A DNA stretch of 36,606 nucleotides from Candidatus Methylomirabilota bacterium (GTDB lineage: Bacteria; Methylomirabilota; Methylomirabilia; Methylomirabilales; Methylomirabilaceae). This document shows, piece by piece, positions 1-36,606 of this stretch. How positions within the stretch are numbered: position 1 is the first letter of the stretch; each line of letters starts with the position of its first letter. Both the position numbers and the translations under genes were made by a program. The stretch covers positions 1 through 36,606 of the forward strand of contig JAGWQH010000063.1 in assembly GCA_028870115.1 (NCBI GenBank), in the 5' to 3' direction. The notes below the pieces were generated by a model that was not told the DNA's origin, made no database searches, and was given only the letters and a program-made list of their open reading frames with translations.

Positions 1-218
1 ATTGTCAGTTCCTCCTCGCTTCGAAGCAGCGGGTAGTAGCCGTGAGGAGCAAGCCGTTCCGTCAATTTAGCCACAGCCTGACCGGGGTCGACCAACAATT
101 TTCCCTGGAAACGGGCGGTCCCATCAAACAGGCGCCCCTCGCTGATCGCAAAAACGCCTGCCATCTCCCGTTCCAGAAAAAAGAGGATGCCCTCGTCCGA
201 ATTCGGCCAACTTGCCAT
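1..218 (-). CDS. Partial protein, possibly the N-terminus of a site-2 protease (M50) family protein
   Basis: This reading frame runs off the left edge, so only about 72 N-terminal residues are visible. It begins MASWPNSDEGILFFLERE and continues with a segment like GRLLV...AVAKLTERLAPHGYYPLLR. A short alpha/beta domain of this kind precedes the membrane protease core in some M50 site-2 protease family proteins, but the HExxH motif would lie outside the window. The ATG at 218 has no convincing ribosome binding site. The frame stays open upstream to the tonB stop, so a TTG start near 320-326 is possible. A separate ATG overlapping the tonB stop (336) has a better Shine-Dalgarno (AGGA) but its frame closes after about 28 codons, so a frameshift or different start cannot be excluded. 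It lies last in the btu operon. The family call is a guess. Confidence 0.4.
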   Translation of the reverse strand, partial: MASWPNSDEGILFFLEREMAGVFAISEGRLFDGTARFQGKLLVDPGQAVAKLTERLAPHGYYPLLRSEEELT

Positions 219-332
219 ATCTTTTTTATACCACGGACCCTGCGAGCCGTCAAAACCTTCTATCGCCTCTCCGTGAGAGCCCGATCCTACGTAACGGCAG
301 ATCTTCGTTGGATAGCTCAATGTCAATGAAGC

Positions 333-1301
333 TCATCGATTCCTGAAGCTTGTGTGGCTTACATGGTAGTAAAAGGCTGCTCGGATATTCAGCCGTTCGA
401 AATGCATCCGCTCAGGGAACGGGGAAAAGGGGGTGGCCTGCCGAATGGCCCGAATGGCCTCGTTGTCCAGTGGGGCGATACCGGAAGTTTGCGTGAGTTG
501 CAGATCGCGCAAGCGGCCATCGCGCGTGATCCCAAAGGTTACCACCAGATTTCCGCTCAGGCCCCGCGCCTCCGAAGGGTAACTCCACACACTCTCAATC
601 CGCCTTTTCACACCAAGCAGATAGGACGCAAACCGGGAATCCTGGCTGTCCAACGAAACAGTCGGCCCGGCAGAGGAACCCGTGTCGCCCTCCTCTCCCG
701 CATCAGCCCCTTGGCCGGAGTATTGCCCGGCATCGAGACTTTTCCAGAGCATGGCCAGTTGACCCCTGAGATTAGATGGGCGGACCGATCTACCGACATC
801 CTCGCTCTCAAGTGGCTCCACTTGAGCCGTCTTCGGGCTGGGGGCAACAGCCGGCCCCTTCAACGTCAGCAACGGAGGCGGCGTCCAAGGGGTGAGTGCA
901 GCGCGATGCGTGGAAGGAGCGCCGGAGCCCGCTACCGCCGACGATGCGGCCGGCGGAGTTGCCATTGCTGGGCGAGAGGAAGCCGACGCGAGGTGCGGGA
1001 TGCCTGAACTGTTCGGTGTTCGAGGCGGGCCTGCCTTGGTTGCAGGCCGTTGCGCGCGCGCCGTAACCTCCCCGAGCGTGTGACGATCACGCGGGGGTAA
1101 AGTCGGCGTTCGAATCGGTTGATCGACAATTCGGACCTGGAGCGGCCGATCTGCCGGTAGCTGGATAGACCGCCCCATCACGCTGAGCAGGCCGATAAAC
1201 ACCAGGTGGGCTAGCAGCGAAAAGACGAGAAAGTTGCGGATCTGCGGATGTACAGCAGTCAACATTCGCAACCCATCATCTTGAACCTTGACTTTCAACA
1301 C
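333..1301 (-). CDS. tonB: TonB family energy transducer
   Basis: TonB spans the periplasm and couples the proton-motive force, through ExbB/ExbD, to outer-membrane receptors. The 322-residue product has a single N-terminal membrane helix (about 24-41) that carries the S-x3-H pattern (S28, H32) of TonB helices. A Pro/Ala/Ser-rich linker covers about 50-170, and a C-terminal TonB domain covers about 225-315, with VWSYP near its start and NLVVTFGITRDG as a core strand. The start is GTG at 1301; an ATG at 1265 (residue 13) would keep the helix and is an alternative. It lies downstream of btuD by 34 bases in the cobalamin operon, so it probably serves the BtuB receptor in the same transcript. No exbB/exbD genes are visible nearby. 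Confidence 0.88.
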   Translation of the reverse strand: MLKVKVQDDGLRMLTAVHPQIRNFLVFSLLAHLVFIGLLSVMGRSIQLPADRPLQVRIVDQPIRTPTLPPRDRHTLGEVTARAQRPATKAGPPRTPNSSGIPHLASASSRPAMATPPAASSAVAGSGAPSTHRAALTPWTPPPLLTLKGPAVAPSPKTAQVEPLESEDVGRSVRPSNLRGQLAMLWKSLDAGQYSGQGADAGEEGDTGSSAGPTVSLDSQDSRFASYLLGVKRRIESVWSYPSEARGLSGNLVVTFGITRDGRLRDLQLTQTSGIAPLDNEAIRAIRQATPFSPFPERMHFERLNIRAAFYYHVSHTSFRNR

Positions 1302-1335
1302 TGGGTGCTACAATAGTCCGCAGTCACCAGATTTG

Positions 1336-2172
1336 TCAAGGATTGATCGCCTGTGCCGAGGCGTCTTCGCGGGTAGAGAACGGATCGAGAGTGTCTGGCA
1401 AGAGGGTCACCCAGGGAATACCGCGTCTGGGATGTCGGTGTACAAGCACGGACACGCCAAAGACCTTCTGTATCGTATCCGCCTGAATAACCTCGTCCGG
1501 GGGGCCATCCGCAACGATGCGACCCGATGACAGAAGGACCAGACGGTCAAAATAGAGCGAAGACAGGTTCAGATCGTGCATAGATGAGACAACCGTCAGA
1601 TTGCGCATCACGTTGAGATCCTTGATCAGCGAGAGGATCCGGATCTGGTGATTGAGATCGAGGGAGCGGGTCGGTTCGTCGAGCAGCAACAGACGCGGCT
1701 GTTGTGCCAGCGCCATCGCCAGGACGGCCCGCTGGCGTTCCCCTCCCGAAAGATCGTTGTACGGACGGTCTGCAAACGACAGGAGATGGGTGGCGGTCAT
1801 TGCGGCCCGCACCGCCTCCAGGTCCTCGCACGCAGGGCCGCGGTAGCGATGCAGATACGGTGTGCGTCCCAGCAGCACCACCTCCCTCACCGTGAGGGTA
1901 TACGGCAGCAGCAACTCCTGGGGAACCATGGCGATCGCCCGCGCCAGTGCTGTCCGGCTCATCCTACCCAGGTCCTCGCCCTCGAAAGAGACCTCTCCCT
2001 CCCCCGGATGTAACAGACCCAGCATCAACTTCAGAAGCGTCGTCTTGCCCGAGCCATTCGGACCCAGGATTGCCACTCGTTCGCCCGGTCCGACGGTCAG
2101 ATCGATCCTTTCAAGTCCGAAGCCGCTCGAATAACTGAAATGAACGGCATCAAGACGGATCTCTGGTCTCAT
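1336..2172 (-). CDS. btuD: Cobalamin ABC transporter ATP-binding protein
   Basis: This is the ATPase of a vitamin B12-type ABC importer, at the cytoplasmic face. The 278-residue product contains Walker A (GPNGSGKTTLLKL), the Q-loop region (AMVPQELLL), the signature LSGGERQRAVLA, Walker B (LLLLDEPTRSLD) and the H-loop histidine (SSMHDLNL). I place the start at the ATG at 2172 because the preceding permease ends there with a 4-base ATGA overlap; upstream codons in this frame lie antisense-free inside the permease and look non-coding. Length and motifs fit the FecE/BtuD family. The order receptor, binding protein, permease, ATPase under a cobalamin riboswitch argues for cobalamin rather than a siderophore. 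Confidence 0.92.
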   Translation of the reverse strand: MRPEIRLDAVHFSYSSGFGLERIDLTVGPGERVAILGPNGSGKTTLLKLMLGLLHPGEGEVSFEGEDLGRMSRTALARAIAMVPQELLLPYTLTVREVVLLGRTPYLHRYRGPACEDLEAVRAAMTATHLLSFADRPYNDLSGGERQRAVLAMALAQQPRLLLLDEPTRSLDLNHQIRILSLIKDLNVMRNLTVVSSMHDLNLSSLYFDRLVLLSSGRIVADGPPDEVIQADTIQKVFGVSVLVHRHPRRGIPWVTLLPDTLDPFSTREDASAQAINP

Positions 2173-3275
2173 CGCCACCCCGACTCCCTTCCGTTCTGCC
2201 GTAGCAGGAAGAGAAAAAGTGGACCGCCGAGCAGGGCCGTGAAGATCCCTACGGGAAGCTCTGCCGGAGCTGCAATGGAGCGTGCTGCCGTATCCGCCAA
2301 TACCAGAAGGGCGGCGCCGGCCAAGGCCGAGGTCGGCAAGAGTCGTCGGTGATCGGACCCGACCAGGATACGCAAGATGTGCGGAACGGCGAGCCCCAGG
2401 AATCCGATCAGACCGCTGACGCTGACCGCAGCGCCCGTCAGTAGCGCGCCGAGCGCGATGATCCTTCCGGCCTCCCGATCCAGATTTACTCCCAGGACTT
2501 GCGCCCCCTCCTCTCCCACCGTCAGAGCATTGAGCGACACCGCACACCCATACGCGACGATAATCCCCGCAACAATGATTGGCCCCACAACTAACAGTTG
2601 TCGCGAATCGTTCACTGCGATCCCACCCATGAGCCAGGTAAAGACTTGACGGAGCCTGAACTCGCTTCCCTCGAAGAGCAGAATGCTCAACGAGCCCAGA
2701 TAGCCCAGGACAGCGTTGACAATGACACCGGCGAGCAACAGCGTCACCGGCGAGCTGTGCCCATTTACCCGCGCAAGCCGGTAGACCAGCAGCACCGCCA
2801 GCAGGCCACCCACAAAGGCTGAGAGCGCCACCGATCCAAAGCCAAGGATGGAGGCCGGTGGCAGGACAAGTATGGCCATTGTTGCCGCGAAGCCTGCGCC
2901 GGCAGATGTGCCAATGATATACGGATCAGCGAGCGGGTTGCGAAGTAATCCCTGGAACAGGACGCCGGCAGTCGCCAGGGCCGCGCCCACCAATGCCCCA
3001 CCCAGGACTCTGGGCAGTCTGAGTTCAAGCAGGATCGTCTCGTCCGCGCCCGGCCAAGTCACTGGGCCGACCGGAACACCGGTCGACCGAAGAAGAATTT
3101 TAAGGATGGTTGTGGGCGATAATGCGACCGCACCCTGCATGACACCGATGAGCAGCGCCAAAAGGAGTAAGGCTGACAAGGCAACATAGATGCCGGGTAC
3201 GAAATTCCCCCACCCCCCCTTTATAAAAGGGGGGGTGGGGGGGATTTGGGGTGCAGGGTGCTGGCTCTGTCTCAT
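2169..3275 (-). CDS. btuC: Cobalamin ABC transporter permease (FecCD/BtuC family)
   Basis: This is the membrane subunit of the B12 importer, 368 residues with about ten hydrophobic helices. Recognisable family segments are GLLRNPLADPYIIGTSAGA and the later GFLGLAVPHILRILVG followed by HRRLLPTSALAGA, which is the coupling region that contacts BtuD. The ATG at 3275 overlaps the btuF stop by one base (TGATG), which supports this start. The N-terminal tail before the first helix is odd. Residues about 10-24 (PPTPPFIKGGWGNF) are the translation of a near-perfect palindromic G/C-tract repeat at 3202-3247, so about 15 residues appear to come from repeat DNA in frame. Confidence 0.92.
   Translation of the reverse strand: MRQSQHPAPQIPPTPPFIKGGWGNFVPGIYVALSALLLLALLIGVMQGAVALSPTTILKILLRSTGVPVGPVTWPGADETILLELRLPRVLGGALVGAALATAGVLFQGLLRNPLADPYIIGTSAGAGFAATMAILVLPPASILGFGSVALSAFVGGLLAVLLVYRLARVNGHSSPVTLLLAGVIVNAVLGYLGSLSILLFEGSEFRLRQVFTWLMGGIAVNDSRQLLVVGPIIVAGIIVAYGCAVSLNALTVGEEGAQVLGVNLDREAGRIIALGALLTGAAVSVSGLIGFLGLAVPHILRILVGSDHRRLLPTSALAGAALLVLADTAARSIAAPAELPVGIFTALLGGPLFLFLLRQNGRESGWR
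3202..3247. repeat. G/C-tract palindromic repeat inside btuC
   Basis: The two arms are almost exact reverse complements around a TATA centre: aaattccccc-acccccc on the left and ggggggt-gggggggattt on the right. It would form a hairpin of roughly 20 base pairs in either strand. It lies in the 5' end of btuC and is translated as PPTPPFIKGG in that frame. That peptide is a familiar signature of dispersed palindromic repeats read through in several bacterial genomes. No second copy was seen in this window. Confidence 0.8.
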
Positions 3276-4165
3276 CAAAAACGGTCCGGATGAAACAGTC
3301 TGGCTAACAGTTCGAGGCCCTCGACAATCCTTGGCCCGGGCCGACTGATCACACTTGAATCGATCGCAGCCATCGCCCCCAGACGCACCGCCCGCAAGCG
3401 ACTCCACCCGGGGCGTCGAGCCGCCAGTTCCAGCGTTTGAGGGTTCAGGGGAGCAAGGGGATCGGCCAGGATGATCAGGTCGGGGTCAGCCCTGATCAGC
3501 TCCTCCAGGCTGAACTGAGGCCAAGCCATTCGCGAATGTATGGCGACATTTGCCCCGCCCGCAAGCCCAATAAGGACATCGATGAATGAACCAGAACCGG
3601 CCGTGAAGGGGCGGCCCGGGTCGCTGCCATCAAGTTCGATAAAGACCTTGGGCCTGGGGGCGGCCCGCACCTTCGCCGCGACCGCCGCTACCCGCTGCCG
3701 CATGGCGCGGACCAGGCCCTCGGCTCGCGCCTCGGCGTCCACAATCCGCCCGATCAACAGGATGTTTCGATAGAGGTCGTCGAGCGTCCGCGGCGCTAAG
3801 ATCATCACCCTGATCCCGTACCGCTCGAGAGGCAGCAGCGGTTCCGCGCCTCCATGAGTCGAGAGAATCAGGTCGGGATTGAAACGCACGACCTGCTCCA
3901 GGTTGGGGTTGAGGGGGGCGATTCTGGCCTTCTCTTTTGCAGCCGGCGGAAAGTCGCTCCATTGGTCGACAGCCACGATGCGTCCCTCCGCGCCCAGCGC
4001 GAACAGGATCTCGGTATTGCTCGGCGTGAGCGCCATGATCCGCTTGGGCGGTCCGTCCAATGTTACGGACCGCCCCGCGTCGTCGACAACAGTAAGGGAG
4101 GCTGCATCGGCAGGGCCCCACAACAACAGCACGATCCAGAACAGCAGGATCGCCTGACGCGTCAC
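3275..4165 (-). CDS. btuF: Cobalamin-binding periplasmic protein
   Basis: This is the periplasmic substrate-binding protein that would hand B12 from BtuB to BtuCD. The 296-residue product has a Sec-type signal peptide (about 1-21, hydrophobic ILLFWIVLLLW then ADA) with no lipobox cysteine, so it should be soluble. The family core is clear: KRIMALTPSNTEILFALGA, VAVDQWSDFP, then a second lobe with GRPFTAGSGSFIDVLIGLAGG and SRPGPRIVEGLELLARLFHP. The start is GTG at 4165, overlapping the btuB stop by 4 bases (GTGA). Position and riboswitch context support cobalamin, although binding proteins of this family also carry haem or siderophores. Confidence 0.9.
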   Translation of the reverse strand: MTRQAILLFWIVLLLWGPADAASLTVVDDAGRSVTLDGPPKRIMALTPSNTEILFALGAEGRIVAVDQWSDFPPAAKEKARIAPLNPNLEQVVRFNPDLILSTHGGAEPLLPLERYGIRVMILAPRTLDDLYRNILLIGRIVDAEARAEGLVRAMRQRVAAVAAKVRAAPRPKVFIELDGSDPGRPFTAGSGSFIDVLIGLAGGANVAIHSRMAWPQFSLEELIRADPDLIILADPLAPLNPQTLELAARRPGWSRLRAVRLGAMAAIDSSVISRPGPRIVEGLELLARLFHPDRF

Positions 4166-6186
4166 AGGCTGCCCTTCAGGCCGAACAGCCAGGTAATACC
4201 CGGAGCCGAAAAGCCGGCGACTTGTTGGTAATCCCTATCGAAGAGGTTCTGGATCTTTCCGAACAGTGTAAGCTCCCGCAGATGGACGGTATCCTTCAAC
4301 AGGAGGTACGAGCCCGCCAAGTCCACGGTCGTGTAGCCCTGCGCGGTCACCCGTCTGGTTTCGAAGGTGGCCGGATCGGTGAAGATATCCGGTCGATCGC
4401 CGACAAACGTTGTCGTCAGACTCGTGTGCAGGCCATGCCACACATGGTCGATGGAGAGCGTCCCAGCGTGTCGGGGTCGGCGGAGCAGGGGCTGGCCCTT
4501 TTGCAGCGCAACTGACCCGATGCCGCCATCATCAAGTACCGTGGTATCCAGAAAGGTGTAGGCGCCACCGATCGTCAGGCCATACCCTGGGCGGATTGTC
4601 GCGGCCAGCTCGACCCCCTCCGCCCTCGCTTTCTGGACATTGCAGAAGCTGGCCGGACAGCCAGGAGTAGGACGGGAAATGAAGGCGATCAAGTCTTCAA
4701 AACGGTTGTGAAAGTATGTGACTGAAACATCGGCCAGACGCTGAAGCAGTGGCTGATCCAGCCCGATCTCCCAGCTCTTGGAGCGCTCCGGTCTCAGGTT
4801 GGGATTGCCGACGACAAACTGACTCCCGTCGCCAAAGTTTTCAATGAAGCTCGGCTCCTTGATTCCTTCCCCGTAACCACCCCTCAGCTTGGTTTCCAAG
4901 TAAGGAACGATCCACGCCGCCGAGACCCTCGGTGTGACCTCAGTTCCGAAGGTACTGTTGCCATCCACCCGGAATCCCGCCGTCAGGAACAGCACTTTCT
5001 TCCAGTCGAACTGACCCTGGAGGTAGCCGGCCTTATTATTCCGTCTGGCCTCATTCGCGCTTGCAAAAGGAAAATCGGTCTCGGTGGCGGCGGCCCGCTG
5101 ATCGAACTCCTCCCGCTCTAAGGCGAAGCCGGTAGTAAATAGACCTGAGAGATCAAGAACAGTGGGGGTAGTTAGATTCCAGAAATAATCCATCGACAGG
5201 CGGCGCTCTTCATCCTTACTGTGAAAGGCGGAGAAATTGATGCCGGAAGTGAAGGGATCATCATAGGCAAAATTTCGCCGGTACCAACCGAGCTGAAGCG
5301 TCTGCTGCCACCAGGGTGTCAGTGCGTGACTGGCCTTACCGCTGACGACCAGCCGTTGCTGATCGCTTGATTGGTTCGGATCGAGCGGGAACGTGACCCC
5401 ACCGAACCGATCGCCACCGGCCCCGGTGGGAAAATTGAGGTGGTTATCGGTGTAACGGATAGCTAGACTCAGGTCCAGCGTTTTCTCAAGGGTCACGCCC
5501 ACGCGACTGCTCACAGTCGTCTCGCCAAAGTGGTTGTTGATGGGGAGGTTCCCGTTGGTATCGTTTCGACCAACACCCAGCGAGTAATCAAATTGTCCGG
5601 CCCCTCCGCTAAGATTCAACTTCTCTTCAAACGTTTTCAGGTTCCCGCCCGCGAACGAGGCCTCGACACGCGGCGTCCCCTTGCCCCGCTTCGTAAAGAT
5701 CTGGATCACCGACCCCATGGCATCCGAACCGTACAGCGCGCTCTGCGGCCCGCGAACGATCTCGATTCGCTCGATATTGTCGGTATTGAGATCGCCGAAG
5801 TCGTAGAAGCCGCCGGCGTCGTTGACCTTTACTCCGTCAATCAGCACCAGATTAAAATTGGAGTTCCCGCCTCTTGGGAACACACTCACGATGCTGCCGC
5901 GACTACTCTGCTGCGTAGTACTCAAGCCTGGGACATCCCGGAGCAGGTCTGACACCTGGGTGACCTGACGCGCCTCGATCTCCTCTTTCGTGATCACGGT
6001 AACCGATGCCGCAACCTGTTTTACGGGAACCTCGGTTTTGGTCGCCGTCACGACCACCGGCCCCAGCTCTACCGCGTCTTCAGGAGCTAACCCGAGCATC
6101 TGTCCTGACGCACTCCCCGGTTCACAGCACCACAGAATCGTCACCCACAACCATCCCTTGACTACACCGCTCCAGCGTTTCATCAT
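4162..6186 (-). CDS. btuB: TonB-dependent outer-membrane cobalamin receptor
   Basis: This is an outer-membrane beta-barrel that imports B12 with TonB energy. The product is about 674 residues, with a signal peptide (WLWVTILWCCEPGSASG) followed by a TonB-box-like stretch (VVVTATKTEVP) resembling that of E. coli BtuB. A plug domain follows (TVITKEEIEARQVTQVSDLLRDVPG, then NFNLVLIDGVKVND and RIEIVRGPQSALYGSDAMG). The barrel ends in FGLKGSL. Two adjacent ATGs (6186 and 6183) follow an AAGGGGG ribosome binding site, and 6183 has the slightly better spacing. It heads the operon behind a cobalamin riboswitch and overlaps btuF by 4 bases. It is somewhat longer than E. coli BtuB (614 residues), within family range. 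Confidence 0.93.
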   Translation of the reverse strand: MMKRWSGVVKGWLWVTILWCCEPGSASGQMLGLAPEDAVELGPVVVTATKTEVPVKQVAASVTVITKEEIEARQVTQVSDLLRDVPGLSTTQQSSRGSIVSVFPRGGNSNFNLVLIDGVKVNDAGGFYDFGDLNTDNIERIEIVRGPQSALYGSDAMGSVIQIFTKRGKGTPRVEASFAGGNLKTFEEKLNLSGGAGQFDYSLGVGRNDTNGNLPINNHFGETTVSSRVGVTLEKTLDLSLAIRYTDNHLNFPTGAGGDRFGGVTFPLDPNQSSDQQRLVVSGKASHALTPWWQQTLQLGWYRRNFAYDDPFTSGINFSAFHSKDEERRLSMDYFWNLTTPTVLDLSGLFTTGFALEREEFDQRAAATETDFPFASANEARRNNKAGYLQGQFDWKKVLFLTAGFRVDGNSTFGTEVTPRVSAAWIVPYLETKLRGGYGEGIKEPSFIENFGDGSQFVVGNPNLRPERSKSWEIGLDQPLLQRLADVSVTYFHNRFEDLIAFISRPTPGCPASFCNVQKARAEGVELAATIRPGYGLTIGGAYTFLDTTVLDDGGIGSVALQKGQPLLRRPRHAGTLSIDHVWHGLHTSLTTTFVGDRPDIFTDPATFETRRVTAQGYTTVDLAGSYLLLKDTVHLRELTLFGKIQNLFDRDYQQVAGFSAPGITWLFGLKGSL

Positions 6187-6192
6187 TCGCCC

Positions 6193-6237
6193 CCTTATCC
6201 GCGAAGGTGGTGCGTTTCCATTTTCCCCTGGATAAGG
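6193..6237 (-). promoter_or_regulatory. Predicted Shine-Dalgarno sequestering helix of the btuB riboswitch
   Basis: On the minus strand CCTTATCC (6237 to 6230), directly after the B12 box, is an exact complement of GGATAAGG (6200 to 6193). The second element overlaps the start of the AAGGGGG ribosome binding site of btuB. Pairing gives an 8-bp helix with a 29-base loop that would mask the site. No T-run terminator is visible in this leader, so translational control is the likelier mechanism. Confidence 0.55.
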
Positions 6238-6420
6238 TCTCCTGACTCGCGGATCATTGCCGACTCTGCGCCTTCCCATCCTCCGGCAAGCTCAGGACAG
6301 TGGCATTGTGCAGAGCGGCTCCCCACTCACAGTGGCGGGACCGTGCTGGCTTTGCTCCGCCGCAACATGCGGCCGACACACCAGCTTCCCTTGAATCCAA
6401 GGGCGCTCAATTCTCTCCGA
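6230..6420 (-). promoter_or_regulatory. Cobalamin riboswitch, btuB operon
   Basis: Read on the minus strand, the leader shows the cobalamin riboswitch hallmarks in order. These are AAGGGAAGCTGGTG near 6395-6380, a hairpin, then AGCCAGCACGGTCCCGCCACTGTGA, a second GCCACTG about 25 bases on (6304-6298), and the B12 box AGTCAGGAGACC (6247-6236). The 5' boundary is approximate. The ligand would be adenosylcobalamin or another cobalamin, with binding expected to lower btuB operon expression. The btuB start is about 50 bases downstream. Confidence 0.88.
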
Positions 6421-6520
6421 ATAGTTATCCGATCGTGTAGGTTTCTCTCACCCCCTTTCAGGTTTCTTGCCCACGACGGCAATGGCCCGGGCCTGCCTGC
6501 CCTTTGCGGCTGTACTCATC

Positions 6521-7435
6521 TCACTGAAGCTGGCGCGCCGCCTCCTCAGGAATCGCGCCAGGGAACAGCTCGGGGTGCAGGATCTTCGCCAACAGTTCGA
6601 GGCCATCCACGAGGCGGGGGCCGGAGCGACTGAAATAAGCGCGTGCATTGACCGCGTAGACGCGGTCGCGCCCCACAGCGGGCAACTCGCGCCAGCCCGG
6701 CAACCTCGTGAGAAGCGACAACTCTCGGATGTTCCGTTCCAGATCGAAGCCGCAGCCCATCAGGATGACAACTTCCGGCGCGTACCGAACCACCCGCTCC
6801 CACTTCATCGGGATTGACGGCTTCCCTCGCCTGCCTAGCCTGTCAATCCCTCCCGCCATCTGTACCATCTCTGGAACCCAGTGACCCGCGGCATAGATGG
6901 GTTCAACCCACTCCACGCAAAAGGTCTTCGGCCGCTCAGTCGAACCGGCGACCGCACGAACCACTAGATCGATCCGCGACTGAAGGCACGTAATCAAGGA
7001 TTCAGCCTGCCTCGCTCTGCCGGTTGCCTCCCCTACACGGCGGATATCGTTCAGGACGTCGCCCAAGTGAAGCGGAGAAAGGGAAAGCAAACGTGGCGCG
7101 CTGTCGAGTTGCTCCACCGCCCGTTTAACCTCTCGATACGGCACAGCGCAAACGTCACACAGCTCCTGAGTCAGGATCAGGTCCGGTTTGGCCTGCCGCA
7201 GCCGATCGAGGTCGATGGTGTAGACCCCTTCGCCGCGGCGAAGTTGCGCCTTGACAGCGCAATCGATTTCCGCGCTGCTCAGCATAGATGAATCAAAGAC
7301 TGACCGAATGACAATCGGCTTGGACTTGGCCTCGCGAGGAAAATTGCATTCGTGGCTGACCCCATAAAGCTGGTCGCCAAGGCCCAGGGCATAGACAATC
7401 TCGGTCGCACTTGGCAGTAATGAGCAGATCCGCAT
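6521..7435 (-). CDS. BtuF-like cobalamin-binding protein without signal peptide
   Basis: This 304-residue protein belongs to the periplasmic-binding-protein-like BtuF/FecB superfamily: MRICSLLPSATEIVYALGLGDQLYGVSHECNFP, then DLILTQELCDVCAVPY and SRSGPRLVDGLELLAKILHPELF. The ATG at 7435 is chosen because the family core begins exactly there and GTGGAGGAG lies just upstream. There is no signal peptide or lipobox, so it should be cytoplasmic, unlike BtuF. It carries a CDVC pair absent from BtuF. A second cobalamin riboswitch and an intrinsic terminator precede it, so B12 status controls it independently of the btuB operon. Plausible roles are intracellular corrinoid binding or trafficking; the exact function is unknown. 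Its 3' end points toward the btuB leader about 100 bases away. Confidence 0.82.
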   Translation of the reverse strand: MRICSLLPSATEIVYALGLGDQLYGVSHECNFPREAKSKPIVIRSVFDSSMLSSAEIDCAVKAQLRRGEGVYTIDLDRLRQAKPDLILTQELCDVCAVPYREVKRAVEQLDSAPRLLSLSPLHLGDVLNDIRRVGEATGRARQAESLITCLQSRIDLVVRAVAGSTERPKTFCVEWVEPIYAAGHWVPEMVQMAGGIDRLGRRGKPSIPMKWERVVRYAPEVVILMGCGFDLERNIRELSLLTRLPGWRELPAVGRDRVYAVNARAYFSRSGPRLVDGLELLAKILHPELFPGAIPEEAARQLQ

Positions 7436-7457
7436 GCAGGCCGCTCCTCCACAACAA

Positions 7458-7491
7458 AAAACCCCAATCCTCCGAGGAGGATTGGGGTTTT
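7458..7491 (-). terminator. Intrinsic terminator in the leader, riboswitch expression platform
   Basis: CCCCAATCCTCC (7462-7473) pairs with GGAGGATTGGGG (7476-7487). On the minus strand it is followed by a run of six T residues (7461-7456). It lies between the B12 box (about 7590) and the ATG at 7435, so it would stop transcription before the gene. It is symmetrical and also has T residues on the plus side. The position indicates a riboswitch-controlled attenuator. Confidence 0.85.
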
Positions 7492-7579
7492 CATGCCCAA
7501 ACCACACGCCAAACCTGCGCCGCGATCAACCCGGTACGCGATAAGGCCGCCCTTCCCCTCGGAAGGTCATCAGCACCCC

Positions 7580-7800
7580 GGGACTGGGCAGGTCTCCTGG
7601 CTCGCGGCTTACCTTACTTTCTGCGCCTTCCCGGTGAACTGCAGGATGTAGGGTAAGTACCCTGACTTTTCACGAGTGGCGTTCAGCAGATTTCAATGCC
7701 GCTTACAGTTGCGGGGCAGCAACGGTCTGGCCCTCCATGCTGCGAGTGCAGGGCTTCACCGTTTTCCCTGTTTCCACCATCGGCGGACCCAGCCCCGCCC
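7580..7800 (-). promoter_or_regulatory. Cobalamin riboswitch upstream of the BtuF-like gene
   Basis: The minus strand reads like a textbook cobalamin riboswitch. It has GGTGGAAACAGGGAA near 7775, then GCTGCCCCGCAACTGTAAGC (about 7718-7699), GCCACTCGTGAAAAGTC (about 7681-7665), GGGAAGGCGCAGAAAG, and the B12 box AGCCAGGAGACCTGCC (7602-7587). The 5' boundary is approximate. With the terminator at 7458-7491 it forms a transcriptional switch. Confidence 0.93.
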
Positions 7801-7874
7801 GACTCTGGCGGGACGCGGTATATCTAATCCGACGCCTGTCCCGATGTCAACAAAATAAAGGAATCCTACGAGCC

Positions 7875-8807
7875 TCACAGGGTGTGCCGCCTGAGGAGGT
7901 CGAGGATGATCCCTTCCCGCAGGCCGCTATCGCTGACCGTGAACTCGTCGTAGCCAAGCGCGCCCATGACCGTCACGAGAAGGGCGGTGCCAGCGATAAT
8001 CACGTCGGCCCGTCCAGGCTCCAAGGGCGGGATCTCGCACCGTTCGGCCAGCGGTCTCGCTGCCAATGTGTGAAGCAGTTGCCCCGTCCGAATCATCGAC
8101 AGCCGATGGCCGTTTACTCGAGCAGGGCTATAGACGGTGAGTCCCAGATCGATCGCGGCAAGGGTGGTCGGGGTCCCGGCAGTTCCGATAAGCGCCGCAC
8201 CATCAAGACCGGGCAGTTCGACGCGAAGTCGCCGAACCCGGTCCGCAACGACTTGTTCAATAGCCTCCAGCTCACCGGGGGTCGGCGGATCGCTTTTCAG
8301 ATGCGCCTCGGTCAGCTTGACGACGCCCAGGCCGGTGCTCACCATCGTCTCAATCGCCTCCCCATTGGCCAAGATGAACTCGGTACTCCCCCCGCCGATG
8401 TCCATGACCAGGACCCGTCTCGATCCGAGGCAGAGCCCGTGTCGAACGCCGAGGAGGGTGAGCCGCGCCTCCTCGTTGCCGTCGATCACCCGGACGGTGA
8501 GCCCGCTCTCCCGGCGTACTACCGCGACAAACTCCTCGCGGTTGTTCGCCTCCCGTACTGCACTGGTGGCAACTGCCGCTACGCACACAGGGTTGAAACG
8601 GCGAGCCGTCTCGGCGAATCTCCCTAGAGTCGCCAGACTGCGCTGCATTGGCGCATCCTGGAGCAGCCGGCTTGGCATCAACCCTTCACCGAGACGAGCG
8701 ACCGTCTGCTCTTGATGAAGGATGGTGAAATGATCGAAACCCACCGCTTCGGCTATAAGCAAGCGAAGGGTGTTCGTACCTATATCAATGGCCGCGTAAA
8801 TCGCCAT
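7875..8807 (-). CDS. ppx: Ppx/GppA family exopolyphosphatase / guanosine pentaphosphatase
   Basis: This 310-residue protein is of the short, two-domain Ppx/GppA type in the actin-like ATPase fold. Family phosphate-binding motifs are present: AAIDIGTNTLRLLIAE at the N-terminus, AVATSAVREANNREEF (about 78-93), VLVMDIGGGSTEFIL (about 132-146) and LIGTAGTPTTLAAIDLG in the second lobe. It ends DSGLREGIILDLL, a typical family C-terminus without the HD-like extension of E. coli Ppx. It would hydrolyse inorganic polyphosphate or pppGpp in the cytosol; the sequence does not decide which. The start codon abuts the stop codon of the upstream rqcH gene with no gap, so the two are co-transcribed. Confidence 0.88.
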   Translation of the reverse strand: MAIYAAIDIGTNTLRLLIAEAVGFDHFTILHQEQTVARLGEGLMPSRLLQDAPMQRSLATLGRFAETARRFNPVCVAAVATSAVREANNREEFVAVVRRESGLTVRVIDGNEEARLTLLGVRHGLCLGSRRVLVMDIGGGSTEFILANGEAIETMVSTGLGVVKLTEAHLKSDPPTPGELEAIEQVVADRVRRLRVELPGLDGAALIGTAGTPTTLAAIDLGLTVYSPARVNGHRLSMIRTGQLLHTLAARPLAERCEIPPLEPGRADVIIAGTALLVTVMGALGYDEFTVSDSGLREGIILDLLRRHTL

Positions 8808-10634
8808 TTAATCCTCGTCACGGAGGGCATCTTCAGCGGCATGCAGTCGGCGAACCAGGCCGGCCTCAGGCTGAACGGTAATCGTCTTCTCCTGCGTGAG
8901 TAAGACGGCTCCCGGTGCAGCAGCCTTCGGCTTCCTCAGATATTTCCGCAGGACATAGTCCACCGGCACCTTGACCTCCCCGCGCGCCCGGCTGTAGTAG
9001 GCGGCGAGTTGCGCCGCTTCGCAGAGAGTGCGGGGGGGCGCCTGCTTCCCTTTCTGCAAACGGATGACGACATGTGAGCCGTGGATGCCCTGAGCGTGAA
9101 GCCACATATCGTGTGATCGGGCAAGCCGCCAAGTCAGATGATCGTTACCCGCCCCGCTTTTGCCGACCAGAATCGCCAGACCGTCCGAGGAGCGGAAGAT
9201 GCGCGGTTCTGGGCCATCGGATTGCCGAACGCGCGGCGCTGCCGGCCCCTGCGTCGGACGGCGCCTCGCCACACGAGCCACAGCGGCATCAATCTGCTGC
9301 AGTGCGTCCACATCCTTTGCCGTCTCTGCCTGCTTCATGAGAGTCCGCAGCGTACGAAGCCGCTTCGTGGTCTCTGTAAGACGCTCACCGACAATCTGTG
9401 CGCCGCGCTTGGCCTTGCGATGCAGGGCGAAGTATCGCTGAGCATTCTCCTCAATGGAGCAGGCGGGATCCAGCTCAATTTGCAGCGCCCGCTGCGCCGA
9501 GTCGGCGTAGTCGGTCAGTTCGACAATCTGCTGTCCACGCCGAATACCGGCCAGATTGGCAAGCAGGAGCCGCCCTTTGCGGGCATGAAGCTCGCCATCA
9601 CGATAGATCGTCGCCTCCTGCTCCAGCTTGGCCGAAAGCCGCTCTGCCGCACTGATCTCGCTTTGCACGCGATGCAGCAATTCGGTTCGGAGTCCCGCCT
9701 GCTGGGTGACCTTTTCGCGACCCACACAAAAGGCGCGAGCCGCCTCAGCCATGGTGGAAAATGGAACCTGGCGATCGGCAGGAATCGTGATGAGCGGGGT
9801 GGCGGCGATGCCGACAAGTTCCGCATCACTCCCCATGAGGAGCCTGGGTTCGAAAGCGGCGGTGGCCACACGATCCATGAGATCGCGAAACGGCTTCCAC
9901 AGGGCGCGCGCCTGCTCGTCGGGAGAGGTAAAGGTCAAGAGGCCAGAACGGGCCACCAGCTCCTTTGCCATCAATGAACCGAACCCAGCGAAGCCGGTCG
10001 AGAGGATACGCGCCGCATCCATTCCTTCAGCAAGGCGGGTACGGACCAGCGTCTGAAACTCGTCTTCTCCGACACCCCTGGGATCGACGCGGCTGCCATC
10101 GAAGGGGGGCTGATACGGCTCGCCCGGCCTGCCTGTGCGGTGCACGCAGACAGGTCCCGGTGTCTCACCCCTCGTTCGTCCGGAGGCCGCGCGAAGACGG
10201 TCAATGATCATTCCGGTCGTTCGATCCACGAGGATCGCGTTACTCGCAGGCCCCAGCAGCTCCGCATACAGGGTCATGGCCGCCGCACCCGTGGCGACCA
10301 CCGTCGAATCAGATAAAGAGCCGCCACGCAGATGGATCGCCATGATCCTGTCAAGCCCCACCTGCTCCACCTCCTCGATCAGCGCCCCTTGTGTCCTTGA
10401 CGCAACAAGGTCTCCAAACCTCGACGAGTGTACAGCAGGCTTGCGTGGCGGTGAACACAACTCGATTCTGGGCGCGCCAGGCTTAACAGACAGCAAAAGT
10501 CCGTCCGGCCCTCGTCCCCTGTGAAAGATCAGCAGCAGGCTCCACTGATCGAGTTGCTGAGCGCGGCTGATCGTAACACCTGGAAGGACGGCTTGCAGTT
10601 CCCGAATGATCGCGGCAAGGCAAAAGGCATCCAT
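8808..10634 (-). CDS. rqcH: RqcH / NFACT ribosome quality-control protein
   Basis: Bacterial RqcH (Rqc2/NEMF homologue, also annotated as fibronectin-binding FbpA) binds obstructed 50S subunits and adds C-terminal alanine tails to stalled peptides. The 608-residue product has an NFACT-N domain with the Asp-Arg pair (GLDRI, D95-R96) tied to alanine tailing in B. subtilis. A charged central coiled-coil region follows, then an NFACT-R domain from about 479 (IFRSSDG...HDMWLHAQGIHGSHVVIR). I use the ATG at 10634 because the family N-terminus begins there (MDAFCLAAIIRELQ); the open frame upstream looks non-coding. Residues about 161-169 (PVCVHRTGR) come from a dispersed palindromic repeat at 10128-10154. 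Confidence 0.9.
   Translation of the reverse strand: MDAFCLAAIIRELQAVLPGVTISRAQQLDQWSLLLIFHRGRGPDGLLLSVKPGAPRIELCSPPRKPAVHSSRFGDLVASRTQGALIEEVEQVGLDRIMAIHLRGGSLSDSTVVATGAAAMTLYAELLGPASNAILVDRTTGMIIDRLRAASGRTRGETPGPVCVHRTGRPGEPYQPPFDGSRVDPRGVGEDEFQTLVRTRLAEGMDAARILSTGFAGFGSLMAKELVARSGLLTFTSPDEQARALWKPFRDLMDRVATAAFEPRLLMGSDAELVGIAATPLITIPADRQVPFSTMAEAARAFCVGREKVTQQAGLRTELLHRVQSEISAAERLSAKLEQEATIYRDGELHARKGRLLLANLAGIRRGQQIVELTDYADSAQRALQIELDPACSIEENAQRYFALHRKAKRGAQIVGERLTETTKRLRTLRTLMKQAETAKDVDALQQIDAAVARVARRRPTQGPAAPRVRQSDGPEPRIFRSSDGLAILVGKSGAGNDHLTWRLARSHDMWLHAQGIHGSHVVIRLQKGKQAPPRTLCEAAQLAAYYSRARGEVKVPVDYVLRKYLRKPKAAAPGAVLLTQEKTITVQPEAGLVRRLHAAEDALRDED
10128..10154. repeat. Dispersed palindromic repeat, copy A (inside rqcH)
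   Basis: The outer arms CCTGCCTG and CAGACAGG flank a TGCGGTGCACG centre; inner TGCG/CGCA segments also pair. It matches copy B at 12394-12419 (reverse orientation) in 25 of 26 positions. Copy C at 24517-24536 has the same arms with a 4-base centre. It is translated in frame in rqcH. Confidence 0.75.
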
Positions 10635-11006
10635 GACGCAGACTATACCCAAGGCAGCTATTCGTGTAAAGCTCAGCCTGGACCCAGGCAGACTCGCCTC
10701 CGGAACTCCTGGCGTTCGAAGTACGCAGAACTCCAGGGCTTGGAGCGTAATAAAGCGTAATAATTGGTGATGAACCGTATTTTCCGAAAATACGCCGAAA
10801 TGCGTATTGACCGTATCGGTTAACCGACCTACGGTACTATACCGTTCCGTTAACTTCAGCACGTTGTTGTGCTGTGCGACTATTAACTATCTGGATTGAT
10901 ATTATGTTCATATACTGTCTGGCGTTCTCTATGCAATTATACTGACCGATAAGGTGCGTCGTTCATCAGACTGGAGCCCGCGTAAGTCACACAGGTTTTT
11001 CACGAC
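10635..11006. other. Divergent intergenic region, AT-richer, with inverted repeats
   Basis: No gene is supported in these 372 bases between the divergent rqcH (minus) and response-regulator (plus) starts. It should hold both promoters. The middle part is visibly AT-richer than the flanks and carries an exact 8-bp inverted repeat at 10776-10794. A cluster of short related words (ACCGTA, CGGTTAACCG, TACGGTA, CCGTTAAC) lies at about 10805-10856. Candidate -10 words TATACT occur at 10911 and 10938 without a convincing -35, so I do not call a promoter. Confidence 0.5.
10776..10794. repeat. Exact inverted repeat, candidate operator
   Basis: CGTATTTT and AAAATACG form perfect 8-bp arms around CCG. 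There is no T-run beyond it, so a terminator is unlikely. Its place between two divergent genes suits a regulator binding site; which regulator is unknown. Confidence 0.5.
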
Positions 11007-11027
11007 ATGGAAGGAGACAGCGGTCGA

Positions 11028-11681
11028 ATGAGGCGAATCTCAGTCCTGATTGCTGACGATCACGCCCGCTTTCGCGAGGGGATCCGGGCGCTCCTGGCGC
11101 AGGCGCATGACATTCAGGTCGTCGGCGAAGCGGCTGATGGTCCCGAAGCCCTTCGCATGGCGGAAGCCCTCCAACCCGATATCCTGCTGCTCGATACCCA
11201 AATCCCCAGGCTTGGAGGTCTCGGGGTGCTCCCACAGATCCATAAGACATCCCCCCGGACAAATGTGTTGATCCTATCCGAATGTTCCGAAGGCGAGTTC
11301 GCGAGCAGGGCCTTGCAACAGGGCGCCAAAGGGTATCTGTCGAAATCTCGCAACCATCAGGATATCGTCAAGGCGATCCGGGTCACCCGTGCCGGAGAGA
11401 TCTGGGCGGAGCGTAAGGTCCTGGCTAAAACGCTGGAAGGCTTGCTGCAAAAGACGCAAGGGATGAATCTCTCCCTCTCAGAGATGCGAGAGGCCCTGAC
11501 GGATCGGGAGCAAGAGATCGTCAAATGGGTGATGCAGGGGATGACCAACAAAGAGATTGCCGCGCAACTGGGGATTAGCGACAATACTGTGAAGACGCAT
11601 TTAGGCAACATATTCGGTAAATTGAAGGTCACTCGCCGCCTCCAACTGCTCCTCTCTCGGATCGTGGACCACACCGCCTGA
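11028..11681 (+). CDS. NarL/FixJ-type response regulator, receiver plus LuxR HTH
   Basis: This is a DNA-binding response regulator of about 217 residues. The receiver domain (about 1-120) has the acidic pair in LIADDH, the phosphoacceptor D56 in DILLLDTQIP and the conserved lysine in GYLSKS. A LuxR-type helix-turn-helix follows (about 155-210): LTDREQEIVKWVMQGMTNKEIAAQLGISDNTVKTHLGNIFGKL. The start at 11028 gives the usual family N-terminus (MRRISVLIADDH) behind AAGGAGA. An in-frame ATG at 11007 would add seven residues. No sensor kinase gene is adjacent. A second response regulator follows after about 230 bases on the same strand. Its target genes are not indicated by the sequence. Confidence 0.88.
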   Translation: MRRISVLIADDHARFREGIRALLAQAHDIQVVGEAADGPEALRMAEALQPDILLLDTQIPRLGGLGVLPQIHKTSPRTNVLILSECSEGEFASRALQQGAKGYLSKSRNHQDIVKAIRVTRAGEIWAERKVLAKTLEGLLQKTQGMNLSLSEMREALTDREQEIVKWVMQGMTNKEIAAQLGISDNTVKTHLGNIFGKLKVTRRLQLLLSRIVDHTA

Positions 11682-11909
11682 TCTCCACCCTCCTGCCCTC
11701 GTGCCATCACGTTGTTCCCCGGTGAGTCAATCCGACCGGTCAAGCGGTCTCTTGATAAATAGTAAGCGGGCTACGTCTCTTATCCTTGCGAAGTACTCCA
11801 AGTGGGCGATTGTGCTGAATTGGGTTGCCATGTATACATGCGTAGCATATTGAGTGCAGCATGTGCGACGGGCCGCGAAGCACGCGAATCATTCGAGAGG
11901 AGGCGCCCA

Positions 11910-12392
11910 ATGCCCCCCATCCGGGTCATTGTCGCAGAAGACTATCTCGAGTATCGGGAGCTGTTGTGCGAACAGCTCCGAGTTGCTCCAGACCTGGACG
12001 TCGTCGGGGAGGCGCGGGATGGGTGGGAGGCGATCACGGCAGTGGGGCGGTTGAAGCCCGACGTGCTGATCCTTGACCTGGACCTCCAGGGGATGAGTGG
12101 CCTGGATGTCCTGCACGTGACCCGCTGGTACAGCCCGGACACGAAGGCAATCATCCTCTCGGTCCACGACGAGGAGTCGATTGTCCAGGAGGTCCTCAGA
12201 CAGGGTGCAAGGGGCTACATCGTGAAGGGCGATGGGACCGATCTGGTGAAGGCGATCAGGGTGGTGCATAACGGCGAGGTGTGGGTGAGGCGCCGGGTCC
12301 TGACCGCGATCATCGATGAACTGCGTCGCCTCGTCGAGCTGACGTTTCCGGCAACGGCGGCGGAGCACGCACCGGCGGAGCAAGTTCCATAA
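11910..12392 (+). CDS. Single-domain response regulator (receiver only)
   Basis: This 160-residue protein is a NarL-like receiver domain: VIVAEDYLEYRELL with the acidic pair, D56 in DVLILDLDLQGMSG as phosphoacceptor, and a lysine in GYIVKGD. It then runs through the linker helix (AIRVVHNGEVWVRRRVLTAIIDELRRL) where NarL proteins continue into the HTH. Here it stops after an Ala/Pro-rich tail, so no DNA-binding domain is present. The ATG at 11910 has an ideal AGGAGG ribosome binding site 6 bases upstream. It may act by protein-protein contact, as a phosphate sink, or be a truncated regulator. A palindromic repeat copy begins two bases after the stop. Confidence 0.82.
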   Translation: MPPIRVIVAEDYLEYRELLCEQLRVAPDLDVVGEARDGWEAITAVGRLKPDVLILDLDLQGMSGLDVLHVTRWYSPDTKAIILSVHDEESIVQEVLRQGARGYIVKGDGTDLVKAIRVVHNGEVWVRRRVLTAIIDELRRLVELTFPATAAEHAPAEQVP

Positions 12393-12393
12393 G

Positions 12394-12419
12394 CCTGTCT
12401 GCGTGCAACGCACAGGCAG
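12394..12419. repeat. Dispersed palindromic repeat, copy B
   Basis: This is the reverse complement of copy A (10129-10154) with one mismatch at the centre. Arms CCTGTCTG and CAGGCAG flank CGTGCAACGCA. It begins directly after the stop codon of the single-domain response regulator and could also act as an mRNA 3' hairpin. Confidence 0.75.
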
Positions 12420-12437
12420 CCTGGACCCGCCGACAGA

Positions 12438-12649
12438 TCAGAGAAGTTCGATCCGTGCGGTGTGTCCGGCCGCCGACACCAGCGCCGCATCACGGGTGAG
12501 CGAGGGAGCGGCGAGGGCTTCGGCAAGAGCCAGATAGACCGCGTCGTAAGCGGTCACATTGTGCCGGAGGTCCCAGATCCTCAGCAAGAACAGGTCGTGC
12601 GGATATCGTGTAATCGGGAGGTCACTGCGGAGGCGTCAACAACGATCAC
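12438..12649 (-). pseudogene. VapC-type PIN toxin pseudogene with internal deletion
   Basis: A GTG at 12649 overlaps the antitoxin stop by 4 bases (GTGA) and opens VIVVDASAVTS, the usual N-terminal beta strand and first catalytic Asp of a PIN toxin. That frame stops within about 12 further codons. In another frame, from about 12616 to the TGA at 12438, comes RYPHDLFLLRIWDLRHNVTAYDAVYLALAEA and then LTRDAAL, the C-terminal third of the same family with its later acidic residues (YDA, TRD). The middle of the domain, some 60-70 residues in a normal toxin of about 130, is missing and the remaining pieces are out of frame. The toxin should be dead while the antitoxin remains intact. Confidence 0.8.
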
Positions 12650-12876
12650 CGGTGCTCTCGTTCGGCCCTGACGGCTTTGGCCGGCGAGGCTTGCATGACG
12701 ACCGGGGCGCGTTGCGCGAGCCGGACCCTCAATTCGGATACCGTCGGCCGCTCCGCGACGCGGCGAACCTCCTGGAGCAGATAGTCGGAGAGCGACAAGC
12801 CCGCCAGAGCGGCCCTGGCTTTGAGCTTCCGGTGCAGGTCATCAGGGACGTGACGGAGCTGGATCATTTTTGGCAT
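12646..12876 (-). CDS. FitA-like ribbon-helix-helix antitoxin
   Basis: This 76-residue protein has an Arc/FitA-type ribbon-helix-helix at its N-terminus: MIQLRHVPDDLHRKLKARAALAGLSLSDYLLQEV. A basic C-terminal tail would wrap a PIN toxin. Proteins of this kind neutralise VapC/FitB RNases and repress their own operon by binding promoter palindromes. The ATG at 12876 is used. The stop overlaps the toxin remnant by 4 bases, the usual arrangement of such pairs. Because the partner toxin is deleted, this is an orphan antitoxin here. It could be decaying, still a repressor, or able to neutralise a related toxin elsewhere. Confidence 0.8.
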   Translation of the reverse strand: MPKMIQLRHVPDDLHRKLKARAALAGLSLSDYLLQEVRRVAERPTVSELRVRLAQRAPVVMQASPAKAVRAEREHR

Positions 12877-12908
12877 GTTGACAACATATCAGCATGTGAC
12901 CCACATGC
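12877..12908 (-). promoter_or_regulatory. Candidate antitoxin operator
   Basis: Two inverted repeats lie directly before the antitoxin start: GTTGACAAC at 12877-12885, and GCATGTG/CACATGC arms around ACC at 12892-12908. Autorepression at such palindromes is usual for RHH antitoxins. No precise promoter is assigned. Confidence 0.5.
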
Positions 12909-13226
12909 CAAGCGCGACTCTGGCCACGCCGGGCGACTCAATCCTTTCGGAGCATACGAGATTGCTCCACTTCGTTCGTAATACCCCATGAATCTTTAGT
13001 TCGCCCATGAGTATGAAGGCCGGATCCTACGCTCCCTCCCCTCTGTCCGTACCAGGACATCAAGGCTTCCTGTCTATTGCGCGTGTAACCTGGCTTATCC
13101 GTCGATGCCGCGACGCTGAGTGCGGGTGTTAATGTACGTTGACAGTGTATACCTCGCAAGCATCGCCGGACGCAGTCTGCGAGTTCGCCGAACGTAGCGA
13201 CCGCTGTCTTTTTGACGGCTCTACGG
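12909..13226. other. Intergenic stretch without a supported gene
   Basis: No frame here shows a convincing start with a ribosome binding site or a recognisable domain. A minus-strand open frame covering part of it runs into the gene at 13227 in the wrong frame and looks accidental. I see no clear terminator or RNA. Confidence 0.4.
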
Positions 13227-14792
13227 CTACTGCATCTGCAGAGGCGCCAGCCAGGTGCCCCACTCGGGCTGGTTGGCCGAGTTGATCGGGAGCGTGTACT
13301 CACCCGCCACCCACACCATGCTGGAGTTGGAGGGATCGACGGCGGCGCCGGAGTAGTCGCCCCAGCGGGTCGTGGTGTAGGCGCCCTCGCCAGACTTGAT
13401 CAAGACCGGACTCTGGAAGGTGTTCGGGTCGGTCACGCGCTGGCCGCTCGCATAGACGCCGGCGTACAACTTAGCCGAGGAGCTCGAAAAGACCGAGAAG
13501 AGGTTCCCGGTCCCGTCGATCTGAATCGCCGGGTAATAGTAATAGTACCCGGACTGTCCGAAATCGAAGTCCTGAGCCCTCGTCGTATTCGTAATCGAAC
13601 TGCCGATAGCGAACTGCATGAGCCGCAGGCAGGCGCGCGTCTTAGCATCCCCTGAGGGCTTGCAGGCAGAGTTTGCCGACACCCAGAGGTTGCCGCCGCT
13701 GAAGACCGCATCCAGCAGCCGGTTGTCGTTTGTGGTGATGAGCTGCCTGGTCCCGTACTGCTGGGCGCCCGGCGGGCTGATGAGGGAGTTGATCGACAAC
13801 GTCTTTGTCGAGAGGCTAACCGGCGGTGAACCTCCCGGCGCGCCATCGACCGACCAGAGCTGGATACTCGTCGCCGAGTTGTAGGCGACCGCCGCCATGT
13901 AGAGCGTGCTGGTGGGCGATAGCGACTGGGCGGGCTGGATCGTGAAGAGCCCTTGAGGCGGCGAATAGTAGGTGTAGCGGGCAGGCTTGGTGCCGACGGT
14001 CAGATCTGCCTTGTTGTAGACGAGGAACTCGGTCCCTACGAAACTGTTTCCATGGAAGGCGTTGGCGGTGAGAACGACCTTGTCGCTGCTCACGCCGAGG
14101 GCCGGAAAGTCGGGGGCGCTGTTGTTCGTCGGGAACTGATAGATGGTGAAGGTGGCGGGATAGGGATCAGAGCTCCCTGAAACGGCTAGAAGCCAGGCCC
14201 CAGCCGTGAACGAGCTGTTGTAGCTGATCACGGCGATGAACCAGCGACCAGAAAAAGAGTCAAAGCGGATCTTCGGGTCGCTGAGATTGGTGGTGGTGGA
14301 GACCCCGAAGAAGCTATTGAGATCCGTGGTTTTGATGATAGTGCCGCTCTTGTCCCAGATCCGCAGTTCGAGGTTCACCGCCTCAACAATGGAGTTGGGG
14401 CCGACCCCTACCTGCGTGTCAGGCGGACGCCACCCGCCGCTCTCCGACTGGCGCAGGCCGATGAAACCCGTGGTCGGTGAAACGGTGGTGAGTTTGGAGC
14501 CCGTCACGGTCGACGACGCATTGGGCGTCGGCTGGGTTCCGGCCTCGTGCCGCGCCTTGGTGTCCAGCAACAGTTGCAGGTTCGGAACCCGGAACGGCAT
14601 CTCGCGGAGGATGGGAAGACGCGGACCCACATCCGGGAGATCCTGGACATTGACCGTTCCTGCTGGAGTCACGATCCCGCTTTGGGGTTCCGCAGTTGAC
14701 CCCTGCGCCCAGGCCGATGAAGCGCCTATGGAGGCGAGCAGTGAAAGCGACAGAAACAGTATAGTAGGAGCCTTTGTCCTAGCGAACAGCAT
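13227..14792 (-). CDS. Secreted protein of unknown function, probably beta-propeller-like
   Basis: The product is about 521 residues with a classic signal peptide (APTILFLSLSLLASIGASSAWAQ). The mature part is rich in Ser/Thr/Asn/Tyr and Gly with almost no Cys. Repeated strand-like segments each end with an aromatic and Asp/Ser, including KIRFDSFSGRWFIAVISYNS, TLYMAAVAYNSATSIQLWSV, GTRQLITTNDNRLLDAVFSG and RWGDYSGAAVDPSNSSMVWV. A repeated-blade exported fold is likely. The ATG at 14792 follows AAGGAGGT at ideal spacing and sets the signal peptide correctly. The segment RPPDTQVGVGPNSIVEAVN resembles hypothetical proteins seen widely, without known activity. It stands alone between uvrA and the toxin-antitoxin remnant. 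I cannot assign a function. Confidence 0.75.
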   Translation of the reverse strand: MLFARTKAPTILFLSLSLLASIGASSAWAQGSTAEPQSGIVTPAGTVNVQDLPDVGPRLPILREMPFRVPNLQLLLDTKARHEAGTQPTPNASSTVTGSKLTTVSPTTGFIGLRQSESGGWRPPDTQVGVGPNSIVEAVNLELRIWDKSGTIIKTTDLNSFFGVSTTTNLSDPKIRFDSFSGRWFIAVISYNSSFTAGAWLLAVSGSSDPYPATFTIYQFPTNNSAPDFPALGVSSDKVVLTANAFHGNSFVGTEFLVYNKADLTVGTKPARYTYYSPPQGLFTIQPAQSLSPTSTLYMAAVAYNSATSIQLWSVDGAPGGSPPVSLSTKTLSINSLISPPGAQQYGTRQLITTNDNRLLDAVFSGGNLWVSANSACKPSGDAKTRACLRLMQFAIGSSITNTTRAQDFDFGQSGYYYYYPAIQIDGTGNLFSVFSSSSAKLYAGVYASGQRVTDPNTFQSPVLIKSGEGAYTTTRWGDYSGAAVDPSNSSMVWVAGEYTLPINSANQPEWGTWLAPLQMQ

Positions 14793-14927
14793 CTGGCACC
14801 TCCTTATGACGAACACCTTTTGAGGCGTTGCCTGCTACACGTGATTACGATCTCCTGTAAAGATACTATTGCGATCATCCGAGGGCGTCAAGCGTTTCCG
14901 GCTGAAGTCATCAAGCTCAGGCACTCT

Positions 14928-17549
14928 TCAGCGATCCAGAGTTTTCTTGAGAAACTGGCCGGTGTATGAGGTCGGATGGGTCGCCACCTCCTCCGGACGT
15001 CCGGCCACGACGACCTGTCCCCCGTCGTCTCCGCCCTCCGGACCCAGGTCGATAATCCAGTCCGCCGTCTTGATGACCTCCAGGTTGTGCTCAATCACCA
15101 GGACAGTGTTGCCGACATCGGTCAGGCGGTGCAGGACCTCCAGGAGCTGACTGATATCGTGGAAGTGCAGCCCGGTGGTCGGCTCATCCAGGATATACAG
15201 CGTCTGGCCCGTCCCCCGTTTGCTGAGTTCCCGAGACAGCTTGACCCGCTGCGCCTCACCGCCCGACAGCGTCGTGGCCGACTGGCCCAGCTTGATGTAA
15301 CCCAGACCCACGTCAAACAGGGTCTGGAGTTTCTCTTTGATCCTTGGGACAGGCTCGAAGAAGCGGAGCGCCTCCTCAACCGTCATGTCTAAGACGTCGG
15401 CAATACTCTTACCCTTGTAGGTGATCTCCAGCGTCTCGCGGTCGTATCGAGCCCCCTTACAGACATCACAGGTCACGTGGACGTCGGGGAGGAAGTGCAT
15501 CTCGATCTGGATCAGTCCGTCGCCCTGGCAGGCCTCGCATCGGCCGCCCTTGACGTTGAAGCTGAAGCGGCCCGGTTTGTAGCCCCGGATACGCGATTCC
15601 GGAACCAGCGCGTACAGCTCCCTGATGAAACTGAAGACACCAGTGTAGGTAGCCGGGTTGCTGCGTGGGGTACGGCCGATGGGCGACTGATCGATATCGA
15701 TCACCTTGTCGATTTGCTCCATACCGAGAATCTTGTCGTGCGCCCCAGGTCGCTCCCGGGAGCCGTAGAGGTGGCGATCGAGCGCCCGCCGGAGGATCTC
15801 GTTCACCAGGGTGCTCTTGCCGGAACCGGACACGCCGGTCACGCAGGTCAAGACCCCCAGGGGGATCTCCACCTCGATGTTCTTAAGGTTATGTTCTCGC
15901 GCCCCGACGATGGTGAGGACAAGACCGTTCCCCCGCCGTCGAATAGTAGGAACAGGGATCGTCAGGCGTCCAGACAGGTACTGACCGGTCAGCGAGCTCT
16001 TATGTTTGATGATATCGCGGGGGCTGCCGCACGCGACGACCCGCCCGCCGGAAACTCCCGCCCCCGGCCCCAGGTCGATGACATAGTCGGCGAGGCGGAT
16101 CGTCTCCTCGTCGTGCTCGACGACCAGGACTGTGTTCCCCAGATCGCGGAGCCGCTTCAAGGTATCCAGGAGGCGGACATTATCCCGTTGATGCAAGCCG
16201 ATGCTGGGCTCGTCCAGGATATACAGGACACCGACCAGCGAGCTGCCGATCTGCGTCGCCAAGCGGATCCGCTGCGCCTCTCCGCCGGCCAGGGTCGCCG
16301 CTGTCCGGTCCAGTGTCAGGTAGTCGAGGCCGACGTTGACGAGGAACGTCAGACGCTCCCGCAACTCCTTCAGGATGCGGCGGGCGATCTCGCGGTCTTT
16401 CTCGCTGAGCTGCAGCTCTTGGAAGAAGCGAAGCCCCGCCTTGACCGAATACCGCGTCACGTCCGCGATCGACTTACCGTCTATCTTAATGGCCAGCGAC
16501 TCCCGCCGCAGGCGCGCCCCCTGGCACGTCGGGCATGGACGGATACTGGCCAACCGCTTGACGTAGTTCTCAATCTCCTCCCGCACCTTGGAGGACGAGG
16601 TCTCCTTGTAGCGGCGGTCCAGATAGTGAATGTTCGGACCCCCATGCCACGGCTCCAGGATGCCGGGCAGATCGTCCATCCGTCCGTCCAGCTTTGTGCC
16701 CAGGCCGTCGCAGGTGGGACAGGCGCCGTGTGGATTATTGAAGGAGAAAATGCGGGGGCTGACCTCCGGATAGCTGACACCGCAGTCGATGCAGGCCAGC
16801 CGCTCGGAGAAGACCAGATCCTTCGGCGGATCAAGGAGATTGACGACCACAATCCCCTCGCTGAGCTTGAGCGCGGTCTCGAGCGAATCGGCCAGACGTT
16901 TTCGAATATCCGCCTTCAGGATGAGCCGATCCACCACGACCTCGATCGTATGCTTCTTGTTTTTGTCCAGATCGATCGACTCCTCAAGCTCGCGCAGCTT
17001 GCCGTCCACGCGGACGCGGACGAACCCCTGCCGGCGCAGGTCGGCAAAAACCTGGCGATACTCCCCCTTCCGCCCTCGCACGACCGGGGCCAGCACCTGG
17101 AACTTGCTGCCATCCGGCCGCGCCAGCACTTGGTCCACAATCTGCTGTACCGTCTGGGATGCGATCGGCTTGCCGCAGGCGTAGCAGTGCGGCTTCCCGA
17201 CTCTAGCAAACAGGAGGCGAAGGTAATCGTAGATCTCCGTCACTGTCGCGACGGTCGAACGGGGGTTTTTGCTGGTGGTCTTCTGTTCGATGGAGATCGC
17301 CGGCGAGAGACCTTCGATCAGATCCACGTCCGGTTTGTCCATCTGCTCCAGAAACTGACGGGCGTAGGTAGAGAGCGACTCGACATAGCGGCGTTGCCCC
17401 TCGGCATAGATGGTGTCGAAGGCCAGCGACGACTTTCCGGAGCCGGACACGCCGGTAATGACCACAAGTTTGTCCCGAGGGATCTCCAGGTTGATCGACT
17501 GAAGGTTGTGCTCCCTTGCGCCACGGATCAGAATCTTATCGCTTGCCAT
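14928..17549 (-). CDS. uvrA: UvrABC excinuclease subunit A, compact form
   Basis: UvrA finds DNA lesions as a dimer and loads UvrB in nucleotide excision repair. The 873-residue protein has two ABC ATPase modules with Walker [13 protein letters not shown] and [14 protein letters not shown], signatures [12 protein letters not shown] and [12 protein letters not shown], and Walker [12 protein letters not shown] and [11 protein letters not shown]. Zinc-binding pairs are kept (CIDC with CPTC, and CEAC with CDVC). It is about 65-70 residues shorter than the usual 940. The shortening maps to the segment between [13 protein letters not shown] and [15 protein letters not shown], where most UvrA proteins have a longer loop before the ERRYxET motif. 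The reading frame is intact. The gene stands alone. Confidence 0.96.
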
Positions 17550-17682
17550 AACGTGACCAACCCCTGTAGATTGTTTAAGCCTGGAAAGAGGCTCATGACG
17601 GGATTCTGAAAGAGACCTAAATTTTTATTATAACTGATTTTTATAGCCTAGCAAGGTGGCAGAGCAGAAGAGGTTACCTACG

Positions 17683-18342
17683 CTACTTCGTAGCGGGAAG
17701 CGGCAACACACCTTGGATAGGTTGGAAGGTATACGACCCTTCGAGGGCAGGCCCAACAAAGTGGTAACTAATCCCCTTACTGTAATACCACCATGTCTCG
17801 GCGGGCTGGTCGCCGATCCCGCTGTCTATCCGCTCTGGAAGGCCCAGTTGACGAAGAACCTTGCCTTTCATCGAATCGGCGCCGTAGCGCGCAATCTGCT
17901 GTTGCACTTCCTTCCACCGCGGATGGTCGAGGAGCACCTGATCGAAATTTAGCTCTCCAGCCTCCTTCAGCCGCTTAGTAATGTTGACCCCTTCCGGCTT
18001 CTGGAACCGGACGCCGTCGAACCCCTCTTCGGCATAGAAAAACAGGTAGAGGTTATTTCCGAGTTCGCCGGGAACGAACTCAGCCCTGTACCGGCCGTCG
18101 TCGGTAGTCAGGACTTTCAGCTCCCGACGGTCGAGCTGTGTATAATCAAACTTCGTGGTCAGTTCGAGTTGCCGACCTACCACCAGTACGGGCGTCCTCG
18201 GCACGGGTCGGCCCTGTTGATCGGTAATCCGACCACTGACGACTCTTTGCTCCGTGACCCGGGCCGTTGCGCATCCGACCGCAACAAGCACCAGGCACAG
18301 GAGCGGTACCCATCCAACACCCATCCACCAGCGTCTCCTCAT
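17683..18342 (-). CDS. Lipoprotein with carboxypeptidase-regulatory-like domain
   Basis: This 219-residue protein has a lipoprotein signal peptide: a hydrophobic stretch then LVAVGCA, with the lipidation cysteine at 24. Residues about 34-105 look like a beta-sandwich of the carboxypeptidase-regulatory type (VSGRITDQQGRPVPRTPVLV, then TTDDGRYRAEFVPG). The C-terminal part (KVLRQLGLPERID...AETWWYYSKGISYHFV) resembles BamE/SmpA-type small domains that measure gene-end WYY segments, but this is a weak likeness. It should sit in the outer or inner membrane facing the periplasm. No partner genes are adjacent. The function is unknown. Confidence 0.75.
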   Translation of the reverse strand: MRRRWWMGVGWVPLLCLVLVAVGCATARVTEQRVVSGRITDQQGRPVPRTPVLVVGRQLELTTKFDYTQLDRRELKVLTTDDGRYRAEFVPGELGNNLYLFFYAEEGFDGVRFQKPEGVNITKRLKEAGELNFDQVLLDHPRWKEVQQQIARYGADSMKGKVLRQLGLPERIDSGIGDQPAETWWYYSKGISYHFVGPALEGSYTFQPIQGVLPLPATK

Positions 18343-18550
18343 TCCGCCTCCGTCTCATCTTCCAGGCTCACCCCTGAACCCGAACCGACGCTTTGTATCC
18401 CTTCCCGAACGGTTCTCAAGTCCCTTCTACGGTTCATTGGACACCCATGACTATACCGAGAGAGGCCGGAGGATTCAAGGGTCTGAACCAGGCTCTTGCC
18501 GTCGATATTTTCATTGACAGATAACGGCCGCCGTTGCCATTATACAGCGG

Positions 18551-18637
<87 letters not shown>

Positions 18638-18766
18638 CGTCTTATCTACTGTATGACACACTCCGTGACTGGCGTAGGGATAGACCCCTAGCGTGTGACA
18701 AGACCGACCTTTCCGCAGATGTCGAAGACCTACTGAGCCACACCTCCTGGGCCAGGTACAGGTTCG

Positions 18767-19765
18767 ATGAATACAAGCACCATTCTTCTTACCGGCTGTG
18801 CCGGTTTCATTGGCTGCAAGGTCGCCGAACTGCTCCTCCAGGCCGGCCACCTCGTTGTCGGAATCGACAACCTCAACGACGCCTATGATGTCCGGCTCAA
18901 ACGGCGGCGTCTGGAGCAGATCCTCCACCATCCCACCTTCCGATTTCACCAGGTCGACATCAGCAACCGCGCGGCCCTGAACACGCTCTTTGCGTCAGAA
19001 TTTGGACCTCATGACCACAGTCCAGCGGCGATTATCAACTTGGCTGCCCGCGCCGGCGTACGCCAATCCGTTGAAGATCCCTGGATGTACTACGAGACCA
19101 ACGTCACCGGGACGCTCAACCTGTTGGACCTGTGCCTTACCCGCGGCGTTCACAAATTTGTCCTCGCCTCCACCTCCAGTCTGTACGGCCAGAATAATCC
19201 CTTACCTTATCGGGAAGACGCCAACACCGACGCCCCCCTCTCGCCCTACGCTGCCTCCAAAAAGGCCGCCGAAACGCTCTGCTATACCTATCATTATTTG
19301 TACGGAATCGATATGACCATCTTACGATATTTTACCGTCTACGGTCCCGCCGGACGACCCGACATGAGTCTCTTCCGTTTCGTCCAGTGGATTAGCGAAG
19401 GGCATCCCGTGATGGTGTATGGCGATGGCCGGCAGTCCCGAGATTTCACCTTTGTGGATGATATCGCGAGAGGGACGATCGCCGGTCTCAAGCCGCTGGG
19501 GTATGAGATCATCAATCTGGGCTCTGACACGCCGATCGTCCTGATCGAGGCCCTCCGACTTGTTGAGGGATTGGTCGGGAAGAAGGCGGAGATCACGTAC
19601 ACCCCCCGTCATCTGGCTGACGTACAGGCCACGTGGGCGGAGATCAGTAAGGCCAGGCAATTGCTGGGCTGGAAGCCGGAATCGACATTCCAGGACGGCC
19701 TGGCCGCGCTGGTCCACTGGTATCACGCCAACCGCGCATGGGCCATGCATGTGCAAACGGGGTAA
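18767..19765 (+). CDS. NAD-dependent nucleotide-sugar epimerase (UDP-glucuronate/galactose 4-epimerase-like)
   Basis: This extended short-chain dehydrogenase of 332 residues acts on UDP-sugars. The Rossmann motif GCAGFIG lies near the N-terminus. A serine/threonine catalytic stretch LASTSSLYG is followed by the active pair Y161-x3-K165 (YAASK). Further family marks are NLAARAGVRQSVEDP, TILRYFTVYGPAGRPDM and YGDGRQSRDFTFVDDIARG. The PAGRPDM and NLAARAGVR forms are typical of UDP-glucuronate 4-epimerases. A UDP-sugar dehydrogenase follows at 20656, so both probably supply exopolysaccharide or lipopolysaccharide precursors. No glycosyltransferases lie in the window. It uses the ATG at 18767. Confidence 0.88.
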   Translation: MNTSTILLTGCAGFIGCKVAELLLQAGHLVVGIDNLNDAYDVRLKRRRLEQILHHPTFRFHQVDISNRAALNTLFASEFGPHDHSPAAIINLAARAGVRQSVEDPWMYYETNVTGTLNLLDLCLTRGVHKFVLASTSSLYGQNNPLPYREDANTDAPLSPYAASKKAAETLCYTYHYLYGIDMTILRYFTVYGPAGRPDMSLFRFVQWISEGHPVMVYGDGRQSRDFTFVDDIARGTIAGLKPLGYEIINLGSDTPIVLIEALRLVEGLVGKKAEITYTPRHLADVQATWAEISKARQLLGWKPESTFQDGLAALVHWYHANRAWAMHVQTG

Positions 19766-19776
19766 AGTGTGACCCT

Positions 19777-19920
19777 ATGCCCCTCTCCGACTGTGAAGGG
19801 TTCCTGAGAGTTCTGGCCTACGCCGTGCTGTTCTGGACCATACTCAACCACTTTCTGGATAAGTTTTCAACACCTTCGAAGAAGTATTCCTGGCGCACAA
19901 GATCTCCACTATTCAGATGA
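19777..19920 (+). CDS. Possible small protein with one hydrophobic segment
   Basis: A 47-codon frame between the epimerase and the J-domain gene encodes a hydrophobic stretch (FLRVLAYAVLFWTILNHFL) followed by a basic tail. It has no clear ribosome binding site and no recognised family. It could be a chance frame. Confidence 0.2.
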   Translation: MPLSDCEGFLRVLAYAVLFWTILNHFLDKFSTPSKKYSWRTRSPLFR

Positions 19921-19938
19921 TTTTCCAGTCACTGTACG

Positions 19939-20562
19939 ATGGCTGAGCTCAGAATTAAGGACATCATTGCCAGACTTGCCCAGCCGGATCCGCTCCCAGA
20001 TCTCGCCCCTCTCTGTCCTGACAGGAAGGAACTCACCAGCGTCCTCCTGGATATCAGAAAGGGGGTGAAGTCCCCGTTCTATGCCGACCTTCGTGAAGAG
20101 GCGTGCCGCCAGCATCTCGATGTCCGCCATCTGGTCCAGAAGGCTGAATTTCTGCTCACCTCCCTGAACATCTCTTCAAATACGGATTACTATGCAGTCC
20201 TCGATCTGGATCAGGATGCATCCCCTGAAGAGATTCATGAGAAATGGATCGAAAAGATGCGGATGTATCATCCTGACCATTATGAAGATCCGACGGGATG
20301 GATCGCGGAGCAGTGCCGGAAGCTCAATGAGGCATATGCGGTCCTCAAGGATCCGGAGAAGCGGCGAGCATATGATAACCAGCGACGAGCGGGTATGAGA
20401 GGCATATGTGGAGCACCTGGAGGCAGTCATTCCATTTCTTCCCTTGGCGACGTCAATTCGGCTTCAGCAGTCAGCTCCCGTTCGAGATTCATAAGAGCCG
20501 TAGCGCTCGGAGCAATCGCCATTGCCGGTCTCATTGTCGGAGTGCTACTCTGGTCATGGTAG
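19939..20562 (+). CDS. Membrane-anchored J-domain protein
   Basis: This 207-residue protein carries a J-domain in its middle (about 83-145): YYAVLDLDQDASPEEIHEKW, then the HPD tripeptide at 111-113 needed to stimulate DnaK ATPase, and LNEAYAVLKDPEKRRAYD. There is no G/F region or zinc-finger domain, so it is not DnaJ itself. Residues about 1-80 form a separate, unrecognised N-terminal helical region. A hydrophobic C-terminal helix (ALGAIAIAGLIVGVLLWSW) should anchor it as a tail-anchored membrane protein with the J-domain in the cytosol. It probably recruits DnaK to a membrane-proximal client. The neighbours are nucleotide-sugar enzymes; a link to polysaccharide assembly is speculation. Confidence 0.85.
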   Translation: MAELRIKDIIARLAQPDPLPDLAPLCPDRKELTSVLLDIRKGVKSPFYADLREEACRQHLDVRHLVQKAEFLLTSLNISSNTDYYAVLDLDQDASPEEIHEKWIEKMRMYHPDHYEDPTGWIAEQCRKLNEAYAVLKDPEKRRAYDNQRRAGMRGICGAPGGSHSISSLGDVNSASAVSSRSRFIRAVALGAIAIAGLIVGVLLWSW

Positions 20563-20611
20563 TCCGTACCCGACAATACCTAGTGAACGCCTGGCACAGC
20601 CCCTTGGCCTT

Positions 20612-20636
20612 CACGACGCCAGTGATGGCCGTCGTG
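20612..20636 (+). terminator. Weak hairpin after the J-domain gene
   Basis: CACGACG pairs with CGTCGTG, extended by CCA/TGG, about 50 bases after the stop. It is followed only by TTAT, so termination would be weak; it also sits just before the next gene's ribosome binding site. Confidence 0.25.
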
Positions 20637-20655
20637 TTATGAAGCGAAAGGAGAC

Positions 20656-21981
20656 ATGATGGCATCACACATCTCGCTTTTGAAGGAACGCATTGCGCGG
20701 CGAGACTACACGGTCGGCATCATCGGCCTGGGGTATGTCGGGCTGCCGGCTGTCTTGCGCTTCTGGGAGGTGGGCTTCCGAGTTCTGGGGTTCGACATCG
20801 ACCCCCACAAAGTCAAGCGGCTCACCGCAGGCGAGAGCTACATTCAGCACCTCCCATCCGACCGGGTAGCCTCCCTGGTCCGCTCGGGTCGGTTTGAAGC
20901 CACCACCAACTTCGATCGCCTTGAAGAGGCCGATGCGCTTGTCGTCTGTGTCCCAACGCCGTTGACGCGCCATCGAAACCCCGACCTGCAGTACGTGACG
21001 CAGACCACCGACGCCATTGCCCGGACCCTGCGGGTCGGCCAGCTCATCTGCCTGGAGAGCACTACCTACCCGGGCACCACTGAGGAGCTCGTGCTGCCGC
21101 GGCTCGAGGCGAAGGGGCTGAGAGTCGGAGAAGACTTCTTCCTCGTCTTCTCGCCTGAGCGAGAAGACCCGGGCAATGCGCGCTTCGGATTGGCCACCAT
21201 CCCCAAGGTCCTCGGGGGGGTGTCGAATGCCTGTGGGGAACTAGGCGAGGCGCTCTACAGAACGATTGTACCCACCGTGGTGCGCGTCGCCTCTCCCGGG
21301 GTGGCCGAAATGGCTAAACTCCTGGAGAATATCTACCGGGCAGTGAACATCGCATTGGTGAACGAGCTCAAGATGCTCTCAGACCGCATGGGAATCGACA
21401 TCTGGGAGGTCATCGACGCCGCTGCCACCAAGCCTTTTGGCTTTCAGCCATTCTATCCGGGACCGGGTTTGGGAGGCCACTGCATCCCTATCGATCCCTT
21501 TTATCTCACATGGAAAGCCCGCGAGTATGGCATGGCCACCCACTTTATCGAGTTGGCCGGCGAGACCAACCATGCCATGCCGGGCTGGGTGGTGGGAAAG
21601 GTCGCCGAGGCGCTGAACAGAAAAAGCAAGTCACTGAATAACGCCAGTATTCTGGTCCTGGGGGTGGCGTACAAGAAGGATATCGACGATCAGCGGGAAA
21701 GCCCGGCCTTAGAGATCCTGACGCTGCTGCGGCAACAGGGAGCCAGGGTGAATTACTCGGATCCCCACGTCCCCCGGTGCTACGGCCACCGTCACTATCC
21801 CGACCTAGATCTGACCTCCCTGCCCTTAACGGCCGAAACTCTTGAGGCCGAGGACGCCGTAATCCTTGTGACCAATCATACAGCCTTTGATCTTGACCTG
21901 ATTCGTTGCCACGCCAAGCTCATCGTGGATACTCGAAACGCCTTCAAAGGAATTCCTCTCGACAAGATCATTAAGGCGTAA
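20656..21981 (+). CDS. UDP-sugar 6-dehydrogenase (UDP-GlcNAc/UDP-glucose dehydrogenase family)
   Basis: This NAD-dependent enzyme oxidises the C6 hydroxyl of a UDP-sugar to the uronic acid in two steps. The 441-residue protein has the Rossmann motif GLGYVGLP (about 23-30) and a conserved VCVPTPLTRHRNPDL segment. It also has LESTTYPGTTEE, FSPEREDPGN and the catalytic cysteine C276 in GGHCIPIDPFYLTWKAREYG. The SPEREDPGN and FYLTWKA forms fit UDP-N-acetylglucosamine dehydrogenases (WbpA type) better than glucose dehydrogenases. The C-terminal domain (LGVAYKKDIDDQRESPALEIL) is complete. Two adjacent ATGs (20656, 20659) follow AAAGGAG. Together with the epimerase it would make uronate sugars for surface polysaccharides. 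Confidence 0.9.
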   Translation: MMASHISLLKERIARRDYTVGIIGLGYVGLPAVLRFWEVGFRVLGFDIDPHKVKRLTAGESYIQHLPSDRVASLVRSGRFEATTNFDRLEEADALVVCVPTPLTRHRNPDLQYVTQTTDAIARTLRVGQLICLESTTYPGTTEELVLPRLEAKGLRVGEDFFLVFSPEREDPGNARFGLATIPKVLGGVSNACGELGEALYRTIVPTVVRVASPGVAEMAKLLENIYRAVNIALVNELKMLSDRMGIDIWEVIDAAATKPFGFQPFYPGPGLGGHCIPIDPFYLTWKAREYGMATHFIELAGETNHAMPGWVVGKVAEALNRKSKSLNNASILVLGVAYKKDIDDQRESPALEILTLLRQQGARVNYSDPHVPRCYGHRHYPDLDLTSLPLTAETLEAEDAVILVTNHTAFDLDLIRCHAKLIVDTRNAFKGIPLDKIIKA

Positions 21982-22199
21982 CCGACTGGTGATCGCGGAC
22001 CACGTCGTGGACCCGGCAAGCTACTGAGGGGGCAGGGTCACAGCATTTTATTGAAGCTTTCATATGAGTAAAGCTACAGACATTTCTAACTTGGCTTGAT
22101 ACAATCGAAAACGCTGCGTTGACTCGCGCTTTTACTTTTTGGTAGTCTGTGGACGGCGCCGTCTTCTCAATGGGACGCCAAGGAGGATAGCTGACAGCG

Positions 22200-22568
22200 A
22201 TGAAACGATTCTTACAGTTGCTAGGAGAGATGAAGAACTACCGACTGCCAACGGCTAAGCGTGCGCTGCAGGAGTTGGCAGCAGACGACGAGCTGGTGAT
22301 CGTCGTGCCTGAGCAATCGCTCGCAGGAGAGATACAGCAATGGGCCACCAGCCAGGGTTTTACCGTCGCCGCACCAAAGAAGATCCTGGATGGGTTAGCC
22401 CGGTGGCAACTGTCGGTCAAAAAAGCCGTACCGGCGCCTGTGGTAGAAGAAAAGCCGGCTGCGGCAGCGCCACCAGCTTCCGGCGCGCCGACCCCTGCTG
22501 CGGTATCGGTACCAGCCGCTACGCCAGCCCCTGCTGCAGCGGCCCCCGCCGACGCCGGTGCTCACTGA
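22200..22568 (+). CDS. TusA-like small protein with Ala/Pro tail
   Basis: The first about 75 of 122 residues look like a TusA/SirA fold: TAKRALQELAADDELVIVVPEQSLAGEIQQWATSQGFTV. The CPxP motif that carries the persulfide cysteine in TusA is replaced by NYRLPTAKRA, and the protein has no cysteine at all. Residues about 80-122 are an Ala/Pro/Val-rich low-complexity tail. A sulfur-transfer role is therefore unlikely; a scaffold or regulatory role is possible. The ATG at 22200 follows AAGGAGG at a longish spacing. The gene converges on, and overlaps by 7 bases, the end of the first U32 gene on the other strand. The fold call is by eye. Confidence 0.6.
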   Translation: MKRFLQLLGEMKNYRLPTAKRALQELAADDELVIVVPEQSLAGEIQQWATSQGFTVAAPKKILDGLARWQLSVKKAVPAPVVEEKPAAAAPPASGAPTPAAVSVPAATPAPAAAAPADAGAH

Positions 22569-23539
22569 CGGTGAGCGCTGGCGACAGGAGCCTTGGCCTC
22601 CGCCAGCAAGGCCAGAGTCCCCGCGTGGCGCTGCCTATCCCGCTCGAACTGGATCGTGGCTAAGCGCGCCTTCCATGGTTCGAGGTCAAACGGCTCGCCT
22701 GGGCCGCGAGCCACATAGGCGTCAAGTAGCGTACGATAGAACCTGACAATGTTTCCCATGAGCGCTGTGGTATACTCGCGGCCCTGGATTTTCATACACC
22801 GAACACCCAGATCGATCAGGCTCGGGATATCCTCCAGCAGGAAGAACGCCTCGTTCTTAAGCGCTACGCGGTCTTCCCATTTAATGTCGCCGCTGTAAAG
22901 CTGCCAGGTCTCCAGACAGACGCGGTAGTCAAGGCCGCCCCGGTTCGGACTCCCCTTGAAGAGGTCCTTACCCGCCTCGTCGATCGTACGCTCCAGCCGG
23001 GCGTATGGCGACATCCAGCACTTGCCAAGATAAGTATGGCAGGCGTTCGCATGAATCAAGACCTCGATCCCGACATCGAGTTGCGCCTGTCTGGAAAGCA
23101 GCTCCCACAAGGTCAGCTTGGTGTCGGCCACAACCTGGCAGGCACCGATCTCCCGGTAGAAGGCCACGTCGGCGTCGTTCAGGATGTTGGCCCCGATGCT
23201 TGCATGGAGGGGCAGCTCGGGAAAGCGCCGATGCACGGCCGCGATCGCGCCGATGTCGGCCATGATGGCGCCATCAACACCGTCCGTAACGAAGCGCTCC
23301 ATTCGGCTGAGCAGCGCCGGAATCTCTTTGGATTGCATGTGCGTATTGCAGGCCACCCGGAGCTTGGCATCGCCATCATGGGCAAGCCGAATCGTCTCAC
23401 GGACAGCCTCGTCTTCCATCTCAAAGGTGTCGCGGCGCCGGCTCCAGCCTCGCGGTCCCACATAGATCGCATTGGCGCCGGCCCATAAGACTTCCGCCGC
23501 CATCTCCAGATTGCCGGCGGGAGCCAGCAGCTCAATCAT
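22562..23539 (-). CDS. U32 family protein 1 (UbiU-like)
   Basis: This is a 325-residue U32-family (formerly 'collagenase') protein. It begins MIELLAPAGNLEMAAEVLWAGANAIYVG, a TIM-barrel entry like other U32 members. It carries C-x6-C in ACHTYLGKCW, further cysteines at VCLETW and VRCMKIQGRE, and the family motif KIQGREYT near the C-terminus. Characterised U32 proteins (UbiU, UbiV, RlhA, TrhP) are 4Fe-4S or iron-linked hydroxylation factors, not proteases in practice. The ATG at 23539 overlaps the preceding gene by 4 bases. It is last of three U32 genes. The third-cysteine spacing differs from E. coli UbiU, so substrate identity is open. Confidence 0.82.
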   Translation of the reverse strand: MIELLAPAGNLEMAAEVLWAGANAIYVGPRGWSRRRDTFEMEDEAVRETIRLAHDGDAKLRVACNTHMQSKEIPALLSRMERFVTDGVDGAIMADIGAIAAVHRRFPELPLHASIGANILNDADVAFYREIGACQVVADTKLTLWELLSRQAQLDVGIEVLIHANACHTYLGKCWMSPYARLERTIDEAGKDLFKGSPNRGGLDYRVCLETWQLYSGDIKWEDRVALKNEAFFLLEDIPSLIDLGVRCMKIQGREYTTALMGNIVRFYRTLLDAYVARGPGEPFDLEPWKARLATIQFERDRQRHAGTLALLAEAKAPVASAHRQ

Positions 23540-24495
23540 TGTCCCACCCCGCTCCGCTCTACCTCCGCAGTGTCCGCACTCGGGTACCTCACACCATGAT
23601 AGGCCATTCCCGATGTGCCAAAGTAAAAGCCATTGCACAGGCCGATTCGCGCATGGCGTCTGATCGTGTCCCACCATCGCCCTTTCAGACCGTCCCTTCC
23701 CGCCAAGGCAGCCTCCAGGGCCTCGCGGTAGATCCGGCCGATCTCCAGGCGGTAGGCAGGACTCTCGGTCGCCGCCTCGATCCGAAAGCAGGCGTGTCCC
23801 TCGGTCATCAGTCGCTTCAGGTGCTCCAGCAGGCATACATCCTTCCCGCTCATGACCCCCTTGCCGATCGATTTCATCGCCCAATCGCCCTGTTTCAGGA
23901 AAAGGTCCTGGCGACAAAGGGTCGGGCATGTCATCCCCCATGCCTGCTCATATTCCAAAAGCCAACAGTAGTCTGAAATGCCGAGCGGCATCTTGCCATG
24001 GACCAGCAGCTCCATCGGCAGTCCAACCTGGCGGTAGATCTCGCCAATCTCCTCCAGGCTCAGCTCGTAGTTGGGCGTAATGCGGACCGCGCCGTATCGC
24101 TTCAAGACCAGAGCTCCAATGTCGGTATAAACATTCGCGAAGCCGCCGATGTGGATAGCAAGATCGGGATGCGCCTCGTGGATAATCTTCATGACTCCGA
24201 GGTTATGGACCTCCACGGCGTCCGCCCCGTTCTCCACGGCCACTGCCACAACCTTTCGGAGTTGCGGCAGCGTGTCGTTGCGCGGCGCGGCATAGGTACT
24301 GACGTATGCCTTCTGCCCTCGGCCCTTCACGATCGCAATCGCCTCCCGCAGGTCATGGAGGCGCTCCAGGAGGTTACCCTCGTACAGCCGGCAGGTGACG
24401 TTGCCAAGGTAGACGGCATCGTAGGGGCTCAAATCCGACGCGGTGAGGTCCCGCAGATTCGAGATAGTCGTATTCAGCTCAAACGCCTGCGCCAC
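23536..24495 (-). CDS. U32 family protein 2 (UbiV-like cysteine pattern)
   Basis: This 319-residue U32-family protein starts at GTG 24495, six bases after AAGGAGGG. It has cysteines at C35 (YLGNVTC), C177, C190 and C194, with C-x12-C-x3-C in the second group. E. coli UbiV binds its 4Fe-4S cluster with C39, C180, C193 and C197, so the spacing here matches closely. UbiV works with UbiU in oxygen-independent ubiquinone hydroxylation. The remainder (GKMPLGISDYCWLLEYEQAW, RLMTEGHACFRIEA, GTSGMAYHGV) is not obviously UbiV and the C-terminus is longer, so an anaerobic hydroxylation role is inferred, not proven. It overlaps the next gene by 4 bases. No UbiT-type gene is present. Confidence 0.82.
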   Translation of the reverse strand: MAQAFELNTTISNLRDLTASDLSPYDAVYLGNVTCRLYEGNLLERLHDLREAIAIVKGRGQKAYVSTYAAPRNDTLPQLRKVVAVAVENGADAVEVHNLGVMKIIHEAHPDLAIHIGGFANVYTDIGALVLKRYGAVRITPNYELSLEEIGEIYRQVGLPMELLVHGKMPLGISDYCWLLEYEQAWGMTCPTLCRQDLFLKQGDWAMKSIGKGVMSGKDVCLLEHLKRLMTEGHACFRIEAATESPAYRLEIGRIYREALEAALAGRDGLKGRWWDTIRRHARIGLCNGFYFGTSGMAYHGVRYPSADTAEVERSGVGQ

Positions 24496-24516
24496 TATCC
24501 CTCCTTCATCCTGACC

Positions 24517-24536
24517 CCTGCCTGACGGCAGACAGG
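24517..24536. repeat. Dispersed palindromic repeat, copy C (short form)
   Basis: Arms CCTGCCTG and CAGACAGG are identical to copy A, with a 4-base ACGG centre in place of 11 bases. It lies directly after the stop codon of the upstream U32 gene and before the ribosome binding site of the next. Confidence 0.7.
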
Positions 24537-25469
24537 TCACCGGCGCGTCACCGTCCAGGAAGGTTCCAGGCAAGGCTCTGTAAAGGCCGGCAAGGGCTCT
24601 CCCGCCATCCAGGCATCGATTACGAACCGATAGCGCCGTACGAGCGGCGCGAGCAGTTCGGGTGGGAGACTCCTGCCCTGGAGCTTGACAACATCGACGC
24701 CGGCATTGAGGATATCGGCCAGGTAATTGATTGCGCTGATCTGACGGCTTGGCAAAAGCCGTGTAGCTACGCATCGCTCGCCCCGGTACAGCTCCCAGGG
24801 CTGCTCACAGATCTTGAAGCAGACCCCGGCGCCTCCCCGCTTCACGCTCCCCATCAGGCGACTTCCGCCTTTAGGTTGTGCTGCCGACGGAGCGGAATTC
24901 AGTCGATAGTAGCTTGGCATCCAGCATTTACCTAACAGGATAAACTCGTCCACCATGTGGATCATCGCCTCGATCCTCACGTCGGGAACCTGCGCGAAGG
25001 CAGCGATCTCATCAGGCATCACGGTGCCTGGGAGGACGACCGCGTCGGCCCCCAAGTCGCGGTAAAAGGCGGCATCGGCCTCATTCATGACGGCGCAGCC
25101 GATGCTGGCCGTAATGCCAAGCCGCGGGTACCGGCTGCGGAGCTCGGCCAGAAGGCCGACATCGTTTACGATGACGCCATCGATCCCCCAGTCGGTCAGC
25201 TCTCCGACCTTGTCCACAAGGTCCCGTCGCTCGGCCTGGCGAGGGATGGTATTGAGCGCCGCCTGCACGTGACGTCCCTGCGCATGGGCCGCCGCCAGAA
25301 TGTCCTGAAGCGCCAGAGAGGTCAGTTCGCTTCTTGGTCCGCCGCGACTGAAGCCTTCGAGTCCGACGTAGATAGCGTCGGCGCCGGCCTCCAACGCCGC
25401 CTGAGCCGCCTTCAGGCTGCCCGCCGGCGCCAGGAGGGCAGGCTTCGTGTTATTCAGGGTGCGCGCCAT
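24537..25469 (-). CDS. U32 family protein 3
   Basis: This is a 310-residue U32-family protein: PALLAPAGSLKAAQAALEAGADAIYVGLEGFSRGGPRSEL at the N-terminus, then IDGVIVNDVGLLAELRSRYP and the motif VVKLQGRSLPPELL near the end. Cysteines of the usual cluster are partly present (LGKCW, GVCFKICEQPW). The first cysteine of the C-x6-C pair seen in U32 protein 1 is replaced by Glu here (DEFILLGKC), so cluster binding may differ. The ATG at 25469 overlaps the end of the DUF488 gene by 20 bases. First of three tandem U32 genes; the pair UbiU/UbiV works as a complex, so three different U32 subunits may act together. Confidence 0.8.
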   Translation of the reverse strand: MARTLNNTKPALLAPAGSLKAAQAALEAGADAIYVGLEGFSRGGPRSELTSLALQDILAAAHAQGRHVQAALNTIPRQAERRDLVDKVGELTDWGIDGVIVNDVGLLAELRSRYPRLGITASIGCAVMNEADAAFYRDLGADAVVLPGTVMPDEIAAFAQVPDVRIEAMIHMVDEFILLGKCWMPSYYRLNSAPSAAQPKGGSRLMGSVKRGGAGVCFKICEQPWELYRGERCVATRLLPSRQISAINYLADILNAGVDVVKLQGRSLPPELLAPLVRRYRFVIDAWMAGEPLPAFTEPCLEPSWTVTRR

Positions 25470-25836
25470 GCTCTTCGAGCAGCGTCTTGAGGATCGAGCG
25501 GTGACAGCGGGCCTCGTCTGCGCAATAGCACCCCACGGAAAAGGCTGTGTGCCGCGAAAAGGCCGCCAGGAGGCCGAGGAGCCGACTGGCAGCAGGACGC
25601 TTCATCTCGGCCCGGTACCGCCTGACGAACGTCTGCCACTCACGCTCATCCCGAGCGTGAAGCGCGATCTTGACGAGGTCCTCCGATGGCGCCAGCTCCG
25701 GCAGCCACACGTCATAAAAGTCACGTGACGCATATTCACTTTTGGGCACTCCCCGCGGCGGACGCCGAACCGTGCCCAGGCGCAGCCCCTCGCCGGGAAT
25801 CCGAGGAGTGCCGAGTCGAACAACCCGTATCGCCAT
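25450..25836 (-). CDS. DUF488 family protein
   Basis: This 128-residue DUF488-type protein shows the family marks VRLGTPRIPGEGLRLGTVRRPPRG near the start, EYASRDFYDVWLPELAPS in the middle and the C-terminal GCYCADEARCHRSILKTLL with CxC and RCHR. DUF488 members are small, widespread and without a settled function. The conserved Cys/His suggest metal binding or redox chemistry. The ATG at 25836 has AAGGAGAG at a longish distance upstream. It starts 29 bases after the P-type ATPase and overlaps the first U32 gene by 20 bases, so it is translated within this operon. Confidence 0.85.
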   Translation of the reverse strand: MAIRVVRLGTPRIPGEGLRLGTVRRPPRGVPKSEYASRDFYDVWLPELAPSEDLVKIALHARDEREWQTFVRRYRAEMKRPAASRLLGLLAAFSRHTAFSVGCYCADEARCHRSILKTLLEEHGAHPE

Positions 25837-25865
25837 GGCTCTGATAACTCTCCTTCCGCTCGTTC

Positions 25866-28568
25866 CTAATCCATTTCCCCGAACCATCCGCGCAGTGCCA
25901 TCCACTTGGCCGATTCTAGCACAGGCGAAATCGTAGAAGCCAACACGACGACGATAGCCCAATCCACGAGCGACAGGCTGAACGTGCTGAATGGCTTGTG
26001 CAGAAACGGCACATAGACAATAACAGCTAACGCCGCTAATCCCCATACCGTCGCCAGATTCAACCACCTATTGGCAAAGGGCTGATTCAACACTGAATGG
26101 CGGTCAGAGCGGAAGTTATAGGCCTTGCAGCTCTCAATCAACACCAGTGAAACAAAAATCATTGTCATGGCCTGTTCGATGCTCCGATCGGAGTTCAACG
26201 CCCATACAAAAAGACCCACGTTGACGGCCGCCGACCACAATCCGCCCACTATCATCACAGTAATAACAGGCCGGGTGAAGATGCCGCCGCGTGGGTTTCG
26301 CGGCTTGCGGCGCATCAAGTCTGGTTCGGACGGGTCTACGGCCAACGCCAAGGCGGGCAAGCCATCGGTAGCAAGATTGACATACAGGATCTGTACGGCC
26401 GTCAACGGTAGGGGCAGGCCGAACAATGTTGCTCCGGCCATCAAGACGATTTCACCCATGTTACATGACAGCAGGTACATCAGATACTTTTTGATGTTAC
26501 CGAAGATGCCCCGACCCTCTTCCACGGCCGCAACAATGGAAGCAAAGTTGTCGTCAGTGAGCGTCATGGCGGCGGCCTCTTTGGTCACGTCCGTACCGGT
26601 GATGCCCATCGCGATGCCGATGTCGGCCTTCCTGAGCGCGGGCGCGTCATTGACTCCGTCGCCCGTCATCGCAACAACGTGACCTTTCTTTTGCAGGGCG
26701 GTGACTACGCGCAGCTTATGCGCCGGGGATACGCGAGCATAGACGTCGATGTTCTCGACCTCGAGCTCAAACTCGGCCTCGCTCATCGCCTCCAGTTCTG
26801 CGCCGGTCACAATGCGGCCTGTCTTGAGTAATCCCAATTCGCGCGCTATCGCTTTGGCGGTCAGCGGGTGGTCGCCGGTGATCATGACCGGCTTAATCCC
26901 GGCCTGTTCGCACGTTTCAATTGCGGCCTTCGCCTCAGGGCGCGGCGGATCAATCATGCCTACCAAGCCTAGAAATGTCATGTCGTGTTCGGCGTTTTCC
27001 AGTGTCGCGCTTGGTTTGAAAGCCACCGCGAGAACCCGCAATGCCTCGCTTGCCATCCGGCGGGCTGTTCCCAAGATCATCTCCCGGCTCTCGGCGCCGA
27101 GGGCTATTTTCCCATCTGCCGTCACTTGCCGAACACACGAATCAAGAATAATTTCCGGCGCGCCTTTGGCGTAAGCTACAACGCCTCCTGACTCGCTGTG
27201 CAAAGTGGTCATGCGTTTGGTTTCGGAGGTGAAGGGGATTTCGTTCACGCGGGGGTATTCTGACTCAAGGTCGGCCTTATTCAACCCGGCTTTGGCGGCA
27301 GCAACAACCAATGCGCCCTCCGTCGGGTCGCCTTTGACGTGCCAGCGGCCATTGGCCTCGCTGTGAACGATATGCGCGTCGGAGGCAAGCGCAGCGGCGC
27401 GCAAGAGCAGTGTCAGCGGGCTGGAGGGTTCAATGGCGAGGCCATCGCGCGAGAACCGGCCGTGCGGCTCATAGCCTGCCCCGGAAACGTCCAGCATCTT
27501 CCCGGCCACAAAGATCGTACAGACCGTCATCTCGTCTTTCGTCAGTGTGCCGGTCTTGTCGGAGCAGATCACCGACGTGCTGCCGAGCGTTTCGACTGCC
27601 GGGAGACGGCGCATCAGCGCATGACGCTTGACCATCCGCTGCACGCCGATCGCGAGTGAGATCGTGACCACAGCAGGGAGGGCCTCCGGGACAACGGCAA
27701 CCGCCAGCGCAATACCGAAAATCAACATCTCAATGAAGGGTTGCCCACGATACAGGCCGATGGCGACAATGGCTGCGACGACTACGAAGGCGACCCACGC
27801 CAGCGCGTGACCGATCCTATCCAAGCTGTCCTGTAACGGGGTCCTGCCGGTTTCGACCGCCTGGAGCATCCGAGCAATCTTGCCGAACTCCGTATTCATG
27901 CCTGTCGCAACAACAACCGCGCGCGCCCGGCCATAGGTCGCGGCGGTCCCGACGTAGGCCATATTCATACGGTCGCCTAAGGCCAATTCACCGCTCGTGA
28001 GAGGCGCGGCGCATTTTTGCACCGGAACCGATTCGCCCGTCAGCGCAGCTTCTTCAATATGCAAATTAACGGCCTCAATCAATCTGACATCGGCGGGGAT
28101 TTTGTCGCCTGCTCGCAACAGGACGACATCACCCGGCACGAGGGCACGCGCCGGGATTTCAACTTCCTTCCTGTCGCGGAGGGCGGTTGCTGTCGGCGCG
28201 GTCATCTGGCGCAATGCCTCGGTCGCGCGTTCGGCCCGGTATTCCTGGACAAAACCCAAGAGCACGGCAAACAGCACAATGACGGCAATGGCGATGGCTT
28301 CAATCCCGTGTCCAAGGAAGGCGGAGAGCGCCGTCGCCGTGAGCAGAAGGACGATCAACACGTTCTTGAACTGCTCAAAAAGAATCGTCCACGGCGAGAT
28401 GCGGCTGGCGGCTTGCAGTTCATTCGGCCCATATTCCGCTAACCGTTGGACCGCTTCAACCTCTGTCAGACCGGTGGGTGTGGATTCCAGGTGAGCGAAG
28501 ACAGTTTCCCTGGGGAGGGTGTGCCAGAGGACAGGATCGAACCCCCGTCGGGATTCAGGAGGGCCCAT
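25866..28568 (-). CDS. Calcium-type P-type ATPase (P2A, PacL-like)
   Basis: This 900-residue cation pump exports ions across the cytoplasmic membrane with ATP. It has an N-terminal cation-ATPase region, the actuator loop TGES (177-180) and M4 motif PEALP (294-298). The phosphorylation site is DKTGT (D337) and the hinge is TGDGVNDAPAL. Calcium-site residues of SERCA are kept: Glu in PEALP, Asn and Glu in SCNMGEIV (M5), and Asn, Thr and Asp in NLATDGLPA (M6). These favour Ca2+ over Na+/K+, although the PEALP alanine differs from the common PEGLP. The start overlaps the FNT gene by 14 bases. A C-terminal cation-ATPase region follows M6. Confidence 0.92.
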   Translation of the reverse strand: MGPPESRRGFDPVLWHTLPRETVFAHLESTPTGLTEVEAVQRLAEYGPNELQAASRISPWTILFEQFKNVLIVLLLTATALSAFLGHGIEAIAIAVIVLFAVLLGFVQEYRAERATEALRQMTAPTATALRDRKEVEIPARALVPGDVVLLRAGDKIPADVRLIEAVNLHIEEAALTGESVPVQKCAAPLTSGELALGDRMNMAYVGTAATYGRARAVVVATGMNTEFGKIARMLQAVETGRTPLQDSLDRIGHALAWVAFVVVAAIVAIGLYRGQPFIEMLIFGIALAVAVVPEALPAVVTISLAIGVQRMVKRHALMRRLPAVETLGSTSVICSDKTGTLTKDEMTVCTIFVAGKMLDVSGAGYEPHGRFSRDGLAIEPSSPLTLLLRAAALASDAHIVHSEANGRWHVKGDPTEGALVVAAAKAGLNKADLESEYPRVNEIPFTSETKRMTTLHSESGGVVAYAKGAPEIILDSCVRQVTADGKIALGAESREMILGTARRMASEALRVLAVAFKPSATLENAEHDMTFLGLVGMIDPPRPEAKAAIETCEQAGIKPVMITGDHPLTAKAIARELGLLKTGRIVTGAELEAMSEAEFELEVENIDVYARVSPAHKLRVVTALQKKGHVVAMTGDGVNDAPALRKADIGIAMGITGTDVTKEAAAMTLTDDNFASIVAAVEEGRGIFGNIKKYLMYLLSCNMGEIVLMAGATLFGLPLPLTAVQILYVNLATDGLPALALAVDPSEPDLMRRKPRNPRGGIFTRPVITVMIVGGLWSAAVNVGLFVWALNSDRSIEQAMTMIFVSLVLIESCKAYNFRSDRHSVLNQPFANRWLNLATVWGLAALAVIVYVPFLHKPFSTFSLSLVDWAIVVVLASTISPVLESAKWMALRGWFGEMD

Positions 28569-29376
28569 CGTTCGGCCGAGGCTCGCCTCGTAAGTAGGCC
28601 ACCCAATAGACGCCGGCGACCAGCAGGGTTCCGCCGACCACGTTGCCGGCGGTCACAACGACCAGGTTTCTCGCGGCCTTGACGACCGACACCCCGCCCT
28701 CCCCATCCAAGGCGATTCCGAAGGGCAGGAAGAACCAGTTGGCGATCGAGTGCTCGAAGCCCATCGCTACGAATGCGGTAATGGGAAAGAGAATCGCAAA
28801 AATCTTGTCGGCCACGCTGCGCCCGCCCATTGCGAGCCATACCGCCAGACACACCAGCGCGTTGCACAGAACCCCGCGCGCGAAGGCCTCGATCACTGAA
28901 AGTTCGGCCTTCGTGCGAGCGATAGTGATAGCCGTCTCGCCGACAGCGCCTCCGCCAAGATCGGCAATGTCGGCCCACACGACGAGCAGCACCGTAGCCA
29001 GGCAACCGCCCACATTGCCCAGATAGGCCAGAAACCAGTTACGCATGACCTCGCGGGTACCGATCAGTCTGCTCGCCCAGGCCATGGCGATGAGGTTATT
29101 CCCGGTGAACAGCTCGGCGCCCCCCACAACGACGAGGATCAGTCCAAGACTGAAGCTTAAGCCGCCGAACAACCGCATCATGCCGAAGCCAAGGGCGGAT
29201 TTAGTCATTACGACGATGAAAAAGAGCGCCCCCAACGAGATGAAGGCGCCGGCCAGCACAGCCAGCATGAGCAGCGTGAGTGAATCGGTGCGCGCCTTCG
29301 CCACACCGAGACCCTCGACCTTCCGCGCAATCTCGCGCGGCGGATAGGCGTCACCGAAGTGCAGTTCTTTATCCAT
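28555..29376 (-). CDS. Formate/nitrite transporter (FNT) family channel
   Basis: This 273-residue membrane protein is an FNT channel, which forms pentamers and moves formate, nitrite, hydrosulfide or similar small anions. It shows about six helices, ELFTGNNLIAMAWAS with the LFTGN loop, GNVGGCLATV, and the central-pore histidine in AMGFEHSIANWFFLP. These match FocA/NirC. Which anion is carried cannot be read from the sequence. The ATG at 29376 gives the usual short acidic N-terminus; an ATG at 29418 is possible. It is translationally linked to the P-type ATPase, a pairing I do not recognise as standard. Confidence 0.88.
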   Translation of the reverse strand: MDKELHFGDAYPPREIARKVEGLGVAKARTDSLTLLMLAVLAGAFISLGALFFIVVMTKSALGFGMMRLFGGLSFSLGLILVVVGGAELFTGNNLIAMAWASRLIGTREVMRNWFLAYLGNVGGCLATVLLVVWADIADLGGGAVGETAITIARTKAELSVIEAFARGVLCNALVCLAVWLAMGGRSVADKIFAILFPITAFVAMGFEHSIANWFFLPFGIALDGEGGVSVVKAARNLVVVTAGNVVGGTLLVAGVYWVAYLRGEPRPNDGPS

Positions 29377-29475
29377 CCGCTTAGCACCCGCCAACGGAAC
29401 GGCGCCGCCTTTCGGCATCAGCCTCCATCGCTTTGTGAGGCCAAGCAATCCTGCCGAGGCCGCAAGCGCCGCAGC

Positions 29476-29811
29476 TTACCACCTGAGGTCGGCACCGAAC
29501 TGGATCACCAGCCCGCCTGCAACAATGATGGCCAACCCCAACCACGTGGACAGGGGAATGCTTTCTCCGAAGACGAAGCGGCCGCATAGTACGCTCAGCA
29601 TCGCAAAGACACCGACATACACCCCCAGCAACCGGGAGAAATCCCACTGTACGAGGTTAACGATGACGCCGTAGCAGCCGAGAACAGTAAATCCCGCAGC
29701 AATCAACGCCAGGCCGCTGCCGCGCAGCCCCGTACGAATTGCCGCATCACCGCCAACCTCAAGAGCGGCAGCGACGACGAAAGTAAGCCAGGCTACACCA
29801 GATATCCGCAT
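29476..29811 (-). CDS. Small four-helix membrane protein of the drug/metabolite transporter type
   Basis: This 111-residue protein has four predicted membrane helices: VAWLTFVVAAALEVGGDAAI, ALIAAGFTVLGCYGVIVNL, LGVYVGVFAMLSVLCGRFVF and STWLGLAIIVAGGLVIQFG. The first helix carries a Glu (LEVGG) as in the SMR family, and the last helices with FGESIPLSTWLGLAIIVAGG are typical of SMR/EamA half-size proteins. It could be a small multidrug or metabolite transporter, or one half of a heterodimer. It is first of the minus-strand run that leads into the FNT gene, about 100 bases away. Confidence 0.72.
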   Translation of the reverse strand: MRISGVAWLTFVVAAALEVGGDAAIRTGLRGSGLALIAAGFTVLGCYGVIVNLVQWDFSRLLGVYVGVFAMLSVLCGRFVFGESIPLSTWLGLAIIVAGGLVIQFGADLRW

Positions 29812-29965
29812 CGCTCCTCCTCTTTAATCGAGAACTATACAACGCGACTCATACGACCGAACAGAGCCGCTAACCGACCAGCCGCCAGGCGAACGTGCTC
29901 GCCGGAGCGAGTATACTCCAGAAAACAGTTTAGTCGCGGTAGACGGTCGGCTGAACGCCCTCGCT

Positions 29966-29996
29966 AACCCGCGGGTGCGTCGGCGACCAGCGGGTT
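29966..29996. repeat. Hairpin downstream of the VapC gene
   Basis: AACCCGC (29966-29972) pairs perfectly with GCGGGTT (29990-29996); GCTAAC and GTTAGC (29963, 30006) also pair outside. No T-run follows on either strand. It may be an mRNA 3' hairpin. Confidence 0.35.
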
Positions 29997-30027
29997 CATG
30001 TGCGTGTTAGCCTAGCCCGCCAACCCC

Positions 30028-30405
30028 TTAAGGCTTGTGGCCCCGATACTGGATGCCGGGCAGCCCCTTAAAATCCGCATCCTGTGTCCACACCGTTGCC
30101 CCGTAGGCTCGGGCTGTGGCAAGAATGATGCTGTCAGCCATCGGCAGCTTGCGCTCAAGGCTGATGCGAGCGGCCAGTAGCGCGAGCCCAGCGTCGAGAT
30201 CAACCACGGTACCCTGTTGCATCATCGCCACCGCCTGGAGCGCCTGGCCCTCATCTCGTTGCTGGAGAACTCGTTTAAACACCTCGTAGAGCACCAGCGA
30301 TGGAACCAGCAACTCCTCCGTCCGTTCGATGGCCCGCGCGAAGAACGAAGCGTTCGAACCATTCGCGAAATACTCCAGCCACGCACTCGAGTCGACGACA
30401 TTCAT
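30028..30405 (-). CDS. VapC-type PIN-domain toxin
   Basis: This 125-residue PIN-domain RNase should cleave RNA, as VapC toxins do. The acidic active-site residues are all in place: D5 in NVVDSSAWLEYF, E41 in SLVLYEVFKRV, D91 in LPMADSIILATA and D114/D116 near WTQDADF. It is therefore probably active, in contrast to the remnant at 12438-12649. The ATG at 30405 overlaps the antitoxin stop by 4 bases, so the pair is translated together. Proteins of this pair type are common in accessory islands, and GC content here is lower than upstream. Confidence 0.88.
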   Translation of the reverse strand: MNVVDSSAWLEYFANGSNASFFARAIERTEELLVPSLVLYEVFKRVLQQRDEGQALQAVAMMQQGTVVDLDAGLALLAARISLERKLPMADSIILATARAYGATVWTQDADFKGLPGIQYRGHKP

Positions 30406-30608
30406 GGACGGTCCGTCTCACGCTCGACCGTCGTGGCGATGCCCTTAAGGAATCCCCGCATTTCCTTGATCGAGCGTACAGGGATGAGCTCGATGCGATC
30501 CCCGTACAGAACCGCCTGCACCTTCTGACCGGGCGACAGGCCTAGCTTTTCCCGAATCTGCTTTGGAATGACGACCTGGAATTTGGGCGAAATCGTCACC
30601 GTCTCCAT
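30402..30608 (-). CDS. AbrB/SpoVT-type antitoxin (VapB-like)
   Basis: This 68-residue protein is an AbrB/MazE-type swapped-hairpin DNA-binding domain: VTISPKFQVVIPKQIREKLGLSPGQKVQAVLYGDRIELIPV. The C-terminal tail (IKEMRGFLKGIATTVERETDRP) would block the PIN toxin. The ATG at 30608 follows GGAGGTCGTATGG. It precedes and overlaps the toxin gene by 4 bases. It should autoregulate through a promoter upstream; AT-rich TAATGTTTTACAATAACTAT lies there, without a clear operator. Confidence 0.85.
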   Translation of the reverse strand: METVTISPKFQVVIPKQIREKLGLSPGQKVQAVLYGDRIELIPVRSIKEMRGFLKGIATTVERETDRP

Positions 30609-31027
30609 ACGACCTCCATCGATACGAATAATGTTTTACAATAACTATATCGATGGCGAACCCGGGTGTCAAGATCAGCGGCTCTCGGGTGCGCGTCTGA
30701 CCGGAAGGCGTGTCCCCGTAGTTGCGAGATTCCCGATGTGTTGTTGGCTCATAGAGCCGTGATGACCAGCCGCTTGGCGAGTGTGCTCACCCGATCGAGT
30801 TCGGTCCAACAAGTAGTTCGGCCCTCGCAGGCGGCCAACTGCGAGCGAAGCGTGCAGCTCTGTTCAGCCGACCGCAGGCGGCCGGCTGAACTATGGCGCA
30901 TGCTGACCAGCCTATTACGATCACGGAGTTTCTGAAGCCAGAGCGAATTTACTTCGCTTGCCCGGTATTGGTCAGCCTGATCCGGTTAGGACCAACCATG
31001 AGCTACCCCACCGACGTCACCGGGGCG
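30609..31027. other. Intergenic region with two related hairpins
   Basis: No gene is supported here. Two imperfect hairpins, 30815-30840 and 30862-30891, share an identical 11-base core CGCAGGCGGCC (30826-30836 and 30873-30883) between their arms. Outside them I see nothing convincing. Confidence 0.4.
30815..30891. repeat. Pair of REP-like hairpins with a shared core
   Basis: The first hairpin pairs AGTTCGGCC (one bulged base) with GGCCAACT. The second pairs GTTCAGCCG with CGGCTGAAC, nine base pairs. Both contain CGCAGGCGGCC, 47 bases apart. This suggests related small palindromic repeats placed in tandem. Confidence 0.5.
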
Positions 31028-31108
31028 CTAAATCCCGAGCACCTTGGTTTGGACATTGTACTCGGTGAGCGCCTCACGCAGACTTGGCGAGCCTTGCGGT
31101 TTGGTCAT
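31028..31108 (-). CDS. Possible 26-residue peptide overlapping the zinc-finger gene
   Basis: A short frame begins at ATG 31108 behind CAGGAGA at ideal spacing and reads MTKPQGSPSLREALTEYNV before a TAG at 31028. It overlaps the 3' end of the YgiT-type gene in another frame. It could be the start of a lost partner gene. Length and lack of homology make it doubtful. Confidence 0.25.
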   Translation of the reverse strand: MTKPQGSPSLREALTEYNVQTKVLGI

Positions 31109-31286
31109 CGAGTCTCCTGATTGCCTCCTGGATGAGATCAACCGTAGAACTCTCAAAATACGCCTCCCCACATTGGAAACATACATAGGCCGGCATGGCG
31201 TCGAGAAGCAGGTGGTACCCCTTGCGATCCACGTGAAATGGTGCCGCACCGACTTTCATCTCCCCCTGACAGTAAATGCACTTCAT
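31074..31286 (-). CDS. YgiT-type zinc-finger protein
   Basis: This 70-residue protein has the YgiT/MqsA N-terminal zinc finger: CIYCQGEM, a central beta hairpin, and CFQCGEAYFESSTVDLIQEAIRRL. Two C-x2-C pairs would bind zinc. In most genomes such a gene is the antitoxin half of a pair with a small DUF4258 or MqsR-type toxin directly upstream. Here the upstream neighbour is the acyl-CoA ligase and no toxin is visible, so it is an orphan. The ATG at 31286 has AAGGAGAC upstream. Confidence 0.8.
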   Translation of the reverse strand: MKCIYCQGEMKVGAAPFHVDRKGYHLLLDAMPAYVCFQCGEAYFESSTVDLIQEAIRRLDDQTARLAKSA

Positions 31287-31344
31287 TTCGGTCTCCTTGT
31301 CCTGGGGCCTGGCTCCCAATCCTCCGCGGACGGCACATAGGCCG

Positions 31345-33012
31345 TTATGCCTTTGCCTGATCTGGCCCCCGCTGGCGGAGGAGGCGCCGGAGCAGCTTGC
31401 TGGTGCCGGGGCCGCCGGGGCCGGTAGCACGGGGCATCCGATCCACGAACTCCACCTCCCGCGGTAGTTTGTACACGGCCAACTTCCCTATGCAGAACTC
31501 GATCAGTTCCGCCTTGAGGGCTTCGGAAGGCTGGTGACCGGCTTTAAGTACAACAAAGGCCTTCGTCCGCTGCCCCATGACGGGGTCAGGCTGGCCGACC
31601 ACGCCGACATCGGCCACGGCCGTGTGGGTCAGCAGGACATCTTCGATCTCTTCAGGGCCGATCCGGTATCCGGAGCTCTTGATCAGGTCATCCTCGCGTG
31701 TGAGAAACGAGATGTAACCATCTTCGTCCATGCTGACCATATCCCCGGCGCGACACCAGCCGTCCGTTACGACGCGCCGTTGCGCTTCCGAATCGCGCCA
31801 GTAGACGGTCCCCGTTGGACCCCTGGCCAGCAACTCACCGGGTTCGCCAGGCTGACAATCTCTCCCCTCTTCGTTGACCACCCTGAGCTCGTAGCCGGCA
31901 ACGGCGGGGCCGATCGATCCCGGCTTGACCTTTCTCGGCCCGGCCGAGCTGGCAAACACGAACATCAGCTCCGTGGTCCCGAGTCCCTCAAAGATCTCGA
32001 GACCGAACCTGGCCTTCCAGTCATAATAGGTCTGAGCCGTCAACGACTCCCCGCCGCCTGTGCACAGCTTGAGCGAACTGAGGTTGTAGCGCGTGCGGGC
32101 ATCCGGTACCTGGAGCATCTTGCGGTAGGCGGTTGGGAGGGCAGAAAGGATGGTGACCTCGTGGCGATCGATCGTCTCAAACGCCGCCTCCGGCGTAAAG
32201 CGCGGCAACAAGGAGAGGGCTGCTCCGAATCGATACGGGATGGCAGCCGCGACGGAGTAACCGGCCGCCATGGCCAGGGGAGCCGGACTGAGGAGCACAT
32301 CGTCTTCTGTCACGCGCCAGCAGTATTTGCCGAAGCTGTCAGGGACGATCAGCGCCTCTTCCATGAAGTGGACCGTCCCCTTCGGCGGCCCCGTCGTTCC
32401 GGACGTGAAGAGAAGGACTGAGAGATCCATCCGATCCCGCCGTACCGGATCGCATGTCGGATCGCTCGTATTCAGAAGCGACTGGTAACTCAGATATCCC
32501 TTACGCTCGACCTCCTCCGGCGCGCCGCCCACGACAATGACATGCCTGACAGTATCAAGCAGGGGCTGCGCCTGTTCGAGTTCCGGGAGCTGTGTGGCGG
32601 CAACGATGATCGCCTTGGCCTCCGTGCTGTTGCAGATGTGCGCGATCTCGGCTCTGGAAAAGAGAATGGAGGTCGGCACGACCACCGCGCCGATTTTCAG
32701 GACCGCAAAGTTCGCCACGATCGCCGGCGGGATGTTCGGCAGGCGCAATACCACCCGGTCCGCCTCCTCGATTCCCAGCCGCCTGAGCCCGTTCCCCAAC
32801 CTGTTGACCTGATCCAGCAACGCCTTATACAGGATCTGCGTGTCCTCGAAGTAGAGCGCCGTTCGGCCGCCGTTACCAGCGGCTACTGTCTTATCCAACA
32901 ACTCCTCTGTGCTGTTGAACCGCTGAGGGAGGTGTGCCAACTCGGGAAGCGTGTAAATACGCTGCGGCCAGAGTTCTTTTGGAGGCAGGTATTCGGTAGG
33001 AATCTGACCCAT
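31345..33012 (-). CDS. AMP-dependent acyl-CoA ligase, benzoate-CoA-ligase-like
   Basis: This ANL-superfamily ligase would activate an organic acid to an acyl-AMP and then a CoA thioester. The 555-residue product has the AMP-binding P-loop LLFTSGTTGPPKGTVHF, the GLGTTELMFVF motif, and the hinge with DDLIKSSGYRIGPEEIEDVL. The usual C-terminal PxTxxGK lysine motif is altered to MPRATGPGGPGTSKLLRRLLR, where a 9-base tandem duplication adds a Gly-Pro-Gly triplet just before the lysine. General form and LSPAPLAMAAGYSV suggest aromatic acids, such as benzoate or anthranilate, but the pocket does not prove it. An IclR regulator lies directly upstream on the same strand. ATG 33012 has GGAGGAGA upstream. 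Confidence 0.86.
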   Translation of the reverse strand: MGQIPTEYLPPKELWPQRIYTLPELAHLPQRFNSTEELLDKTVAAGNGGRTALYFEDTQILYKALLDQVNRLGNGLRRLGIEEADRVVLRLPNIPPAIVANFAVLKIGAVVVPTSILFSRAEIAHICNSTEAKAIIVAATQLPELEQAQPLLDTVRHVIVVGGAPEEVERKGYLSYQSLLNTSDPTCDPVRRDRMDLSVLLFTSGTTGPPKGTVHFMEEALIVPDSFGKYCWRVTEDDVLLSPAPLAMAAGYSVAAAIPYRFGAALSLLPRFTPEAAFETIDRHEVTILSALPTAYRKMLQVPDARTRYNLSSLKLCTGGGESLTAQTYYDWKARFGLEIFEGLGTTELMFVFASSAGPRKVKPGSIGPAVAGYELRVVNEEGRDCQPGEPGELLARGPTGTVYWRDSEAQRRVVTDGWCRAGDMVSMDEDGYISFLTREDDLIKSSGYRIGPEEIEDVLLTHTAVADVGVVGQPDPVMGQRTKAFVVLKAGHQPSEALKAELIEFCIGKLAVYKLPREVEFVDRMPRATGPGGPGTSKLLRRLLRQRGPDQAKA

Positions 33013-33111
33013 CTCTCCTCCTGATATGTCTAAGGGCGCCTGCTATGTCCTCTTGCAAGGTGAAGCAGACAGATGAGGCGTTCGATAGTCAGATAATCAA
33101 ATCCTGTTTTA

Positions 33112-33918
33112 TCAGTCGGCTAGACCGGTTGTCGTCTCATAACCGAGCCGTTCGGAGAGCTTACTCGCCGCTGTCCTGACAAGCGGGGCGAGTTCATGTT
33201 CGATCCGCTCAAGGGAGAACCGGGGGACAGGGCCAGATAGGCCGATACTGGCCACCACCTTTCGAGAGTAGTCTCTTACGGGAGCGGCAATACACCGTAC
33301 CCCCGGCTCATACTCTTCATTATCAACGGCGAACCCGAGCCTGGCCACCTCGCGGAGATGGTCCCGGAATGCCTGGGAGTCGGTAATCGTATGCTCGGTC
33401 AGTGCGCGCATCGGCTGGTGTTCAAGAATGCTGTCCAACCGGTCGGCCGACTCATAGGCCAGTTGCGCCTTTCCCGAGGCGGTGCAGTACACCGGGAGGC
33501 GTCGCCCCGGAAACGATGCGACTCGAACCATCTGGCTGGTGTCCTGAACAAGGACATAGATGACCTCCGATCCGTCCAGAACGGCAAGATAAGCGGTTTC
33601 ATCGCACTGGCCCACTAACTCTTCGATGATCGGCCTGGCCTGGCGCCGAAAACCGAGATGATGAAGAAAGACGTTGGCAACCTCGAACGGCTTGATCCCC
33701 AAGCGATAGTTGGCGGTTTTTTTGTCCTGCTCGATATAGCCCCGAACCTCAAGGGTGGCTAGAAGCCGAAAGACGTTATTCTTGGGTAGGTGAAGCTTCT
33801 CGGCGAGTTCCGTGACGCCTAACTCCCCTGTCTGATAATCGAATGACTCCAGAATGTCAAGCGCTCGATCGACGGCCTGAACAAGATATTCGGTCTTTTC
33901 TTTCTTTCGATGGTCCAT
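33112..33918 (-). CDS. IclR family transcriptional regulator
   Basis: This 268-residue regulator has the IclR winged helix at about 10-70 (YLVQAVDRALDILESF, then LGVTELAEKLHLPKNNVFRLLATLEVRGYIEQ). An effector-binding domain follows (ASFPGRRLPVYCTASGKAQLAY, FAVDNEEYEPGVRCIAAPVRD, VVASIGLSGPVPRF). IclR proteins sense small organic acids and control their catabolic genes. The adjacent acyl-CoA ligase begins about 100 bases downstream on the same strand and is a likely target. ATG 33918 follows GAGGGG at good spacing. Confidence 0.9.
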   Translation of the reverse strand: MDHRKKEKTEYLVQAVDRALDILESFDYQTGELGVTELAEKLHLPKNNVFRLLATLEVRGYIEQDKKTANYRLGIKPFEVANVFLHHLGFRRQARPIIEELVGQCDETAYLAVLDGSEVIYVLVQDTSQMVRVASFPGRRLPVYCTASGKAQLAYESADRLDSILEHQPMRALTEHTITDSQAFRDHLREVARLGFAVDNEEYEPGVRCIAAPVRDYSRKVVASIGLSGPVPRFSLERIEHELAPLVRTAASKLSERLGYETTTGLAD

Positions 33919-34294
33919 ACACCCCTCGCACACCATTCGGCACAATAAGGCAACACGTTCTTAGCACGCACTACCATCGCGTTGCCATGGACTTGATGTA
34001 AAACGGAAAGAAAAACGGTGCGACTATAAAAGGGCGTTCTATTTTTGTCAACGAAAAATTACGAGCCCTCTTCGGGTTCCCGTTAGAACACTACCGCCGG
34101 CACAGCAACACAGTGATCTTGTCGAAGGATAACAATCGTAGAATTATACTAGGAAACGGGCCGGGACAGGCCGGATCACGTAGTTATTTTTGAGGACATG
34201 GGCTGCGCCGCCGTTAGTTGGGTGCAGTACCTAGCACCTTGTCGGACAAAGCGATCAGGGCATGGACATACGATACCTGTATTGCAAAATCGTC
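33919..34294. other. Intergenic region upstream of the accessory tail
   Basis: No gene is supported. The base composition becomes AT-richer toward the right. The region separates the divergent IclR gene (minus) and the promoter at 34295 (plus). No inverted repeats of note were seen. Confidence 0.4.
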
Positions 34295-34324
34295 TTGACA
34301 TCCAATATTACTTGATAATATATT
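34295..34324 (+). promoter_or_regulatory. Strong sigma70-type promoter
   Basis: TTGACA (34295-34300) is separated by 18 bases from TATATT (34319-34324) in an AT-rich stretch, about 60 bases before the ATG at 34388. It should drive the two-gene accessory unit. Confidence 0.65.
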
Positions 34325-34387
34325 TGTTATGTTATTCCAAATCGTCCCAATGTGGCAACAAGGTGTTTTGTCGAAGGGAGGAGTTCC

Positions 34388-34786
34388 ATGAAAAAGAAGA
34401 CGATCAGTATTTCTCAGGTGGTGTGGGAAGCGATTGTAGAGCGGGGGCGTTTTAACGAGACACCGGACGACGTACTCCGCCGAGACTGGCTGAAACTCAT
34501 TGGGAAAAAACGTAGTGCACAAAAGGGACGCAGCGTGAAAGCAACGGTTCGGATGAGAGCAAATGTCGTGGATGGGAAACTCCAAATTCTGTTTGTAGGG
34601 GGCCATCCCAAGGAGTGGACCTTGCCTGCCTCTTCGGATAAGACGGCACTCAAGAGAGTACGCGAAGAGGCTTTCGCCTTTGGCAACGACAACGGCGCCA
34701 CCGAAGGCCAGTTAGCCGCCATTTCTAAGGCCCTGAACGAAGCGGGTTACTACGTGCATGGTAAACAGCAACGACCAGCTAGGTAA
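34388..34786 (+). CDS. Protein with SeqA/RHH-like N-terminal DNA-binding segment
   Basis: This 132-residue protein begins KKKTISISQVVWEAIVERGRFNETPDDVLRRDWLKLIG, which looks like the ribbon-helix-helix of SeqA or CopG-type proteins. The second half (VDGKLQILFVGG, LKRVREEAFAFG, QLAAISKALNEAGYYVHG) is not recognised. The start follows GGAGGAG at 5 bases. Lower GC than the main part of the window and a dedicated promoter mark it as accessory. It could be a regulator or part of a small defence or plasmid-derived unit. No partner enzyme is visible before the IS element. Confidence 0.6.
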   Translation: MKKKTISISQVVWEAIVERGRFNETPDDVLRRDWLKLIGKKRSAQKGRSVKATVRMRANVVDGKLQILFVGGHPKEWTLPASSDKTALKRVREEAFAFGNDNGATEGQLAAISKALNEAGYYVHGKQQRPAR

Positions 34787-34846
34787 CGCTCAGACCGCTG
34801 TGGGGGTGAAAAGAGCTGTTGAGAGAAATTCACAGGGAGGTATCTG

Positions 34847-35239
34847 ATGAAAGTTGCGCTGGTCCAAGAACCGATCGAAATGACGATTACAGATTCTGAT
34901 ACACTATTGGAGCATTCCAAGATCATGACCCTGCGCTCTCAACATTGGCACGTGCTCAATACAGAAGTTGAAGCAGCCCAACGGGCCGTTGATCAGGCAG
35001 AATATCAAGTCAAAAAAGCAAAACTTGCATTGGAAGCTGTCCAATTAGGCGCGGAACAGGTGGCACAGCGAGAGCGTCAAGCCATCACGGATTTCTTTAC
35101 GAAGGCCAGACAGGTTCTTCCTCAAATGAAAATTCTACAGGAACGTTATGGACGTGGTGTGAATTTTATGTTTGATTCTGATGAACATCGCGTTTGGATC
35201 ATTGCGATCTTTTCCAATGATGCAGAGGTCTTGTCAAGA
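34847..35239 (+). pseudogene. Coiled-coil protein gene cut by an IS256-family element
   Basis: The first about 131 residues are intact: a short N-terminal region, a heptad-like coiled coil (about 42-80, EVEAAQRAVDQAEYQVKKAKLALEAVQ) and a beta strand RVWIIAIFSND. The frame then runs into IS DNA at 35240 and ends 21 residues later. The 3' part should lie beyond the IS, outside the window. The ATG follows AGGGAGGT. It is in the same unit as the RHH gene. Confidence 0.65.
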
Positions 35240-36591
35240 GGTGTGCAAACAAAAGTTAGGCGGCAACCCTCCACTCGTGCTCCATCACCCGGACACCATT
35301 GACAAAGGTGGCGCCGTGATACACCTCCTGCAACAACTCCGGGGCGTGCAGTCGCTGAAAGCGCCCCTGGGCCACCAGCAGCATCTTCCAGATGACCGCC
35401 GTGGCGTTGTCCACCTTCTTGAACCGCCTGGCCGCATCGGTCCGCAGCCGCAAGGCGGAAAAGGGCGATTCGACCGGGTTGCTGGTCCGCAGGTGCACCC
35501 AGTGCGCCTTGGGAAACGCATAGAAGGTCAGCATCCGCTCCCAGTCCCGATCGAGCACGGCAGCCGCCGCCTCCAGCCCCTGCTGTCGGCACCACTGCTG
35601 GTAGGCCGTCTTCCGCTGCTCCGCCTCCTGCTGCGTCGGGGCATACGGGATCTGCGTGAGCAGCAGCCGAGCCTCGGCCTGGCGCTTGGTGGTCACCTTA
35701 TCGAGGGCATTGAGAATTTTATGGTTCCAGCACCGCTGCTCCTGCGCCTCAGGGAAGACGTTGCGCAGGCCCGCCCAGATCCCCAGGTGCCCATCACCCA
35801 CCACCAGCTTGGGTGTCTGCAGGCCGCGCGCCTTCAAGTCTCGAAGCATGTCCGACCAGCCCTCGGTCGACTCCCGATGTCCGGGGACCACGGCCACCAG
35901 TTCCTTGCGCCCGTCACTCAGGCCAGCGAGCACGACCAGCACCGCTGCCTTGTCTTTTTCGAGGCCGGCTTTGACATAGACCCCGTCCACCCAGAGGTAG
36001 ACGACCTGGAGGTCGGCGAGACTCCGACGCATCCACTGCGCGTACTCCGCATGCCACCGCTCCTTCAGTCGCGCGACGGTGGTGGTCGACAGCGGGGCGT
36101 CGTCTCCGAGCAGCCCGCGCAGTGCCAGGTCAAAGTCACCCAGGGCCAGGCCATGGAGATACAGCTCCGGCAGCAGGGCATTCACTTCCTGAGTCCGTCG
36201 CGCGAACAGGGGCAGCAGGCGGCTGACGAAACGCTGCGTCAGATCGCGGACGCGGGGTCGTCGGAGCGTGACGGTGCCATTACACAGCGTCAGTCGCCGG
36301 GGCTTGCCGTAGCCGCTGCGGGAGCCGGGGGTGCTATCGACCACCGGTCGCCGTTCCGACTTGCGGCGGCCCAGCAGCTCATCGACTTCGGCCTCCAGCA
36401 GATCTTGCACCCATTCACGCATCTTGGTCCGGACCCAAGTTTCCAGGTGCTCCCATGTTACCCTTGACTCGGTGGTCGGTTCTGTGGTCTGCTTCGTCAT
36501 GGCGGTGCTCTCCTCTCGTTGACCGGGTGTCTGCCCGGTGGGTTCAAATGTCACCCGAGAGGGTACACCGCCTTTCTCCTATTTGCACACC
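35240..36591. mobile_element. IS256-family insertion sequence
   Basis: The element is about 1,350 bases. Its terminal inverted repeats begin GGTGTGCAAAC on the left and GGTGTGCAAAT on the right (read inward) and match over about 32 positions, including AGGCGG. It holds a single full-length transposase on the minus strand. I do not see an obvious 8-9 base target duplication in the flanks. Confidence 0.85.
35256..36500 (-). CDS. IS256-family (Mutator-type) transposase
   Basis: This 414-residue DDE transposase moves the IS256-family element by a copy-paste-like circle mechanism. The catalytic triad is in place: Asp in LWVDGVYVKAG, Asp in LVVGDGHLGIWAGL and Glu in SNPVESPFSALRLRT. Conserved CWNHK is also present. 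The ATG at 36500 is used; the frame stays open to 36554 but the N-terminus MTKQTTEPTTES fits the family. The gene is unbroken, so the element may be active. It runs opposite to the interrupted gene. Confidence 0.92.
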   Translation of the reverse strand: MTKQTTEPTTESRVTWEHLETWVRTKMREWVQDLLEAEVDELLGRRKSERRPVVDSTPGSRSGYGKPRRLTLCNGTVTLRRPRVRDLTQRFVSRLLPLFARRTQEVNALLPELYLHGLALGDFDLALRGLLGDDAPLSTTTVARLKERWHAEYAQWMRRSLADLQVVYLWVDGVYVKAGLEKDKAAVLVVLAGLSDGRKELVAVVPGHRESTEGWSDMLRDLKARGLQTPKLVVGDGHLGIWAGLRNVFPEAQEQRCWNHKILNALDKVTTKRQAEARLLLTQIPYAPTQQEAEQRKTAYQQWCRQQGLEAAAAVLDRDWERMLTFYAFPKAHWVHLRTSNPVESPFSALRLRTDAARRFKKVDNATAVIWKMLLVAQGRFQRLHAPELLQEVYHGATFVNGVRVMEHEWRVAA

Positions 36592-36606
36592 TTTTGAATA
36601 TAGCTC

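Follow-up and report, generated by a model that had tools for sequence, protein, structure and literature searches.

Hydroxylation that depends on prephenate and proceeds without O2 is already known for ubiquinone precursors and for RNA bases. The ubiquinone enzyme, UbiU-UbiV (YhbU/YhbV of Escherichia coli), is a heterodimer with a [4Fe-4S] cluster in each protein, and it works with the SCP2 protein UbiT. The cluster ligands are C169/C176/C193/C232 in UbiU and C39/C180/C193/C197 in UbiV (PMC6747719). Prephenate is the reported oxygen source of UbiU-UbiV, and the hydroxylation of tRNA and rRNA by U32 proteins is reported to require it (PMC11574389, PMC6599085).

We analyzed a stretch of DNA of 36,606 nucleotides (the window) from a Methylomirabilis (NC10) genome. 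A DUF488 gene followed by three different U32 genes, here called U32a, U32b and U32c, forms one minus-strand run from 25836 to 22562. The features considered are as follows.

25450 to 25836, minus strand: DUF488-N3a protein, 128 aa, an accessory neighbor, near the triple in the window genome and G010 (L015/L034) only.
24537 to 25469, minus strand: U32a, UbiU-side subunit, 310 aa; Glu175 at the first ligand cysteine position, C182, C217 and C221 kept.
24496 to 24536, minus strand: gap between U32a and U32b, 41 bases, containing a small hairpin and the U32b ribosome-binding site GGAGG.
23536 to 24495, minus strand: U32b, UbiV-side subunit, 319 aa, GTG start; C35, C177, C190 and C194.
22562 to 23539, minus strand: U32c, UbiU-side subunit, 325 aa; C167, C174 and C208; Asp204 occupies the third ligand position.
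25866 to 28568, minus strand: P-type ATPase (Ca-type), kept between the transporter and the triple in some Methylomirabilis species.
28555 to 29448, minus strand: FocA-like formate/nitrite family transporter, kept between the ligase and the triple within the genus only.
31345 to 33012, minus strand: AMP-forming aryl-CoA ligase resembling anthranilate- and benzoate-CoA ligases; constant partner of the triple.
33112 to 33945, minus strand: IclR-family regulator, upstream of the ligase.

The DUF488 gene and U32a overlap by 20 bases and U32b and U32c by 4 (ATGA), with 41 bases between U32a and U32b, so the initial annotation had this overlapping run right. It had also placed a repeat in the gap; a small hairpin is present (fold energy −14 kcal/mol), but there is no direct repeat. 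The gap measures 41 nt in the window and in two other loci (L012 and L015) and 20 to 21 nt in four (L010, L011, L013 and L014), where the hairpin is absent. Because it is missing from several close relatives, the hairpin is not a shared part of the locus. DUF488, proposed earlier as a partner of a hydroxylase, adjoins the triple in only two genomes, that of the window and G010; it was rejected as part of the U32 unit on this ground.

All three proteins matched the Peptidase_U32 family PF01136 (U32a, 101.6 bits; U32b, 123.3 bits; U32c, 120.7 bits; all E values 1e-28 or better), above the Pfam cut-off of 22.4 bits. Scores against the UbiU model NF047963 were 99.6 bits for U32a and 111.3 bits for U32c, below the equivalog cut-off of 440, and U32b scored 73 bits against the UbiV model NF047965, below the equivalog cut-off of 275. 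The top-scoring model for all three was the NCBIfam model of TrhP, at 92.7 to 117.8 bits and far under its cut-off of 534. An AlphaFold2 model of U32c had its closest match in the U32 peptidase MK0906 (5d88), with the same predicted fold, and MK0906 was the only solved relative reached by sequence. In the AlphaFold2 models, pLDDT falls below 50 in the cluster loops.

In a tree of 156 U32 proteins, U32a, U32b and U32c each formed one clade (SH-aLRT 100, 98 and 95, respectively). U32b lies on the UbiV side, and U32a and U32c group with other small U-type proteins beside canonical UbiU; the deep joins are provisional because some branches are long. Canonical UbiU and UbiV are clades of their own (SH-aLRT 100 each), separate from those of the triple (I_a, I_b and I_c). 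The tree also bears on whether the triple is a three-subunit RNA-base hydroxylase of the TrhP/RlhA kind, as its best, if far subthreshold, model scores and the prephenate link of the characterized TrhP and RlhA proteins (PMC11574389, PMC6599085) might suggest. It sets U32a and U32c outside the TrhP and RlhA clades and U32b on the UbiV side; the placement of all three among RNA-modifying proteins, which the initial annotation had named as the outcome that would count against it, was thus not found. A housekeeping RNA modification would also not be expected to occur patchily in a single genus or to be linked to an acyl-CoA ligase and an IclR regulator (below), and we consider this explanation very unlikely.

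Alignment confirmed that the middle protein, U32b, has four UbiV-type cysteines: C35, C177, C190 and C194 align with C39/C180/C193/C197 of UbiV, and all four are kept in 25 of 25 orthologs. U32a and U32c lack the four-cysteine pattern of UbiU. The first ligand cysteine of U32a is replaced by glutamate (Glu175), which is found in 24 of 25 orthologs, the remaining one having glutamine. U32c retains both cysteines of the CX6C pair as well as the last one, and its third position is aspartate (Asp204) in 24 of 25 orthologs and cysteine in one (L025). The cysteine loss first noticed in one subunit is therefore real, but it affects two. Carboxylates are plausible Fe–S ligands, and the Glu and Asp residues of U32a and U32c may act as such; the loops concerned are of low confidence in the AlphaFold2 models.

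The triple, in the order a-b-c, occurs in approximately 30 genomes of Methylomirabilota and Acidobacteria, so the conservation elsewhere on which the earlier proposal depended is clear; that the same order recurs across two phyla places the arrangement far beyond chance. Among 60 genomes searched, it is present in 18 of the 35 Methylomirabilales and in one Rokubacteriales relative, and scanning GTDB genomes added a Rokubacteria MAG and several Acidobacteria. Two genomes (G018 and G027) contain one U32 gene each, which may be broken copies of the triple, and three Archaeoglobales loci contain a related triple whose first gene is short. The trees of U32a, U32b and U32c have 14 of 23 clades common to all three, and their distances correlate at 0.79 to 0.89 (leaving out L025, the odd one), indicating that the three genes have largely traveled as a unit.

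Approximately 5.5 kb upstream of the triple in the window lies a gene for an AMP-forming ligase whose nearest relatives by sequence comparison are anthranilate- and benzoate-CoA ligases; the interval holds the P-type ATPase, the FocA-like transporter, a small YnfA-like protein and a PIN toxin–antitoxin pair. Within the genus, the ligase ortholog is present in all seven genomes with the triple versus none of eight without it. Across Methylomirabilales, the counts are 16 of 18 versus 1 of 17 (Fisher p = 6e-7, before correction for kinship). The ligase is absent despite the triple in G019, G022 and the Rokubacteriales relative G039, and it is present without the triple in five Rokubacteriales genomes; no substitute oxygenase was recognized among ten neighboring proteins scanned in Rokubacteriales that have the ligase module and lack the triple. 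Both the U32 unit and its link to the ligase are well supported.

Elsewhere in the order, outside the genus, the ligase adjoins the triple, and the same neighborhood holds an IclR regulator, two family III CoA-transferases in tandem and the small unannotated proteins F9, F15 and F5; an IclR homolog directly precedes U32a in several relatives. The CoA-transferase of these relatives is nearest to a benzylsuccinate CoA-transferase subunit. CoA-transferases were rejected as obligatory partners, there being none in the window genome. Two Acidobacteria loci (L050 and L051) combine the triple, two CoA-transferases, F15, F9 and the ligase (61% identity) in one operon, along with an ABM-domain protein and an amidohydrolase. 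IclR/MarR regulators and a branched-chain amino-acid-type periplasmic binding protein also occur near the triple. No ring-reducing benzoyl-CoA reductase was recognized near the triple, and a search of the available literature gave no account of U32 proteins associated with either aromatic CoA ligases or chorismate mutase.

The substrate originally suggested, ubiquinone or another isoprenoid, is not supported. A triple that hydroxylates a ubiquinone-like or plastoquinone-like precursor independently of O2 would agree with the proximity of U32b to the UbiV clade and of U32a and U32c to the UbiU clade, with the quinone precursors that are the substrates of UbiU-UbiV (PMC6747719), and with the unusual methyl-plastoquinones known in another nitrogen-cycle phylum (PMC12324825). 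However, a domain search for SCP2/UbiT gave no match in five genomes, namely the window genome (G000), Methylomirabilis oxyfera (G005), G025, G062 and G069. The quinone locus, comprising an MqnP/UbiA-like prenyltransferase and a UbiE/MenG methyltransferase, is on another contig (C97), unlinked to the triple, and is kept in members of the genus with and without the triple, M. oxyfera being one without. No quinone genes were recognized near any triple locus, where the conserved neighbors are instead the aryl-CoA ligase and IclR, joined by CoA-transferases in some lineages. Searches for SCP2, UbiA and MpqE likewise revealed no link between the triple and a ubiquinone or methyl-plastoquinone role, which we rejected, and all three proteins fall far under the UbiU and UbiV equivalog cut-offs. 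A quinone substrate is thus highly improbable.

The route to prephenate begins with DAHP synthase and ends with chorismate mutase. In two Acidobacteria-type loci (L051 and L053), the gene just upstream of U32a encodes a fusion of DAHP synthase with a type II chorismate mutase; L050 has these two domains in two reading frames upstream of U32a, and in L067 a lone chorismate mutase is upstream of U32a. Among the four related loci with this linkage, L050, L051 and L053 are close enough that the chorismate-mutase link amounts to approximately two independent observations. Such prephenate-supplying genes occur near the triple in Acidobacteria-type loci only. In Methylomirabilota, no chorismate mutase is found near the triple, and the sole match per genome is on another contig, in a frame of approximately 370 aa. 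The chorismate-mutase fusion supports, at the genome level, a role of prephenate as oxygen donor, and, combined with what is known of the family, it suggests that the triple may carry out a prephenate-dependent hydroxylation.

Two other explanations were considered. The triple might decorate an aromatic acid made de novo from shikimate and activated by the ligase, as part of a secondary metabolite or cofactor, with prephenate as oxygen donor being incidental. Duplicate copies of DAHP synthase are common in gene clusters for aromatic natural products, and the L051 operon includes a FlK-family hotdog thioesterase, with a similar sequence in L050. Yet the fusion ends at chorismate mutase and so stops at prephenate, the Methylomirabilis loci are without it, and the IclR/MarR regulators and periplasmic binding protein suggest a response to an outside compound; we regard de novo synthesis as a rather unlikely explanation. 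Alternatively, the triple could belong to an aryl-CoA pathway as something other than a hydroxylase, such as a U32-derived Fe–S dehydratase, reductase or lyase, the Glu and Asp residues marking changed chemistry. Ligand replacement in two of three subunits and the CoA-ester context in relatives would fit, as would the fact that Fe–S dehydroxylation of the IspH type is the chemical reverse of hydroxylation (PMC11574389). The full UbiV ligand set of U32b and the DAHP-synthase/chorismate-mutase genes beside the triple, which fit prephenate oxygen-donor chemistry, argue against this explanation, and we judge it unlikely.

Our best reading, held with about even confidence, is that the triple is a UbiU-UbiV-like, prephenate-dependent, O2-independent hydroxylase of one V and two U subunits whose substrate is an aromatic acid or the corresponding CoA ester. 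The sequences themselves establish the conserved triple, its co-inheritance, its ligand pattern and its linkage to the ligase and, in the four related loci, to chorismate mutase and DAHP synthase; the hydroxylase chemistry, cluster type, stoichiometry of the complex and substrate are inferred. Of the earlier proposal of a three-subunit UbiU/UbiV-type hydroxylase, the core, with its conserved triple, stands, and the DUF488 partner and the ubiquinone role do not. U32a, U32b and U32c would form one functional iron–sulfur unit, in which U32b has an all-cysteine [4Fe-4S] site and U32a and U32c have three cysteines with a conserved acidic residue as fourth ligand, giving a differentiated cluster or an open iron. 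A natural guess is that U32b pairs with U32a and with U32c, each U-type subunit setting one position or step. The linked ligase would make the CoA thioester of an aromatic acid, and the triple would hydroxylate the acid or the thioester. Spending a prephenate on every hydroxylation would cost too much in bulk catabolism, so a catabolic substrate would be odd, and low-flux biosynthesis or detoxification fits better.

If this reading is true, the triple beside an aryl-CoA ligase would bring aromatic acids within the reach of prephenate chemistry, both in soil Acidobacteria and in organisms with a central role in anaerobic methane oxidation. The naturally occurring replacements of Cys by Glu and by Asp also offer a ready means to probe the role of each cluster, which is a question for UbiU-UbiV as well.

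Compared with described systems, the triple most resembles UbiU-UbiV. In both, U-type and V-type U32 genes lie side by side, U32b has the UbiV ligand set, U32a and U32c fall on the UbiU side of the tree, and Fe–S, prephenate-dependent, O2-independent hydroxylation would be expected by analogy. The triple differs in having two U-type subunits rather than one, in its separate clades, in the absence of UbiT and in its aryl-CoA context. Relative to UbiU, the fourth ligand lies near C208/C221 rather than at C232, and Glu or Asp replaces one ligand in U32a and U32c. TrhP and RlhA share a U32 domain with a CX6C...CX3C region, but in E. coli each of these enzymes consists of a single protein with a long C-terminal part; they have no acyl-CoA neighbors and occupy another position in the tree. 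Anaerobic aromatic-acid pathways resemble the triple loci in their benzoate/anthranilate-CoA ligase and, in relatives, the tandem family III CoA-transferases, nearest to the benzylsuccinate type; to our knowledge, described pathways for aromatic acids use molybdenum hydroxylases or oxygenases where the U32 triple sits.

A second U32 cluster in the same genus (cluster II; L008/L009 and L026 to L028) and loci of Aromatoleum, Ferrovum and Sideroxydans (L070, L071 and L074 to L078) also combine one V-type gene with several U-type genes per run. These runs differ from the triple: in Methylomirabilis there are three U-type subunits whose first pair is CX3C, a substrate-binding-protein-like and a PEP-synthase-like gene are present, there is no aryl-CoA ligase, and the clades are separate. 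In the loci compared, the number of U-type genes per V-type gene is one in UbiUV and in deltaproteobacterial MAGs, two in the triple, in Archaeoglobales and in L072/L073, and three in cluster II, which suggests that V is the common partner. We hypothesize, as a rule, that a single V-type subunit serves between one and three U-type subunits. The triple may, more tentatively, represent a new class of aryl-CoA hydroxylase within this wider V/U rule, with three U32 subunits, two of them bearing three-cysteine, one-carboxylate Fe–S clusters, and an operon that may carry its own prephenate supply.

At its downstream end, the third gene of the U32 triple overlaps by 7 bases a small conserved gene on the opposite strand (22200-22568, plus strand), which is convergent with it and matches TusA weakly. 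A counterpart of this small gene also adjoins the triple in several members of the genus. Within the stretch that separates the aryl-CoA ligase gene from the triple lies a PIN toxin-antitoxin pair (30028-30672), and a promoter-like site, TTGACA-17-TATAGT, is found at 30672-30644; an identical hexamer pair occurs upstream of the IclR gene, at 34051-34023. At the start of the window (333-7507), genes for a TonB-like protein, an ABC importer, periplasmic binding proteins, and a TonB receptor were recognized by eye and look like a cobalamin uptake set.

Three small conserved proteins, F9, F15, and F5, are encoded in the operons of relatives (L013:12773-14059, L013:6786-7049, and related loci). None of the three scored above the cut-off against Pfam; F5 and F15 contain cysteine pairs resembling zinc ribbons.

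Archaeoglobales (L065, L068, and L069) have a U32 triple whose first gene is short and whose third protein has Asp rather than Cys at the first ligand position. The triple on a contig filed under a Thermoplasmata MAG (L067) groups with Acidobacteria; the contig was probably mis-binned or transferred.

Other U32 arrangements were also observed. Deltaproteobacterial MAGs (L056-L066) encode a Roadblock/LC7 protein and a Ras/Arf-like GTPase, followed directly by pairs of UbiV-type (V) and UbiU-type (U) proteins. A separate system (L072:80-5950 and L073:8844-14714) is made up of V and U along with a radical SAM/SPASM protein, a class IV aminotransferase, another U, and a hemerythrin-PAS protein.

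Besides the triple, the genome that contains the window (G000) carries a further multi-U32 cluster, located on contigs C12 (L008:14081-17963) and C105 (L009:173-3711), in which V and two U genes are followed, in this order, by a substrate-binding-protein-like gene, a third U, and a PEP-synthase-like gene. This second cluster is kept in several Methylomirabilis genomes (L026, L027, and L028) and in genome G019. Related clusters of the form U-V-U-x-U are present in Aromatoleum, Ferrovum, and Sideroxydans (L070, L071, and L074-L078), and the Aromatoleum and Sideroxydans genomes that have them additionally encode canonical UbiU/UbiV.
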